A stretch of DNA of 64,000 nt. Source: Gluconacetobacter tumulisoli (lineage in GTDB: Bacteria; Pseudomonadota; Alphaproteobacteria; Acetobacterales; Acetobacteraceae). The position numbers were made by a program, and so were the translations under genes. Positions 1 to 64,000 of this stretch are shown here, piece after piece; the stretch's first letter is position 1; the number at the start of each line of letters is the position of its first letter. The notes under the pieces were generated by a model, which saw only the letters and a list, made by a program, of their open reading frames with translations, was not told the origin of the DNA and did no database searches. The stretch lies in contig NZ_JABEQM010000001.1 in NCBI RefSeq assembly GCF_014174155.1, forward strand, positions 310,001 to 374,000. The letters are read 5' to 3'.

Positions 1-375
1 GACGGGATGCTGGACCTCGTGCCCGCCGCCCGCGTGGGACATATCGGCCTGTTCCGGGATCCGACGACCCTGGAGCCGGTCGAATATTACATGAAGCTGC
101 CCGAGGATATCGCCGAGCGCGTATGCATCGTCGTCGATCCGATGCTGGCGACCGGGCACAGCGCCGCCGCGGCGATCGACCGGCTGAAGCGTGCGGGCGC
201 CCGGCAGATCGTGTTCGTCTGCCTGCTGGCGGCCCCCGAAGGGGTGGCGTTCCTGTCGGGCGCGCATCCGGACGTGAAGATCGTCACCTGTTCAATCGAC
301 CGCGAACTGGACGATCACGGCTATATCCGGCCCGGCCTGGGCGATGCCGGCGACCGCCTGTTCGGCACCAAATAG
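1..375 (+). CDS. upp: Uracil phosphoribosyltransferase, C-terminal part
   Basis: This enzyme makes UMP from uracil and PRPP in pyrimidine salvage. The window opens inside the gene, so only about the last 124 residues are seen, in the frame of base 1. The PRPP-binding loop ([17 protein letters not shown]) and the C-terminal [18 protein letters not shown] are typical of Upp. The usual GG or GN after the Thr of the loop is GH here, a mild change. The methionine at base 7 is internal to the family alignment and is not the start. It sits upstream of the dodecin gene on the same strand. The family call is very secure. Confidence 0.95.
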
Positions 376-440
376 GGGCCGCGCCGGAACCGTCGCCGCC
401 GGACATCGTTTCCCTTTTCACAGGATCAGGGAGAAAAACG

Positions 441-653
441 ATGTCCGGTCATGTGTACAAGGTCCTCGAACTGGTCGGATCGTCGCCCGACACGGTCGAG
501 GGCGCGATTGCCGCCGCCCTGGGCCGCGCGTCCGAAACTGTGCATTCCATCCGCTGGTTCGAGGTCGTGGGAACGCGCGGCCACGTCGTCGACGGCAAGG
601 TCAGCCATTACCAGGTCACACTGAAGGTAGGCTTCACCCTCGACGAGGTGTGA
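441..653 (+). CDS. Dodecin family flavin-binding protein
   Basis: A 70-residue protein of the dodecin family. These small proteins form hollow dodecamers that bind FMN or riboflavin and are thought to buffer flavins. The sequence begins [18 protein letters not shown] and contains the core segment HSIRWFEV, with the Trp that stacks on the flavin, and a closing VTLKVGF strand. The length matches the family (65-75 residues). The ATG follows a purine-rich GGGAGAAAAACG stretch that can serve as ribosome-binding site. It is transcribed with or just after upp and is followed by a two-hairpin terminator. Confidence 0.93.
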
Positions 654-700
654 ATGGCTGGCCGTGGATGGTGCCCGAAGGATGCCAAAAAACTGGTTTG

Positions 701-741
701 CAGAGGCGACGCCTCTGGCGGGGCGCGGGAGAGCGCCCCGC
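701..741. terminator. Two tandem hairpins between dodecin and ilvA genes, likely bidirectional terminator
   Basis: Two hairpins lie end to end between convergent genes. The first is CAGAGGC-GAC-GCCTCTG (701-717). The second has arms GCGGGGCGC (718-726) and GCGCCCCGC (733-741) and is followed on the plus strand by GTTTT. Read on the minus strand, the first hairpin is followed by AAACCAGTTTTTT, so each direction has a stem plus T-run. The same architecture recurs at 29010-29052, which suggests a dispersed repeat family used as a terminator. Confidence 0.7.
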
Positions 742-745
742 GTTT

Positions 746-1942
746 TCAGACCCGTCGGACGATATAGGTCTTCGACAGTTCGCCCATGATGTCCAGCGCG
801 TGCGACGGATCGCGGGCCTCGATCATCACTTCCAGTTCCGCCGCCTGAACGCTGGGTGCGGTGAACAGGCGCTGGTGCGAGACCTCGATGATGTTGCCCC
901 CGGCCTCGCCGATGGTGCGCGAGATGTCGGCCAGGATGCCCGGCCGGTCGGGGATTTCCATCTTCAGGCACAGCAGCCGTCCGTCGCGCAGCAGCGACCG
1001 CAGCAGGGTGTTGGCCAGGATTCGGCTATCGATGTTGCCGCCGGTCACCGGTAGGGCGATCCGTTTGCCCTGGAACAGTTCAGGATAGGTCAGCACGGCC
1101 GCCAGCGCGGTGGCGCCTGCGCCCTCGCTGACCTGCTTGGCGCCCTCGGCCATCAGGGTGATCGCGTCCTCGACCGCGCGTTCGGGCACCACCAGCACGC
1201 GCGACACATGATGGCGGATGACCTCCAGCGGCTGGCGGCCGATCTGCAGGACGGCGATGCCCTCGGCGATGGTGGCGCCGCCGGTGGGCATGATTTCGTC
1301 GCCGGGAAAGGCGGACAGCGACGAATGGCTTTCGACCTGCACGCCAACGACATCTATGCCCGGGCGAAGGGCGGCGGCCACGACCGCGCAGCCCGACAGC
1401 AGGCCGCCGCCGCCGATCGGACCGACGAACATGTCCAGCGGCCCGGCATCCTCGAATAGTTCCAGCGCGAACGTGCCCTGGCCGGCCATGACCGCCGGAT
1501 CGTCGTAGGGGTGGACGAACACGCGCCCTTCGCGCTGGCACAAGGCGTTGGCGTGGGCGGTGGCCTCGGCGAAGCTGCTGCCTTCCAGGACGACGCGCGC
1601 GCCCCAGGCGGCGGTGCGCGTCACCTTGGCCGCCGGGGTGAAGCGCGGCATCACGATGACCGCGTCGATCTCCAGCAGGGCGGCATGGCGGGCCACGCCC
1701 TGGGCATGGTTGCCGGCGGATACGGTGATGACGCCGCGTTCGCGCTCCGCCGGGGTCAGCAGCGCGAGCTTGTTGGCGGCGCCGCGTTCCTTGAACGATC
1801 CCACCGCCTGCAGATTGTCGAGCTTGAGCACGATATCCGCGCCCGTCGCCTTCGACAGGGCATGCGACGGCACGGTGGGCGTCCGCAGGATGCGCCCCTC
1901 GATGCGGGACGCGGCCGCGCGCACGTCATCCAGGGTGATCAT
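746..1942 (-). CDS. ilvA: Threonine ammonia-lyase (threonine dehydratase) with C-terminal ACT domain
   Basis: A PLP enzyme that deaminates threonine to 2-oxobutyrate, the first step toward isoleucine. The PLP lysine lies in VGSFKERGA near residue 55, and the glycine-rich phosphate loop is GPIGGGGLLSG. The C-terminal 75 residues (LKMEIPDRPGILADISRTI onward) form an ACT domain, as in the short single-ACT forms. I chose the ATG at 1942 (MITLDDVRAAA), which has GAGG six bases upstream and matches the family N-terminus. ATGs at 1957 and 1963 are also possible. The reading frame stays open further into greA but that is not expected to be translated. It is the last gene of carA-carB-greA-ilvA. Confidence 0.93.
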   Translation of the reverse strand: MITLDDVRAAASRIEGRILRTPTVPSHALSKATGADIVLKLDNLQAVGSFKERGAANKLALLTPAERERGVITVSAGNHAQGVARHAALLEIDAVIVMPRFTPAAKVTRTAAWGARVVLEGSSFAEATAHANALCQREGRVFVHPYDDPAVMAGQGTFALELFEDAGPLDMFVGPIGGGGLLSGCAVVAAALRPGIDVVGVQVESHSSLSAFPGDEIMPTGGATIAEGIAVLQIGRQPLEVIRHHVSRVLVVPERAVEDAITLMAEGAKQVSEGAGATALAAVLTYPELFQGKRIALPVTGGNIDSRILANTLLRSLLRDGRLLCLKMEIPDRPGILADISRTIGEAGGNIIEVSHQRLFTAPSVQAAELEVMIEARDPSHALDIMGELSKTYIVRRV

Positions 1943-1967
1943 GCCCGTCCTCAGCATGTCCATGCCC

Positions 1968-2441
1968 TCAGCCGTAGGTGACGGCCAGGATCTCGTAGGT
2001 CCGATCCCCGCCGGGGGCCGGGACGGATACCGAATCACCGATCCGCTTGCCGATCAGCGACTTGGCGAGCGGCGAGGAAATGGACAGCAGGCCCTGCTTG
2101 ATGTCGGCCTCGTGCACGCCGACGATCTGGTAGGTCGCTTCCTTGTCGGTTTCCTCATCGACCAGACTGACCTGGGCGCCGAACTTCACCTGGTCGCCCG
2201 ACAGGGTCGCGGGGTCGATCACCTCGGCCGAGGAGACGATGTCCTCCAGTTCCAGGATGCGGCCCTCGGTGAAGGACTGACGGTCGCGCGCGGCGTGATA
2301 TTCGGCGTTTTCGGACAGGTCGCCATGGCTGCGTGCCTCCGCGATCGCGCGGATGATGGCCGGGCGTTCCTCACTCTTGAGCCTGCGAAGTTCTTCTTCC
2401 AGCCGCTGCAGGCCCTTGCCTGTCATCGGAAATTTCTGCAA
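1968..2441 (-). CDS. greA: Transcription elongation factor GreA
   Basis: GreA rescues backtracked RNA polymerase by stimulating cleavage of the nascent RNA. The 157-residue protein has the N-terminal coiled coil with the acidic tip (SHGDLSENAEYHAARDRQ) and the C-terminal FKBP-like domain ending in YEILAVTYG. The start is a TTG encoding MQKFPMT, which matches alphaproteobacterial GreA better than the internal ATG five codons later. A GGGG run lies eight bases upstream. It follows carB after 131 bases that contain a large hairpin and an 18-bp palindrome, so it may have its own promoter. Confidence 0.97.
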   Translation of the reverse strand: MQKFPMTGKGLQRLEEELRRLKSEERPAIIRAIAEARSHGDLSENAEYHAARDRQSFTEGRILELEDIVSSAEVIDPATLSGDQVKFGAQVSLVDEETDKEATYQIVGVHEADIKQGLLSISSPLAKSLIGKRIGDSVSVPAPGGDRTYEILAVTYG

Positions 2442-2461
2442 GGCGCATCCCCGGGGTGAAG

Positions 2462-2479
2462 GTCAGTCGTGCGACTGAC
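2462..2479. promoter_or_regulatory. 18-bp palindrome upstream of greA
   Basis: GTCAGTCG-TG-CGACTGAC is a perfect dyad with 8-bp arms, 21 bases upstream of the greA start and next to an A/T-rich stretch (ATAAAAATTG, 2480-2489). The size and position fit an operator or a site within a promoter. I cannot name the binding protein and do not see clear -35 and -10 boxes. Confidence 0.45.
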
Positions 2480-2519
2480 ATAAAAATTGCCACAAGAACG
2501 TCCCGCATAGACCGAGCGC

Positions 2520-2557
2520 GCCGGGGCAGGGGCCGGAGAACCGGTCCCCGCCCCGGC
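2520..2557 (-). terminator. Long GC hairpin between carB and greA
   Basis: Two 17-base arms (2520-2536 and 2541-2557) pair at 15 of 17 positions around an AGAA loop. On the minus strand this lies 15 bases after the carB stop. There is no T-run, so it may be a weak terminator, an RNA-stabilising 3' structure or a processing site rather than a classical intrinsic terminator. Confidence 0.45.
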
Positions 2558-2572
2558 GTCGGTGCGGTACGC

Positions 2573-5827
<3,255 letters not shown>

Positions 5828-5837
5828 GGGTCGACTT

Positions 5838-7247
5838 TCAGGCGGTCGGTGTGGTGCGGTCGATCAGGGCGACGAAGCGTTCGAACAGGTAGAAGCTGTC
5901 CGACGGACCGGGGCTGGCCTCGGGATGGTACTGTACCGAGAAGGCTGGCAGCCGGTCCGAGGCGATGCCTTCGTTCGATCCGTCGAACAGGCTGGTGTGC
6001 GTCACGCGCACGCCCTCGGGCAGGCTGGCCTCGTCCACCGCGAAGCCGTGGTTCTGGCTGGTGATCTCCACCCGGCCGGTGGACAGGTCCTTGACCGGCT
6101 GGTTGGCACCGCGATGACCGCGCGCCAGCTTGTAGGTCCGCGCCCCCAGCGCCAGGGCCAGGAGCTGGTGGCCCAGGCAGATGCCGAAGACCGGCTTGCC
6201 GGCGTCCAGCACGCCCAGGATGGCCGGCACGGCGTATGCGGCGGTCGCCGCCGGGTCGCCCGGGCCATTCGACAGGAACACGCCCTCGGGGTCGTGGGAC
6301 AGGATCTCGGCCGCCGTCGCGGTGGCCGGGACGACGGTCACGTCGCATCCGGCGCTGACCAGGCAGCGCAGGATGTTGCGCTTCGCCCCGTAATCGACGG
6401 CGACGACGCGGCGCCGACGCGCGGGCGGCGTCTGCGTGCCGTGCGGCCAGGTCCAGGTGCCCTGGTCCCAGGAATAGGCGGCGGCGCAGGTGACATCCTT
6501 CGCCAGGTCCATGCCCTCCAGCCCCGGCCAGGCGACGGCCCGGGCGCGCAGGTCGTCCAGATCGAAAACGCCATCGGCGGGATAGGCCAGGATGGCGGTC
6601 TGCGGGCCGCCGTCGCGCAGGCGCAGGGTGATGGCGCGGGTATCGACGCCGCAGATGCCCGGCACCCCCTGCGCGGCGAGCCAGGCCCCGAGCGGCCGGG
6701 CGGCACGCCAGCTGGCGGGTTCGGTCAGGTCCTGCTTGACCACCAGGCCTCGGGCGGCGATGCGCGCGGCCTCGTCGTCCTCGTCATTGGTGCCGACATT
6801 GCCGATATGCGGGAAGGTGAAGGTGATGATCTGCCCGGCGAAGGACGGGTCGGTCAGTGTTTCCTGGTATCCCGTCATGCCGGTGGAAAAGCACAGCTCG
6901 CCGATCGCCGCGCCGTCGGCGGGGGTGTGCGCGCCGAAGCCGCGCCCCCACAGGATGGTGCCGTCCGCCAGGACCAGGGCGGCGGTGGCGCCTGCCGGCG
7001 GCCGTGCGGCGCTGGGGGTGGAAGAGGGGGAGGCAGTCATCTGGGTCTCCGCTCGGTCGGACGGGCTGTCGGGTTGCAGGTCGGAAAGGGCCAGGCCGGT
7101 CTGGCGCAGGATGACCGTCCAGTGCTTGGGCGGAATCGCGCGGGCCTGCCGCCATTTGCGGATGGCCTCGGTACTGACGCCGGTCAGGCGGGCGGCATTG
7201 TCCGCGCCCCCCAGGCGTTCAATGATGTTTTCGACCGTCATCGGCAT
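5838..7247 (-). CDS. carA: Carbamoyl-phosphate synthase small chain with N-terminal helix-turn-helix-like extension
   Basis: This is the glutaminase subunit that supplies ammonia to CarB. The CarA fold starts near residue 85 ([16 protein letters not shown]). The class I amidotransferase domain has the nucleophile in [14 protein letters not shown], and later the His and Glu of [13 protein letters not shown]. Unusually, the frame is open for 69 residues upstream. They read like a small Cro/CII/YdaS-type DNA-binding module ([20 protein letters not shown]) followed by a polar linker. The long form starts at 7247 with AAGGA about ten bases upstream. An internal ATG at 7040 has GGAG six bases upstream and would give a standard 400-residue CarA. 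Both forms may be made. I recall an NCBI domain called carph-isopro for such N-termini but cannot check it here. Confidence 0.93.
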
Positions 7248-7348
7248 GGAGAATTTTTCCTTCCGGGATTATCTCCTACCAGCGTCCGGGTGGGCTGGGA
7301 AGAAAATTCCCACCCGATTCCGGATGGAAGATGTGGGAAGAATATTCC
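7248..7348. promoter_or_regulatory. carA/yqeY divergent intergenic region with three 13-bp dyad-like repeats
   Basis: Three related 13-mers lie between the divergent genes: GGAGAATTTTTCC (7248-7260, immediately before the long carA start), GGAAGAAAATTCC (7298-7310) and GGAAGAATATTCC (7336-7348). Each is a near-palindrome of the form GGAA-N5-TTCC in otherwise GC-rich DNA. The spacing between centres is 50 and 38 bases. The layout is what is expected of operators for a dimeric repressor controlling carA, yqeY or both. Binding by the CarA N-terminal module is a hypothesis only. Confidence 0.55.
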
Positions 7349-7395
7349 ATGCGGGCGGTCCAACCGGCCGCCGGATTTACAGGAGATACGGGATC

Positions 7396-7854
7396 ATGTC
7401 GCTGCGCGCACGTTTCATGGATGACCTCAAGGCGGCGATGAAGGCGGGCGATGCCGGGCGCGTCGGCACGCTGCGCATGATTTCGGCGAAAATAAAGGAT
7501 GCCGATATCGCCGCCCGGCCCCGTGGCGTTGACAAGATCGGTGATGACGAGGTGGTCGCCGCCTTGCGCGGCATGATCAAGTCGCGCGTCGAATCGGCCG
7601 CACTGTACCGCCAGGGTGGCCGGGCCGAACTGGCCGAAAAGGAGGAAGCCGAGATCGCGACGATCCGCGCCTACCTGCCGGCCGAACTGGATGCGGCGAC
7701 GCTGGAGGCGGCGGCGCGGGAGGCGATCGCCGGCGTGGGCGCCACGGGGATGAAGGACATGGGCCGCGTGATGGCCGAGCTGAAGACCCGTTTCGGCGCC
7801 GTGCTGGACGCCGGCCGCGCCAGCGCGGTGGTCAAGTCCCTGCTGGCCGCCTGA
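7396..7854 (+). CDS. GatB/YqeY domain-containing protein
   Basis: A 152-residue helical protein of the YqeY family, which resembles the tail domain of the GatB amidotransferase and is believed to be tRNA-related. The sequence begins MSLRARFMDDLKAAMKAGD and contains the family core ETIRAYLPAEL-like motif (here IATIRAYLPAEL) and GMKDMGRVMAELKTRF. The ATG at 7396 has AGGAG about 11 bases upstream. The open frame extends far upstream through the carA region, but that part is antisense to carA and not coding. It is followed closely by dnaG, as in many alphaproteobacteria. Confidence 0.93.
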   Translation: MSLRARFMDDLKAAMKAGDAGRVGTLRMISAKIKDADIAARPRGVDKIGDDEVVAALRGMIKSRVESAALYRQGGRAELAEKEEAEIATIRAYLPAELDAATLEAAAREAIAGVGATGMKDMGRVMAELKTRFGAVLDAGRASAVVKSLLAA

Positions 7855-7861
7855 CGCGGCC

Positions 7862-9703
7862 TTGGCCCTCGATCCCGCCTTCCTGGAGGAGCTTCGCGCC
7901 CGCACGCCCATCGCCTCGGTGATCGGGCGGCGGGCGAAGCTGACCCGTTCGGGGCGGAACTGGAAGGCATGCTGCCCCTTCCATGGGGAAAAGACGCCCT
8001 CTTTCTATGTCTATGACGATCATTTCCACTGCTTCGGCTGCGGCGCGCATGGCGATGTCATTTCCTTCGTCATGCAGAGCGAAGGCCGGTCGTTTCCCGA
8101 GGCGGTCGCCGAACTGGCGGGCGAGGCCGGGCTGGAGGTGCCACGCCCCGGGCCCGTCCAGCGCGAGGCCGAGAAACGGGCCAGGACCCTGTCCGACGTG
8201 CTGGAGGCCGTGCAGGCCGCATGGACGCGGCGCCTGAATGCGCCGGAGGGACGCGCGGGCCTAGCCTATCTGCGGGGCCGGGGCCTGACGGACGAGACGA
8301 TCGCGGGGTTCGGCCTGGGGTGGTCCGGCGACGGGCGGGGCGGGGTGCTGGCGGAATTGCAGGCGCAGGGCATCGCGCCCGACCTGGTGGCCCAGGCCGG
8401 CCTGATGCGGCTGGACGAGGACGGGCGGCCGAAGGGGGAATTGTTCTTCAACCGGGTGACCTTTCCGATCCGCGACCGGCGCGGCGCGCTGGTGTCGTTC
8501 GGCGGGCGGATCCTGGGCGACGGGCAGCCGAAATACCTGAACGGTCCCGAGACCGCGCTGTTTTCCAAGCGGCGGACCCTGTTCGGCCTGGACCGCGCCC
8601 GGGCGGCGATACGGACGGCCCGTCCGCGGGGGGCACCGCCGGTCGATCTGGTGGTGGTCGAGGGGTACATGGATGTCATCGCCCTGCACCAGGGCGGCTT
8701 TCCCGGCGCGGTGGCGCCGCTCGGCACCGCCCTGACCGCGGAGCAGATGGAAGCCCTGTGGCAGGTGTCGGCCGCGCCGGTCCTGTGCTTCGACGGAGAT
8801 GCCGCCGGGCGGCGCGCGGCGGTGAAGGCGGCGGAGACGGGGCTGCCGATGCTGGACCTGAACCGGACGCTGCGCTTCTGCACGCTGCCGGAAGGCGAGG
8901 ACCCGGACAGCCTGCTGCGCACCCAGGGCGGACGCGCGGTCGCGACCCTGCTGGAGGGCGCCCGGCCGGTGGGCGAGGTGCTGTTCGACCTGCTGACCGA
9001 AGGCGTGCGCGACCCGGGACCGGAACAGCGCGCGGCGCTGCGCCGCCGCCTGACCGAAGCCGCCGCCCTGATCGGCGACAAGGGGCTGGCGGCGGAATAT
9101 CGCAGCACGCTGCTGGACCGGTTCTTCGAGACCTTCCGCCGTCGCGCCGGTTCGGGGGGGCGGGGAAGCAAGGGCGCGGGCGCGGCGCCGCGCCCGGTCC
9201 GCGTCATGGAACGGCCGCCGCTGGATGCGCAGGCGACGATGCATGAACGCATGCGCATCCTGACCGCCATCCTGCTGCGCCATCCGCATCTGCTGCCGGA
9301 GGTCGAGGACGCCTATTGCCGGCTGGACCTGCCGCCGGGGCTGGCACGGGTGCGGGCCGGGCTGATGGACCTTGCCGCCGCGGGCGACCTGCCGGACGCC
9401 GAGGCATTGGCTGCCGGCCTGGACGCGGCCGGTCTGCGCGACGAGCGCCAGGCCGTGCTGGCCACCCGGCCGCTGCCACTGTCGCTGAGTGCGCCGGACA
9501 CCCTGATGGCCGTCGAGATCGGCCAGGAATGGTGGCATTTCTATGCGCTGCTGAATGTCCGGCAGTTCGGGGCGGACATTCGCGCCGATACGGAGCGCCT
9601 GTGTACCGGCACGCTGGACGAGCGGGCCTGGAACAGCCTGCGCACGCGCCTGCTGGCGTGGGAGGCCCTGCGACGCGGTGAAATCGACCCGGACGAGGGG
9701 TGA
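7862..9703 (+). CDS. dnaG: DNA primase
   Basis: DnaG lays down RNA primers for replication. The 613-residue protein has the N-terminal CHC2 zinc finger (CCPFHGEKTPSF ... HCFGCGAHGD, about residues 40-65) and the catalytic TOPRIM fold (VVVEGYMDVIALHQGG, near residue 265; metal-binding CFDGDAAGRRA further on). The C-terminal helicase-interaction region is divergent, as is normal. The start appears to be TTG (MALDPAFLEELRART), seven bases after the yqeY stop, which matches the family N-terminus. It lies directly upstream of rpoD, the classical macromolecular-synthesis arrangement. Confidence 0.96.
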   Translation: MALDPAFLEELRARTPIASVIGRRAKLTRSGRNWKACCPFHGEKTPSFYVYDDHFHCFGCGAHGDVISFVMQSEGRSFPEAVAELAGEAGLEVPRPGPVQREAEKRARTLSDVLEAVQAAWTRRLNAPEGRAGLAYLRGRGLTDETIAGFGLGWSGDGRGGVLAELQAQGIAPDLVAQAGLMRLDEDGRPKGELFFNRVTFPIRDRRGALVSFGGRILGDGQPKYLNGPETALFSKRRTLFGLDRARAAIRTARPRGAPPVDLVVVEGYMDVIALHQGGFPGAVAPLGTALTAEQMEALWQVSAAPVLCFDGDAAGRRAAVKAAETGLPMLDLNRTLRFCTLPEGEDPDSLLRTQGGRAVATLLEGARPVGEVLFDLLTEGVRDPGPEQRAALRRRLTEAAALIGDKGLAAEYRSTLLDRFFETFRRRAGSGGRGSKGAGAAPRPVRVMERPPLDAQATMHERMRILTAILLRHPHLLPEVEDAYCRLDLPPGLARVRAGLMDLAAAGDLPDAEALAAGLDAAGLRDERQAVLATRPLPLSLSAPDTLMAVEIGQEWWHFYALLNVRQFGADIRADTERLCTGTLDERAWNSLRTRLLAWEALRRGEIDPDEG

Positions 9704-9916
9704 GGTTTTTCGCCCCCGGGGGCGCCGGCCCTTGACTTCAACGCCCGAATCGACCACCTGCACGACACTGTAATTGTCAGATGCGATAGAATGGCCGTTT
9801 CGTGTCCGTTCGTGCGCCATGTCTTCATGGAGGCGGGGCCGGCATGCCGAAACAGGCCGTCATGTCGTCGCGGGGCGGACGCCGCGGCAGCGTAGCAGGT
9901 AGGGATTAGGCAGGCG

Positions 9917-11861
<1,945 letters not shown>

Positions 11862-11875
<14 letters not shown>

Positions 11876-12464
11876 TCCGGACCTCATGGACGGCCTGACC
11901 CGAACCGCCGAACCCACGACCCGCGCGGCGGTAGACGTGACGTTCCTGTGCATGGACCGTCCGCCCGCCGGCCTGGCGCCGGTGCTGCCGGACGGGTATC
12001 GCATCGTCCATCACCCGGCCCCCGACATCGCGTTCTATCGCCACCTGTATGACGGGGTGGGGCAGGATTACTGCTGGTGGCTGCGCCGGACCCTGCCGGA
12101 CGCCGAACTGGGCGCGCTGCTGCGCGATCCCGGTACCCGGGTGAACGTGTTGTGGCAGGGCGAGCGGATCGCCGGGTTCTTCGAACTGGACTGCCGCGTG
12201 GCCGGAGAGGTGAACCTGGCCTATTTCGGCCTGATGCCCGACCAGATCGGGCATGGGGTGGGGCGGGCCTTCCTGCGGGCCGCGATCGACGCCGCCTGGG
12301 CGTTCCAGCCGGCCAGTGTCCGGGTGAACACCTGTTCGGCCGATCATCCGCGGGCATTGGATACCTACCTGCGCGCCGGGTTCCGGCAGGTCCGCACCAT
12401 GCGCGAAATCTGGGACATTCCCGACGCGCTGGGTCTGGTCGTGCCTCCCGCCCTGCGCCCTTGA
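11862..12464 (+). CDS. GNAT family N-acetyltransferase
   Basis: A 200-residue protein with a GNAT fold. The acetyl-CoA loop is approximated by [19 protein letters not shown] (about 126-144), with the following helix-strand [22 protein letters not shown], where the ending DTYLRAGF is a hallmark of the family. Substrate unknown. The ATG at 11862 lies 14 bases inside the end of rpoD in another frame, and a second ATG at 11886 just after the rpoD stop is an alternative. Either way it is probably translated from the rpoD message. Confidence 0.85.
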
Positions 12465-12768
12465 GAGCCTGACCGGAAATACGCGCTGACGGCGATCCGA
12501 CGCGCGTTTCCTGTGCTTCGGTGCTGACGGCCATCAAGGCCGCTCTCGCTCGCCAGCGCACCTTTCCGGTCAGGCTGCGAGGGGCCGAGAGCCGATTTTT
12601 CGGCCCGTGGCGGAGTTTTTCCTTGTGGTGGGGCGGCGTTCGTGCTTCACACCCCTCCTTCCCTGCCAGGGCGCGGCATCGCCCCGGCTATACCCATGCC
12701 CCGCGGGAGGGGCGCCGTGCGGACCGTGTCCGTGGCGGTCGGGTTGACCATATCCGAAGGGAGTTCCC
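12465..12768. other. Intergenic region before rpsF with a long inverted repeat
   Basis: No credible gene is seen in these 304 bases. A 13-bp perfect inverted repeat lies near the left end: GCCTGACCGGAAA (12467-12479) and TTTCCGGTCAGGC (12563-12575), enclosing 83 bases with a shorter ACGCGC/GCGCGT stem. It could be a small mobile-element remnant, a structured RNA or a terminator-like fold. Nearer rpsF, GCCCC-GCGGGA-GGGGC can form a hairpin. Ribosomal protein S6/S18 autoregulatory leaders are known upstream of rpsF in many bacteria, but I cannot confirm the motif here. Confidence 0.5.
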
Positions 12769-13254
12769 ATGCCGTTATATGAAACTGTTTTCATCGCGCG
12801 CAATGACGTGTCGCAGCAGCAGGTCGAGGCCGTCGCCGACGGGATCGCCAGCCTGCTGGAAACCGAAGGCGGCGCCGTCAAGAAGCGCGAATATTGGGGC
12901 CTGCGCAGCCTGGCCTATCGCATCAAGAAGAACCGCAAGGGGCATTACATGCTCCTGGGTCTCGATGCGAAGCCCGAGACGATCAAGGAAATCGAGCGCC
13001 AGCTGAGCCTGAACGAGGACGTGATGCGCGTCCTGACCCTGCGCGTCGACGAGATCGACGAGGCCCCGTCCGTGATCCTGTCCCGCAAGGGCGACGAGCG
13101 CGAGCGCGGCTTCCGTGGTCCGAAGCCCACCGGCCGGTTCGAGAGCGGACGTGGCGGCGGTGGCGGTGGCCGTCGTGGCTATGACGATCGCGAGGAGTTC
13201 CGGGCGCGCGGCGAGCGTGAAGACGCGCGCGACACCGACGGCGAAGCGGAGTAA
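12769..13254 (+). CDS. rpsF: 30S ribosomal protein S6
   Basis: S6 of the small ribosomal subunit, which pairs with S18 on the platform. The first 100 residues carry the family fold (MPLYETVFIARNDVS ... REYWGLRSLAYRIKKNRKGHY). The tail beyond residue 110 is low-complexity, with a run of seven glycines and then many Arg, Glu and Asp, a long C-terminal extension typical of alphaproteobacterial S6. GAAGGGAG upstream of the ATG is a strong ribosome-binding site. First gene of rpsF-rpsR-rplI. Confidence 0.98.
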   Translation: MPLYETVFIARNDVSQQQVEAVADGIASLLETEGGAVKKREYWGLRSLAYRIKKNRKGHYMLLGLDAKPETIKEIERQLSLNEDVMRVLTLRVDEIDEAPSVILSRKGDERERGFRGPKPTGRFESGRGGGGGGRRGYDDREEFRARGEREDARDTDGEAE

Positions 13255-13260
13255 GAATCC

Positions 13261-13536
13261 ATGTCCGACACCACCGAGATCAATCCCGCCGCCCGCCGCG
13301 TGGCCGTGGGTGCCCGCCGGCCGTTCTATCGCCGCCGCAAGTCCTGCCCGTTCTCCGGCCCGAACGCGCCGAAGATCGACTACAAGGACGTGCGTCTGCT
13401 GAGCCGCTTTCTGTCCGAGCGTGGCAAGATCGTCCCCAGCCGCATTACCGCGGTGTCCGCGAAGAAGCAGCGTGAGTTGGCCCAGGCGATCAAGCGGGCC
13501 CGCTTCCTGTCCCTTCTGCCCTATATCGTCGGCTGA
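13261..13536 (+). CDS. rpsR: 30S ribosomal protein S18
   Basis: The 91-residue S18 protein of the small subunit. It contains the family core [25 protein letters not shown] and the C-terminal [21 protein letters not shown] that binds 16S rRNA. The ATG lies six bases after the rpsF stop. Length and sequence are ordinary. Confidence 0.98.
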
Positions 13537-13547
13537 GGAGACAGGTC

Positions 13548-14120
13548 ATGTCCGCAGTAGAACTGATCCTGCTCCAGCGCGTCGAGAAGCTGGGCCAGAT
13601 GGGCGAGATCGTGAAGGTCAAGCCGGGTTACGCGCGCAACTACCTGCTGCCGCAGGGCAAGGCCATCCGTGCCAACGCCCTGAACCGCGAGCGGTTCGAC
13701 CGCGAGCGCGTGCAGCTGGAAGCGCTGAACATCAAGCGCCGCGAGGAGGCCGAGCGCCTGTCCGAGCGGATGCACGGCCTGGTTGTCGTGCTGATCCGTC
13801 AGGCCGGCGACAGCGGCAGCCTGTACGGTTCGGTTTCGACCCGCGACATCGCCGAGGCGACGACCGCCGCCGGCCTGACGATCGCGCGTTCCCAGGTGCT
13901 TCTGGCCGATCCGATCAAGCAGCTGGGCCTTTATGAGGTCCGCGTTGCCCTGCATCCGGAAGTGTCGATTCCCGTCACCGTGAACGTGGCCCGTTCGGAA
14001 GAGGAGGCCGTGCGCCAGGCGCGCGGCGAGGCCATCGGCGTCGAAGACGAGGAGCCCTCGGGCTTCGTCGGGGAAGCCCACGCCGACGAGACGGCAGCCG
14101 AGGACGCGGCCGAGGCCTGA
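13548..14120 (+). CDS. rplI: 50S ribosomal protein L9
   Basis: A 190-residue L9 with the N-terminal rRNA-binding domain ([29 protein letters not shown]), the connecting helix and the C-terminal domain ([15 protein letters not shown]). The acidic tail after residue 150 ([20 protein letters not shown]) is an extension common in alphaproteobacteria. GAGGAGA precedes the ATG. Last gene of the operon, followed by a clear terminator. Confidence 0.97.
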
Positions 14121-14164
14121 TCAATCAGGCATCATCTGGCGCGTCCTGCGCGACAGACGGCTGA

Positions 14165-14198
14165 AAAGGCCCGGAAGAGCGCGCTCTTCCGGGCCTTT
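14165..14198. terminator. Terminator after rpsF-rpsR-rplI
   Basis: A perfect 34-base palindrome (17-bp arms, AAAGGCCCGGAAGAGCG and its complement) lies 44 bases after the rplI stop. The right arm ends in CCTTTGTCTTT, giving a U-rich 3' end on the plus strand. It is the clearest intrinsic terminator in the window. Confidence 0.85.
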
Positions 14199-14294
14199 GT
14201 CTTTGGAAAGGCTGGGTAAAGTCCCGCTGCCGGTTCTTTACGGATCGTCATCCAGCGGTCATGTTTGCCATGCGACCTGCATGGAGAACCGCTC

Positions 14295-15602
14295 ATGACG
14301 CCCGTAATCGACAGGGTCTTCCGCAGTTTTATCTCACGGGGACGGCTGGACGTCGTTTTTTCCGATGGAACGCGCCGCACCTATGTCGGTACGCCCGGGC
14401 CGGTGGCGGCGATGCGGATTCTCCACCCGTCGGTCGAGCGTCGGCTGATCTTCAATCCCGGGCTGGCGTTCGGCGAAGCCTACATGGACGGCGCCGTCGT
14501 TCCCGACGGCTGCACGCTCTATGACCTGCTGGACCTGCTGATGACCAACAGCATGGGGACCGGTCATGTCGGCGAGATGGTCGCCGGCCTGGTGCGCTAC
14601 GGCAAGCGGGCCTGGACGCAGTTCAATCCGGCGTCGCGGTCACGGCGGAACGTTGCCCACCATTATGATCTGAGCGGCGCGCTGTACGACCTGTTCCTCG
14701 ATCGGGACCGGCAATATTCCTGCGCCTATTTTCCGCGCGGGGACGAGACGCTGGAGGAGGCGCAGGAGGCCAAGAAACGGCACATCGCCGCCAAGCTGCG
14801 CCTGGACCGGCCGGGCCTGGAGGTCCTGGATATCGGCTGCGGCTGGGGCGGCATGGCGCTGACCCTGGCGCGGGATTATGGGGCGCGCGTGACCGGGATC
14901 ACGCTGTCGGAGGAGCAACTGGGTGTCGCACGCAGGCGCGCGGCCGAGGAGGGGCTGTCCGACCGTGTCCGTTTCGAACTGGTGGATTATCGTGCGGTGA
15001 CCCGGCGGTACGACCGCATCGTGTCGGTGGGCATGTTCGAACATGTCGGGATCGGGCATTACCGGCAGTTCTTCGGCATCGTGCGCGACGTCCTGGCCGA
15101 GGACGGCGTGATGCTGCTGCATTCCATCGGGCGCAATGACGGCCCGGGATCGACCAATCCGTGGATCGATCGCTACATCTTCCCCGGCGGCTATTCCCCC
15201 TCGTTGAGCGAGACCTTCGCGGCGATCGAGAAATCGGGCCTGTGGGTTACCGATTGCGAAGTGCTGCGGCTGCATTACGCGAAGACCATCGCCCTGTGGC
15301 GCGAACGCTTCGCCGCCAGCCGCGCGAAGGTCGCGGCCATGTACGACGAACGGTTCTGCCGGATGTTCGAATTCTACCTGGTCGGAGCGGAACTGTCGTT
15401 CCGGGTACAGGGACACATGAATTTTCAGCTGCAGATCACCCGGTCGATCGACGCCGTGCCGCTGACGCGGGATTATATGCTCGACACCGAACGGGCCGCG
15501 GCCCTGGGCGGCGTCGCGGACGATCCGGAGGAGTCCCAGGCGGTCGCGGTCAAGGCACCGGCCCGGCGTGCCGCCCGCAGGAAGACGGCGAAGACGGGCT
15601 GA
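14295..15602 (+). CDS. cfa: Cyclopropane-fatty-acyl-phospholipid synthase family methyltransferase
   Basis: An enzyme of the CFA synthase family, which methylenates unsaturated acyl chains of membrane phospholipids using S-adenosylmethionine. About 435 residues. The SAM motif is VLDIGCGWGGMALTLA, and the family blocks NVAHHYDLSGALYDLFLDRDRQYSCAYF and SVGMFEHVGIGHYRQFF are present, followed by IFPGGYSPSLSE. I chose the ATG at 14295 (MTPVIDRVFRSF) because GGAG lies eight bases upstream; an in-frame ATG at 14265 has no such site. The tail is rich in Ala, Arg and Lys. Confidence 0.93.
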   Translation: MTPVIDRVFRSFISRGRLDVVFSDGTRRTYVGTPGPVAAMRILHPSVERRLIFNPGLAFGEAYMDGAVVPDGCTLYDLLDLLMTNSMGTGHVGEMVAGLVRYGKRAWTQFNPASRSRRNVAHHYDLSGALYDLFLDRDRQYSCAYFPRGDETLEEAQEAKKRHIAAKLRLDRPGLEVLDIGCGWGGMALTLARDYGARVTGITLSEEQLGVARRRAAEEGLSDRVRFELVDYRAVTRRYDRIVSVGMFEHVGIGHYRQFFGIVRDVLAEDGVMLLHSIGRNDGPGSTNPWIDRYIFPGGYSPSLSETFAAIEKSGLWVTDCEVLRLHYAKTIALWRERFAASRAKVAAMYDERFCRMFEFYLVGAELSFRVQGHMNFQLQITRSIDAVPLTRDYMLDTERAAALGGVADDPEESQAVAVKAPARRAARRKTAKTG

Positions 15603-15608
15603 ACGGGA

Positions 15609-16484
15609 TCAGCCGTCCATGCGCGCGGACCCGCCGATCCGTTCCAGGTGGCAGCGGGCCAGGCGATCGAATTCCGTGATGTCCAGCGTTTCGGCCCGGC
15701 GTTCGCCGCCGATGCCGGCGGCCTCCAGCAGGGTCTCGCCCCCCAGGGGGCGCAGCGCGCCGCGCAGCATCTTGCGCCGCTGGCCGAAGGCGGCGGCCGT
15801 GACCTGCTCCATGGCGCGAAACAATGCGGGGGCCGGCTGGGCCGCGTGGGGAGTCAGGCTGACGACCGCGGAATAGACCTTGGGGGGCGGGGAGAACGCA
15901 CCGGGCGGGATCCGCATTACCAGCGCGCAGCTGCTGGTCCACTGCGCCAGGACCGCCAGGCGGCCATAATGCGATGTGTCCGGGGCGGCGCAGATCCGCT
16001 CCGCCACCTCCATCTGGAACATCAGGGTCAGGCGTTCCCATTGGGTCGCCTGCCGCAGCCAGCCGACCAGAAGCGGCGTCCCGACATTATAGGGCAGGTT
16101 GGCCACGATCTGGCGTGGCGCCGGGCACAGCGCGGTCAGGTCCTGGCGCGTGGCATCGGCCTCGACCAGATGCAGGCGTCCGGGGAACAGGGCAGCAAGC
16201 TCGCCGATGACGGCGACGGCGCGCGGGTCGATCTCCACCGCCGTGACGGTCTCGGCGGCGCTGTCCAGCAGGGCGCGGGTCAGGCCGCCTGGTCCGGGCC
16301 CGACCTCGACGACATGACGGCCTGTCAGGTCACCGGCCAGGGCGGCGATGCGCGTGGTGATGCCCGGGTCCAGCAGGAAATGCTGGCCCAGCGCCTTGCG
16401 TGCGTCCAGCCCGTGCCGGGCGATGACCTCGCGCAGCGGTTCGAGAGGAGCCGTCCCGCCGGGAACGGGGGGAAGGGAGGTCAG
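15609..16484 (-). CDS. rsmA: 16S rRNA (adenine1518-N6/adenine1519-N6)-dimethyltransferase
   Basis: RsmA (KsgA) dimethylates two adjacent adenines near the 3' end of 16S rRNA in late small-subunit assembly. Translation of the minus strand gives the family N-terminus RHGLDARKALGQHFLLD, motif I VVEVGPGPGGLTRALL and the catalytic ANLPYNVGTPLL. No ATG, GTG or TTG exists in frame upstream of motif I. A CTG at 16484 (Leu/Met-TSLPPVPGG) has GAGG eight bases upstream and gives a normal 291-residue protein, so I take it as the start. Gene follows surA closely. Confidence 0.92.
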   Translation of the reverse strand: MTSLPPVPGGTAPLEPLREVIARHGLDARKALGQHFLLDPGITTRIAALAGDLTGRHVVEVGPGPGGLTRALLDSAAETVTAVEIDPRAVAVIGELAALFPGRLHLVEADATRQDLTALCPAPRQIVANLPYNVGTPLLVGWLRQATQWERLTLMFQMEVAERICAAPDTSHYGRLAVLAQWTSSCALVMRIPPGAFSPPPKVYSAVVSLTPHAAQPAPALFRAMEQVTAAAFGQRRKMLRGALRPLGGETLLEAAGIGGERRAETLDITEFDRLARCHLERIGGSARMDG

Positions 16485-16494
16485 GAGCCGGTCC

Positions 16495-17859
16495 TCATGC
16501 CTTCGAGCGCATTTCGATGACGGCCCGGCGGTGCAGGTCGCGGTTCAGCTGCCGCGACGTCTGCTCGACCCGTTCATTCAGCAGCTGGTCCGCGATCTCG
16601 CTGGGTGTCTGCTGGGCGAAATTCCTCTGCTGGCGCCCGCAGATCATCAGGATTTCGATGCCTTCCGTCGAGACCAGCGGACGGCTGGCCTTGCCGTCAG
16701 ACAGACCGGAAAGGATCTGCTGCATCTGCGGATTGATCCGTTCCAGCACCAGCTCGCCGGGGTTGGATGGCCGTTTTTCGCCGTACTTGCGATTGACCGC
16801 TTCCAGATCGGCGCACGACCGCGCGGTGGTCGCAACCTGTGTCGCCTGCTCCAGGGTCGCCCGCTGCTGCTCCGTCGGGTTCTGGGGGTTCAGCTGCGTC
16901 GTGAACGGCAGGAACGCCTGACGCAGCGACAGCACCGTGCCCATCTGGTGGCCGACGGTGCGGCGGCCATTCAGCGTCGCGATGACGAAGCCGCCTGCCA
17001 CCCGGATGGGGTTGGAGATGGCGCCGATCGGCATCTGCCGGGCCACCGCCACGACCTGCGGGTCGAGACTGTCTTCCTGCACCCAGCCCATCATGCCGCC
17101 GTCCAGCGCGGTCTGGCTTTGCGAGAACTGGGCGGCGACGATGGGGAAGGGCGCGCCGTTGCGCAGTTCCTGGATGACCGTCTCGGTGAATTTCAGCTCG
17201 TTCTCGGAATGGCGGGGATCATCGACCGGGACGAAGATCTCGCTGATCATGTACTGCGGCTTGCCGTCCTCGTGCCGCAGTGCTTCCTCGCGCTGGGCGA
17301 TTTCGGCGGCGGTGGTGCGGCCGCGCGATCCCATTTCCTCGCGCAGGACCTGCGTCCAGCCCAGCTGCACGCGGATCTGGTCGATCAGCGTGGTCAGCGA
17401 GATCCCGTCCTGCGCCAGCCGGTCGCGCAGCGCGTTCTGCGGCATGCCGTTGCGGTGTTCGATATCGGCGATCGAGGCCGCGATCTGCTCGGGCGGGACG
17501 TTGATGTGCCGCGACAGCATTTCCTGCTGGCGCAGGCGCTCGTCGATCAGCTGCCGGACGATCTGCGGGCGCAGGCGCGCCATGATCTCGTTGCTGACAT
17601 TCAGGCCGGATGACAGGGCGAACAGGCGGCCGCGATTGTCCACGTCGCGGCGGGTCAGCACCGTGCCGTTGATGACCGCGACGATCGAATCCTGGTCGAC
17701 GGCAGTCTCGTCCGCCTCCGCGTCCGGACCCGGCGGGGCGGCCAGCGCCGCGCTGCCCACGCAGGCTGCCAGCCCGGCCGCCAGGACGAACGACAGGGCA
17801 CGCCTGCCGGGCCGGGCACCGTGCGGGGGGAATGCGGTCTTGGTGGAGCAGGCTCGCAT
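16495..17859 (-). CDS. surA: Peptidylprolyl isomerase SurA, periplasmic outer-membrane-protein chaperone
   Basis: A periplasmic chaperone and parvulin-type prolyl isomerase for outer-membrane proteins, including LptD. The N-terminus has a signal-like sequence (RRALSFVLAAGLAACVGSAALA). The SurA N-domain follows (IVAVINGTVLTRRDVDNR), then parvulin repeats (SEIFVPVDDPRHSE ... IVAAQFSQSQTALDGGMMGWV). The start is uncertain. I chose the ATG at 17859 (454 residues) with GAGAG about ten bases upstream; in-frame ATGs at 17880 and 17892 are possible and the frame opens at 17901, overlapping lptD. It lies between lptD and rsmA, a common grouping. Confidence 0.92.
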   Translation of the reverse strand: MRACSTKTAFPPHGARPGRRALSFVLAAGLAACVGSAALAAPPGPDAEADETAVDQDSIVAVINGTVLTRRDVDNRGRLFALSSGLNVSNEIMARLRPQIVRQLIDERLRQQEMLSRHINVPPEQIAASIADIEHRNGMPQNALRDRLAQDGISLTTLIDQIRVQLGWTQVLREEMGSRGRTTAAEIAQREEALRHEDGKPQYMISEIFVPVDDPRHSENELKFTETVIQELRNGAPFPIVAAQFSQSQTALDGGMMGWVQEDSLDPQVVAVARQMPIGAISNPIRVAGGFVIATLNGRRTVGHQMGTVLSLRQAFLPFTTQLNPQNPTEQQRATLEQATQVATTARSCADLEAVNRKYGEKRPSNPGELVLERINPQMQQILSGLSDGKASRPLVSTEGIEILMICGRQQRNFAQQTPSEIADQLLNERVEQTSRQLNRDLHRRAVIEMRSKA

Positions 17860-17884
17860 GCTGTTCGGTCTCTCGCGCATCTGG

Positions 17885-20239
17885 TCAGCCATGGATACCA
17901 AAGGACCCGATGGTCTTGAAAGTCAGGGTGAACATAATGGTCGAATTGCGCTGCTGGCCGCCGATCGACGTGTATTGCTTGATATACATGATATTGAAGG
18001 CGAAGCAGTCATTCTGGTAGCCGGCGTTCCCGCCCATGGCGACGAACTGCTCCCGCGCCAGGCTGCGGCGGACGAATCCCGACAGGTGGTAATGCTGCCA
18101 GTTCGTCGAGGCGCCGAGCGTCAGTTCGTTCATTCGTGCGTCATAGGCCGCGGGCGGCGAGCCGGTCTGGATGTTGGTGGCGTAATAATAATACGGGGTC
18201 ACGGGCTCGTAGACATAGCCGCCGGTGATGCGGAAATGGTCGACCCCCGTGCTGATCAGCCCGTCGCCGAAATCGATCCGCTTGGCATACGGATCGATGC
18301 GCATGCGGCCCGTGACGTCGATGAAGCGGTTCGGCGCGATGCGCGCACGGGCGACGACGTCCGACAAATGATGGTTCAGTCCCGAATAGGGAATGCGGTC
18401 GTGCTCGATATGTTCCTGGATGCTTTCGCCGACCAGCGTGTCGATTTCATGGCCGTTCCAGGTCCAGTTGCCATGGACGCCGAAATTGCCGCGCAGCCCG
18501 CCGTCCAGCCGGTCCGTTCCCGGGTAGCGGTTCAGCGAGAACAGCGTGGAATCGGTGAATTCGTAGCTGAGGCTGTCTTCGTTGGGCAGGTAGCTGTTCC
18601 GCCCGTTTCCGGTGTTGGGCGCCGCGATGATCTGGGCGATCGGTTCGAGGATCTGCGTGCCGGAACCCCGGTTGAAGGTGCGCAGGAACGGCCAGTTCAT
18701 CTTCAGCGCGATGGTCGGCAGGACCTGCCCGGTGACCTGCCGGCGCGTCGTGGTGGCATAGAGTGGCTGTTCGTTCAGGGCCGTCGCCCGATGGATCGCG
18801 GATTCGAGATGCAGGGTCAGCATCCAGAGCTGCCCCAGTCGGTTGTGGAAGGGCCGGTCCCAGTTCATCGAGACCTGCCCGCGCTGGTCGGATACCCCGT
18901 TGGCGCGGTAGACGTAGAAATCGGTGGTATCGAGGGCGAAGCGCCCGCCCAGCGCGTCGGGGCGCCCGAAATAGCTGTAGGTGTATCGGGGCAGGACCCA
19001 GGGCAGGTCGCTGTTGCGGATGACGCCCTGGTTCAGCCCCTGGTAGGCCTGTGCGTCGATCCGCGAATAGGCCCCGGTGCCGAAGCCTTCGAGATAGACG
19101 TTGGACGACAGCGTTTCCTGGCCGTAGCCGGAAATGCGGTAGTCACGCATGTAGTTCGCCGAACTGGCCAGGTTGATGTTGGCGCCGGCGCGCCAGTTCC
19201 GCGAAATCGAGGCCTGGCCCTGCGCGAAGACATAGCCCTGGATGCCGTGGTCGTTGGTCGATCCGGCGGTGTTGCCGAACGTGTTGACGTAGGATCCCTG
19301 GCGGTGGGTATCGTACGCGACGCCGCCCAGGATGCTCAGCGTGCCGAAATTCATGATGTTGCGGTACTGGGTGCTGACCTGCGGTCCGGTGCGGGTCGAC
19401 ACCAGGCCCTGGATCGTCAGGTCGGACTGCCGGTCGATCACCCAGTAATAGGGAATGGTGGCATAGGCGCCCAGGTAGCGGTCGTGCGGCGTGATGCCCG
19501 GCGTCAGGAACCCGCTCTGCCGCCTGACGGAGGGATCGGACATCGAAAACGCCGGCAGATACATGACCGGGATGCCCAGCATGTCCACATAGGCATCGCG
19601 GAAATCGATGCGCTTGTGTTCGGTGTCGTGGATCGCGTCATAGGCGCGCAACTGCCAGAAGGGCGGGCGCTCCGGATGTTTCGCGCAGATCTCGCATGCC
19701 GTGTAGACCGCGCGGGCCATGTCGTTCACGCGCGCGCCGACCCGGCGCATGCCGTTGGCTGCCAGCTTAGCGTTTTCGGTCATCAGGATATGCAGGCGCG
19801 TGCTGATGCCGTCGCGCATGCCGTTGCTCAGTTCGGCATAGTCGGTGAACAGCACCGTGCCGTCGGGTTCGACGATCGCGACGTGGCCCGACGCGGCGGC
19901 AATGCCGGTATTGCGGTCATAGGTCACCGTGTCGGCGCGCAGGACGTGGTCGTTCTGCCAGATCTGGACGTTGCCCGACCAGGTCACGACGCCGTTGGGA
20001 TTGTCATAATTGACGGTGTCGGACTGGAAGGTCACCGGGTCCTTGTCGGACATCGAGCCGCCCAGATCGACATGCACGGGCCGGACCTGCGCGCGGGCGC
20101 GATGGGTCTGCACCGCGGCGCCCGTCAGGGTCCCGGCCAGCATCGTGGCGGCCAGCAGCGTGCCGCGCGCCTGGGGACGCCGCCCCCGGACTGGGCCGCG
20201 GACGGGGCGAAACGGGCGGCGGGGATATGGGCTCGGCAT
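17885..20239 (-). CDS. lptD: LPS-assembly protein LptD
   Basis: The outer-membrane beta-barrel that inserts lipopolysaccharide into the outer leaflet. The 784-residue protein has an Arg-rich N-terminus with a signal segment (GTLLAATMLAGTLTGAAVQT), an OstA/LptA-like jellyroll (DPVTFQSDTVNYDNPNGVVTWSGNVQ) and a long C-terminal barrel with many aromatic-ending strands. The start ATG overlaps the lptG stop (TAATG), showing translational coupling. The open frame extends upstream through lptG but that is a shadow. Confidence 0.95.
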   Translation of the reverse strand: MPSPYPRRPFRPVRGPVRGRRPQARGTLLAATMLAGTLTGAAVQTHRARAQVRPVHVDLGGSMSDKDPVTFQSDTVNYDNPNGVVTWSGNVQIWQNDHVLRADTVTYDRNTGIAAASGHVAIVEPDGTVLFTDYAELSNGMRDGISTRLHILMTENAKLAANGMRRVGARVNDMARAVYTACEICAKHPERPPFWQLRAYDAIHDTEHKRIDFRDAYVDMLGIPVMYLPAFSMSDPSVRRQSGFLTPGITPHDRYLGAYATIPYYWVIDRQSDLTIQGLVSTRTGPQVSTQYRNIMNFGTLSILGGVAYDTHRQGSYVNTFGNTAGSTNDHGIQGYVFAQGQASISRNWRAGANINLASSANYMRDYRISGYGQETLSSNVYLEGFGTGAYSRIDAQAYQGLNQGVIRNSDLPWVLPRYTYSYFGRPDALGGRFALDTTDFYVYRANGVSDQRGQVSMNWDRPFHNRLGQLWMLTLHLESAIHRATALNEQPLYATTTRRQVTGQVLPTIALKMNWPFLRTFNRGSGTQILEPIAQIIAAPNTGNGRNSYLPNEDSLSYEFTDSTLFSLNRYPGTDRLDGGLRGNFGVHGNWTWNGHEIDTLVGESIQEHIEHDRIPYSGLNHHLSDVVARARIAPNRFIDVTGRMRIDPYAKRIDFGDGLISTGVDHFRITGGYVYEPVTPYYYYATNIQTGSPPAAYDARMNELTLGASTNWQHYHLSGFVRRSLAREQFVAMGGNAGYQNDCFAFNIMYIKQYTSIGGQQRNSTIMFTLTFKTIGSFGIHG

Positions 20240-21351
20240 TATCCGTCTTCTAGATGAAGCAGAAGAGAAACTGCAAGGCAGAGTCCCGCCCCCGTCGGGG
20301 CCCAGGCGGCCAGAAGGGGCGGCATGGCGCCGGAATCGCCGAACTGCGCGGCGACCTTGGAAATCGTGAACAGGGCGAACCCGGCGGCGATCCCGCTGCC
20401 GATCATGCGCGCGACGCCGCCGCGCCGCGTCGGGCGCATCGAGAATCCCGCCGCCACCAGCGCCATGGTGCCCGACAGGATCGGCAGGGTCAGCAGGGTC
20501 TGGAAATGCAGCCGGTGGCGGATGGATGAAAATCCCGACCGCTCCAGCAACGCGATGAATCCCGGCAGCGCCCAGACCGACAGCGTGTCGGGCGATGCGA
20601 AGCTTTCCTGAACGCGCGGCACGGTCAGGTCCGTCGGCAGGTCGAAATCCCCCACCGCCACGGGCAACCGGTCGGGATGGATGGTGCGTGCGTCCTCGAA
20701 GATCCATTTTCCGGCCGCGAGATGGCCGCGCGGGGCCTCGACACGGACGATCAGATGGTCGGCCTCGTCCAGTCGGAACAGGCTGATGCCGCCAATCTGC
20801 ATGACCCCGTCCTGCAGGTGCACGGTGCGGGCATGCAGGATGGCGACCCCGCGCGGGCCCAGGCCGGTATCGGCCTGGCGGATCCACAGCGCCCCGTCGG
20901 CGAGGTCGAGCGGGCCGCCGCCGTTGCGCAGATAGACATGGTCCAGCGTTTCGGCGCGGCGGAACATCATGGAGGACAGCGGCGACAGGGCCCCGGTGGC
21001 CAGCATGCCGATCAGCAGGGCGCAGGACAGCGGCCCGGTCAGGAACTGCCAGGCGGAAATCCCCGCGGCGCGCGCCACGATCAGCTCGGACGAGCGGGTC
21101 AGCCGCCAGAAGCAGACGATGCCCCCCAGAAGGACGCCGAACGGCAGGATCTCGATCATGAAATAGGGGACGTGCAGCAGCGCGATCTCGCTGACCAGCG
21201 AGGTCGGCACATTGGGACGGGTCGCGACCCGCCGCAGCAGGTCGATGAAGTCGAACAGGGACACCAGCCCGGTCAGTGACAGGATCATCGCCGAGACCGC
21301 CAGCGTGAACTGGCGGGCGATGTAGAACGACAGCGTGACCGAGACGGTCAT
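20239..21351 (-). CDS. lptG: LPS export ABC transporter permease LptG
   Basis: One of two inner-membrane permeases that, with LptB, extract lipopolysaccharide from the membrane. About 370 residues with an LptF/LptG fold: N-terminal membrane segments (YIARQFTLAVSAMILSLTGL), a periplasmic beta-jellyroll in the middle and C-terminal membrane segments (MALVAAGFSMRP, then GSGIAAGFALFTISKVA). The ATG at 21351 overlaps the lptF stop (ATGA). The first 39 residues of the longer open frame are dismissed because they overlap lptF and lack family similarity. Confidence 0.94.
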   Translation of the reverse strand: MTVSVTLSFYIARQFTLAVSAMILSLTGLVSLFDFIDLLRRVATRPNVPTSLVSEIALLHVPYFMIEILPFGVLLGGIVCFWRLTRSSELIVARAAGISAWQFLTGPLSCALLIGMLATGALSPLSSMMFRRAETLDHVYLRNGGGPLDLADGALWIRQADTGLGPRGVAILHARTVHLQDGVMQIGGISLFRLDEADHLIVRVEAPRGHLAAGKWIFEDARTIHPDRLPVAVGDFDLPTDLTVPRVQESFASPDTLSVWALPGFIALLERSGFSSIRHRLHFQTLLTLPILSGTMALVAAGFSMRPTRRGGVARMIGSGIAAGFALFTISKVAAQFGDSGAMPPLLAAWAPTGAGLCLAVSLLLHLEDG

Positions 21352-22529
21352 GGACGCGACGGTCCCATTGCCCCGGACAGGCCGGCATGCGGAGGCCGGC
21401 CGCGGCGCCATTCGGGCAGGAACAGGATCACCGCGCAGGCGATGCCGGGCAGGACGGCCTCGATCCACATCAGCGGGACCAGGCCGGTGTTCCGGCCCGC
21501 CAGGTTCTGCACCAGCAGGCTGAGGGCCAGCAGGCCCACGACGCTCATGATCGCCACCGCCGGGCGGATGATGTTGCCATGGCGCGAGAACGCCCCGCGC
21601 AGCACGCTCAGCAGGCCGATCATCGCGAACGAGAAGGCGGTGAAGGGCGAGGTCAGGCGCCGCCAGGCCTCGACGGCGAATTTGCCGCGATCGCGGGGCG
21701 AGACCTCCTGCGGATTGGGGTGCAGCAATTCGTGCAGCGACATCTCCGACGCGTCGCGGAAGCGGGCCTGGTCCCCGCGCGACGATGTCAGGTCGATGGT
21801 GTTGCGCTGGAACGTCAGGACGTTCAGCCGGCCGGTCTTGCGGTCGATTTCCTCACGCGAGCCGTTGAACAGGACGACGCGCGGCTGGTTGTCGATCACC
21901 AGCATCGTGCCATGTTCGGCCAGGATCGTGGCCTGGCTGGCGGGCTGGCGGTCGTCCTCGACCATGATGCCGTGCAGGGTGCCGTCCCGGTCGCGGGAGC
22001 GGATATAGACCGTCATGGTGTCCGACACCGGGGTGAATACGCCTTCCTGCAGCATGAAGGCAGCCATGCGGTTGCGGATCTGGAATTCGTACTGCCGGAA
22101 CGCATGGTACGACATCGGGACGATCCAGACATTCAGCAGGAAGCACGCCGCGACCGACAGGCCGGCGCACGCCAGCCCCGGCCGGGCGATGAAGAAGGGC
22201 GACAAGCCCGCGGCCCGCATGACCGTCAGCTCGCGGTCGCCGGCCAGGCGCTGGTAGACGAACTGCACCACCACGAAGGTGGTGATCGGCAGGATGACGG
22301 CGACGAACGACGGCACCAGCAGGCTGGTCAGCCCGACGAAGACCCGCAGCGTCAGGCCCCGTTCGACCACCAGCGAGACGAAGCGCAGCGACTGGGTCAG
22401 CCAGATCAGCGCCGACAGGCCGCCCGTGGTCGCCACCAGCGCCAGAAGCAGTTGCCGCAGGACATAGCGGTCCAGCATCGGCAGGCGCGATCTCGGCGAC
22501 AGGCTGGTGACGGACCGGGCGAACGACAT
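21348..22529 (-). CDS. lptF: LPS export ABC transporter permease LptF
   Basis: Partner permease of LptG. 393 residues, beginning with LDRYVLRQLLLALVATTGGL as a membrane anchor and showing the family segments ITTFVVVQFVYQRLAGDREL and MRAAGLSPFFIARPG, then a periplasmic jellyroll and C-terminal membrane helices (TSPFTAFSFAMIGLLSVLRG). The first Met at 22529 is used; MLDRYVLRQ at 22478 is an alternative. First gene of lptF-lptG-lptD-surA-rsmA. Confidence 0.94.
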   Translation of the reverse strand: MSFARSVTSLSPRSRLPMLDRYVLRQLLLALVATTGGLSALIWLTQSLRFVSLVVERGLTLRVFVGLTSLLVPSFVAVILPITTFVVVQFVYQRLAGDRELTVMRAAGLSPFFIARPGLACAGLSVAACFLLNVWIVPMSYHAFRQYEFQIRNRMAAFMLQEGVFTPVSDTMTVYIRSRDRDGTLHGIMVEDDRQPASQATILAEHGTMLVIDNQPRVVLFNGSREEIDRKTGRLNVLTFQRNTIDLTSSRGDQARFRDASEMSLHELLHPNPQEVSPRDRGKFAVEAWRRLTSPFTAFSFAMIGLLSVLRGAFSRHGNIIRPAVAIMSVVGLLALSLLVQNLAGRNTGLVPLMWIEAVLPGIACAVILFLPEWRRGRPPHAGLSGAMGPSRP

Positions 22530-22546
22530 ATGCCTGTTTAGCTTTC

Positions 22547-22571
22547 CGCGGGGCAGGGTGAAAGCCCCGCG
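22547..22571. terminator. GC hairpin between the FAD dehydrogenase gene and lptF
   Basis: Arms CGCGGGGC (22547-22554) and GCCCCGCG (22564-22571) enclose a nine-base loop in the 95-base gap. It lies downstream of the minus-strand dehydrogenase gene and upstream of lptF. There is no T-run, so terminator function is only likely. Confidence 0.4.
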
Positions 22572-22624
22572 ACATAAGTGCTATGCGACTGTTATGGAGG
22601 CGGATCGTCTTGCGTTCCGGACCC

Positions 22625-24097
22625 TCATGCGGGGGTGGATGGCTTGTCCGGCCCGTCGTCGGGCGGGAAGATCGCGCCAGGATTCATCACGCCGCGCGGG
22701 TCGATGGCGGCCTTGATCCGCCGCATGGTCGCCAGTTCCGCGCCGCCGCGCCAGCCCGGCATCATGTAGGGCTTCAGCCGCCCCACCCCATGTTCGGCGG
22801 AGAACGACCCGTCGAGGTCGCGCACGATCTCCGCCACCGCATCCATGATCCGGTGGTCCATTGCCAGGAAGGCGGCCGGATCCATGCCTTCGGGTTGCAC
22901 CAGGTTGAAGTGGATGTTGCCGTCGCCGATATGGCCGAACGGCGCGGGGCGGATGCCCGGGACCAGCGCCGCACAGGCGGCCGAGGCCCGGGCGATCAGG
23001 TCGGGCACGTGCGAGACGGGGACCGACACGTCGTTCTTCACGCTGGCCCCGGCGCGGCGCTGTGCCTCGGCATGTTCCTCGCGCAGTTTCCACAGCGCCA
23101 GGCGCTGGCCCTCGCTTTCGGCGATGACGGCGTCGCTGACCGTTCCATCTTCCAGCGCGGCCCCCAGGACCTCTTCCAGCGCCGTGCGCAGGTCGGCGTT
23201 CGCCCGGGGGGTGGCCAGTTCGACCAGCACGTAGGCCGGGGCGGGTTCGGACAGGGGCAGGCTGGCGCCCGGCACCAGGGTGGTGACCAGGTCCATGCCG
23301 GCGCCGGACATGTATTCGAACGCCTGGATCAGGGCCGGGTCCTGCGCGCGGAAGGCCGCGAACAGCGCCAGCGCCGCCGTCGCGTCGGCCACCGCGCACA
23401 GTGCGGCCTCGACGGCGCGAGGCTGCGGCTGCAATTGCAGGATGGCGGTGCTGATGATGCCCAGCGTGCCTTCGGAGCCCACGAAAAGCTGCCGCAGGGC
23501 GTAGCCGGTATTGTCCTTGCGCAGCCGGCGCAGGCCGTGGAATACCTCGCCGTCCGGAAGCACGGCCTCCAGCCCCAGGACCAGCTCGCGCGCATTGCCG
23601 TAGCGGACGGTATTGTTGCCGCCGGCATTCGTCGCCAGCACGCCGCCGATCTGCGCCGATCCCTCGGACGAGATCGACAGCGGCAGCATCAGGCCGGCAT
23701 CCCGCGCCGCGTCCTGCGCGGCCTTCAGCGTCACGCCGGCTTCGACTTCCATCGTCAGGTCGACCGGATCGATCCGCCGTACCCGGTTCATGCGCGACAG
23801 GCAGATGATGATCGCATGGCCCGAGGCATCGGGGGTTGCGCCGCCGACCATGCTGGTATTGCCGCCCTGCGGGACCATGGCAATGCCGTCGCGGCCGCAC
23901 AGTGCCACCGCGGCCGCCAGTTCCGCCGTGGTCGCCGGCCGCAGCACCGCCGCCGCCCGGCCGTGATAAAGCGCGCGCCAGTCGGTGCAGAACGGGGTGA
24001 CGTCCGACCGGTCGGTCAGCAGGCCGGCCGGTCCCAGCAGGTCGGCGAGGCGGGACAGCAGGTCGGCGGAGGGAGCGTTCGGCGCGGGGAAGGGCAT
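22625..24097 (-). CDS. FAD-binding 2-hydroxyacid dehydrogenase (GlcD/D-2-hydroxyglutarate dehydrogenase type)
   Basis: A flavoprotein of the family that oxidises D-2-hydroxyacids such as D-lactate, glycolate or D-2-hydroxyglutarate. The N-terminal PCMH FAD domain shows MVPQGGNTSMVGGATPD and SSEGSAQIGGVLATNAGGNN. The C-terminal domain has the metal-site signatures PFGHIGDGNIHFNLVQP and AEHGVGRLKPYM. The single-subunit length (490 residues) fits the D-2-hydroxyglutarate or D-lactate group, but the exact substrate cannot be read. I start at the ATG 24097; the frame is open seven codons further to a TTG. Cytoplasmic, no signal peptide. Confidence 0.88.
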   Translation of the reverse strand: MPFPAPNAPSADLLSRLADLLGPAGLLTDRSDVTPFCTDWRALYHGRAAAVLRPATTAELAAAVALCGRDGIAMVPQGGNTSMVGGATPDASGHAIIICLSRMNRVRRIDPVDLTMEVEAGVTLKAAQDAARDAGLMLPLSISSEGSAQIGGVLATNAGGNNTVRYGNARELVLGLEAVLPDGEVFHGLRRLRKDNTGYALRQLFVGSEGTLGIISTAILQLQPQPRAVEAALCAVADATAALALFAAFRAQDPALIQAFEYMSGAGMDLVTTLVPGASLPLSEPAPAYVLVELATPRANADLRTALEEVLGAALEDGTVSDAVIAESEGQRLALWKLREEHAEAQRRAGASVKNDVSVPVSHVPDLIARASAACAALVPGIRPAPFGHIGDGNIHFNLVQPEGMDPAAFLAMDHRIMDAVAEIVRDLDGSFSAEHGVGRLKPYMMPGWRGGAELATMRRIKAAIDPRGVMNPGAIFPPDDGPDKPSTPA

Positions 24098-24167
24098 GGC
24101 GATCGGTTCCGGTGGCAAGGTTCGGGCGGGGGGCGCGGCGGCCGCTTAGCCCGCGATGTAGGCGGCG

Positions 24168-24713
24168 TCAGTGCAGGGCGGCCGCGTCGCCCGGCGCGTC
24201 GAAGGCGTGATAGAGGCTGGTTCCGGCGATCCCCGCAAGGGCGCCCACGGTCAGCGCCACGGTGAACGTCAGGGCGATGACCGGTCGTCGCCGCGCCGCC
24301 GGGCGGGCCTTCATGAGCGACAGGGCGGCCTGGGTTTCCGCCCGGGCCTGCTGCGTCAGATAGAGCTGGGAGCGCAGTTCCTCGTTCCGCGCGCGGGCGT
24401 TGCGCAGGTCGAGGTCGAGCTTGTTCAGGCTTTCGGTCAGTTGCGCGATATGGGCGCGGGCGGCCTGCATTTCCGCGGCGCCCGCGCCCGTGCCGGCACG
24501 GGCGGCACGCGGGCGGGCCGGGGCCCGCGTGGGCGGATTGGGGGCGATCGCGGTGAACAGGTTCTTCAGCGCGCCGCCGGTCATGGCGTTCCTGCGCGCC
24601 CGGTTGCGGATCGCCTCCAGCGCGTTGGCGGACTGTCCCGGCTGATCCTCCAGCACCAGGGCCAGGATGTCCGAGAGGATCTTCAGTTCCTTGGGATCGA
24701 AGGCGTTGCTCAT
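24168..24713 (-). CDS. Hypothetical protein with coiled coil and C-terminal membrane segment
   Basis: A 181-residue protein I do not recognise. The first 45 residues (PKELKILSDILALVLEDQPGQ, then ANALEAIRNRARRNAMTGGALKNL) look helical. A Pro/Ala/Arg linker follows, then a predicted coiled coil (about 80-130) rich in heptad Leu, and a single hydrophobic segment near the end (VIALTFTVALTVGALAGIAGTSL). This topology, cytoplasmic coiled coil with a tail anchor, gives no specific function. It sits between the dehydrogenase and tsaC genes on the same strand. Confidence 0.75.
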   Translation of the reverse strand: MSNAFDPKELKILSDILALVLEDQPGQSANALEAIRNRARRNAMTGGALKNLFTAIAPNPPTRAPARPRAARAGTGAGAAEMQAARAHIAQLTESLNKLDLDLRNARARNEELRSQLYLTQQARAETQAALSLMKARPAARRRPVIALTFTVALTVGALAGIAGTSLYHAFDAPGDAAALH

Positions 24714-24775
24714 GGCCGTGCGTCAGCGGGAAGGGGAACAGGCGGCGATCATGCGGCCCGTCGTCGGACAGGACG

Positions 24776-25747
24776 TCATATCGGCCGGGGGGAGGCGGCG
24801 CGGCGCAGGCGGTCGCGGATGGCCAGGCCCAGGCCCACCCGGGGGATCGGCATCGCCGCGATCCGCGACAGGCCGCGCCGCGCGCCCTCGCTGTCCAGGA
24901 AGCGCAGTCCGGCGAACAGCCGGGCCGCGGCCTCGTCCAGCCGTTCCTCCGGGCTGAGGTTCCAGACCAGACCCGCCCCCGGGATTTCCGGCCCGAAGGC
25001 CAGCAGGGCCTCGTCGGGGGCGACGTCCTGCGCATCCAGGCGCACCGGCAGGCCCGGCGCGTAATGCGACGCCAACTGGCCGGGCGAGGTGGGCAGGGTG
25101 TGGGCGTAATCGTCAGGGTGCGAGATCGGGCCGCAGACTTCCTCCAGGGCCTCCACCGTGACGCCGCCGGGCCGCAGCAGCACCGGCGACGTGCCGGTCA
25201 GGTCCAGGACCGTGCTTTCCACCCCGACCGGGCAGGGGCCGGAATCCAGTACCGCGTCGATGCGTCCCTGGAGGCCGCGCAGGACGTGATAGGCGTCGGA
25301 CGGGCTGACCCTGCCCGACAGATTTGCCGACGGCGCCGCGACCGGGCGTCCGACCGCGCGCAGCAATTCGGTGGTGACAGCGCCATGCGGCACGCGGAGC
25401 GCGACCGATGGCAGGCCCGCCGCCGCCAGGTCGGAAATCGTGCCGTCCGGCCGGCGTGGCAGCACCAGGGTCAGCGGACCGGGCCAGAACCGTTCGGCCA
25501 GGCGCCGGGCCAGGTCTGTGGGCACGCCTTCGCGGAAGGCGGCGTCGGCATCGGGGAAATGGCTGATCAGCGGATTGAAGCGCGGACGTTCCTTGGCCGC
25601 GAAGATGCGCGCGACGGCCGCGTCGTCGGTCGCGTCCGCGCCCAGCCCGTAGACGGTCTCGGTCCCGAAGGCGACCAGCCCGCCTGCCCGCAGCAGGTCG
25701 GCCGCCCGGGCGATCCCGGCGGCGTTTGCGTCCAGACGCTCTGTCAT
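24776..25747 (-). CDS. L-threonylcarbamoyladenylate synthase (Sua5/TsaC family)
   Basis: Makes threonylcarbamoyl-AMP for the t6A modification of ANN-decoding tRNAs. The 323-residue protein has the YrdC-type domain (LLRAGGLVAFGTETVYGLGADATDDAA ... PLTLVLPRR ... AAPSANLSGRVSPSDA) and the extra C-terminal Sua5 domain (SPGQLASHYAPGLPVRL), the longer of the two family forms. Start by ATG MTERLDANAAGIARAADLL. Confidence 0.95.
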   Translation of the reverse strand: MTERLDANAAGIARAADLLRAGGLVAFGTETVYGLGADATDDAAVARIFAAKERPRFNPLISHFPDADAAFREGVPTDLARRLAERFWPGPLTLVLPRRPDGTISDLAAAGLPSVALRVPHGAVTTELLRAVGRPVAAPSANLSGRVSPSDAYHVLRGLQGRIDAVLDSGPCPVGVESTVLDLTGTSPVLLRPGGVTVEALEEVCGPISHPDDYAHTLPTSPGQLASHYAPGLPVRLDAQDVAPDEALLAFGPEIPGAGLVWNLSPEERLDEAAARLFAGLRFLDSEGARRGLSRIAAMPIPRVGLGLAIRDRLRRAASPRPI

Positions 25748-25843
25748 CCTGTCTCCGTTACTCGTCCTATCGTCACGGCTTCGGCCCGCGCTCGGCCTGC
25801 CCGGTCATGTCGGGCCGTCAGGCGGGATCATAGCCCGATATGG

Positions 25844-26638
25844 TCAGGAATGCTCCCGCTTTCCCGCGCAGATGAAGTGCGGATTGCGCCAGTGCGGCTT
25901 GCCGTAGCGCAGGGGCGCACCGTCCAGCAGGGTGACGGTTCCGCCGGCGGCCTCGACAACCGCCTGGGGGGCGGCGGTGTCCCATTCCATGGTCGGGCCC
26001 AGCCGGGGATACAGGTCGGCGCGGCCTTCCGCCACGCGGATGAACTTGGCCGCCGACCCGATATTGCCCAGCGACGCGATCGGATGCCCGCCCAGGAATG
26101 CCGACAGCCGCGGATCGTCGGCGTAATGGCGCGACGCCAGGACGGTCAGGCCCTCGACCGGTGCGGGGCGGACATGGATGGCGCGTTCGCCGTCGCGGTC
26201 GAACCGGCGCGCGCCCTCGGCGACATGGGCCGCGTACAGCTGATGGTAGGCCGGCAGCGCCACCGCGCCCAGCACCGCGCGGCCGTCGCGGACCAGGCCG
26301 ATATTCACCGTGAAATCGTCGCGGCCGGCGGCGAATTCCCGCGTGCCGTCCAGCGGGTCGACCAGCCAGAAAATATCGCCATGCGCAATTTCGATGCCGG
26401 CCGCGGCCTCTTCCTCGGCAATGACGGGAATGTGTGGGGCCGCCGCGCGCAGGCCGGCCAGGATGTGGGCCTCCGCCGCGTGGTCGGCCTCGGTCACGGG
26501 GGACGAGTCGGATTTCGTAATGGTCTGGAACCCCCGCGCGCGGATCGTGCGGATCAGTTCCGCGGCTTCCCCGGCCAGTCGGGTGGCGAGGTCCAGAAGG
26601 TCCCGGTCGCCGGGGTGGATAAGGGAGGACGTGTTCAT
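25844..26638 (-). CDS. cysQ: 3'(2'),5'-bisphosphate nucleotidase CysQ
   Basis: A magnesium-dependent phosphatase that removes 3'-phosphate from PAP or PAPS in sulfate assimilation. The 264-residue protein carries the inositol-monophosphatase-superfamily metal motifs EEE (AEEEAAA), DPLDGTREF and WDTAAPQAVVEAAGG. I chose the ATG at 26638 (MNTSSLIHPGDRDLL), since the upstream part of the frame lies in the divergent intergenic region and looks non-coding. It is divergent from pepA with 172 bases between them. Confidence 0.94.
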   Translation of the reverse strand: MNTSSLIHPGDRDLLDLATRLAGEAAELIRTIRARGFQTITKSDSSPVTEADHAAEAHILAGLRAAAPHIPVIAEEEAAAGIEIAHGDIFWLVDPLDGTREFAAGRDDFTVNIGLVRDGRAVLGAVALPAYHQLYAAHVAEGARRFDRDGERAIHVRPAPVEGLTVLASRHYADDPRLSAFLGGHPIASLGNIGSAAKFIRVAEGRADLYPRLGPTMEWDTAAPQAVVEAAGGTVTLLDGAPLRYGKPHWRNPHFICAGKREHS

Positions 26639-26810
26639 GCCGTCCGACTTAACCCACTCGCCGTCCGGCGTCATGCGTGTTTCTGCGCGCGTGGTCCCGC
26701 CGGCCGGGATCGGGCCCAAAGGATTTTGGACAGACGGGCGCGCATGCGTCATTCTGGACACGACATTCAGGGGACCGCGCCGTTCCCTCTCGTACCGGAG
26801 CGATCGCCCC

Positions 26811-28280
26811 ATGCTGCAGATAAAGTTTTCCGCCGCCGACCTGCCCGCCGGCGGGACGTTGGCCCTTCTGGTGCCCGAGGACGGGCCGCGGCCGCCCTTG
26901 TTCGCGGCCGCCGACGCGGTGACGGGCGGGGCGCTGTCGCGCGCCGTCGCGGCGGCGGGGTTCGGGTTCGGCAACGGCCGGACCTGCATGATCCTGGCCC
27001 CGGGCGGCGGGTTCGACCGCATCCTGCTGGTCGGGCTGGGCAAGGCCGCGGAGATCGGCGTCCGCACGGTCGAGGCCGCCGCCGGCGCCGCCGTGACCGC
27101 GCTGGGCAAGCTGGCCGAGACCGCGACCCTCGCGGCCGACGGGGTGCCCGCCGCGCTGGTGGCCCATGCGGCCCACGGGGGGGTATTGGCCGCATACAGG
27201 TTCGACCGCTACCTGACCCGCATCCCCGAAGAGGCCCGCTGGCGGTTGGACAGCCTGGACGTCCTGACGCCGGCGGCGGCGCACGCGGCGGCGGCCTGGT
27301 CGGGGTTGTCGGCCGTGACACGCGGCATCTGCCTGACCCGCGACCTGGTCAGCGAACCCGCGAACGTCCTGCGTCCCCCCGAGTTCGCCCATCGGATCGA
27401 CGCCCTGCGCGAACTGGGGGTCGAAATCGAGGTGCTGGACGGCGCGGCGATGGCCGAACTGGGTTTCGGCGCGCTGCTGGGCGTGGCGCAGGGCAGCGAC
27501 GCGCCGCCCCGGACGGTGCTGATGCGCTGGAACGGCGCCGGTGCCGACGAGGCCCCGCTGGCCTTCATCGGCAAGGGCGTGACCTTCGATTCGGGTGGAA
27601 TCTCGATCAAGCCGGCCGGCGGGATGGAGGAGATGAAGACCGACATGGCCGGCGCGGCCGCCGTTGTGGGGTTGATGGCGTCCCTGGCGGGCCGCAAGGC
27701 ACGCGTCAACGTCGTGGGCGCGGTGGGTCTGGTGGAAAACATGCTGGCCGGCAATGCCCAGCGCCCCGGCGACGTGGTGCGGACCTGTTCGGGCCAGACT
27801 ATCGAGGTCATCAACACCGATGCCGAGGGGCGGCTGGTCCTGGCGGACGTGCTCTGGTACGTCCAGGACCGCTTCAAGCCGCGCCTGATGGTCGATCTCG
27901 CGACGCTGACCGGCGCCATCGTCGTCAGCCTGGGGCATGAGCGCGCGGGCCTGTTCTGCAACGACGACACGCTGGCGCAGCGCCTGTTCGCGGCGGGCGA
28001 GGAAACCGGCGACCGCCTGTGGCGCATGCCGATCACCGAAGCCTACCGTGACGAACTGCGCTCGGACGTCGCGGACCTGAAGAACGTCGGCGGTCGGCCG
28101 GCGGGGGCGATCACGGCGGCGAAGTTCCTGGAGCATTTCGTCAACCAGGTGCCCTGGGCGCATCTGGATATCGCCGGCACGGCCTGGGCCCGGAAGGCGG
28201 CGCCCTGCACGCCCAAGGGCGCGTCAGGCTTCGGCGTCCGCCTGCTGGACCAGTTCGTCCGCGAACATTACGAGGGCTGA
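26811..28280 (+). CDS. pepA: Leucyl aminopeptidase PepA (M17 family)
   Basis: A two-metal cytosolic exopeptidase removing N-terminal residues. The 489-residue protein has the catalytic C-domain with metal ligands in IGKGVTFDSGGISIKP and MEEMKTDMAGAAAV, and the family signature NTDAEGRLVLADVL. The N-domain begins MLQIKFSAADLPAGG. The ATG at 26811 has GGAG about ten bases upstream; the frame is open much further upstream antisense to cysQ, which I reject. PepA-HolC order is common in alphaproteobacteria. Confidence 0.96.
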   Translation: MLQIKFSAADLPAGGTLALLVPEDGPRPPLFAAADAVTGGALSRAVAAAGFGFGNGRTCMILAPGGGFDRILLVGLGKAAEIGVRTVEAAAGAAVTALGKLAETATLAADGVPAALVAHAAHGGVLAAYRFDRYLTRIPEEARWRLDSLDVLTPAAAHAAAAWSGLSAVTRGICLTRDLVSEPANVLRPPEFAHRIDALRELGVEIEVLDGAAMAELGFGALLGVAQGSDAPPRTVLMRWNGAGADEAPLAFIGKGVTFDSGGISIKPAGGMEEMKTDMAGAAAVVGLMASLAGRKARVNVVGAVGLVENMLAGNAQRPGDVVRTCSGQTIEVINTDAEGRLVLADVLWYVQDRFKPRLMVDLATLTGAIVVSLGHERAGLFCNDDTLAQRLFAAGEETGDRLWRMPITEAYRDELRSDVADLKNVGGRPAGAITAAKFLEHFVNQVPWAHLDIAGTAWARKAAPCTPKGASGFGVRLLDQFVREHYEG

Positions 28281-28304
28281 GCAAGGGGGCGACCGGGGCA
28301 CGCC

Positions 28305-28751
28305 ATGGCCGAAATCGGGTTCTATCACCTGACGCGATCGTCGCTGGAACAGGCCTTGCCGCCCTTGCTGGGGCGCACGCTGGAGGCGGGACGGCGCGCG
28401 GTCGTACGCTGCGCCGACGCAGGCCGGGTGAAAGAACTGGACGAAACCCTCTGGCGATCGGCCGACCCGGTCTGGCTGCCGCACGGGACGGCGGCGCTGG
28501 GGCATGCGGCGCTGCAGCCCATCTGGCTGACCGAGGGGGAGGACGCCCCCAATGGGGCGACCTTCCTGTTCCTGGTCGACGGGGTGGCCTGCCCCGATCC
28601 GAAATTGTTCGAGCGGATCTTCGATTTGTTCGACGGTGGCGATCCGGAGGCCGTGGCCGGGGCGCGTCGTCGCTGGACGGCCTGCCGCGAGGCTGGCCAC
28701 AGCCTGGTCTACTGGCAGCAGCAGGCGAAAGGATGGGTCAAAAAAGCCTGA
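28305..28751 (+). CDS. holC: DNA polymerase III subunit chi
   Basis: The chi subunit of the clamp-loader assembly, which contacts single-strand binding protein. The 148-residue sequence starts MAEIGFYHLTRSSLEQALPPLL and contains WRSADPVWLPHGTA and the C-terminal WTACREAGHSLVYWQQQAKGW, all family hallmarks. It is 24 bases after pepA. A 154-bp inverted-repeat element begins two bases after its stop. Confidence 0.95.
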   Translation: MAEIGFYHLTRSSLEQALPPLLGRTLEAGRRAVVRCADAGRVKELDETLWRSADPVWLPHGTAALGHAALQPIWLTEGEDAPNGATFLFLVDGVACPDPKLFERIFDLFDGGDPEAVAGARRRWTACREAGHSLVYWQQQAKGWVKKA

Positions 28752-28752
28752 A

Positions 28753-28906
28753 AGACTGGTTTGAAATTCGTCCTGGTGGCGATCGGAGGCGCGTTTCCCA
28801 TGCTTGGGTGCTTACGGTCGCGAAGACGATGCGGTGTTCGGAAACACGCGCCGGATGTGCCGCTGCGGGGCACTCCCACACATCAGGACGAATTTCAAAC
28901 CAGTCT
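28753..28906. repeat. Short inverted-repeat element (MITE-like) after holC
   Basis: A perfect 23-bp terminal inverted repeat (28753-28775 and 28884-28906, beginning AGACTGGTTTG) encloses 108 bases with no credible gene. The inner parts next to the arms share a weaker GGCGCGTTTCC-like inverted similarity. The size and structure resemble a miniature element or a large palindromic intergenic repeat. No target-site duplication is evident. As RNA it would form a long hairpin and could also end pepA-holC transcription. Confidence 0.7.
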
Positions 28907-29093
28907 CCGACAGGCCCGTTTGTTATCAGAAGACGAAGCAATGACATGGCTGGCAGGACAAGGACGGGCATTGTCCGAGCCCGCCGGTCATGGACCGACA
29001 GATTGGTTTCCAAAGGCCCCTGGCCTTTGGCGGGTTTCAGGGCGACGCCCTGATGCGCCGGGGCCTGGGACACGCAATGGGAGGGAAAGCCGC
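28907..29093. other. Intergenic region upstream of aldo/keto reductase gene with tandem hairpins
   Basis: No gene is supported. It holds two tandem hairpins, CCAAAGGCC-CCT-GGCCTTTGG (29010-29030) and CAGGGC-GAC-GCCCTG (29038-29052), introduced by TTGGTTTC and joined by CGGGTT. The same plan (CTGGTTTG, hairpin, GGCGGG, hairpin) occurs at 691-741, so this is a second copy of a dispersed palindromic repeat. GGGAGG before 29094 is the ribosome-binding site of the next gene. Confidence 0.6.
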
Positions 29094-29948
29094 ATGATGG
29101 GCACCGTCACGTTTTCCGATGGCACGCAGGTTCCGGCACTCGGCATGGGGACATGGAACCTCGGCGACCGCGCCGACCGTCGCGCGCAGGAGATCGAAAG
29201 TCTCCGTGCCGGTCTGGATCTGGGACTGCGAGTCGTCGACACCGCCGAGATGTATGGGGCCGGCCGCTCCGAAACGCTGGTCGGGCAGGCGATCGCCGGC
29301 CGGCGCGACGATGTGTTCCTGGTGACCAAGGTCCTGCCGTCAAATGCGTCCCGCCGGGGCGTGGCGGAAAGCTGCCGGGCATCGCTGCGCCGCCTGGGCA
29401 CCGAGCGGATCGACCTGTACCTGCTGCACTGGCCCGGCGCGGTGCCGCTCGAGGAAACGGTCGAAGGGTTCGAGCGGTTGAAGGACGAAGGGCTGATCGG
29501 GGCCTGGGGCGTGTCCAATTTCGACGTGGACGACATGGCGGATCTGCGCCGCGTTTCGTCGCCAGGCGACTGCCTGGCCAACCAGATTCTCTACAGTCTC
29601 GATTATCGGGGGGTGGAGTATGATCTGCTGGACGACGACCGCGGGCAGGGCGTCGTGACCATGGCCTATTCCCCGCTGGGCCAAGGTGGGGAATTGCTGC
29701 GCGCGCCCGTGCTGGCGCGTATCGCGGCGCGGCATGAAACGGCGCTGGGCCCGGCGACGCCGGCGCAGGTCGCGCTGGCCTGGGTCCTGCGCCAGCCCAA
29801 CCTGCTGGCGATTCCCAAGGCCGCCAGCCTGCCCCACCAGCGCGAGAACGTGGCGGCGGCGGACATCGTCCTGACCGAAGCGGATCTGGCCGCGATCGAC
29901 CGGTCGATGCCGCCGCCCCGGCGCAAGGTTCCCCTCGCCATGATCTGA
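29094..29948 (+). CDS. Aldo/keto reductase
   Basis: An NAD(P)H-dependent reductase of the AKR superfamily, about 284 residues with a TIM-barrel fold. The catalytic tetrad residues are visible: Asp in DLGLRVVDTAEMYG with the Tyr four residues on, Lys in FLVTKVLPSNA and His in LYLLHWPG. The cofactor-binding end is LAIPKAASLPHQREN. The substrate cannot be inferred. The start is ATGATG with GGAGG nine bases upstream. It precedes the hydrogenase-4-like cluster but is not obviously part of it. Confidence 0.92.
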   Translation: MMGTVTFSDGTQVPALGMGTWNLGDRADRRAQEIESLRAGLDLGLRVVDTAEMYGAGRSETLVGQAIAGRRDDVFLVTKVLPSNASRRGVAESCRASLRRLGTERIDLYLLHWPGAVPLEETVEGFERLKDEGLIGAWGVSNFDVDDMADLRRVSSPGDCLANQILYSLDYRGVEYDLLDDDRGQGVVTMAYSPLGQGGELLRAPVLARIAARHETALGPATPAQVALAWVLRQPNLLAIPKAASLPHQRENVAAADIVLTEADLAAIDRSMPPPRRKVPLAMI

Positions 29949-30050
29949 CCGGCATGGTTTGATGCCGCGCGGCCAGGTCCGGTCAGACATCCAGGGAATC
30001 TCCGCATCCTTCCGATTCTTCTTCTGCTTGTCCTGTCCGGGATTCTTGTC

Positions 30051-31799
30051 GTGTCCCTGATGCCGGACCGGCCCGCCGCTCTTCCGGTGGTCCGGGGTGG
30101 ATGGGCCCTGGCGATGGTCCTGGGCCTGGCGTTGGCGTGCATGCCGGCATTGATGTCCGTCCCGCTTCAGCCGTCCGGCCGCTTCGGGCTGGCGGGGGTG
30201 CTGGCGGTCCTGCGGGTCGATCCGCTGTCCCTGCCGTTCGTCCTGGTGATCGCGACCGTCGGCCTGGCAGCAGGCGGCGCGGAAACGCCCCTGGCCTGCG
30301 CCGCCCTGGCTGTGGCGACGGGCAATCCGATCCTGTTCGGGCTGGGGGCCGCCACGGTGCTGCCGATGGTTCGTGCCGGCCGGGGCGTGGCGTTCGGCGT
30401 GGTGGCCGGTGCGACGGCCACGGCCCTGCTGGCCGGCGGGGCGGATGGAGGGTGGCGGCTGGCGATCCTGCCGGTCCCCGTACTGATCTTCGCCGTCGTC
30501 CTGATGGGGTTGTCGCCGCGGCCGCTGTCGGGCGCGCGGCATGTCCGGCCCGCTTGGACCGGGGACGTGGCCGGCTTTGTACTCGGCTGCTGCCTGCTGC
30601 TCCGGATGTTGGTCGACGGGCCAGCCGGGCGGATCGGCGCGTCGTGGGGCATAGGGATCGGCGGCGTCGGCCTGCTTCTGGCCATGGCCGGGGGGACGCG
30701 GGCCCTGACCGCGGGGGATGCGTCGCGCGTGCTGGCGGGGATGTTGTCGGCCTGGGGCGGGGTGGCGGTGCTGCTGGCGGGCCTGGCGGTGGTCGGCCGC
30801 GCCGACGATCTGCCGCTGCTGGCCCTGGGTGCGGGCCGGACGCTGTTCCTGCTGCCGGCCGGGATCGGGATGGCGGCCCTGGCGGCAATCCTGACGGTCT
30901 CGAATATCGCGCGTGAAGCAGGGCCGCTGGTGCTGGCGCGGACGGGCGGGCTGGCGGCATTGATGCCGCGCGCCGGTGCGACGCTGGCGCTGGCGCTGGC
31001 TGTCGCGTGCGCCCTGCCGCCGCTGGCCGGCTTCGCGGTGCTGTGGCTGTTGGTGCAATCGCTGCTGGCCCTGCCGCGCGCCGATGGATTGACCGGCGAG
31101 ATCCCCTCGCTGCTGGCGTTGTGCGGCGGCGGGATCGTGTCGGGCCTGCTGCTGCTGGCCGGGGTCCGGATGGGCGCGACCCTGTTGCTCGGGCGTCCCC
31201 GGACGCCCCGCTGCGCCGCCGCGACCGACCTGCCGCCGGGCCGCCTGGTGGCGGCGCTGTCCTGCCTCGGCGTCGCGGGCGGGGTGTCCGTCCTGCCCGG
31301 CCCGTGGCTGTGGCTGACGCGGGCCGGAGGCTGGCAGATTGCCGGCCTGGGCGACGCGGCGCCACAGGGCGCGCGACCGTCCCTGCTGTCGCTGGCGGCG
31401 GCAGGGGGGACCGGGACGTTCCATCCGTTGGGAATCCTGCTGTTGTGCGGCCTTTGCGGGGGTGTGGTGCTGGTCATGTCCCGCCTGGGCGGGGGGCCGT
31501 CCGTCCGGCCGACGGTGGCCTGGACCGAGGGGGCGCCCCCGTCGCCGCCCTGGATGCCGTTCGGCGATCCCACGACGCAGGCCGGCCCCGGCCTGTTCGT
31601 CGGGCGGCTGGATGCGATCCTGGGGCTGACGCGGCTGATCCGGGGGCCGGCGCGCGGACTGGTCCGGGCCGTTCGGCGAGCGGCCCGGTCTGCGGCGGCG
31701 GTCAACGATCGAACCACGGCACTGACGGGGCGGCATGCGATGGCGCTGGTCCTGGCCTGGATCGTCGTTGCCGCCCTGGTCCGGCTATGGGCCCGATGA
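30051..31799 (+). CDS. Hydrogenase-4 component B-like (HyfB) antiporter-type membrane subunit, divergent
   Basis: A polytopic membrane protein of the NuoL/HyfB antiporter-like group, by length, hydrophobicity and position before HyfC/E/F/G/I-like genes. I count no lysine in its 582 residues, so the membrane lysines used for proton transfer in the family cannot be present; AGRTLFLLPAGI stands where an HxxFKxxLF-type segment is expected. The first canonical start is GTG 30051 (MSLMPDRPA). However, a hydrophobic helix in the same frame (ILPILLLLVLSGILVV, from about 30006) lies upstream of it without ATG, GTG or TTG. An AGGGA stretch at 29993-29997 suggests translation begins there at a rare codon. 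Stop overlaps the next gene. Confidence 0.75.
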   Translation: MSLMPDRPAALPVVRGGWALAMVLGLALACMPALMSVPLQPSGRFGLAGVLAVLRVDPLSLPFVLVIATVGLAAGGAETPLACAALAVATGNPILFGLGAATVLPMVRAGRGVAFGVVAGATATALLAGGADGGWRLAILPVPVLIFAVVLMGLSPRPLSGARHVRPAWTGDVAGFVLGCCLLLRMLVDGPAGRIGASWGIGIGGVGLLLAMAGGTRALTAGDASRVLAGMLSAWGGVAVLLAGLAVVGRADDLPLLALGAGRTLFLLPAGIGMAALAAILTVSNIAREAGPLVLARTGGLAALMPRAGATLALALAVACALPPLAGFAVLWLLVQSLLALPRADGLTGEIPSLLALCGGGIVSGLLLLAGVRMGATLLLGRPRTPRCAAATDLPPGRLVAALSCLGVAGGVSVLPGPWLWLTRAGGWQIAGLGDAAPQGARPSLLSLAAAGGTGTFHPLGILLLCGLCGGVVLVMSRLGGGPSVRPTVAWTEGAPPSPPWMPFGDPTTQAGPGLFVGRLDAILGLTRLIRGPARGLVRAVRRAARSAAAVNDRTTALTGRHAMALVLAWIVVAALVRLWAR

Positions 31800-32749
31800 T
31801 GCGCGACGTCCTGGCTTGTGTCCTCGGCCTGCCGTTGCTGGGCCTTCACCTGGCGCTGACGATCGCTATGGCCCCGGTCGTGCGCGGGTTGGTGGACGGG
31901 TGCGTGGTGGGTCTTGGCGGCAGGGGTGTTCCGCCTGTCCTGATGCGATGGCGGTGGATCCTGGCGCTGGCGCGCCGGCGGGGCGTGCGCGTGGCCGGGA
32001 CGGCGGCGACGGGTCTGGCTGCGGGCGCGACGCTGGCCGCCGCGCTGGCGGCATGCTGCCTGGTACCCTCCTTCGCGTTCGGCCTGCCGGGGGCGGGCCT
32101 GTCCGACCTGCTGTTGGTCACGGGGCTGCTCGGCCTGGCGCGCCTCGGGCTGGTCGTGACGGCGCTGGGCCCGGGCGTGGCGCGGGCGGGGCGGGCGGCG
32201 GTCAGTGCGGCGATGGGCCTTGCGATGATGCAGGCGGTGATGCCGGTGGTCATCGCGGTGGTGGGGCTGGCGACCGGCGTCACCGGGATCGACGGGCTTC
32301 TGGCGCGAATGCATGATGCGGACGTCGCGGGATTGCAGACGCCGCTGGTGCTGGCCGCCATGGCGCTGCTGGTCGCTGGACTGGACGAGGCCTGGGGCGG
32401 TGCCGACGCCCAGGCGGCGGATATGCTGGCGAATGTCACCGGGCCCGATCGGGCGGCGCTGGAATTGGCGCGGGACCTGGCCGTGCTGGCCTGGATGACG
32501 CTGGCCGGCGACATGATCTGGCCCGGCGGCCTGGCCATGGCGACGGGGGCGATGCCGCCCGCGCCGGCAGCGCTGCTGGCCGGAGTGGGGGCGTGGCTGC
32601 TGCGCACGGCGGTGCTGTGCGCCGGCCTGGTGGCGGCACGGCTCGTCATCCTGTCCCTGGACCGGGGGCTGCGGACGCGCCTGGGGCTGGCGATGCTGTT
32701 CGGGGTGCTGGCGGTGGTGGTGCTGTTCGCGGGGCGGGAGTTCGGATGA
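31796..32749 (+). CDS. NuoH/HyfC-like membrane subunit, divergent
   Basis: A 317-residue membrane protein in the place of HyfC, the complex I subunit 1 (NuoH) homologue that anchors the soluble module. Some family features persist (ALLVAGLDEAW ... ELARDLAVLAWM). The acidic and quinone-chamber segments are eroded: the RxPFDxP-type stretch reads AWGGADAQAA, and the Glu expected in LALIEW is Ala (LAVLAW). No lysine is encoded. It starts within ATGATGA overlapping the stop of the previous gene, and its end overlaps the next gene in the same way. The open frame upstream of 31796 is a shadow. Confidence 0.75.
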   Translation: MMRDVLACVLGLPLLGLHLALTIAMAPVVRGLVDGCVVGLGGRGVPPVLMRWRWILALARRRGVRVAGTAATGLAAGATLAAALAACCLVPSFAFGLPGAGLSDLLLVTGLLGLARLGLVVTALGPGVARAGRAAVSAAMGLAMMQAVMPVVIAVVGLATGVTGIDGLLARMHDADVAGLQTPLVLAAMALLVAGLDEAWGGADAQAADMLANVTGPDRAALELARDLAVLAWMTLAGDMIWPGGLAMATGAMPPAPAALLAGVGAWLLRTAVLCAGLVAARLVILSLDRGLRTRLGLAMLFGVLAVVVLFAGREFG

Positions 32750-33306
32750 TGCTGTCGTTGTTGCTGGGATTGCTGATCCTGCTGTCGGTCATCCTGTCGG
32801 GCGTGCGCGGCTGGCCGTTGCTGTGGCATGGCGGGCTGGTCGCGGCGGCCCTGCTGGCTGCCGCCCGCGACGCGGCGACCCCGGTGCTGCCGTGTCTGGC
32901 GGCGGTCGGGGTCATGGCCGCTATCCTCCCGTTGGCCTGGGGGCTGGCGCGGCTGGAGGACATGCCCCCTTCCGCACGGGAACGGGCGGTCTGCATGGGC
33001 GGGGGGCTGGTCCTGACGATCCTGGCCGTGATCGCGGTGCCGCAGGGCATGATGGATAAAGCCGCCCGCCTGGATCTGATCGCCGCGCTGGCGGTGATCC
33101 TGTGCGGCGTGCTGGCCGCCGCCGTGCGGCGGTCGGTGGTGGGGCAGTGTGCCGGACTGGCCTGCGCCCTGAACGGATTGATGCTGCTGGCTGGCCTGTC
33201 GGGGCGGGGGGCGGTGCTGGCGGGGGCGGCCCTGCTGCTGGGGGCGACGATGCTGGTGGCGTTCGTCTGCCTGCGACGCCTTGCCTGGGGACGGGTGGCG
33301 GAATGA
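32746..33306 (+). CDS. HyfE-like hydrogenase-4 membrane subunit
   Basis: A 186-residue hydrophobic protein in the position of HyfE, which resembles NuoK/MrpC-like proteins. Six or so membrane segments can be drawn (LLLGLLILLSVILSG, LVAAALLAAARDAATP and so on). The LVLTILAVIAVP and AVILCGVLAAAVRRSVVGQ segments match the general look of HyfE. One lysine only (MMDKAARL). ATG at 32746 overlaps the previous stop; its own stop overlaps the next ATG (ATGA). Confidence 0.72.
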   Translation: MMLSLLLGLLILLSVILSGVRGWPLLWHGGLVAAALLAAARDAATPVLPCLAAVGVMAAILPLAWGLARLEDMPPSARERAVCMGGGLVLTILAVIAVPQGMMDKAARLDLIAALAVILCGVLAAAVRRSVVGQCAGLACALNGLMLLAGLSGRGAVLAGAALLLGATMLVAFVCLRRLAWGRVAE

Positions 33307-34547
33307 ACCTGCCGCTTCTGCTTCCTGCCGCGCTCTGCTGGCCGTTCCTGTCGATGTCGGTGCTGGCGGCCTGTCCGCCTGCCTCGGCGCGACAGGCGGC
33401 GGTCGGCCTGTCCGCGATCGGTCTGGGGCTGGCGGTGCTGGCGGCCTGCGCCGGCGGCGGCTGGGCCGGCACGCCCTTCCAGGTGCCGCCGGGGGTGCTG
33501 CGCGTGTTGCTGCCGTTACCTCTGCTGACGCTGTGGCTGTCCTGCGCCCTGGCGCCGGCCGCCGGGGCGCCGGGGCGCCGGGGGGGCGGGGCGTTGACGC
33601 ATGGCCTGGCCGGCGGGGCGACGGTGGCGACCGCCTGTGCCGATCTTCTGTCCGGGACGGTAGCGATCGGGGGTGTCGCGGTCATGGCGGCGCTGGCGAT
33701 CGCGACGACGCGTGGGGCGGCTCGCGCCGGGTGGGACCTGTTCCGGCTAGCCCTGTCCGGCATCCTGCTGGCCGTGCCGGGGGCGATCGTGCTGATCGCG
33801 GTGCCGGACGGCACCAGCCGGCTGGACGGCCTGGGCGGCGTGCTGCTGTCCGTGGGCCTGGGGACGGTCGCCGGGCTGGGGCCGGCCGCGCCGGTCGTGC
33901 TGGCGGCCGAGGAGTATGCCGTGCCCGCCGCACTGGCGCCGGTCATGACAGCCGTCCCGGTCCTGCGTCACCTGGCGGGGGTCGGGACGGTCCAGGGGCT
34001 GGCCCAGAGCCAGCCCCAGTGGGACACAATGATGCTGGGGATCGCGACGATATGGCTGGTGGTCCTGCCGATGCGGGCCGCGTCGGCCCGTCGCCGGAAC
34101 CGGCTGGCGCTGGGCGTGCTCATCGGCCTGGCGGCCGTGGCCGCCGGGGCGGGGGGACGGGCCGGGTTGGCGGGGGCGGTCGCGCTGCTGGCGTCTGCGG
34201 CGCTGCTGGGACCGCTGGTGGGGGCGGCAGGTTCCGCATCCGGCGACGGGGCGCTGCGGTACCTGTGGGCCGCGCTGGCGCTTCGTCCGCCGTTCCTGCC
34301 GTTCGGGGGGCTGGCGCTGACGATGCTTGCGGTCTGCGACGCGGCCCCGCTTCTGGCCGGTCCGTTGCTGCTGGCGCTGGTGCCCGGATGCGTGCGGGCC
34401 GGCGCGCAGGCTGTTTCCGTGCCAGCGGGGGCGGGAGACGCGGCGCCTGCTTCCCGTGACCGCCTGGCAGCGCTGGCGGTTGCGCTGCTGCTGGGGGGGA
34501 TGGTCGTGCTGGTGGCTGCCGCGCTCGCGGGCGGGCCCGTGCGATGA
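33303..34547 (+). CDS. HyfF-like antiporter-type membrane subunit, shortened and divergent
   Basis: A 414-residue membrane protein in the HyfF position, another NuoL/M/N-type subunit. About ten hydrophobic segments and no lysine, so the antiporter Lys in TM7 and TM12 are absent. The motif LRPPFLPFGGLALTML near residue 325 resembles the late segment of the family. The ATGA overlap with the previous gene and another with the next (34544) show a tightly coupled operon. Similarity is weak and the call leans on context. Confidence 0.68.
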   Translation: MNLPLLLPAALCWPFLSMSVLAACPPASARQAAVGLSAIGLGLAVLAACAGGGWAGTPFQVPPGVLRVLLPLPLLTLWLSCALAPAAGAPGRRGGGALTHGLAGGATVATACADLLSGTVAIGGVAVMAALAIATTRGAARAGWDLFRLALSGILLAVPGAIVLIAVPDGTSRLDGLGGVLLSVGLGTVAGLGPAAPVVLAAEEYAVPAALAPVMTAVPVLRHLAGVGTVQGLAQSQPQWDTMMLGIATIWLVVLPMRAASARRRNRLALGVLIGLAAVAAGAGGRAGLAGAVALLASAALLGPLVGAAGSASGDGALRYLWAALALRPPFLPFGGLALTMLAVCDAAPLLAGPLLLALVPGCVRAGAQAVSVPAGAGDAAPASRDRLAALAVALLLGGMVVLVAAALAGGPVR

Positions 34548-36058
34548 ACAGCGGGCGCCGCGACAGGGCGGCGGCCCTGATCCGCCGGGGAGAGGCTGAA
34601 GCCGGGGCATGGCGCTTCCGGTTGGACGAGGCGGGATGGCACGGCCTCGTGGAGGCGTTGCGCGACGATCCGCTGCCGTTTGTGGGCCTGTGGTCGGACG
34701 GGCAGGGGGTCCATGCGCTGTTCCTCGAGAGGGGCGAGTCCCCGCTGGTCGCGAGCGTCGTGCCGGAAACGGGGCGTTATCTGGGCCTGTCCTCCGTCCG
34801 TCCGGCGGCTGCTCTGCCCGAACGCTGCCTGCACGACCTATGGGGGATCGAGGCGATGGACGCCCGCGACGTCCGGCCGTGGCTGGATCACGGCCTGTGG
34901 TCCAGTACATGGCCGCTGGGCGCGCGGCCGGGGCCGGTGTCCTGGCCGCCCGATCCCCCCGAATTCCGTCCAGTCCCGGCAGTCGCCCGCATGGGCGGGA
35001 TGGTCCAGGGCATCGGCCCTGCCGACGGCATGCATCACGCGCCCGGCCATTTGCGGCTGGCGCTGACCGGCGGCGGGATCGCGGGGGCGGAATGGCGGCT
35101 AGGCTACGCCCATCGCGGACTGGTTAGCCGCCTGCGCGGGATGGAGGTCGCGGCGGCGGTGCGCCTTGTCGGACGGGCCGCCGCCGGGGCGTCGGTCGCG
35201 CATCAGGCGGCCCTCTGCCGCGCGATCGAGGCCGCGACCGACAGTGCGATTGGTGAGAACGCCGTCCGTTGCCGGGTCATGCTGGCGGAGATCGAGCGGA
35301 TCGCCACTCATCTGTACGATCTGTCGCGTATCGGCCGGGCAGCCGGGGCGCCGGCGCTGGCGACCTGCTGCGAACGCCTGCGCGAAGACGTTCTTCACCT
35401 GTGCGGCCAGACATTCGGACATCGCATGCTGATGGACCTGGTCGTGCCGGGCGGCCTGCTGGAGGGCGATCCCGCGACCCTGGGTGCGGTGGCGGCGCAG
35501 GTCGCCGGCAGGGTTGGCGGCATGCTGCGCGAGATCCGCCGTCACCTGTCCTGGCCCGGGCTGGCGGGGCGGGTGCATGGCTGTGGCGCGCTGACCGAGG
35601 CCGTGGCGCGCGAACTGGGGGTCGGCGGCGTCGTGGGGCGGGCCTCGGCGCGCGAGGACGATGTGCGTCGGCTGGAGCCCGGCTATCGACGGGAATGGCT
35701 GGATACCGGCGTCCGGCGTGGCGGCGATGTCGCCGCCAGGATCGACCAGCGCATCGCGGAAATCGGCGGCAGTTGCCGGATCCTGGAGGCGGCGCGCCGG
35801 GGCCGGATGCCCGAGGGCGCCCCGCGCGGCGTCCTGCGCCGTCAGGCGGGCGAGGGCATCGGCTGCGCCGAGGGGCCGCGCGGGACGGTCTGGTACTGGG
35901 TGCGGGTGGCCGACGGCGCCGTGCGCGCCATATTCCCGCGCGATCCTGCCCTGACGCATGTGACGGCGCTGGAACATGTGCTGGACGGTGCGGACCCCGA
36001 GGACGCGGAGTTGATCGTCCGGTCGTTCGGCCTGTCCGCGGCGGCCGCAGACCTGTAG
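34544..36058 (+). CDS. HyfG-like (NuoC-NuoD fusion) subunit lacking the nickel-iron cysteines
   Basis: A 504-residue soluble subunit built like HyfG/HycE: an N-terminal NuoC-like domain (LPERCLHDLWGIEAMDARDVRPW) fused to a NuoD/hydrogenase-large-subunit domain (GYAHRGLVSRLRG ... VMLAEIERIATHLYDL ... VGRASAREDDVRR). In active hydrogenases this domain binds Ni-Fe through RxCGxC near its start and DPCxxC at its end. Here the matching stretches are RLVGRAAAG and SFGLSAAAADL, so all four ligands are replaced (Val, Ala, Ser, Ala by my alignment). It cannot be a hydrogenase in the ordinary sense. No lysine is encoded. Related complexes without these cysteines are known as Ehr. Confidence 0.85.
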   Translation: MNSGRRDRAAALIRRGEAEAGAWRFRLDEAGWHGLVEALRDDPLPFVGLWSDGQGVHALFLERGESPLVASVVPETGRYLGLSSVRPAAALPERCLHDLWGIEAMDARDVRPWLDHGLWSSTWPLGARPGPVSWPPDPPEFRPVPAVARMGGMVQGIGPADGMHHAPGHLRLALTGGGIAGAEWRLGYAHRGLVSRLRGMEVAAAVRLVGRAAAGASVAHQAALCRAIEAATDSAIGENAVRCRVMLAEIERIATHLYDLSRIGRAAGAPALATCCERLREDVLHLCGQTFGHRMLMDLVVPGGLLEGDPATLGAVAAQVAGRVGGMLREIRRHLSWPGLAGRVHGCGALTEAVARELGVGGVVGRASAREDDVRRLEPGYRREWLDTGVRRGGDVAARIDQRIAEIGGSCRILEAARRGRMPEGAPRGVLRRQAGEGIGCAEGPRGTVWYWVRVADGAVRAIFPRDPALTHVTALEHVLDGADPEDAELIVRSFGLSAAAADL

Positions 36059-36273
36059 AGCTACGCGGGCCCCGCCGTCGGGATGGCGATGACGGCCGTG
36101 CGTCCGCTGTCGGCCAAGGACAGGCGCGCCAAGGGGCGACGCCTGCTGACGGATCTGTCCTGTTCGATAAGGCCCAGCCGCCAGCTTGCGCCGATGCGTC
36201 AACAGATCGCCGTCACGGTGGTCTTCAGGCCGTCCGGCCTGGGGAGTTCTATGTTGTTGTTCTGAAATGAATT
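36059..36273. other. Non-coding stretch between hyfG-like gene and the decayed gene
   Basis: I see no supported gene in these 215 bases. A 60-codon open frame (36083-36265) has no recognisable family. The last 50 bases are unusually A/T-rich for the region (GTTGTTGTTCTGAAATGAATTTTATG), marking a change in composition at the edge of the inserted minus-strand gene. Confidence 0.5.
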
Positions 36274-36911
36274 TTATGTATTCGGTCCGGCAACCATCAG
36301 GTCGAGATTGATGGGAGTGCCAGGACGTACTTCCGGCAGTTCGTTTTCCTGCGCCGGTCCGAACGAAAGATCCGAAGCAAGATATTCACCACAACCGCCC
36401 CCGAACAGGACGCCGAAATTGATCGTCGTCGCGTCATCGGGGACATCGAGCGTGACGCGGCGCCGTGTCCAGTCGCTGTCGCCCCGCACCCGCCCGATTT
36501 TGTCGTGCGGATGGCGGCCGAGAAAGTGATTCGGATATTGCGCCACGCCTCTGCGGAAATGGCCTGCATGACGGTCAGGAACTCACCCGTGACCGGTGCG
36601 CGCGCGTCGCCGGCCGATGCCCGGCTGGCGATCAGGATTGCCGGCCTGCCTTTCGGGCCGGCATCCTGCCTGACATCGAAGCGGAACAGGTCGCTTCGGC
36701 CGCTCGGGACCCAGCCTTCCGGCATGGCACCGGAGGAGGGCGGGGAAGCCGGGCCGGCGGTGAGTCGGGCCGCCAGGATATTCCAGTTTTCGCAGCCGAA
36801 CTGGCGTGCGACGATTTCCAGCGCCTCGGAATGAGTCAGCGCAACCGCGCGTTCGGACAGGGCAGTGCGCAGGGCGCGCGCCATTTGCTTGGGATCGGGA
36901 TGACCGGACAT
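36274..36911 (-). pseudogene. Frameshifted glyoxalase-superfamily N-domain protein
   Basis: Two frames together give one decayed protein. From ATG 36911 (GGAGG five bases upstream), frame 1 reads MSGHPDPKQMARALRTAL, then THSEALEIVARQFGCENWN, a domain often annotated as a glyoxalase-superfamily N-terminal domain. It continues through GEFLTVMQAISAEAWRNIRI, and then the expected sequence stops matching near 36460. The rest continues in another frame as VRGDSDWTRRRVTLDVPDD to a stop at 36274. Comparing with the usual family layout, about 25 codons are missing around the shift. It is inserted opposite to, and inside, the hydrogenase-4-like operon. Confidence 0.75.
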
Positions 36912-37166
36912 GGAGCCTCCGCCAGGGCGAACGATTTGAACCGGATCGGTGCCTGCATTGCCGATGGTCGTTCGCCATGTCACGGGGACTGTGAACACGA
37001 CCAATCCTGTGACACGTTCACCACACCCGGCACGCCCGGGGGCAGGCGGCGGGCCGTGCCGGAGCCCTGGTCGGCAGGATACAAAGGCTGGTCCGCATTT
37101 GCACATCAATTTGGCGGACGGTCGGATCGGTCCCATGAAAAGTCATTTCGGAAACCAGGGGAAACG

Positions 37167-37661
37167 ATGGCAATCCTGCGGGCGATCCTGACGGCCGCGA
37201 CCGGGAAGCATGCCACGGCGCGCGTGCGCGTGGCGGCGGCCCGGCCGCTGCCGGTCTTTCATATCGAGGCCGGCGGGTGCGAGGGCTGTGCGATGGAACT
37301 CGCGGCCGTGGATGGGGCGGCCTACGGCCTGGCGGCCACCGGGATTGCATTTGTCGCGACCCCCCGGCTGGCCGAAGTGCTGCTGGTCACGGGGCCGCTG
37401 ACGCGGGTCATGGCCCCGGTGCTGGAGGCCGCGTGGCACGCCATGCCGGAACCGCGCGCGCTGGTGGCCGTCGGGGCCTGCGCGATCGATGGCGGCCCGT
37501 TTCCGGAAAATTACGCCGTGCTGGGCGGTCTGGAAGGGCGTGCGCCGATCGACCTGGCCATTTCCGGATGCCCGCCCTCGCCGGCGGCGATCCTGGCGGG
37601 GCTGGTCGGGCTGGTGGGTGGTTACGCCCGGGGGGGCTCGGGCGACTCGTCCTCGGCCTGA
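37167..37661 (+). CDS. HyfI/NuoB-like iron-sulfur small subunit
   Basis: A 164-residue protein of the NuoB/hydrogenase small-subunit family. The four cysteines for the proximal [4Fe-4S] cluster are kept: CEGC (38 and 41), GACAIDGG (about 102) and GCPPSP (about 134). So the cluster that would pass electrons remains even though the partner large subunit has lost its Ni-Fe ligands. The ATG has AGGGG five bases upstream. It is separated from the other five subunit genes by about 1.1 kb containing a decayed reverse gene. Its 3' end overlaps the end of pssA by 40 bases, convergently. Confidence 0.85.
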   Translation: MAILRAILTAATGKHATARVRVAAARPLPVFHIEAGGCEGCAMELAAVDGAAYGLAATGIAFVATPRLAEVLLVTGPLTRVMAPVLEAAWHAMPEPRALVAVGACAIDGGPFPENYAVLGGLEGRAPIDLAISGCPPSPAAILAGLVGLVGGYARGGSGDSSSA

Positions 37662-38518
37662 AGGTTCTGGGCCTCGGCCTTCAGCCGGTGGAAGCTTCGG
37701 CGGCTCAGCGGCAGAAGCGCGATATAGATGATCCCGGCGGCGGCCAGCGCGCCCCACGGGTCGGCCACCAGGATCATTGCATAGGCCCCGGTTCCCAGCA
37801 TCAGCGGCAGGACATAGGCCGCCGGCACCTTGAAATTCTTGAACGACCAGACCGGCAGGGTGGACACCAGCAGGAAGGCGGTTCCGCTCAGCGTCACCGC
37901 GGGCAGCAGCGGCAGGCGGGTCAGGGCATAGACCCCCTCCCATCCCAGCTTGCGGGCCTCCAGCCCCAGAAACAGTGGAAACATCGCCAGGCCCGCGCCG
38001 GCCGGGGCCGGTACGCCGGTGAAGAAATTGCTGGCGTATTTCGGCTTTTCGGTATCGTCCAGGCTGGCGTTGAAGCGCGCCAGCCGCAGGGCCATGCAGA
38101 CCGTGAACATGATGCAGGGCAGGTAACCGTAGCGCCCTGCGTCGCGCAGCGCCCACAGATACAGCACGAAACCCGGCGCCACGCCGAAGCACAGGAAGTC
38201 CGACAGGCTGTCGAATTCGGCGCCGAAACGGCTGGTGCCGCGCAGCAGGCGTGCGATCCGGCCATCCAGCCCGTCGATGCAGGCGGCGATCAGCAATGCC
38301 ACGGCCGCGTCGCCGAAGCGCTCCTCCAGCGCGAAGCGCATGCCCGTCAGCCCGGCACACAGGCCGAGCATCGTCAGGATGTTGGGGATCAGCCGGTTGA
38401 AGGACGGCCCCCGGACCCGCGGGCGCCGGCGCGTCTTCCGCCGCCGGCGCGGCGGCGCGGCAGCGTCCGGTGTTTCGACCGCAAGCGGGCCGGCAGGCAA
38501 CGGATCGGTGGCGTCCAT
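37622..38518 (-). CDS. pssA: CDP-diacylglycerol--serine O-phosphatidyltransferase
   Basis: An integral membrane enzyme that makes phosphatidylserine. The 298-residue protein has the CDP-alcohol phosphotransferase signature (DGRIARLLRGTSRFGAEFDS, ending in the final catalytic Asp of LSD) with all catalytic acids in place, and about eight membrane helices. The N-terminus is strongly basic (PPRRRRKTRRRPRVRG). ATG at 38518 lies five bases after the psd stop, so the two enzymes of phosphatidylethanolamine synthesis are one operon. Confidence 0.96.
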   Translation of the reverse strand: MDATDPLPAGPLAVETPDAAAPPRRRRKTRRRPRVRGPSFNRLIPNILTMLGLCAGLTGMRFALEERFGDAAVALLIAACIDGLDGRIARLLRGTSRFGAEFDSLSDFLCFGVAPGFVLYLWALRDAGRYGYLPCIMFTVCMALRLARFNASLDDTEKPKYASNFFTGVPAPAGAGLAMFPLFLGLEARKLGWEGVYALTRLPLLPAVTLSGTAFLLVSTLPVWSFKNFKVPAAYVLPLMLGTGAYAMILVADPWGALAAAGIIYIALLPLSRRSFHRLKAEAQNLQAEDESPEPPRA

Positions 38519-38523
38519 GGCGG

Positions 38524-39201
38524 TCAGAGCCGCGCCATGACCGTCTCGCCGCCGATCATCGTCTGGCCGGTCGACACCAGCGGCACGACCCCGGGGGGAA
38601 GATACAGGTCGGTCCGCGACCCGAAGCGGATCAAGCCGAAGCGTTCGCCGGCCTCGAAATTCATGCCTTCCTCGGCGTCGCACAGGATGCGGCGGGCGAT
38701 CAGGCCCGCGATCTGCACGACCGCCAGGTTCCGCCCGTCCGGCAGAGTCAGGCGCAGCGCGTTGCGTTCATTCAGCTCCGACGCCTTGTCCAGGCTGGCG
38801 TTCAGGAACTGGCCGGGATGATAGGCGACGCGCGTCACCGTGCCGGCGGCGGGCATGCGGTTCACATGCACGTCCAGCACCGACAGGAAGGTGGCGATGC
38901 GCCAGACCGGCGTGTCGCCCATGTCCAGTTCGGCCGGGGGCGCGATTTTTTCAACCGACACCACCCGCCCGTCGGCCGGGGCGACCGCCAGATGGGCGTC
39001 GGCGGGGATGACGCGTTCCGGGTCGCGGAAGAAATACAGGCAGAACCCGAAGAACAGGCCGCTGGCCGTGCCCAGCCATTTCGCGGGACGCCAGGGAAGG
39101 GCCCGCCCGGCGATCGCGCCGGCGCCGGAGGCCAGAAGGAACGGACGGGCGGCCGGATGCGGCCGAGCCATCACGAGTTTCAGGGACTGGATCAGGGACA
39201 T
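38524..39201 (-). CDS. psd: Phosphatidylserine decarboxylase
   Basis: Converts phosphatidylserine to phosphatidylethanolamine using a pyruvoyl cofactor made by self-cleavage. The 225-residue length is the short, alphaproteobacterial type. The cleavage site is FGSRTD near residue 193 (between Gly and Ser), and [20 protein letters not shown] and [13 protein letters not shown] are family blocks. It has a hydrophobic segment near the N-terminus. Upstream partner of pssA. Confidence 0.96.
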
Positions 39202-39274
39202 GGGCCGAAGTTCATGGAGGGTTCGGGTCCGGCGGTCAAGCGGGCGGCCAGTGTGGCACGGATCGCGCGCCCGG

Positions 39275-40000
39275 TCAGCCGGGTTCGTAGATTCGCCGTG
39301 GGGCGCGGATCAGGGCCGGCGTCGCGGCGGGGACGCCGGCATAGACGTCCTTGACCGCCTCGACGACGAAGACGCCGCCCAGTCCCGGCAGGACCATGTG
39401 GCAAACGGCCTCCACCGTGGCGGCGATGCGGCGGTGTGCGGCGCCTATGGGGGGCAGGAACAGCGCGCCGTCATGGCGTTCGGCGCGCAGGAAGGCGCGC
39501 GACAGCCGGCGGGCGATCTGCCGGGGGGAAAAGGGCGCGCCCTGCCCGAACGGGGTGCCGTCCGAATGGGCCCACAGGCCCGACCGGTTGGGCACGACCA
39601 GCAGCAGGCGCCCGTCATCCTTCATGACCTTCCACACCGAACGCAACAGATCGTCCGGCCGGTCCGTCGTTTCCAGCGCATGGACCAGAAGCACGCGGTC
39701 GAAATGCAGTTCGGGGAACGGCAGCCGGTCTTCCGCCACCACGCAGTCCCGCGTCGCCGGCCCGATGTCCCGCGGCGCATCGCGCGTCACATGGGTGTCG
39801 AGGCGGCCGGACACGCACAGCCCGGCCGCCGGCCGGGACCACAGCGGCAGGTACGGCAGCGTGTAGCCCAGCCCCAGAACCCGGTCGGTGCCGGTGTCGG
39901 GCCAGAATGCCTGCAGCCGCTGGCGCAGCAGATGGGCGGTGTTTTCCCCCGGCCGGCTGGCATAGAATCTGGACGCGGCGCGGATGTCGTCTTGCATCAT
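39275..40000 (-). CDS. Class I SAM-dependent methyltransferase
   Basis: A 241-residue protein with a methyltransferase-11-like core: a weakly conserved motif I region ([17 protein letters not shown]), [24 protein letters not shown] and [27 protein letters not shown]. The Gly-rich motif I is poorer than usual. It stands beside psd on the same strand and is divergent from gloB. In many alphaproteobacteria a similar gene neighbours gloB. Substrate unknown. Confidence 0.85.
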
Positions 40001-40108
40001 GCCCGATTAGCACAAACTGTTGGAGAGCGGCGCGTCCCCGGCGCCTGACGAAACGGGGAGGCATGCGGACGACGCTCCGATGGCCGCCGCAGCAGACGGA
40101 GACTGATC

Positions 40109-40837
40109 ATGGCCCTTTCGATCCGACCGGTTCCCATCCTGACCGACAATTACGCCTGGTTCCTCCGCGATGGCGAGAGCGGTGCGACGGCGCTGGTGGA
40201 TCCCGCCGAAGAGGCCCCGCTGGTCGAAATGGTGGAGCAGGCCGGAGGACGGCTGGACCAGATCTTCCTGACGCATCATCATGCCGATCACGTGGTGGCG
40301 ACCGATGCGTTGCGCAAGCGGTACGGGTCGATCGTCACCGGGGCGGCGGCGGACGCCTATCGCCTGCCGATGCTGGACCGCGCGGTGGCGGAGGGCGATG
40401 GAATCGCCGTGGGGGGTGCCATCGGCACGGTGATGGAAACACCCGGTCATACGCGCGGGCATATCGCGTTCTATTTTTCCGCGACCCCGGCCCTGTTCTG
40501 CGGCGACACCCTGTTCAGCCTGGGATGCGGGCGATTGTTCGAGGGCTCGGCGCAGGAGATGTTCCAGTCCCTCCGCCGCATCGCGGCGCTGCCGGATTCG
40601 ACCCTGATCTGCTGTGGGCATGAATATACGCTGTCGAACGCCCGCTTTGCCCTGGAGGTCGAACCCGACAATTTCGCCCTGCATGCCCGCGTCGCCGAAA
40701 TCGAGACCCTGCGGGCCGAGGCGCGGCCGACGGTGCCGGTGGCCCTGGGCCTGGAAAAACGGACCAACCCGTTCCTGCTGGCCCCCGATGTCGGGACATT
40801 TGCCAGGCTACGACAACAGAAGGATGCCTTTCGGTGA
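40109..40837 (+). CDS. gloB: Hydroxyacylglutathione hydrolase (glyoxalase II)
   Basis: Hydrolyses S-lactoylglutathione to lactate and glutathione in methylglyoxal detoxification. A metallo-beta-lactamase fold of 242 residues with THHHADH (dinuclear metal site), further ligands in TPGHTRGH and FCGDTLF, and CCGHEYT near residue 172. The C-terminal glutathione-binding domain (EVEPDNFALHAR ... KRTNPFLL) is present. Confidence 0.96.
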   Translation: MALSIRPVPILTDNYAWFLRDGESGATALVDPAEEAPLVEMVEQAGGRLDQIFLTHHHADHVVATDALRKRYGSIVTGAAADAYRLPMLDRAVAEGDGIAVGGAIGTVMETPGHTRGHIAFYFSATPALFCGDTLFSLGCGRLFEGSAQEMFQSLRRIAALPDSTLICCGHEYTLSNARFALEVEPDNFALHARVAEIETLRAEARPTVPVALGLEKRTNPFLLAPDVGTFARLRQQKDAFR

Positions 40838-41448
40838 AATTGTATCACGCCCCCCTCAGCCCGTTTGCCCGCAAGGTCAGGGCCGCCGTCATCGTCCTGG
40901 GGCTGGAGGAGCGGATCGAGGAGGTCGTGGTGAATGTCTCGGCCTCGCCGCCTGAAATCCTGGTGGCGAACCCGCTGTGCAAGATTCCGACCCTGGAGAT
41001 CGCGGAAGGCGAGGGGCTGTACGACAGCCGGGTGATCGTCGAATATCTGGACGCGCTGGCCGGCGGTGGGCGGGTGATCCCGGCGGCGGGGCTCGAACGC
41101 TGGCGCGCGCTGCGTCTTCAGGCGCTGGGCGACGGGATTTCGGACGCGGCCGTGCTGTCGCGCGGCCTGGCGGTGGCGGGGCTCGACCGGGACCATCCGC
41201 TGGTCCAGCGGCAGGCCGCCGCCATCCGGCGCAGCCTCGACCGGCTGGAGGAGGCGGTACCGTCGACGGTACCGATGACGGGACCCGTGGACGTGGGCAG
41301 CCTGTCCGTTGCCTGTGCGCTGGGTTATCTGGATGTCCGGTTCGCCGACGAGCCCTGGCGCGACCAGCGCCCCGCCCTGGCCGCATGGTACGAAACGGCC
41401 AGCCGCCACGACAGCCTGGCCTGCACGGCGGTGGCCGCGCCCCGATAA
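40834..41448 (+). CDS. Glutathione S-transferase family protein
   Basis: A 204-residue two-domain transferase. The thioredoxin-like N-domain begins MKLYHAPLSPFARKVRAAVI and has the cis-Pro motif KIPTLEI and the SR pair in YDSRVIVEYLD that binds the glutathione gamma-glutamyl group. The helical C-domain follows. The start overlaps the gloB stop by four bases, so both are glutathione-linked and co-translated. The start codon appears to be GTG. Confidence 0.92.
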   Translation: MKLYHAPLSPFARKVRAAVIVLGLEERIEEVVVNVSASPPEILVANPLCKIPTLEIAEGEGLYDSRVIVEYLDALAGGGRVIPAAGLERWRALRLQALGDGISDAAVLSRGLAVAGLDRDHPLVQRQAAAIRRSLDRLEEAVPSTVPMTGPVDVGSLSVACALGYLDVRFADEPWRDQRPALAAWYETASRHDSLACTAVAAPR

Positions 41449-41456
41449 AGTCGGTT

Positions 41457-41491
41457 CCTGAACGGGTCCGTCCCTGAGGGACCCGTTCAGG
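41457..41491. terminator. Bidirectional terminator between the GST gene and phaB
   Basis: A hairpin with 13-bp perfect arms CCTGAACGGGTCC (41457-41469) and GGACCCGTTCAGG (41479-41491) and a nine-base loop lies between convergent genes and overlaps the phaB stop codon. No T-run follows either way, so termination is inferred from position and stability. Confidence 0.6.
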
Positions 41492-42230
41492 GCATGTGCT
41501 GGCCACCGTTGATGGACAGCGTGCTTCCGGTGATGAATCCGGCCTCCTCCGCCGTCAGGAAGGTGACGGCGCGGGCTACGTCGTCGGGCGTGCCCAGCCG
41601 GCCGACCGGGATGCGCTCGACGATGTCGGCCAGGATGTGGGGCGGCACGGTTTCCAGCATGGCGGTGTCGATATAGCCGGGGGCGATGGTGTTGACGGTG
41701 ATGTTGTGGCGCGCGCCCTCCAGCGCGAGGGCGCGGGTCAGGCCCTGCAGTCCGGCCTTCGACGCGGCATAGTTCGCCTGGCCGAACTGGCCGGTCTGGC
41801 CGTTGATGCTGGCCATGTTCACGATCCGGCCGAACCCCTGGGCCCGCATGACCGGCATGGCCAGGCGGCACAGATTGAAGGCCGCACCCAGGTTGGTGTC
41901 GATGACGGCATCCCAGGCCGCGCGGGTCATGCGGCCCATCGTCGAATCACGGGTGATGCCGGCATTGTTGACCAGGATCGTCACCGGCCCCTCGGTTTCG
42001 GTGATCCGGTCCATCGCGTCGGTGCAGGCCTCGAATGCCGCGACGTCGAAGGCCATTGTGCGGATGCCCGTCGCGGTTTCGAAAGCGCGTGCCTCGGCGA
42101 CGTTCGATCCGTAGGACGCGACGACCCGGTGCCCGGCCGCGTGCAGCGCGCGGCTGACGGCCGCCCCGATCCCTCGCGTGCCGCCGGTCACCAGCGCGAC
42201 GCGCGGTGTTTGGGCCAGGGCAGACATCAT
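41487..42230 (-). CDS. phaB: Acetoacetyl-CoA reductase
   Basis: An NADPH-dependent short-chain dehydrogenase that reduces acetoacetyl-CoA to (R)-3-hydroxybutyryl-CoA for polyester synthesis. The 247-residue protein shows the cofactor motif VTGGTRGIGAAV, NNAGITRD, and the catalytic Ser-Tyr-Lys (NMASINGQTG, then NYAASKAG). The sequences FGQANYAASKAGLQGLTRALA and DIVERIPVGRLG are typical of PhaB/FabG. The ATG at 42230 has AGGAA six bases upstream. PhaB rather than FabG is favoured by the adjacent phaC. Confidence 0.9.
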   Translation of the reverse strand: MMSALAQTPRVALVTGGTRGIGAAVSRALHAAGHRVVASYGSNVAEARAFETATGIRTMAFDVAAFEACTDAMDRITETEGPVTILVNNAGITRDSTMGRMTRAAWDAVIDTNLGAAFNLCRLAMPVMRAQGFGRIVNMASINGQTGQFGQANYAASKAGLQGLTRALALEGARHNITVNTIAPGYIDTAMLETVPPHILADIVERIPVGRLGTPDDVARAVTFLTAEEAGFITGSTLSINGGQHMP

Positions 42231-42240
42231 GACGTTCCTG

Positions 42241-42260
42241 CTGTGTTTTGCTGTGTTTTG
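42241..42260. repeat. Tandem 10-bp repeat upstream of phaB
   Basis: CTGTGTTTTG occurs twice in a row, followed by GCGTTTTG, within the 101-base gap upstream of phaB. The short T-rich direct repeats stand out from the surrounding GC-rich sequence. Operator function for PhaR, which in other bacteria recognises TGC-rich DNA at PHA genes, is speculation. Confidence 0.45.
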
Positions 42261-42331
42261 GCGTTTTGCCGTGATCTTACAGGATCGCTCTCCGGCTTCC
42301 ACTCGCTTTGTCGCCGGTCCGGTGAACCCTG

Positions 42332-43303
42332 TCAGGCATGCTGTAGCAGCCATGCCGCCAGCGGCGCCCACAGCAGCCCGTCGGCCCGGGGGCCGGCGAC
42401 CATGCCGACATGCCCGCCCGCGACCGGCAAGAGGGTCGCGCCGGGAATCAGGGCGGCCAGGGGCAGCGCGCTGCCGGGCGGTACGATCCGGTCGCGGGCG
42501 GGCACCGCGACCAGGGTGGGCAGCGACAGGCATTGCGGTTGGATTTGCGTTGCGCCCACCTGCCACGTCCCGTGCATCGGCAGGTTCGCGCCGTACCAGT
42601 CCCGGACGCATTCGATGGCCACCGGCGCCGCCAGGGGCACGCCGTCATTCAGCCAGTCTTCCATGGCGACATAGAGCGCCGTGCGCGGATTATCCTGCGG
42701 CATGGCCCCGAAATCGCGGAATTTCCGGATGATCGAGCCCGGATCGACGGCGGCGAAGGCGGTCTGCAACGCATCGACCGGCAGGGTGCCGGTCAGCGCC
42801 ATCATTCCCGCATGCGGCCCCAGCAGGCGGGACAGAGTCCGGATGGCCTCCGGCGAGGCGGCGCCGAAATCCCATGGTGTCGCCAGAAGCGCCAGCGCCC
42901 GGACCAGGTCGGGACGGCGCTGCGCCGCCGCCAGCGCCAGCAGGCCGCCCATGCAGTATCCCGCCAGGGTGATGGGCTGTCCGCATTGTTCCGCGAGGTC
43001 GGCCAGCGCCGGTTCCAGGCGTTCCTGCACATAGCCGCCGACATCCAGCAATCGTTCCGCGTCGCTCGGCCAGCCCCATTCCAGCAGCAGCGGCCGCAGT
43101 CCCCGCGTCGCCAGGTGGCGCAGCATCGAACGGTCCGGCATCAGGTCCAGGATATAGCCGCGATTGATCAGGCTGGGCACGAACAGGACGGGCCTGTCCC
43201 CCGGCCGTCCGTAATCGAGAACCCGCATCTCGCCATACGACCACAGCACCGGCGGGGGCACGGGTTCTGTCCGCCGGTACGGATGCCGGCGGTAGGCCGC
43301 CAC
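42332..43303 (-). CDS. phaC: Class III-like poly(3-hydroxyalkanoate) synthase PhaC
   Basis: An alpha/beta-hydrolase-fold polymerase joining hydroxyacyl-CoA units. The lipase-like box GYCMGG carries the catalytic Cys (residue 117 with the start used). The Asp is in VPARDRIVPP and the His in GGHVGMVAG. The length (about 323 residues) and the preceding phaE-like gene fit class III. Start is uncertain: GTG 43303 (MAAYRRHPYRR) is canonical, but an ATT at 43327 overlaps the phaE-like stop as ATTGA and would add residues matching the frame. The open frame further upstream overlaps the phaE-like gene and is rejected. Confidence 0.88.
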   Translation of the reverse strand: MAAYRRHPYRRTEPVPPPVLWSYGEMRVLDYGRPGDRPVLFVPSLINRGYILDLMPDRSMLRHLATRGLRPLLLEWGWPSDAERLLDVGGYVQERLEPALADLAEQCGQPITLAGYCMGGLLALAAAQRRPDLVRALALLATPWDFGAASPEAIRTLSRLLGPHAGMMALTGTLPVDALQTAFAAVDPGSIIRKFRDFGAMPQDNPRTALYVAMEDWLNDGVPLAAPVAIECVRDWYGANLPMHGTWQVGATQIQPQCLSLPTLVAVPARDRIVPPGSALPLAALIPGATLLPVAGGHVGMVAGPRADGLLWAPLAAWLLQHA

Positions 43304-43322
43304 TCCGGCGATGAAGGCTGGA

Positions 43323-43763
43323 TCAATCCCCGGCGGAAGGGGCGGCGCCGCCGATCCGGGCTTCCAGCCGGGCGAGGCGCCGTTCGATCCGGTCGAGCTG
43401 CCGGCCGAGGGCTGCGATATCGGCGCGCAAAGCAGGTGCATCGCCAGCGGGCGGGGGCCCCGGCGCAGCATCGGGCCCGGGGCGTCCGGCCGGGACGCCG
43501 GGCCATCCGGCGATGCCGGCGAAGGGCCAGGCGGCGGGCGATGCGGTCTGTTCCCCATCCTGCGTTCCATGGTCTGTTCCGGCCGGGGTGGGGCCAGGGG
43601 TGGCGCGCGCGACGGCGGCGCAGCCTTCGGCCCACATGTCCGTCATGCGACGCATGGCGTCGGCCATTTCACGGTCCATGCGCAGGGCGGCTGCCTCGCT
43701 CTGCCAGATCGCCATCCAGTCGCGCATCAGCGTCGTGGGGTCGGGGGGATCGGTTGCGGTCAC
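43323..43763 (-). CDS. PhaE-like small subunit / coiled-coil protein upstream of phaC
   Basis: A 146-residue protein starting with GTG (MTATDPPDPTTLMRDWMAIWQ). It has an amphipathic N-terminal helix, a long Pro/Ala/Gly middle and a C-terminal coiled coil (ALRADIAALGRQLDRIERRLA). Class III synthases have a PhaE partner (about 350 residues) with a C-terminal coiled coil. This one is much shorter, so the call rests on position and shape rather than clear homology. It ends exactly where phaC begins. Confidence 0.65.
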   Translation of the reverse strand: MTATDPPDPTTLMRDWMAIWQSEAAALRMDREMADAMRRMTDMWAEGCAAVARATPGPTPAGTDHGTQDGEQTASPAAWPFAGIAGWPGVPAGRPGPDAAPGPPPAGDAPALRADIAALGRQLDRIERRLARLEARIGGAAPSAGD

Positions 43764-43859
43764 GGCAGGGGGGCCGGGGGGCGGGAAATCGGCAATCTGT
43801 GCATCGCCCCTCGGGTCATGCTATCCTCGTTGATCCTAGCCACGCTGATGGAGGGTATC

Positions 43860-44546
43860 TTGCCGGATGCCAACATCCCGGTCACCCCGATCGTCATCAA
43901 GAAATACGCGAACCGGCGTCTGTACGATACCGAAAGCTCGATCTACATCACCCTCGACACGCTGGCCGATATGGTGCGTCGTGGCAAGGAGTTCGTGATC
44001 TTCGACGCGCGCACGGGCGACGACATCACGCGGTCCGTCCTGACCCAGATCATCATGGAAGAGGAGACGAAGGGCCGCGCCATGCTGCCCGCGGCCTTCC
44101 TGCGCCAGTTGATCCGTTTCTACGGCGACAGCATGCAGGGGCTGGTGCCGGACTACCTGGACCAGATGATGGAGCAGTTCGCCGCCAGCCAGAAGCAGAT
44201 CCGCACCACCATGCAGCGGACGATGGAAACTTTCCTCCCACCGGGAATGGAGGAGATCGGGCGGCAGAACATGGCGATGATGGACCGGGCGATGTCCATG
44301 TTCTCGTCGATGTACTGCCCGGTGCCCGAAGCCCCGCCCGAGAATGCTGCGCCCGCCGACGTTGCGCGGGGCAATGTCCCGGCGGGTGGGAACGATCACA
44401 TCGCACCCGGCGAAGACCATGTTCCCGAACCGAGGGACGGGACGGCGGATGGCGAGACGATGGAAGAGGAACTGGCGCGCCTGCGGCGCGAGGTCGCGGA
44501 ACTGCGCGATGCGCAGATGGCGCCGGAGGCGTCCAGGCGGCGCTAG
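43860..44546 (+). CDS. phaR: Polyhydroxyalkanoate synthesis repressor PhaR
   Basis: A DNA-binding regulator that also senses PHA granules and represses phasin and PHA genes. The PHB/PHA accumulation DNA-binding domain is clear at the N-terminus (PIVIKKYANRRLYDTESSIYITLD), followed by PhaR-type repeats (AFLRQLIRFYGDSMQGLVPDYLDQMMEQF). The C-terminal tail is acidic and ends in a coiled coil. The start is taken as TTG 43860 with GGAGG six bases upstream; in-frame ATGs at 43848 and 43818 are alternatives. Divergent from the phaE-phaC-phaB genes, the usual arrangement. Confidence 0.93.
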   Translation: MPDANIPVTPIVIKKYANRRLYDTESSIYITLDTLADMVRRGKEFVIFDARTGDDITRSVLTQIIMEEETKGRAMLPAAFLRQLIRFYGDSMQGLVPDYLDQMMEQFAASQKQIRTTMQRTMETFLPPGMEEIGRQNMAMMDRAMSMFSSMYCPVPEAPPENAAPADVARGNVPAGGNDHIAPGEDHVPEPRDGTADGETMEEELARLRREVAELRDAQMAPEASRRR

Positions 44547-44553
44547 ATCAGGA

Positions 44554-45708
44554 TCAGGGATGAGGGGCCGGCGGTCCGAACGCGGGTGGAAACCCGCCGA
44601 TCGCCAGGGGCACGACAGGCACCGTTCCGATGAGCAGCATGCCGCCACGCAGACGCAGCGGCAGGTCGATGCGCCGGTCTGTCAGGGCCGGAGCGTCGGG
44701 GCTGGTCGAGGGGCCGGCCATGGGTCCGGTGGCGGCCCAGCGGTCGATGGCAGCCACCATCCGCCCGATATACGGCGAGAGCGATCCGGCCTGTTCCAGG
44801 GTGTGGATCGTGCGGCCCACCCCTTCGACCGAGAGCGTGAAATCACCATCGGCCGTGCCGCCGGGGGGGAAGCCGGCGCGCCCGACCCCCTGCAGCGCCA
44901 GCGTCGACCAGCCGGCGTGGACGTCCTGCACAAGGACCGTCGTCGATCCGGCCGCCGCCCCTGAATCGGGCGTGCCGGGGATCGCCACGACCAGGCCCGC
45001 GTCGCGGATCGATCGCGCGTGGGGCAGGGCCGATGGCATCGGCCAGGACAGCGGCAGGTCGATCCGCGCGCAGGTGGCGGACAGGGCCAGGCGGCTGGCC
45101 TGCGGACCGGCCGCGTCATCCCACAGGCCATGCCCGGTCAGGTCCCGGACGCGGAAGGCGGTGTCCTGCCCCCCCGACCCGAGGATTTGAAGGTCCATCT
45201 GGGTGGCGGACCAGGCGATGCGGCCGGATTGCCCGCCGGGGACCATGCCGAGCGGCAACCAGGCCAGCACGTTCTGTCCCTGCCAGCGCAGGGCCAGGTC
45301 GCTGCCTGGACGGGACGGGTCGGACAGGCGCAGGACCTGCGCCCCGTCCGGCCTGATCCGCAGGGACCGGGGATGCAGCATCGACAGCGACAGGGTCAGC
45401 CTGTCCCCGCCCCAAAGGGCCGTCCTTGCGCCGTCCGTCGGTGTTGCGATCCGGCCGAGAAGACGGGGGGAGACCAGCGTGATCCGGGCCGTCAGAAGCG
45501 ACCCGCCGCGCCGCCGCACCCCGGGCTGGATGGTCCAGCCGCGCGCGGCCAGGTCATGCGTCCAGCCGAGCAGCGTGTCGTCCAGCAGGCGTTGCGCCGC
45601 CAGCCAGGCCAACCCGTCCATCGCAGCCAGGCACAGCAGCGCCAGCCCCAGGGCACGCACCCACCGCGCGTGGCGCAAGAGGAGGGATGGAGGCAGGGGC
45701 AGGAACAT
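44554..45708 (-). CDS. DUF2125 domain-containing protein
   Basis: A 384-residue protein resembling DUF2125 proteins of alphaproteobacteria. It has an N-terminal membrane or signal segment (WVRALGLALLCLAAMDGLAWL), then a beta-rich body (GRIATPTDGARTALWGGDRLTLSLSMLHPRSL) of the AsmA-like/lipid-transfer style seen in such envelope proteins. No catalytic motif. ATG at 45708 with AAGG upstream; the frame opens at a GTG six codons earlier. Convergent with phaR, and it borders the origin-like intergenic region. Confidence 0.7.
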   Translation of the reverse strand: MFLPLPPSLLLRHARWVRALGLALLCLAAMDGLAWLAAQRLLDDTLLGWTHDLAARGWTIQPGVRRRGGSLLTARITLVSPRLLGRIATPTDGARTALWGGDRLTLSLSMLHPRSLRIRPDGAQVLRLSDPSRPGSDLALRWQGQNVLAWLPLGMVPGGQSGRIAWSATQMDLQILGSGGQDTAFRVRDLTGHGLWDDAAGPQASRLALSATCARIDLPLSWPMPSALPHARSIRDAGLVVAIPGTPDSGAAAGSTTVLVQDVHAGWSTLALQGVGRAGFPPGGTADGDFTLSVEGVGRTIHTLEQAGSLSPYIGRMVAAIDRWAATGPMAGPSTSPDAPALTDRRIDLPLRLRGGMLLIGTVPVVPLAIGGFPPAFGPPAPHP

Positions 45709-46014
45709 GCGGCCTTGATAAAGCACTTTGCGGATGTCGGCGAAGGTCCTGATTCATAAATCTTTCACACAGGCCATTCTTATGGACAGAAATGGGAAGT
45801 CCGAACTTATCCACAGGATGGGCGCAGGGCGCACGGCATCGTCCCGCCGGGCAGGGGGGTGCCGTCCCGCAACGACCCGGATGGCCTGTGAGTTCGAGGG
45901 GAGAAATGAAAAAAATAAAGATTTGATCAGGAGTTTTGAGACGTCAGGCCATTTCGTCCCGTGCCGCTATCGTCCCGTGGGTGCGCAAGCCGTGTTTCCT
46001 GGCGGAATGGGACC
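45709..46014. other. Intergenic region with DnaA boxes and A/T-rich tract (origin-like)
   Basis: No gene is supported here. It holds one perfect DnaA box TTATCCACA (45807-45815), a 7/9 match TTATGGACA (45780-45788), and an A/T tract (GAAATGAAAAAAATAAAGATTTGATC, 45903-45928). A second perfect TTATCCACA (46055-46063) lies just inside the end of plsC. CGTCCCG occurs four times (45840, 45863, 45955, 45971). In DNA of about two-thirds G+C, two perfect boxes within 260 bases are unlikely by chance. Candidate oriC or a DnaA-controlled region. Confidence 0.6.
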
Positions 46015-46785
46015 TCAATGTCCGTGTCGTGTCCCGGCAGGGACGCCCACAGAGTTATCCACAGATCTGTCCTCTGACGCCGCATCCCGGAAACCACGGG
46101 CCAGAATCTGCCATTCCCCTGAAATCGCGGGCAGAATCCGCGCCCGTCCCAGTCCGGGCGGTAATGCGGGGCCGATGGCGATGTGGATCGGGCCGGGATG
46201 CTTGACGAAGGCGTTGCGTGACCAGCGCAGGCCGGAATCGGTCGCCACCGGGATCACCGGCAGGCCGGTATGGGCGGCCATGGCTGCAATTCCAGGCTGC
46301 AGGCGGACCACTTCCCCCGGTCGCGTTCGCGTTCCCTCGGGGAAGATGACGATCTGCCGTCCGTCGTCGGCGGCGTGCTGCGTCGCCGCCAGCAGCGCGC
46401 GCAGCGCCTTCGCCCCATCGGCACGGCGGACCGGGATCATGCCCGCCAGCAGCAGCATCGGGCCAACCAGGGGAAGGCGGGTCAGTTCTTCCTTCATCAC
46501 ATAGGCTGGCCGGTCCACCAGGTTCATCCAGACCAGGGTGTCGAATGCCGATTGATGCTGCGACGCCAGCAGGCAGGGACCCGCCGGCAGATGCTCGCGC
46601 CCCGTGACGATGATGTCGATTCCGCAGATCGCGCGCAGGCCGGCGATCGACAGCCGCGTCCACAGCTTGGCGTAGGGCAGCGCCAGTGGCTTGGCGAACA
46701 GGCGGATCGGCAGGGCTGCGACCCCGAGCACGATCGTCAGCGCCACGAAATAGACATTGAACAGGCATGCGCGGATCAGCGTCAT
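46015..46785 (-). CDS. plsC: 1-acyl-sn-glycerol-3-phosphate acyltransferase
   Basis: Acylates lysophosphatidic acid to phosphatidic acid in membrane lipid synthesis. The acyltransferase motif I is HQSAFD and motif III is FPEGTRTRPG; motif II-like GMIPVRR lies between them. About 256 residues with an N-terminal hydrophobic anchor (LIRACLFNVYFVALTIVLGV). I chose ATG 46785 (MTLIRACLF); ATG 46800 is an alternative. Its last codons contain a perfect DnaA box. Confidence 0.93.
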   Translation of the reverse strand: MTLIRACLFNVYFVALTIVLGVAALPIRLFAKPLALPYAKLWTRLSIAGLRAICGIDIIVTGREHLPAGPCLLASQHQSAFDTLVWMNLVDRPAYVMKEELTRLPLVGPMLLLAGMIPVRRADGAKALRALLAATQHAADDGRQIVIFPEGTRTRPGEVVRLQPGIAAMAAHTGLPVIPVATDSGLRWSRNAFVKHPGPIHIAIGPALPPGLGRARILPAISGEWQILARGFRDAASEDRSVDNSVGVPAGTRHGH

Positions 46786-46888
46786 GGCAGGCAGGACCAT
46801 CCCGGACAGAACAGGCGCCAGCGGCGCGACGTGCCGCCGTACAACAGAAAAGCCGCCGGGACACAAGGCCCGCCCCGGCGGGGGAGCA

Positions 46889-47515
46889 TTACGCCTTTGC
46901 CTGCCCGTCCATATCGCGTGCCAGGCCCAGGCTGGCCATGATCCATTTGTCATATTCCGTCGCCATAAGCCGGATGGATGCCGGGCGCCAGGGATGGCGC
47001 AGCGCCGGGGGCAGGATCGGGCATGGATACAGGGCGACGTCCGGCAGGGTCCGGCCGATTTCCATCATCGCCCGCCGGATATGATAGCCCGCAGTCACGA
47101 CGATCAGCGACCGGATGGCATGCGCGCGGGCCCAGTCCGCGGTTTCGTCGGCATTGCCGATGGTCGAGGTCGCCCGTCGTCCCAGCGTGACATGGGCCCA
47201 GATGTCCTGGGGCACCGGGACCTGCACCCGGGCGGCCACGGCGGCGACCGTGGCATGCGCGTCGACGCCCGAGATCAGCAATTGCCGCCCGTGCCCCTGC
47301 ATCAGCAGGTCCAGCGAAGCCTCGATCCGTCCCTGGCCGCCGGTCAGCGCGACGATCCCGTCGGCGGTAGGGGGCGGGCCGGCCGGTTGCAGGGCGTCGT
47401 GGAAGAACCAGGCGAAGCCGACGCCCCAGGCGACGCCGCAGACCAGCAGGCCGGCCAGGATGCCGCGCAGGAAGGTCGCCAGGGCCGACGGCGCGCCCCG
47501 CGCGGCACGCGTCAT
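46889..47515 (-). CDS. YdcF family protein
   Basis: A 208-residue protein of the DUF218/YdcF family, with an N-terminal membrane helix (ILAGLLVCGVAWGVGFAWFF) and an extracytoplasmic domain showing DGIVALTGGQGRIEA, LLISGVDAHATV and SLIVVTAGYHIRRAMMEI. Members of the family in other bacteria act in envelope or peptidoglycan-related processes, often without a defined reaction. ATG overlaps the ftsX stop (ATGA), and a similar gene follows ftsEX in many alphaproteobacteria. Confidence 0.9.
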   Translation of the reverse strand: MTRAARGAPSALATFLRGILAGLLVCGVAWGVGFAWFFHDALQPAGPPPTADGIVALTGGQGRIEASLDLLMQGHGRQLLISGVDAHATVAAVAARVQVPVPQDIWAHVTLGRRATSTIGNADETADWARAHAIRSLIVVTAGYHIRRAMMEIGRTLPDVALYPCPILPPALRHPWRPASIRLMATEYDKWIMASLGLARDMDGQAKA

Positions 47516-48540
47516 GGCAGGCGGCGCAGCCATGTCCGGACGGTGATCTGCGTGGTCAGCCAGCCGATCAGCGCCGCCGCCGGGGCAAGCGACAGCAAAG
47601 TCACCGCCAGCGGCAAGGGCAGCGCGGCCAGCAGGCGGCCCCAGCCGGACGGGCCCGGCGTCGTCGCCACGGTTGCCGCGGGGGCCGTGGCGCCGGCGAA
47701 AGGGGCGGCCAGGCGCGACAGCAGCACCAGCAGCGGCAGTGCCAGCAGGCTGCCGATCAATCCGCCGGTGAAGGCCAGGACCGCCGTGCGCCCGGCGAAA
47801 CGCCCGGCGATATAGCCGTCCGTCGCACCCAGGGAATGGATCAGTTCGATCGCCTGCCGCCGCGCGCCCAGGCCCGCGCGCGTCGTCGCGGCGATGGTCG
47901 CGGCGGCCACCGCCACGACGATCAGCACGGCCAGGATGGCGCAGGTCTGCAGGCTGCGCGCCAGGTCGCCCAACCGGTCGCTCCACAGGCTGTTGCGTTC
48001 CACCAGCGTGTCCGGCGCCCGGGCATCCAGCCGGGCGGCGAGGGCATCGGCATCCATCGCGCCCGCGCGATCGAGGTGCAGTTCGATCACGGCGGGCAGT
48101 GCCAGGGCGAAATCCCCGTCATGGCCCAGCCAGGGCGATAGCAGGGTCTCCAGCTCCGCCTTGTCCAGCCGGTGGACGCGGGATGCGCCGGGCACGTCGG
48201 CCAGCGCCGCCAGCACGGCATCGGCACGCGACAGGGCAGGCGGCGCCGTCCCCGCGTCCGCGCCGGCTGGGGTGGCCGGCCGGGAGGCGGGGACGAGGGC
48301 GGGATCGTCGGGCCGCGGCACCTGCACCGTGACGATGGAAGCCGCCCCGGTGGTCCAGCGGGCGGACAGGATGCGCGCACCGGTGGCCCCGGCCAGGGCC
48401 ATGGCCGCCAGCACCGCCATGGCGGCGACCAGTACCGGCAGCAACCGGTCGGGAATGGCGCGGCGCAAGGCCAGGCCGTCGGCGCGGCGTGCCTGCGACC
48501 AGCTTGCGCCGGGGCGTCCCGGCGTCGTCCGGTCAGCCAT
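47512..48540 (-). CDS. ftsX: Cell division protein FtsX
   Basis: Integral membrane partner of FtsE; the pair regulates peptidoglycan hydrolysis at the septum. The 342-residue protein has one N-terminal membrane helix (LLPVLVAAMAVLAAMALAG), a periplasmic domain and three C-terminal membrane helices with the FtsX signature LGARRQAIELIHSLGATDGYIAGRF. Start ATG 48540 overlaps ftsE slightly. The periplasmic domain contains a Pro/Ala linker unusual in length but otherwise ordinary. Confidence 0.93.
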   Translation of the reverse strand: MADRTTPGRPGASWSQARRADGLALRRAIPDRLLPVLVAAMAVLAAMALAGATGARILSARWTTGAASIVTVQVPRPDDPALVPASRPATPAGADAGTAPPALSRADAVLAALADVPGASRVHRLDKAELETLLSPWLGHDGDFALALPAVIELHLDRAGAMDADALAARLDARAPDTLVERNSLWSDRLGDLARSLQTCAILAVLIVVAVAAATIAATTRAGLGARRQAIELIHSLGATDGYIAGRFAGRTAVLAFTGGLIGSLLALPLLVLLSRLAAPFAGATAPAATVATTPGPSGWGRLLAALPLPLAVTLLSLAPAAALIGWLTTQITVRTWLRRLP

Positions 48541-49225
48541 CGCGCACCAGCCGTCCGTGCGCCAGTTCCAGTTCATGCGACGGATAGCGGCGGACCAGCC
48601 CGTCATTATGCGTCGCGACGACGATCGTGGTGCCCAGCCCCGCCAGGTCCTGGAACAATTCCATCAACCGGTTGGCCTGCTGGTCGTCCAGGGCATTTGT
48701 TGGTTCGTCGGCCAGCACCAGGGCCGGGCGGTGGATGACGGCCCGGGCGATGGCGACGCGCTGCTGCTCTCCGCCCGAAAGCTGCGGCGGACGTGCCGCC
48801 GCGCGGGCGCGCAGCCCCACCCAGTCGAGGATGGACAGCACTTCGTCGCGGATTTCGTCCTCCGGCCGGTGCTGCAGGCGCAGCGGCAGGGCGATGTTGT
48901 CGAAGACCGGCAGGTCGGGAAGCAGGCGGAAATCCTGATGGACGACGCCGATACGCCGGCGCAGCCGGGCCAGGCCCGCGCGCCGGGCCTGGTCCATCTC
49001 CACGCCGAGGATCTCCATCCGGCCGGAGGTCGGCCGGACGGCCAGGTGCAGCAGCCGCAACAGGCTGGATTTTCCAGCCCCTGACGGGCCGAGCAGCCAG
49101 CGAAAGCCGCCCTGCGGCACATCGAACGACAGCTGGCGCAGGGCGGCGCCCCCCTGGACAGCCTCCCGCGCGCCGTCCCGGGCGGTGCCTTCGTAGCGGA
49201 AGCTGACGTCGCGCAGGCGGATCAT
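48533..49225 (-). CDS. ftsE: Cell division ATP-binding protein FtsE
   Basis: ATPase partner of FtsX. 230 residues with Walker A GPSGAGKSS, the ABC signature LSGGEQQR, Walker B ALVLADEPT and the switch His in VVATHND. The stretch between strand 1 and Walker A carries a short insert (TARDGAREAVQGGAALR). First of the ftsE-ftsX-ydcF-plsC run, each overlapping or close to the next. Confidence 0.95.
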   Translation of the reverse strand: MIRLRDVSFRYEGTARDGAREAVQGGAALRQLSFDVPQGGFRWLLGPSGAGKSSLLRLLHLAVRPTSGRMEILGVEMDQARRAGLARLRRRIGVVHQDFRLLPDLPVFDNIALPLRLQHRPEDEIRDEVLSILDWVGLRARAAARPPQLSGGEQQRVAIARAVIHRPALVLADEPTNALDDQQANRLMELFQDLAGLGTTIVVATHNDGLVRRYPSHELELAHGRLVRDG

Positions 49226-49235
49226 CGGGGCCGGA

Positions 49236-49646
49236 TTACATCTCGCGCGCGGCGATGGCGGCCAGGGTTGCGCACAGCGCCGCCGCCGCCATCATCAGCA
49301 GGCCGTCCACGACCAGCGATCCGGCGGTGAAGACATGGGATCCGATCGTGATCTGCTGCGGAATGGTGCTGGCGACATGGGTCACGATATCGCGGGCCTG
49401 CGGGTCGGCCGACGCCGCGGTCGTGCTGATGGCGCCGATCAGGTGCGGCAGGATGCCCCATCCGACCCCCAGGATCAGCAGCAGCGGGGCCAGCAGTTCG
49501 GTGACCTGCTGCACGAAATAGAACAGGAAATAGAACGCGGCGCAGGCGGCCACGCGCACCAGGCGGGCAATGGGAAAGCGGGACGACGGGTCCCTCTCGG
49601 GCGCGAGGAACCGGTTCGCGGCCCGGCCCGGGTTGAAGCTGTCCAT
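49236..49646 (-). CDS. Hypothetical small membrane protein upstream of ftsE
   Basis: A 136-residue protein with about three membrane helices (ACAAFYFLFYFVQQVTEL, LLLILGVGWGILPHLIG and DGLLMMAAAALCATLAAIAA). It resembles small DUF4282-like membrane proteins only in general form. ATG at 49646 has GGAG nine bases upstream; the longer frame to 49700 lacks a site. It stands ten bases before ftsE on the same strand, so it may be co-transcribed with ftsEX. Confidence 0.65.
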   Translation of the reverse strand: MDSFNPGRAANRFLAPERDPSSRFPIARLVRVAACAAFYFLFYFVQQVTELLAPLLLILGVGWGILPHLIGAISTTAASADPQARDIVTHVASTIPQQITIGSHVFTAGSLVVDGLLMMAAAALCATLAAIAAREM

Positions 49647-49798
49647 GGCGATCGTCTCCGGCAACGGATGCTGGGCGCGCCCGGTTTGTCGGGAACGCAT
49701 CCCTGCCGGAGGTAGCCGTCGCTTGTATTAAATGCAATCTTCGGCAGACACAGTATCGGAACGTCGGGCGCCGATAACGGATCCGCCGGTTCGCCAAC

Positions 49799-50314
49799 GT
49801 GTCTGGAGAACCCTTCTTCGTGCCTGGGGCAGTCGTCATCTTCCGCCTTGCGGACGTCCACTATGCGCTGCCGGTCCCGGCGGTGCGGGAATGCGTGCCG
49901 ATGCCCGCCCTCTTTCGGCCGGCGGGAACGCCCGCGCCGGTGCTGGGTTATTTCCGCCTGGGGGACGAACGGGTGACGGCGATCGACCTGGCCGTGCTGC
50001 TGGGCCTGCGTCCGTGGCGGGCCCAGGCGGAGACCGAGACGCTGTATCGCCCGCTGCTGCTCGGCGCCGGGGACGGCGTGCGCGTGGCCTACATGGTCGA
50101 CGGCGTGCTGGATGTGCGCCATGTGGCCGCCCCCCCGTGCGAGGGCGGAACGGCGGGCGACTGGCTGGTTGGGGAACTCGATCTCGGGGGGGGATGCGTC
50201 GCGCAACTGATGGATCCGGACCGGCTGCTGATGACGCGCGAACGGCAGCGGATCGATCATCTGGTGTCCGCCTTGCAGGAGCGCGATGCGCTGTGGGAGG
50301 GAATGGATGCCTGA
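49799..50314 (+). CDS. Chemotaxis coupling protein CheW (WspB-like)
   Basis: An adaptor linking the receptor to CheA. 171 residues with a CheW fold (VVIFRLADVHYALPVPAVRECVPMP ... GYFRLGDERVTAIDLAVLLGL). The GTG start at 49799 is a choice; the GTG at 49820 with GGAG upstream is an alternative. It opens an operon of CheW-CheR-CheW-MCP-CheA-CheB. The C-terminal 40 residues are helical and beyond the CheW core. Confidence 0.88.
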   Translation: MSGEPFFVPGAVVIFRLADVHYALPVPAVRECVPMPALFRPAGTPAPVLGYFRLGDERVTAIDLAVLLGLRPWRAQAETETLYRPLLLGAGDGVRVAYMVDGVLDVRHVAAPPCEGGTAGDWLVGELDLGGGCVAQLMDPDRLLMTRERQRIDHLVSALQERDALWEGMDA

Positions 50315-51758
50315 ACGGCGGCGCGTCCTCGAACGGCTGGCGGCGCGAATCGTCGCGCGGACCGGGCTGCATTACTACGCCGACAAGATGGACCTGCTGG
50401 ACATGATCCTGGCGCGGCGGATGGAGGCCTGTTCCTGCGTCCGCCCGATGGATTACCTGTCGCTGCTGTCCGATCCGCAGGACGGGGCGGCGGAATGGCG
50501 GGCGCTGGAATCGGCGGTGACGATCGGCGAGACGTTCTTCTTCCGCTATGCCGAGCAGTTCCACGCGCTGGAAACGACGATCCTGCCCGATCTGCTCCGC
50601 CGCCTGCGCCCCTTGCGGACCTTGCGGATCTGGAGCGTCGGCTGCTCCAATGGGGCCGAGCCCTATTCCCTGGCGATCCTGCTGCGCCGCCTGCTGAAGG
50701 AGCGTGAGGAACAGGACTGGACGATCGAAATCCTGGGGACCGACATCAGCACCCAGGCGCTGGAACGTGCGCGGCAGGCGGAATACGGGGCCTGGTCCCT
50801 GCGCGATATCGGACGCGCGGAACGGACCCGGTGGTTCGGCCCCTCGGCTACCGGCCGGGACTGGGTCCTGCGTCCCGAATACCGGCGGATGGTCCGTTTC
50901 GAATACGGGAACATCATGGACCTGGCGCATGGCGGCGGGCCGGCGGGGCCGTTCGACCTGATCCTGTGCCGTAACGTGCTGATCTATTTCGAGACGGCCC
51001 AGGCGCTGGACCTGATCCGCCACCTGTCCGACCGGCTGTCGCCACGGGGATGGCTGCTGCTGGGTCATTCCGACCCGATCGCGGAGTGTGACGGGTTTCT
51101 CGACACGGTGACGTTCCCGGGCACGCTGGCGTTCCGGACCCGCGATTCCCGCGCCGGCCCGGCACCGCCGCCCTCTCGGCGGGGCGCCGCGGACAAGGCG
51201 GCCTATCCGGCGATGCCGCGTGCGTCGGCGGCCGCCGCGCCGCGCCCCGCCGGCGCGCCGCGAAAGACGACGGCCGCGCCGCCGGAACCCCGTGGGGCCG
51301 CCGCCCGCGTGTGCGCCCTGGCCGATAGCGGAGCGGTCGAGGCCGCCCTGGCGCTCTGCCGTGCCGAGATCCGGCATCGTCCGCTGGATGCCGACCTGCA
51401 TTTCCTGTCGGGCATGCTGTCCGCCGGGCTGGACGAGCGGGCTGGAGCCGAGGCCGGATTCCGCCGCGCCGTCTATCTCTGCCGCGACCATGTGATGGCG
51501 CATGTCCACCTGGCCCATCTGCTGCGCGACGCCGGGCGCGTGGACGAGGCCTGCCGCATCCTGCGGCAGGCGCGCGTGCTGGCCGGGCGCCTGCCGCAGG
51601 ATCTTCTGCTGCCCCAGGGCGGGGGGCTGACCGCGGGCGGCCTGCTGCGCCTGATCGGCGAGGACGGGGTGGACGACCTGCCCGACATCCCGCCGTCCGA
51701 CGGGTCGGACCGCGCGCGGCCTGACGATCGGCGCCTGCTGCTGCGGGGCGTGTCCTGA
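50307..51758 (+). CDS. CheR-type methyltransferase with TPR tail (WspC-like)
   Basis: Methylates glutamates of the chemoreceptor. About 483 residues: CheR N-domain, SAM-binding C-domain (WSVGCSNGAEPYSLAILL ... ILGTDISTQALERAR ... FDLILCRNVLIYF), a Pro/Ala linker (about 290-340) and a tetratricopeptide tail (ALCRAEIRHRPLDADLHFLSGML). CheR with a TPR tail marks the Wsp/ACF class. ATG 50307 (MPERRRVLERL) has GGAGG six bases upstream and overlaps the cheW end. Confidence 0.92.
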   Translation: MPERRRVLERLAARIVARTGLHYYADKMDLLDMILARRMEACSCVRPMDYLSLLSDPQDGAAEWRALESAVTIGETFFFRYAEQFHALETTILPDLLRRLRPLRTLRIWSVGCSNGAEPYSLAILLRRLLKEREEQDWTIEILGTDISTQALERARQAEYGAWSLRDIGRAERTRWFGPSATGRDWVLRPEYRRMVRFEYGNIMDLAHGGGPAGPFDLILCRNVLIYFETAQALDLIRHLSDRLSPRGWLLLGHSDPIAECDGFLDTVTFPGTLAFRTRDSRAGPAPPPSRRGAADKAAYPAMPRASAAAAPRPAGAPRKTTAAPPEPRGAAARVCALADSGAVEAALALCRAEIRHRPLDADLHFLSGMLSAGLDERAGAEAGFRRAVYLCRDHVMAHVHLAHLLRDAGRVDEACRILRQARVLAGRLPQDLLLPQGGGLTAGGLLRLIGEDGVDDLPDIPPSDGSDRARPDDRRLLLRGVS

Positions 51759-52294
51759 GCCCCGAGGACGACCCCGCGACCCGCGCCGACCGTTATGCGC
51801 GGCGGGTGCTGGAGGAACGGGCCCGCCTGCTGGCGCGACGCGGCCGGATGGAGGACCTCCAGCGCGAGGGGACGGGCCGGCCGGCCGTGACCCTGGAGCT
51901 CGACGGACAGGGCTATGCCATCGACCTGCGGCATGTGCTGCGCGTCACCGATCCGGTCTGGAGCGCCATTCCCCGCCGCCCCGATTGCCCGGCGGCGGTG
52001 CGGGGTGTCTATGGCTATGTCGGCAATCTGTATACAGTGTTCGATCTGTCGATCCTGCTAGGCGGCGCGGCCCAGGCGGCCGCCCGGGCCATGCTGCTGC
52101 TGCGTCCCGTGCCGGGTCTGCCGGTGGCGCGCGTGGCGCTGCTGGCGGGGGTGACGACGGGGGTGATGGATATCGTCGACATCGCGCCGTCCGGGCTGCC
52201 TGCCGCCCATCCGCTGGCACGGCTGCCGGATGGGCGCGTGGTCGCGGCGCTGGATCCCGTTCGCCTGTTTTCCGCGCATTATTTCGGAGTCTGA
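51755..52294 (+). CDS. Second CheW-like coupling protein (WspD-like)
   Basis: Coupling protein of about 179 residues. The N-terminal part SPEDDPATRADRYARRVLEERARLLARR resembles the leader found in second CheW proteins of Wsp-type operons. The CheW core follows (VTLELDGQGYAIDLRHVLRVTD ... VYGYVGNLYTVFDLSILLG). No ATG or GTG precedes this leader; CTG 51755 overlaps the CheR stop as CTGA and I take it as start. GTG 51806 would give 162 residues and lose most of the leader. Confidence 0.85.
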   Translation: MSPEDDPATRADRYARRVLEERARLLARRGRMEDLQREGTGRPAVTLELDGQGYAIDLRHVLRVTDPVWSAIPRRPDCPAAVRGVYGYVGNLYTVFDLSILLGGAAQAAARAMLLLRPVPGLPVARVALLAGVTTGVMDIVDIAPSGLPAAHPLARLPDGRVVAALDPVRLFSAHYFGV

Positions 52295-52300
52295 ACCGTC

Positions 52301-53983
52301 GTGACAATCGCCAATCGCCTTCTGTTCGGATTCATGGTCGGCGTCATGCTGATGGTGTCGATCGGCGTCTACGCGCTGGGCCAGATCCGCAATGTCCGCG
52401 ACGAGATGACGGTGATCGTGACGCGGGACCTGTCGGTTTACCGGCAGTTGAACCATCTGCGGGCGATCGAGAACGACCTGGTCGCACGGCGGCTGTCGAT
52501 CCTGTCGCACTATTACGCCCGCGATTATGACAAGGACATCGCCGGACTGGACGCCGCGATCGCGGACTGGGGCAGCGAGGCGCGCCAGGCGGAAGAGACG
52601 CTGGCGCAGGCGCTGTCCGCCGCCGGGCAGGCGAATGAAGAGGCCCCGGGCGACGTGCGGCGGACCATGTTCGCCTCGATTTCCTCGCTGCTGCATGAAA
52701 CGCTGGACCAGGTCCGGCAGAACAGCCGGGCGGCGTCGGACCTGTTCGGGGCGATACGGCGCGGGGACGAGGCCGCGGTGCGATTGCAGTCGGCGCAGCT
52801 CGACACCCGCGACCAGTCGATCGACCGCCTGGTGACCGAGGCCACGACGACGCTGGATGGCGGGGTGCAGGCCGGCGAGACCCAGAGCGGGGCATTATAC
52901 GAATTCAGCCGCCGGTCGCTGACGCTGGGCCTGGCGGTCGCGGTCATCGTGGCCCTGATCGTGACGTTCTGGACGCGGCGGTCGATCCTCGCCCCCCTGG
53001 CGTCGCTGATGCGGGTGATGGAACTGATCGGCCAGGGCGACCTGTCGACCCGCGCCAGCGTGGGCGGGTCCGGCGTCGGACGCGACGAATTCGAACGCCT
53101 GGCGACCGGCCTGAACCGCATGATCGATGGCCTGCGCGAGATCGCGCAGCAGAGCCGCGAGGCCACGCGCAACCTCGACGCCGCCGTCGCCGACATCCGC
53201 GCCTCCGCCCAGCAGCAGGCGGCCAGTGTCGAGGAACAGTTCGCCGCCGTGCAGGAAACGGCGGCCACCGTGGACCAGATCACCCATTCGGGCGCGCAGA
53301 TCAGCAAGCGCGCGCGCGAGGTCATTTCGTCGGCCGAGGTGATCGTCCACAGCTCGGCTAGCGGGCTGGAGGCTGTCGAGGAAACCGCCCGCGCGATGGA
53401 CCGCACGCAGGAAGGCGCCGAGGCCGTGGCGTCCAACATCGTGGCGCTGTCCGAACGCACCGACGCGATCAGCGAGATCATCACGGCGGTCAACGACCTG
53501 TCCGAGCGGTCGCACCTGCTGGCGCTGAACGCGGCGATCGAGGCCGCCGCCGCCGGCGAGCACGGCCGGTCCTTCGCCGTCGTGGCGGCGGAGATGAAGA
53601 TCCTGGCCGACCAGTCGCGCGACGCGACGCAGCATGTGCGCTCGATCCTGGGCGACATCCAGCGCGGCATCAACACGTCGGTGATGCTGACCGAGGAGTC
53701 GGTCAAGCGCGTGTCCGCCGGCAAGGAACGGACCGATATCGCCTATCGCACGATCGAGCGGATGACCGGCGGCATCGAGGAGGGCGTGCATGCCTTCCAG
53801 CAGATCGTGGCCTCGACCAACCAGCAGCAGATCGGGATCGAGCAGGTGATGACCGCCCTGCAGAGCATCCGCCAGGCCAGCCAGCAGACGGCGGCGGGCA
53901 CGCGCAACCTGGAGGCGTCGGCCAGCAATCTCGGCAGCCTGTCGCACCAGCTTCTGGCCATTTCCGCGCGCTACCGGACCTGA
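52301..53983 (+). CDS. Methyl-accepting chemotaxis protein (WspA-like)
   Basis: The receptor of the system, 560 residues. An N-terminal membrane helix (LLFGFMVGVMLMVSIGVYAL), a four-helix-type periplasmic sensor (about 30-195), a second helix (LTLGLAVAVIVALIVTFW), a HAMP domain (RRSILAPLASLMRVMELIGQGDLS) and the cytoplasmic coiled coil. The hairpin tip reads LALNAAIEAAAAGEHGRSFAVVAAE, with Ala in place of the near-universal Arg (EAARAGE). Start GTG at 52301. Confidence 0.93.
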   Translation: MTIANRLLFGFMVGVMLMVSIGVYALGQIRNVRDEMTVIVTRDLSVYRQLNHLRAIENDLVARRLSILSHYYARDYDKDIAGLDAAIADWGSEARQAEETLAQALSAAGQANEEAPGDVRRTMFASISSLLHETLDQVRQNSRAASDLFGAIRRGDEAAVRLQSAQLDTRDQSIDRLVTEATTTLDGGVQAGETQSGALYEFSRRSLTLGLAVAVIVALIVTFWTRRSILAPLASLMRVMELIGQGDLSTRASVGGSGVGRDEFERLATGLNRMIDGLREIAQQSREATRNLDAAVADIRASAQQQAASVEEQFAAVQETAATVDQITHSGAQISKRAREVISSAEVIVHSSASGLEAVEETARAMDRTQEGAEAVASNIVALSERTDAISEIITAVNDLSERSHLLALNAAIEAAAAGEHGRSFAVVAAEMKILADQSRDATQHVRSILGDIQRGINTSVMLTEESVKRVSAGKERTDIAYRTIERMTGGIEEGVHAFQQIVASTNQQQIGIEQVMTALQSIRQASQQTAAGTRNLEASASNLGSLSHQLLAISARYRT

Positions 53984-53992
53984 CGAGCGGCC

Positions 53993-56107
53993 GTGGATAC
54001 GCTGCGACAGGAATTGCTGGGCGTCTTCGACGCCGAATATCGCGATCATCTTCGCGTCATCCGCGACATCCTGGCCGCCGGGCCGATGGACGCCCGCGCG
54101 CTGGGCGAGGTGTTCCGGCGCGTGCATTCCCTGAAGGGGGCGGCGCGCGTCGTCGACCTGTCCGATGTCGAGGGCGTCGCCCATGTCCTGGAAAGCCGGC
54201 TGTTCCGGTTGCTTGACGGCCATCAGGAGGTCGGCGCGGACGATATCGCGGCGATCAGCGCGGCGATGGACCAGATCGATGCGTACATGCAGGACGCGCC
54301 CGGACCGGAGGAGACCGCACCCGTGCCGGATGTCGCGTCCGGGCCGGGCGCCGCGCCGCCGCGCGACGATGGCGGCGGGTCCTATGTCCAGGTGCCGGTC
54401 GCCCGGCTCGACGCGCTGGTGGGCGTAACGCATGACCTGCTGAGCGCGGCCGAGCGGCAGGAACGCCTGTGGGCCGATTTGGAGGAACTGGTGGCCGGCG
54501 CGCGGCGCGCGGCCCGTCCGGACATGGCGACCGCCGATCCGGCAGCGGTGCTGGCGCGCCTGACGCGCGGCCTTGCCACCCTGGGGCGCGAGCGGGGACG
54601 CATCGCCGGACAGTTCGACCGCGCCATGCTGCGCCTGGGCGAGGAGATGCGGGCGGTGACCCTGGTGCCCGCCGGCACGGTGTTCGGCTCGCTGGCCGGC
54701 ATGGTGCGCCAGATCGCGCGCGAGCATGGCGGGGGGGAGGTGACGGTCCGCCTGGTGGGGATGGACATGCGGGCCGACCGCCGCGTCATCCAGGCGCTGC
54801 GCGACCCCGTGATCCACCTTCTGCGCAATGCCATCGTGCATGGACAGGAAAGCCCCGAACGGCGGCAGGAGGCCGGCAAGCCGCCGGTGCCGGTCCTGAC
54901 CCTGACGGTGCGGATGGTGGGCGTGCGGCTTCTGGTCTCGGTCGCCGATGACGGGCGCGGCCCGGACCTGGAGGCCATCGCCGCCCGGGCAATCCGCCAG
55001 GGATTGATGCAGCGGGACGAGCCTCCGGTTCCCGAGAAGCTGCTGGCGCGGGTGTTCGATCCGGGCTTCTCCACCCGGGGCGAGGCCGACCGGCTGGCGG
55101 GCCGGGGGATGGGCCTGTCCGTGGTGGCCGAGGCCGCGCGGACCTTGCACGGTTCGGTCCGGATGGAGGCGGGGATTCCCTGGGGCACCGTGGTGACGAT
55201 GACCGTCCCGGTCTCGCAACGCCAGCGCACCGTCCTTGTGACCGAAATCGGGGAACTGACGATCGGCCTGCCGGGGCGGGCCATCGAACGCCTGGTTCGG
55301 GTGCGGCAGGCCGATATCCGCCTGGTGGACGGCCGGACCTATTTCCCGCTGGAGGATCGGCGCGATCCGACCGCGATCGGGCAGGCCGAGGCGTCGCTGG
55401 TGCCGCTGGTGCCGCTGGCGACCTTGCTGGGAACGCCGGACGCGGGCCTGCCGGTTCATGACGGGGCGGTGTCAGTGGTCCTGGTCGCCGTCGACGGCCT
55501 GCATTGCGGCTTCGCCGTCGACAGGATGCACGAGGTCCGGATCCTGCAGATTTCGGATGCCGAGGCCATTGGGCTGGACAGCGAACTGGTGCCGGGGGTC
55601 GGCTGGCCGCGCGGCGACCGGCCCGTCTTCGTCCTCAACCCCGATACGCTGCTGGCCCGCTGGCAGGCGGGTGGCGGGACGGGCGGGTCTTTCGCGGGGG
55701 CGGGCGGGACGGCCGGACCCGCGGCGGCACCGGTACGGCCGCCGACCGTCCTGGTCGTTGACGATTCCATTACCACACGGACTCTCCAGAAGACGATCCT
55801 TCAGACCCACGGCTATGATGTCCTGCTTGCGACCGACGGGATGGAGGCGCTGTCGATGCTGCGTCGTTCGCCGGGCCGGATCGATGTGATCGTGACCGAT
55901 GTGGAGATGCCCCGGATGGACGGTTTCGGTCTTCTCGACGCGGTCCGGTCCGATCCGCGCCTGTCCTCGATCCCGGTCGTCCTGATGACCTCGCGCAATG
56001 AGGAAGCCGATATCCGGCGCGGGCTGGATGGGGGCGCGCGTGCCTATATCACCAAGCAGGGGTTCGAGCAGGGCGACCTGCTGGATACGATCCGGGGCGT
56101 GCTGTGA
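53993..56107 (+). CDS. CheA-type histidine kinase with C-terminal receiver (WspE-like)
   Basis: The kinase of the chemosensory array, 704 residues. Domains: Hpt with phosphorylatable His45 (VHSLKGAARVVD), linker, a dimerisation helix, HATPase (HLLRNAIVHGQE ... VADDGRGPD ... GRGMGLSVV), CheW-like regulatory domain, and a C-terminal receiver (VLVVDDSITTRTLQ ... VIVTDVEMPRMDGFG). The fusion of CheA with a receiver is the WspE/CheA3 layout. Start GTG. Confidence 0.94.
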   Translation: MDTLRQELLGVFDAEYRDHLRVIRDILAAGPMDARALGEVFRRVHSLKGAARVVDLSDVEGVAHVLESRLFRLLDGHQEVGADDIAAISAAMDQIDAYMQDAPGPEETAPVPDVASGPGAAPPRDDGGGSYVQVPVARLDALVGVTHDLLSAAERQERLWADLEELVAGARRAARPDMATADPAAVLARLTRGLATLGRERGRIAGQFDRAMLRLGEEMRAVTLVPAGTVFGSLAGMVRQIAREHGGGEVTVRLVGMDMRADRRVIQALRDPVIHLLRNAIVHGQESPERRQEAGKPPVPVLTLTVRMVGVRLLVSVADDGRGPDLEAIAARAIRQGLMQRDEPPVPEKLLARVFDPGFSTRGEADRLAGRGMGLSVVAEAARTLHGSVRMEAGIPWGTVVTMTVPVSQRQRTVLVTEIGELTIGLPGRAIERLVRVRQADIRLVDGRTYFPLEDRRDPTAIGQAEASLVPLVPLATLLGTPDAGLPVHDGAVSVVLVAVDGLHCGFAVDRMHEVRILQISDAEAIGLDSELVPGVGWPRGDRPVFVLNPDTLLARWQAGGGTGGSFAGAGGTAGPAAAPVRPPTVLVVDDSITTRTLQKTILQTHGYDVLLATDGMEALSMLRRSPGRIDVIVTDVEMPRMDGFGLLDAVRSDPRLSSIPVVLMTSRNEEADIRRGLDGGARAYITKQGFEQGDLLDTIRGVL

Positions 56108-57207
56108 GCGGATCGTTCCAGTCTTCCCGCCGGGCCCGGGTGCTGGTGGTCGAGGATTCGGCGGTCGTCCGGCAGGTGCTGGTCCGCCTGGTCCGCGACG
56201 ACCCGCGCCTGGAACTGGCCGAGGCGGTGGAGACCGCCGAGGAGGCCCTGCGCCTGGTGCCCGTGTTGCGGCCGGACGTGATTTCGATGGATGTGCGCCT
56301 GCCCGGCATGGACGGGCTGGAGGCCACGCGGCGGATCATGGCGAACTGCCCGACGCCGATCGTCATCGTCAGCGATGCCTCGACCGACCCGGCGCTGCAG
56401 GTGTCGATGAACGCCCTGCGTTCCGGCGCGCTGTCCGTGGTGGAAAAGCCCGCGGGCTGGTTGTCCGGGCCGGCCGGCGGCACCGCGATCGCGACGCAGC
56501 TGTATATCATGAGCCAGGTCCCGGTGATCCGCCGGCGTCTGTCGGCCGGATTGCCCGTCACGCCGGCCCCCGTGCCGGTGCCGAGGGGGCTGCGGCCCCG
56601 CGTGCTGGCGATGGCGGCGTCGACCGGCGGGCCGCCGGCCTTTTCGCAGATCCTGGGGGCGCTGCCGGCGTCCTTTCCCTGGCCGATCGTGCTGGTCCAG
56701 CATATGGGCGCGGCCTTCATGGACGGGTTCGCGGCGTGGCTGGACACCCAGACGCCGCTCTCGGTCGCGCTGGCCCGGCAGGGGGAACGGCTGCGTCCCG
56801 GCCATGTCCACGTTGCCCCGGGCGACATGCACCTGCTGGTCGGACCGGGGGACGAGGTCCGGCTGTCCCATGGGCCGGCGGTGGGCGGGCAGCGTCCTTC
56901 GGCCTCGGCGCTGTTTTCGTCGCTGGCGCGCGTGGCAGGAACGGATTCGGTCGGCGTCCTGCTGACCGGCATGGGGGAAGACGGGGCGTCGGGCCTGGCC
57001 GACCTGCGCCATGCGGGCGGGTATACCATCGCCGAGGACCGCAGCACGTCGATCGTCCATGGCATGCCCGGCGCCGCGGAGCGGATGGGGGCGGTGTGCG
57101 TCAGCCTGCCGCAGGGTGCGATCGCGTCCCACCTGCTCGGGATCGCGGGTGCCCCCCATTTTGCGCCGGCCGAATGGGCCCCCGTGCTGGAAGGACCGAT
57201 GCCGTGA
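56104..57207 (+). CDS. CheB-type protein-glutamate methylesterase (WspF-like)
   Basis: Demethylates or deamidates the receptor. 367 residues: receiver domain (VVEDSAVVRQ; phospho-acceptor Asp63 in ISMDVRLPGMDG) and the methylesterase domain with the catalytic Ser in AASTGGPPAF, His in VQHMGA and the GMGEDGASGL loop with the Asp. GTG overlaps the CheA stop. Confidence 0.93.
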   Translation: MSGSFQSSRRARVLVVEDSAVVRQVLVRLVRDDPRLELAEAVETAEEALRLVPVLRPDVISMDVRLPGMDGLEATRRIMANCPTPIVIVSDASTDPALQVSMNALRSGALSVVEKPAGWLSGPAGGTAIATQLYIMSQVPVIRRRLSAGLPVTPAPVPVPRGLRPRVLAMAASTGGPPAFSQILGALPASFPWPIVLVQHMGAAFMDGFAAWLDTQTPLSVALARQGERLRPGHVHVAPGDMHLLVGPGDEVRLSHGPAVGGQRPSASALFSSLARVAGTDSVGVLLTGMGEDGASGLADLRHAGGYTIAEDRSTSIVHGMPGAAERMGAVCVSLPQGAIASHLLGIAGAPHFAPAEWAPVLEGPMP

Positions 57208-59066
57208 CCGAGGTGCCGGCGAACCTGCTGCTGGTCGAGGATTCGGATACCCAGGCCCTGCGGATCCGCCGGATGCTGGAAGGCCATGGTTTCGTCGTCG
57301 CGCGGGTGGCCAGCGGCGAGGCCGCCCTGGACAGCCTGGACGGCCGTATCCCAGACCTGGTCGTTGCCGATTATCACCTGCCGGGCATGAATGGCGGGCA
57401 GATGGCCCGCCAGCTGCGCATGAGCGCGGTGACGCGGATGATCCCGGTCCTGATGCTGACCGAGGGGGGCGAGCCGGGGCTGGAACGCGAAGGACTGGAA
57501 AGCGGCGCCGACGCCTATGTTCCGAAATCCGCCGATCCGGACCTTATCGTCTTTCGCATCCGTGCGCTGCTGCGCGAGGGCGCCAGCGCGCGGCAGCGCG
57601 ACGGCAGCCGCCTGTTCCGCCGGGCGCGCATCCTGATCGTGGGCGGCGACGGGCCGCACGACCGCGACGTGGCGTCGCTGGCCGGCCTGATGCGGCGCGA
57701 CGGACACGAGGTCACGGTGGTGCCGCGGCCCGAGGCGGTGGACCGGCAGGACTGGTTCGACCCGGCGCGGGAGCCGGACTGCGTCGTGGTGGACCTGGCG
57801 TCCGGCACCTTCGACGGGATCGCGTTCTGCCGCGAACTGGACGACCTGCGCCAGCAGGTGGTGGTCGCTGGCGGAGTGCCGCCGCGCATCATGGGTTTGA
57901 GCGGCGGGGGGCCGGGTGGCGGGCCGGCGTCGCAGGGCGCGTTTTCGGCCCGGGTGTTCGAGGCCGGGGTCGACGACCTGGTCTCGGACGCGGTCGAACC
58001 CGACGTGCTGGCACTGCGCATCCGCGCCCTGGTCCGCCGCAAGCTGCTGCAGGACGAGGCGCGGCGCATCGACCTGGAACGCCAGGCGCGTGAAATCGCG
58101 GTCGAAAGCGCGCGGGCCGAAGCCGCCGCCATCGCGTCCAAGGCCTCGCTGGCGGAGGCGCTGGAACAGGCGAACGCCGAACTGGCCGACGCCAACAGCA
58201 AGCTGATCGAGACGCAGGGCAAGCTGGTCCAGACGGCGAAGATGGCGTCGCTGGGCGAACTCGTGGCCGGCATCGCGCACGAGATCAACAATCCGCTGGC
58301 CTTCATCCTGGCGCACAAGGACACGGTCACTCGGGCCCTGGCCCGGGTGATCGAGCTGGAGGATGCCGGGGACGAATCCGGGCTTGCGCAACGCCATGCG
58401 GCGCTGATGAAATGCCGCGACCGCGTCGAGTCGATGAATCTGGGCCTGCGGCGGATCCAGAACCTGGTGCTGAACCTGCGCAAATTCTCGCGCCTGGACG
58501 AAGGGCAGTTCCAGGTGATCGACGTACCCGAGGCGCTGGAGACGGTGCTGGCCCTGCTGACGCAGAAATTCGGCGGCGGCATCGTCGTGGAGCGCGACTA
58601 TCGGGCGCCCGACCGGCTGTATTGCCAGTCCGCCCTGTTGAACCAGGTCATCATGAACATCATCAGCAACGCCGCCGACGCCATCCAGTCCTGTGGCCAC
58701 ACGCCTGCCCCCGGGCGGGACGAAGACGCCCCGGGACGCGGCGTGATCCGCATCGGAACCGAATTGCGCCCGGCGGATGCCAATGGCGGGCGGACCTATG
58801 TCTTCACCGTCGCGGACAATGGGCCGGGGATTCCCGCCGCGCTGAAGGAACGGATCTTCGAGCCCTTCTTCACGACCAAGCCGGTCGGGGCGGGCACGGG
58901 GCTGGGCCTGGCAATCGCCTATGGCGTCGTGCAGGCGCATCACGGTACGATCACCGCCGCCGACGCGCCCGGTGGCGGCGCGGTCTTCACCATATCGGTG
59001 CCGTGGCAGCCCCATATGGCGGCGATGGCCGAGCCGGCCGCCATCCCGGCAGGAGGCGCCGCATGA
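57204..59066 (+). CDS. Two-receiver sensor histidine kinase (CheS-like)
   Basis: A soluble kinase of 620 residues. The first receiver (about 7-125) has intact E12, D13, Asp56 and Lys108. A second receiver-like region (about 145-295) keeps the central Asp ([12 protein letters not shown]) but lacks the second acid (IVGGDGPH) and the conserved Lys (LVSDAVEP), so it is probably a pseudo-receiver. A coiled coil follows, then HisKA ([17 protein letters not shown]) and HATPase. It stands in the place of the WspR diguanylate cyclase. I recall R. centenum CheS3 having a similar layout. Start GTG (57204) overlaps the CheB stop. Confidence 0.88.
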
Positions 59067-60985
59067 CCGATCGCCCCGTCGTCCTGCTGGTCGATGACGA
59101 GCCCGAGATCCTGGTCGCGCTGACCGACCTGCTGGAAGATGCGTTCACGATCCTGTCCACCACCTCGCCGGTCGAGGCGCTGGATATCCTGGCCCGGCGA
59201 CGGGACGTGGATGTCATCGTCTCCGACCAGCGGATGCCGGAGATGGGCGGCGACGTCATGCTGGCCCGGGCCCGGGCCTTCTGCGACGCGCAGGCGATCC
59301 TGCTGACCGGCTATGCCGATATCGGGGCGGTGGCGGCGGCGCTGAACCAGGGCCGGATCTCGTTCTATTCCCACAAGCCCTGGGATGCCGACGCGTTGCG
59401 CGCCATGATCGTGCAGGCGGCGCAGCATCATCGCCTGGAAGCGGAGCTGGGAACCGAACGGATGCTGCTGCGCGGGCTGCTGCAGAACCTGCGGTCCGGC
59501 CTGGGCTTCAAGGACCCCGATGGACGGTTCATCCGCATCAACCGCCAGGCCGCCGCCTTCTTCGGGAGGGACGAGGCCGCCTGCTTGGGCCAGCGGGAAG
59601 AGGATCTGTGCGATCCCGCCCTGCTGCCCGGCCTGCGTGCGGCCGAGGTCCGCCTGGCGGCGGAGGGCCGGGATGAGGAGGTCATCGCCTTTCCCGACGC
59701 CGCGGGCGTGACCTGGCGCGAATTCACGCGCGCGCAACTCGGCGGCGGCGACCCGCGCCAGGGCGGCTATTCCGTCGTCATCAACCGCGACATCACGCAG
59801 CAGCGGGAAATGGAGGCACGCCTGCGGCAGGCGGAAAAGATGCAGGCCCTGGGGACTATGGCCGGCGGAATCGCCCATGATTTCAACAATCTGCTGACGG
59901 CGGTGATGGGGTCGCTGGAACTGGCCAGCGACATGGGGCCGGAACTGGACCAGGGGACGGCCCGGCTGCTGGACAACGCCATGGCGGCGGCGCGACGGGG
60001 CGCGGACCTGACCCGGCGGCTGCTGAATTTCAGCCGTCCGCGCGATTTGAGCCTGCAACCGGTCGACGTGAACGCCCTGCTGCGCGGCTTGCATGACCTG
60101 TTGATGCAGGGGGTGACCTCTCGCCGGGGCCGCGAAGGCGGGCCGGGACGGGTTCCATTCGACATCCGCATGGACGGGCTGGCCCGGGACGGGACCCTGC
60201 CGCCGGTGCGCACCGATGCGGGTCAGCTGGAACTGGCGTTGCTCAACCTGTGCATCAACGCCAGCGACGCGATGCCCGACGGGGGAACCATCACCCTGTC
60301 GACGGCGCAGGCGCATATGGACGCCGTCGCTGCGGGCGGCGACCTGGAGCCGGGCGATTATGTCGTGGTGTCGGTGACCGACCAGGGGACGGGCATGCCG
60401 CCCGAAACGCTGGCCCGGATCTTCGAGCCGTTCTTCACCACCAAGGACGTGGGACGGGGTACCGGCCTGGGCCTGTCGATGATTTACGGTTTCGTGCGCC
60501 ACGCGGGGGGCGACGTGCGCGTGACCAGCGCGCCGGGACAGGGCACGCGGGTAGATCTGTACCTGCCTGTCCACCATTGTCCGGCCGCCGGCCTGGCAGT
60601 GCCCGAGGAGGAGCGCCCCGCACGGGCGTCGCATCCCATGCGGGTGCTGGTGGTGGATGACGAGGCAGGCGTACGCGCGGTCACCGCGGGCTTCCTGCGA
60701 ACCATGGGGCATGACGTGACCGAGGCCGAGGGCGGGGCGGAGGCCCTGGCCCGGGTGGAGGCGTCGGCCGAGGGGCCGGACCTGGTCGTGATGGACGTCA
60801 TGATGCCCGAGATGGGGGGCGAGGAAGCCGCCCGGCGGATCCATGCGCTCCGGCCCGATCTGCGCGTGCTGTTCCTGACCGGCTATGCCGATGACGGCAG
60901 CCTGCCGGGCAATGCGCTGGTGCTGCGCAAGCCCTTCACCCAGGTGGAACTGGCGGGGCACGTGAATCGGGCCATGGTGGACTGA
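59063..60985 (+). CDS. Hybrid sensor histidine kinase: REC-PAS-HisKA-HATPase-REC
   Basis: A 640-residue soluble hybrid kinase. N-terminal receiver ([15 protein letters not shown]; Asp55 in [11 protein letters not shown]), a PAS domain (about 145-245), HisKA ([22 protein letters not shown]), HATPase with [20 protein letters not shown], and a C-terminal receiver ([13 protein letters not shown] ... [12 protein letters not shown]). AGGAGG precedes the ATG. It overlaps the end of the CheS-like gene by four bases. With two receivers around the kinase core, it could collect phosphate from CheA or the CheS-like kinase. Confidence 0.92.
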
Positions 60986-61040
60986 GAGTCCCGCCCTTCG
61001 GGCCTTGTCCTGCGCCGCGAACAGCCTATCTGTTTCAGTC

Positions 61041-61634
61041 ATGCAGAATATTCACGCGACCCCCCAAGATCCCATCGGCTGGCACGGAACGACGATCCTG
61101 TGCGTGCGCCGGGGCGCGCAGGTGGCGATGGCCGGCGACGGCCAGGTCACGCTGGGCGCCACCGTCATCAAGGGCAATGCCCGCAAGGTCCGGCGGATCG
61201 GCCCGGCCGGTGCGATCCTCGCCGGATTCGCCGGTGCCACCGCCGATGCCTTCACCCTGCTGGAACGGCTGGAAGCCAAGCTGGAACGCTATCCGAACCA
61301 GCTGGAGCGCGCCTGCGTCGAACTGGCCAAGGATTGGCGGACCGACCGCTACCTGCGGCGGCTGGAGGCCATGATGGCCGTCGCCGACGCCGAACGGTCG
61401 TTCACCCTGACCGGCAACGGCGACGTGCTGGAGCCCGAGGACGGCATCATCGCGATCGGGTCGGGCGGCAACTACGCCCTGTCGGCCGCGCGGGCGTTGG
61501 CGGACATCGACGGGCTGTCGGCCGCCGAGATCGCGCGGCGCGCCATGCGCATCGCCGGCGATATCTGTGTTTACACCAATTATTCCGTGATCCTGGAGAC
61601 CCTGGGCCAGGAGACGGACGAGGCCGCATCGTGA
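61041..61634 (+). CDS. hslV: ATP-dependent protease subunit HslV
   Basis: Proteolytic subunit of HslUV. About 197 residues. The catalytic threonine is Thr17, in [11 protein letters not shown], so the 16 residues before it form a propeptide to be removed, rather than the one-residue leader of E. coli HslV. Other family blocks: [20 protein letters not shown] and [18 protein letters not shown]. Start ATG 61041 ([11 protein letters not shown]); the frame is open to 61005 without better site. HslV stop overlaps hslU. Confidence 0.96.
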
Positions 61635-62950
61635 TGGACGCCCCCAACCACTCCCCCCGCGAGATCGTCTCCGAACTCGATCGCTTCATCATCGGCCAGG
61701 CCGACGCGAAACGCGCGGTCGCCATCGCGCTGCGCAATCGCTGGCGCCGTGCCCAGCTGGCCGACGGCCTGCGCGACGAGGTCGTGCCCAAGAACATCCT
61801 GATGATCGGCCCGACCGGCTGCGGCAAGACCGAGATCGCCCGCCGGCTGGCCCGGCTGGCGCAGGCGCCGTTCCTGAAGGTCGAGGCCACCAAATTCACC
61901 GAAGTCGGCTATGTCGGCCGTGACGTCGAAAGCATCGTGCGCGACCTGGTCGAGGTCTCGCTGAACATGCTGCGCGACCTGCGCCGGCGCGACGTGCAGG
62001 CCCGCGCCGAACTGGCGGCCGAAAGCCGGCTGGTGGATGCGCTGGTGGGCGAAGGCGCGTCCGCCGACACCAAGAACAAGTTCCGCCGCATGCTGCGCAA
62101 TGGCGAGCTGGAGGAAAAGGACGTCGAGATCTCGGTCGCCGACGCCCAGGGGGCCGGCGGCATGGGCGAGATGCCGAACATGGCGCCGGGCACCGTCATC
62201 AATTTCTCTGACATGATGAAGGGGCTGATGAACCGGGTGCCGCAGCGCCGCCGCATGACCGTCGCCGCCGCGCGCGAGGCCCTGACGCGCGAGGAAGCCG
62301 ACAAGATGCTGGATAACGACGCCCTGACCAGCGAGGCGGTGGCCCACGCGCAGGATCACGGCATCGTCTTCCTCGACGAAATCGACAAGGTCTGCGCCCG
62401 GTCGTCCGAAAGCGGCTTCCGGGGCGGCGACGTCTCGCGCGAAGGCGTGCAGCGCGACCTGCTGCCGTTGATCGAGGGCACGACGGTGTCGACCAAGTAC
62501 GGGCCGGTCAAGACCGATCACATCCTGTTCATCGCCTCCGGCGCATTCCACATCGCCAAGCCGTCCGACCTGCTGCCCGAACTGCAGGGACGCCTGCCGA
62601 TCCGCGTGGAACTGTCGCCGCTGACGCGGGACGACCTGCGGCGGATCCTGACGGAGCCGGAGCATTCGCTGCTGAAGCAGTACACCGCCCTGATGGGAAC
62701 CGAGGGCGTGGAACTGGAATTCTCGGACGACGCGGTGGACGCGCTGGCGGAACTGGCGGCCGACATCAACGAGCGGATCGAGAACATCGGCGCCCGCCGT
62801 CTGGCGACCGTGCTGGAACGGATGCTGGAAGAGGTGTCGTTCACCGCATCCGACCGGTCGGGCCAGTCGGTGCGCATCACCGCGGCCGACGTGCAGGAAC
62901 GGGTGGCGCCGCTCGCCCGCAAGGGTGACCTCAGCCGCTTCATCCTGTAG
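61634..62950 (+). CDS. hslU: ATP-dependent protease ATPase subunit HslU
   Basis: AAA+ unfoldase of HslUV, 438 residues. Walker [15 protein letters not shown], pore loop GYVGRDVES, Walker [11 protein letters not shown], and the C-terminal sensor region ([18 protein letters not shown]), ending in the SRFIL tail that activates HslV. ATG overlaps the hslV stop as TGATG; an in-frame GTG three bases before is also possible. Confidence 0.97.
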
Positions 62951-62970
62951 ACCGACCCGATCGAAGACAT

Positions 62971-62999
62971 GGCGCGTGGCCCGTATCGGGCCGCGCGCC
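62971..62999. terminator. Hairpin after hslVU
   Basis: GGCGCGTGGCCC-GTATC-GGGCCGCGCGCC forms a stem with one T-G wobble, 20 bases after hslU and before the SufE-like gene. No T-run follows, so it may be a weak terminator or an attenuator. Confidence 0.4.
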
Positions 63000-63015
63000 G
63001 GACGCAGGACATACG

Positions 63016-63456
63016 ATGACCGATCCGTTCGTCAGGCCCGAGGACGACACCGCGTCCGAGGCCGTCGCCGCCATTGGCGAGGAGCTGGAACTGTTCGACG
63101 ACTGGATGCAGCGCTACCAGTACATCATCGAACTGGGCCGCAAGCTGCCGCCTTTTCCGAAGGACTGGATGGATGACGCCCATCGCGTCCCCGGCTGCCA
63201 GAGTCAGGTCTGGCTGGAGGTGCGGGAACGGGACGGCCTCCTGTTCTTCGCCGGGGCGTCGGACGCGGCGATCGTCTCGGGCCTGGTGGCGCTGCTGCTG
63301 CGGGTCTATTCGGGGCGCGGCGCCGCCGAGATCCTGGCGACCGATCCGGGTTTCCTGCGTGACCTGGGGCTGGTGCAGGCGCTGTCGACCAACCGGGGCA
63401 ACGGGGTCGAGGCCATGGCCCGCGCGATCCGGCAGGCGGCATCCGCCTCCGCCTGA
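63016..63456 (+). CDS. SufE family iron-sulfur assembly protein
   Basis: A sulfur-acceptor protein that works with a cysteine desulfurase such as SufS. 146 residues with the active cysteine in HRVPGCQSQVWLEV and the family helix DDWMQRYQYIIELGRKLP. No other suf genes are in the window, so it is an orphan. The start ATG has AGGA six bases upstream. Confidence 0.93.
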   Translation: MTDPFVRPEDDTASEAVAAIGEELELFDDWMQRYQYIIELGRKLPPFPKDWMDDAHRVPGCQSQVWLEVRERDGLLFFAGASDAAIVSGLVALLLRVYSGRGAAEILATDPGFLRDLGLVQALSTNRGNGVEAMARAIRQAASASA

Positions 63457-63521
63457 GGGCTTCTCAAGGGCGCTGGTGGGTTCGGACAAAGCCCGCCCGT
63501 CATGTCGTAGCCATCGTCTGC

Positions 63522-64000
63522 TCAGGACGCCGTGCGCAGGGCGTTCCCCGCCGCGCGGTCCATGCGCAGATAGCGCGGGATCGACAGGGCGAGCGGGATG
63601 GCGACCACCAGGAAGGCCCAATGGAAATCGGCCGCGACGAAGGCGTCGGTGGCGGGATGTTCGCCCCGCAGCGTCGCGACGACGCGCAGCGCCAGCGCGC
63701 CGAACGCGATTCCCAGGCCGATGCACATCTGCTGGTTGACGCTGAGCAGCGTGCTGGCCGCGCCTTTTTCGCTGTCGTTGATGTCGGCATAGCCCAGCGT
63801 CGCCAGCAGCGTGTACTGCATCGACCGCGTCACCCCGCAGCCCAGCAGGATCAGCAGCAGGATCGCCAGCGGCGTCGACGGTACCATCGTCGCGGCCAGC
63901 AGGATGAACACCACGCCCAGCGCCGCGTTCAGGCTGGCCGTGGCGCGGAATCCCCATGTCGCGAGGATGCGGGTCGTGAACATCTTCATGCCGAGATTGC
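63522..64000 (-). CDS. MFS transporter, C-terminal part (runs off window)
   Basis: The last 155-plus residues of a major facilitator, continuing beyond base 64000 in frame. Visible are the end of one helix pair (LNAALGVVFILLAATMVPS, LAILLLILLGCGVTRSMQYTLLATLGYADI) and SVNQQMCIGLGIAFGALALRVVATLRGE, typical of 12-14 TM drug exporters of the DHA2 type. The final hydrophobic segment is WAFLVVAIPLALSI. The Met at 63989 is internal. Substrate unknown. Confidence 0.85.
   Translation of the reverse strand, partial: NLGMKMFTTRILATWGFRATASLNAALGVVFILLAATMVPSTPLAILLLILLGCGVTRSMQYTLLATLGYADINDSEKGAASTLLSVNQQMCIGLGIAFGALALRVVATLRGEHPATDAFVAADFHWAFLVVAIPLALSIPRYLRMDRAAGNALRTAS

Follow-up and report, generated by a model that had tools for sequence, protein, structure and literature searches.

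The closest described relatives of the locus studied here are the Ehr (energy-converting hydrogenase-related) complexes, a name used in the consulted sections of PMC6349859, PMC10284858 and PMC6688271. The function of this group is termed unknown in the part consulted of PMC10284858, and charge translocation is the function suspected for the Ehr antiporter-like subunits in that of PMC6349859. Within the open PMC literature, including the consulted sections of PMC12361115, PMC2621215 and PMC11496545, we found no description of a pumpless Ehr form, or of the complex in acetic acid bacteria; subscription papers such as Marreiros et al. 2013 lie outside this scope.

Our locus lies in a window of 64,000 nucleotides, the whole stretch of DNA that was analysed. 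With pump-type alphaproteobacterial Ehr loci (for example L186-L205) it shares the HyfBCEFGI order, the cysteine loss in HyfG, the [4Fe-4S] motifs of HyfI and a common HyfG tree, but these relatives retain the proton path and a set of invariant HyfG residues, whereas the window copy is without both. Escherichia coli hydrogenase-4 (Hyf) and formate hydrogenlyase (Hyc) resemble it in the order of B, C, E, F, G and I and in the folds of C and F, and differ in that the window copy has neither Ni-Fe ligands, namely the two CxxC pairs that bind Ni-Fe and define a group 4 [NiFe] hydrogenase, nor HypD in the genome, nor proton-path residues at the scored sites. Respiratory complex I (Nuo) has the same NuoB, NuoCD, NuoH and NuoL/M/N-type folds; in contrast, the window's cluster lacks an NADH module and the proton-path Glu, Lys and His, and its acidic NuoH-type residues are lost. 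The complex descends from the Ehr group without being a typical Ehr complex. The initial annotation had likened it to Ehr complexes, and of this the descent stood and typical membership did not, as the proton path and several invariant HyfG residues are gone; the charge-translocating residues expected of Ehr membrane subunits are absent at the window's scored sites.

The six products placed by the initial annotation in the HyfB, C, E, F, G and I positions at 30051-37661 were borne out by homology, models and position, with the correction that hyfI is set apart from hyfG by an insert of ~1.1 kb. The features are as follows:

26811-28280, + strand: pepA, upstream neighbour
28305-28751, + strand: holC, upstream neighbour
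about 29091-29948, + strand: aldo/keto reductase, upstream neighbour
30051-31799, + strand: HyfB-like antiporter-type membrane subunit, 582 aa (NCBIfam HyfB, site alignments, composition)
31796-32749, + strand: HyfC/HycD/NuoH-like subunit, 317 aa (AlphaFold model, Foldseek, residues)
32746-33306, + strand: HyfE-like small membrane subunit, 186 aa (position, HyfE-seeded profile searches, conservation)
33303-34547, + strand: HyfF-like antiporter-type subunit, 414 aa (AlphaFold model, Foldseek, residues)
34544-36058, + strand: HyfG-like NuoCD-type subunit, 504 aa (Pfam, PDB and ligand-site alignments)
36059-37166, no strand: insert between hyfG and hyfI, outside the complex, ~1.1 kb
37167-37661, + strand: HyfI/NuoB-like Fe-S subunit, 164 aa counted from ATG (Pfam, cysteines, dN/dS)
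37622-38683, - strand: pssA, downstream neighbour (ORF limits)
38524-39201, - strand: psd, downstream neighbour (ORF limits)
39275-40000, - strand: methyltransferase, downstream neighbour (ORF limits)
40109-40837, + strand: gloB, downstream neighbour (ORF limits)

Every junction from hyfB through hyfG is a 4-nt overlap, which leaves no space for a ferredoxin-like gene within this run; in the cluster we saw neither a ferredoxin-like subunit, as already annotated, nor a flavin subunit, nor HyfA, D, H, J or R. NADH-module genes were found neither in nor beside it (ORF map of 24000-45000; Pfam searches with the six subunits and with eight ORFs around them). The HyfG-like protein matches Pfam Complex1_49kDa (E 2.5e-18), HycE of formate hydrogenlyase in the PDB (E 1.4e-21, residues 81-495) and the Mbh alpha subunit (E 7.9e-16), making the large subunit homologous to those of group 4 [NiFe] hydrogenases, and the HyfI-like protein matches Pfam Oxidored_q6 (4.7e-26). 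HyfB matched the NCBIfam HyfB model with an E of 2.3e-12, under that model's cut-off, and no Pfam match over the curated cut-off was obtained for C, E and F, of which HyfE was identified from its position and from profile searches with E. coli HyfE as the seed. For HyfC and HyfF, AlphaFold models (both pTM 0.81) suggest intact membrane folds: in Foldseek, HyfC matches HycD and NuoH chains, the best being HycD of formate hydrogenlyase (7z0t_D, E 9.3e-9, TM 0.79/0.87), and HyfF matches NuoM/N/L, Mrp and HycC. Together with the NCBIfam HyfB match, these models place Mrp/complex I antiporter-like membrane subunits in the cluster. Chains of 6u8y, the MBS/Mbx sulfane sulfur reductase, were matched by sequence and fold. 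Helices of the HyfF model are interrupted near residues 206 and 348, which may represent the broken helices 7 and 12.

For comparison, 101 loci from the host's family and 20 from the class were chosen by hand; the class loci were drawn from 32 matching genomes of other families. Loci were labelled pump when at least 75% of the scored sites were kept and pumpless when at most 45% were; L064 was intermediate, and L130 and L157 were unscored. Proton-path residues are intact in all 20 loci of other alphaproteobacterial families and in 41/101 of the host's own family and gone in 57/101, a share that, given the hand-picked sample, is not a frequency.

At the redox end, RVCGIC of HyfG aligns to RAAAGA at residues 211-216 of the window copy and SLDPCYSC to SFGLSAAA (RAAAGAS at nt 35174-35194, SFGLSAAAADL at nt 36023-36055). 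Neither aligned Ni-Fe segment contains a cysteine in the HyfG alignment, shifted or otherwise, in keeping with the annotated loss of all four ligands, and the annotated retention of the Fe-S ligands in HyfI is equally seen, with GGCEGC, GACAI and SGCPP (nt 37272-37289, 37473-37487 and 37563-37577) supplying all four [4Fe-4S] cysteines. The Ni-Fe ligand set is found in 0/121 sampled loci; a cysteine loss common to every sampled relative is the least unusual feature of the complex, as described for Ehr complexes. The four HyfI cysteines are present in 110/112 loci, HyfI being missing from the fetched stretch in 9/121. Near the former metal site, the window's branch has also lost several HyfG positions that never vary in pump-type Ehr, H190, E195 and D245 (HyfG numbering) being examples lost in the window copy, and the residue aligned with the quinone-binding Tyr of NuoD is Ala. 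Of the 12 pump-type-invariant charged columns of HyfI, only 5 persist. HypD, the only [NiFe] maturation marker tried, had no match in the host genome and matches in 9/60 genomes searched, 8 of them above cut-off; a recognisable NiFe hydrogenase (PF00374) was likewise unmatched in the host genome. The pump-type relatives L061, L069, L071 and L078 have a cysteine one residue ahead of the third ligand site, where the window has none.

The membrane arm is disarmed as well: the Glu, Lys and His buried along the proton path of complex I have been lost from HyfB, HyfF and HyfC. In HyfB, the FASEWLL of pump-type copies is FAVLWLL (residues 328-334, nt 31032-31052), the helix 5 Glu aligns to a gap, and the window copy has zero lysines. 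In HyfF, GTKAGL has become GTVAGL (nt 33861-33878), Gly replaces the Glu of helix 5 (in nt 33660-33680) and SEF is GGL (in nt 34302-34319), and in HyfC the acidic channel residues are absent and the Asp of the SDLL motif (residue 104) is retained. Only 3/13 pump-type-invariant charged columns of HyfE are retained in the genus, and the four membrane subunits together keep 21/84 of such columns, as against 43/56 in HyfG. Across 13 Gluconacetobacter loci, the window included, 0/5 HyfB, 0/4 HyfF and 0/4 HyfC sites are kept, and a fifth HyfC site is acidic in 9/13. Outside the genus, pumpless retention is not zero: of the 57 pumpless loci, 41 were scored for HyfB (sites kept in 1, 1, 0, 0 and 0), 34 for HyfF (5, 0, 1 and 1) and 56 for HyfC (7, 11, 7, 14 and 22), and the third HyfB site is frequently Arg in place of Lys. 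Pump-type loci keep the HyfB sites in 53-56/56, the HyfF sites in 61/61 and the HyfC sites in 59/59, the pump label being defined by the same sites. As a control, the host's two other Nuo clusters, located elsewhere in the genome, keep NuoL EKKHK, four NuoN sites and three NuoH Glu sites. The state of the membrane arm was a point absent from the initial annotation.

Base composition was rejected as the cause of these losses, as the window has Leu, Val, Ser, Gly, Ile or a gap at the lost sites and not Arg, and host NuoL and NuoN retain Lys at the scored sites. Misalignment was rejected on account of the conserved flanks around the sites, although it could still apply to distant rows. The window's HyfG-like protein is also free of lysine, so that absent Lys by itself proves nothing.

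In a first HyfG tree, with HyfG/HycE as a far outgroup, the pumpless label requires 2 changes and pumpless rows fall near the root, a placement that we tentatively take as long-branch attraction; in a second tree, made without HyfG, HycE and the four long-branch rows L059, L066, L067 and L158, all 53 retained pumpless rows lie on one side of one branch. The six genes are under purifying selection, with dN/dS of 0.02-0.27 (eight pairs per gene, some of which gave no value): I 0.02-0.055, the lowest, G 0.09-0.13, E 0.03-0.12, F 0.04-0.16, B 0.11-0.23 and C 0.05-0.27; most neighbour genes evolve more slowly than B, C and F. A HyfG homologue is found in 168/200 genomes of the family and 189/200 of the order (E<=1e-20; pump and pumpless pooled), and G and I co-occur, with both in 45/60 genomes, neither in 11 and only one in 4.

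We therefore favour, with a probability of roughly 0.55, a derived non-pumping, non-hydrogenase Ehr branch, disarmed at both ends and under selection, which would work, uncoupled, in electron transfer or redox sensing with a single cluster. HyfB and HyfF lack the canonical proton-path residues at the scored sites, HyfC has no more than one of five acidic residues, and one intact [4Fe-4S] motif set in HyfI lies beside a NuoD-type fold; we infer from the sequences that the complex neither makes nor uses H2 and pumps no protons. That the genes remain under selection despite the lost metal site and pump suggests a job requiring only one Fe-S cluster. The junction of HyfG, HyfI and HyfC is the counterpart of the place of quinone reduction in complex I, and here the HyfI cluster might take or give single electrons while the membrane arm would only anchor and seal the complex. 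Uncoupled electron transfer or redox sensing could then involve either the quinone pool or a soluble partner whose gene lies elsewhere, the electron route being a guess given that no ferredoxin-like or flavin subunit is seen in the cluster. The invariant HyfG residues lost near the former metal site further suggest that the soluble arm may no longer perform the Ehr reaction. More tentatively, and with clearly less confidence, we speculate that a complex I-type machine stripped of redox site and proton pump might have been re-employed widely in acetic acid bacteria outside energy coupling, in redox sensing or in quinone or lipid handling.

The purifying selection on membrane subunits that have lost their ion path would also fit a repurposed scaffold, structural or sensory, whose membrane arm serves quinone or lipid handling or docking rather than electron transfer. 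The cluster's fixed place beside pssA and psd, which adjoin 42/57 pumpless and 0/61 pump-type loci within the fetched stretches, speaks in the same direction; however, both genes are on the opposite strand and may reflect mere vertical synteny, as for pepA and holC, and no functional link from neighbouring genes was found. We regard this reading as unlikely. Ion translocation via non-canonical residues, as in a divergent Ehr pump, seems less probable again. The membrane subunits still have some of their arginines and aspartates, and D104, R219, D227, R282 and R295 of HyfC, which hardly vary across 20 aligned pumpless sequences, might still let ions move; the helix breaks in the HyfF model and the Arg at the third HyfB site outside the genus could be read likewise. 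Against this, the lateral-path Lys, His and Glu of B and F in the window are now small or hydrophobic residues or gaps, and 19 aligned pumpless HyfF sequences have no invariant or near-invariant charged residue.

A decaying relic without function would account for the long HyfG branches, the split of hyfG and hyfC in the Gluconacetobacter assembly L051, the hyfG match limited to residues 6-306 in G068, where hyfI is absent, and the 32/200 family genomes without a HyfG match. Yet dN/dS is far under 1 for all six genes, the HyfI cysteines persist almost throughout, and the cluster is retained in most genomes searched, among them a 1.7 Mb genome with a pumpless locus (G593, scored as L176) and several of 1.9-2.0 Mb, which makes decay quite improbable. 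A role as accessory or assembly module for respiratory complex I, suggested by the homologous subunits and by complex I in many hosts, is largely refuted by the 13/30 chosen genomes that have a HyfG-like gene and no NuoL match (TIGR01974, E<=1e-30), 10 of which were fetched and labelled pumpless from their HyfC sites (in L074 from HyfF sites as well). A functional [NiFe] hydrogenase with shifted ligands, despite the hyf-like gene order and the displaced cysteine of four relatives, has a negligible chance given the cysteine-free window segments; shifted cysteines, a hydrogenase, as the initial annotation had also denied, and an ordinary NADH dehydrogenase are ruled out by the HyfG alignment, the HypD and PF00374 searches and the separate Nuo clusters.

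Pump, intermediate and pumpless forms occur in one bacterial family and sometimes in one genome, with the gene order kept and the folds kept in the models. Their coexistence represents a natural experiment on the role of Ehr, as a function that survives in the pumpless form would be independent of the canonical proton path, and acetic acid bacteria offer harmless laboratory hosts in which to seek an Ehr phenotype. Annotation of these genes as hydrogenase-4 or proton-pumping NADH dehydrogenase would be misleading.

The insert between hyfG and hyfI is absent from the two nearest genomes, L040 and L041, and carries a minus-strand ORF at about 36297-36911 that matches the N-terminal part of Glyoxalase_8 only.

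The initial annotation had placed six open reading frames of a hydrogenase-4/complex-I-like complex at 30051-37661, and their ORF coordinates, all on the forward strand, bear this out:

30051-31799, +, HyfB-like gene (B)
31796-32749, +, HyfC-like gene (C)
32746-33306, +, HyfE-like gene (E)
33303-34547, +, HyfF-like gene (F)
34544-36058, +, HyfG-like gene (G)
36059-37166, ~1.1 kb insert separating G from I
37167-37661, +, HyfI-like gene (I)

B, C, E, F and G overlap by 4 nt at each junction. The insert is missing from the two nearest genomes (loci L040 and L041), where G and I lie ~150-180 nt apart, and its reverse-strand ORF (~36297-36911) aligns with no more than the N-terminal portion of Glyoxalase_8 (PF20066, positions 11-66 of the 143 in the profile); judging from this partial match, it may be a truncated gene. 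The window spans 310001-374000 of contig C1 in the host assembly (G000), which measures 3.96 Mb, and the closest named relative among the matches listed is G. johannae (86% on HyfG). G matched Complex1_49kDa (2.5e-18) and E. coli HycE (1.4e-21), I matched Oxidored_q6 (4.7e-26) and B reached the HyfB model at 2.3e-12, below the cut-off, while E was identified from its place and from profile searches with E. coli HyfE among the seeds. F and C had no Pfam matches above cut-off. Their AlphaFold models, computed from 19 and 20 aligned sequences respectively, both gave a pTM of 0.81, with mean pLDDT of 76.9 (F) and 73.9 (C); the F model matched NuoM/NuoN/NuoL, Mrp and HycC, with 38 hits at E <= 0.001 and the best at 1.4e-6, and the C model matched HycD (E 9.3e-9, TM 0.79/0.87).

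The loss of both Ni-Fe CxxC pairs, also noted in the initial annotation, was confirmed by alignment, in which RVCGIC and SLDPCYSC of HyfG correspond to RAAAGA and SFGLSAAA in the window. The ligand cysteines were missing from all 40 loci of the first alignment (one of them, L051, is split and without the second segment), and the Ni-Fe ligand set was found in none of 121 loci (the window, L040-L079 and L126-L205), so that cysteine loss is the ordinary state of energy-converting hydrogenase-related (Ehr) complexes. A single cysteine occupies one of the four ligand sites in three of the 121 (L054, L158 and L176), and some pump-type loci (L061, L069, L071, L078) have one a residue ahead of the third ligand. 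As the host genome gave no HypD or PF00374 matches, a Ni-Fe centre is very unlikely. The four Fe-S cysteines of HyfI are intact in 110 of 112 loci; L068, with GCGS, is the sole sampled relative to have lost most of them, and the pump-type locus L198 has CCCA. Two papers describe Ehr complexes as group 4 hydrogenase relatives without Ni-Fe ligands, their function being unknown or suspected to be charge translocation (PMC6349859, PMC10284858), and a third lists ehr genes (PMC6688271).

The proton path was scored at five HyfB sites (NuoL E144, K229, K305, H338, K399), four HyfF sites (NuoM E144, K234, H348, E407) and five HyfC sites (E146, D203, E210, E213, E218), in E. coli numbering, with copies keeping at least 75% of the scored sites called pump-type and those keeping at most 45% pumpless. 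In complex I antiporter subunits, a Glu-Lys pair, together with other Lys, His and Glu residues, was shown experimentally to carry the proton (PMC11496545). Every one of the 20 loci taken from other alphaproteobacterial families was pump-type, and the 101 from Acetobacteraceae comprised 41 pump-type, 57 pumpless, one intermediate and two unscorable. Across 13 Gluconacetobacter loci no HyfB or HyfF site is kept, and HyfC has lost four of its five, the fifth being acidic in nine loci. Matching flanks make this loss plain: pump-type GTKAGL, PPFxxFxSEF and FASEWLL are GTVAGL, PPFLPFGGL and FAVLWLL in the window. Where pump-type copies have an invariant charged column, the genus retains it at 21/84 over the membrane subunits (B 7/22, C 8/27, E 3/13, F 3/22), 43/56 in G and 5/12 in I; Gly/Pro/Trp/Cys columns are kept at 53/98 in the membrane subunits and 20/23 in I. 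We consider, with a probability of about 0.9, that this complex is neither a hydrogenase nor a canonical pump.

A genome-wide bias was ruled out as the cause, because the host's two other Nuo clusters keep their residues, L289 (contig C2) at NuoL, M, N and H and L288 (contig C14) at NuoL, N and H. These clusters differ from each other: L289 has a fused NuoCD plus NuoB, H, L, M and N, and L288 has separate NuoC and NuoD pieces plus NuoB, H, L and N, the NuoM query having turned up no separate NuoM within the region analysed.

The pattern is not one of simple decay. Among Gluconacetobacter copies, YN00 estimates of dN/dS from eight pairs for each gene, some of which could not be computed, were 0.11-0.23 (B), 0.05-0.27 (C), 0.03-0.12 (E), 0.04-0.16 (F), 0.09-0.13 (G) and 0.02-0.055 (I). 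Six neighbouring genes used as controls gave values between 0.01, for psd, and 0.2, for pssA, and most of them lie below B and C. Homologues of G (E <= 1e-20, pump-type and pumpless pooled) occur in 168/200 family genomes, in 189/200 of an order sample consisting of Acetobacteraceae only, and in only 36/385 class genomes, four of the 36 from Acetobacteraceae. Thirteen of 14 genus genomes have one, the exception being a fragmented assembly, 87% complete. By hand comparison of 60 family genomes, G and I were both present in 45, both absent in 11 and found singly in four. In G014 (contigs C6/C7), G050 (C4/C8) and L073 (~4 kb) the hyfI-like gene lies apart from hyfG yet is kept, evidence in favour of a long-standing association between them. 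Among 30 chosen genomes, all with a HyfG-like match, 13 (1.9-2.8 Mb) had no NuoL match; the ten of these that were fetched are pumpless, as scored by HyfC alone (L074 also by HyfF), the divergence of B and F being too great for the profiles, and an earlier alignment showed HyfF without proton-path residues in six (L072-L077).

The only recognisable metal site left is the HyfI cluster, at the position where complex I passes electrons to quinone. Given this single site, our tentative preference is for an uncoupled complex with one cluster that transfers electrons or senses redox state. What speaks most strongly against it is that the gene cluster showed no subunit for electron input or output and that HyfG has also lost its motif around the former metal site. 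The Ehr family is already known, and the function proposed here is hypothetical; the new point is the disappearance of the entire canonical proton path. In a complex that selection has retained, this would be unexpected to specialists in complex I, and it offers a direct route to asking what Ehr does.

Most of the pumpless branch occupies a single inherited place, as its shared flanks indicate: psd and pssA lie downstream in 42/57 pumpless loci and holC (36/57) and pepA (35/57) upstream, and none of these neighbours occurs in the 61 pump-type loci within the fetched stretch, which is often shorter upstream. Both HyfG trees were quick trees. When HyfG/HycE and the long rows are part of the tree, the pumpless label requires two changes; when the far outgroup and four long rows are left out, the 53 remaining pumpless rows fall on one side of a branch (one change, SH-aLRT 99), and an AU test did not reject a single pumpless clade (p 0.42). 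Forty-five of the 57 pumpless rows belong to the window's branch. Asp245 and Glu195 (HyfG numbering), invariant across pump-type copies, are each kept in eight of the 12 rows outside it, whereas within it they survive in 0/45 and 1/45, which suggests a loss in two steps, the pump first and the HyfG motif later. Seven genomes (G059, G074, G095, G111, G138, G162, G167) carry both types (locus pairs L057/L078, L069/L070, L060/L180, L142/L143, L152/L153, L159/L160, L163/L164), and their pump-type copies group in the tree with those of other alphaproteobacterial families, a placement that looks like later acquisition. In L051 (genome G005, ~6532-10683) the hyfG- and hyfC-like genes are each broken into two frames, reflecting either sequencing error or strain-level breakage; both are intact in L042 (G. 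diazotrophicus PA1 5), its very near neighbour in the tree.
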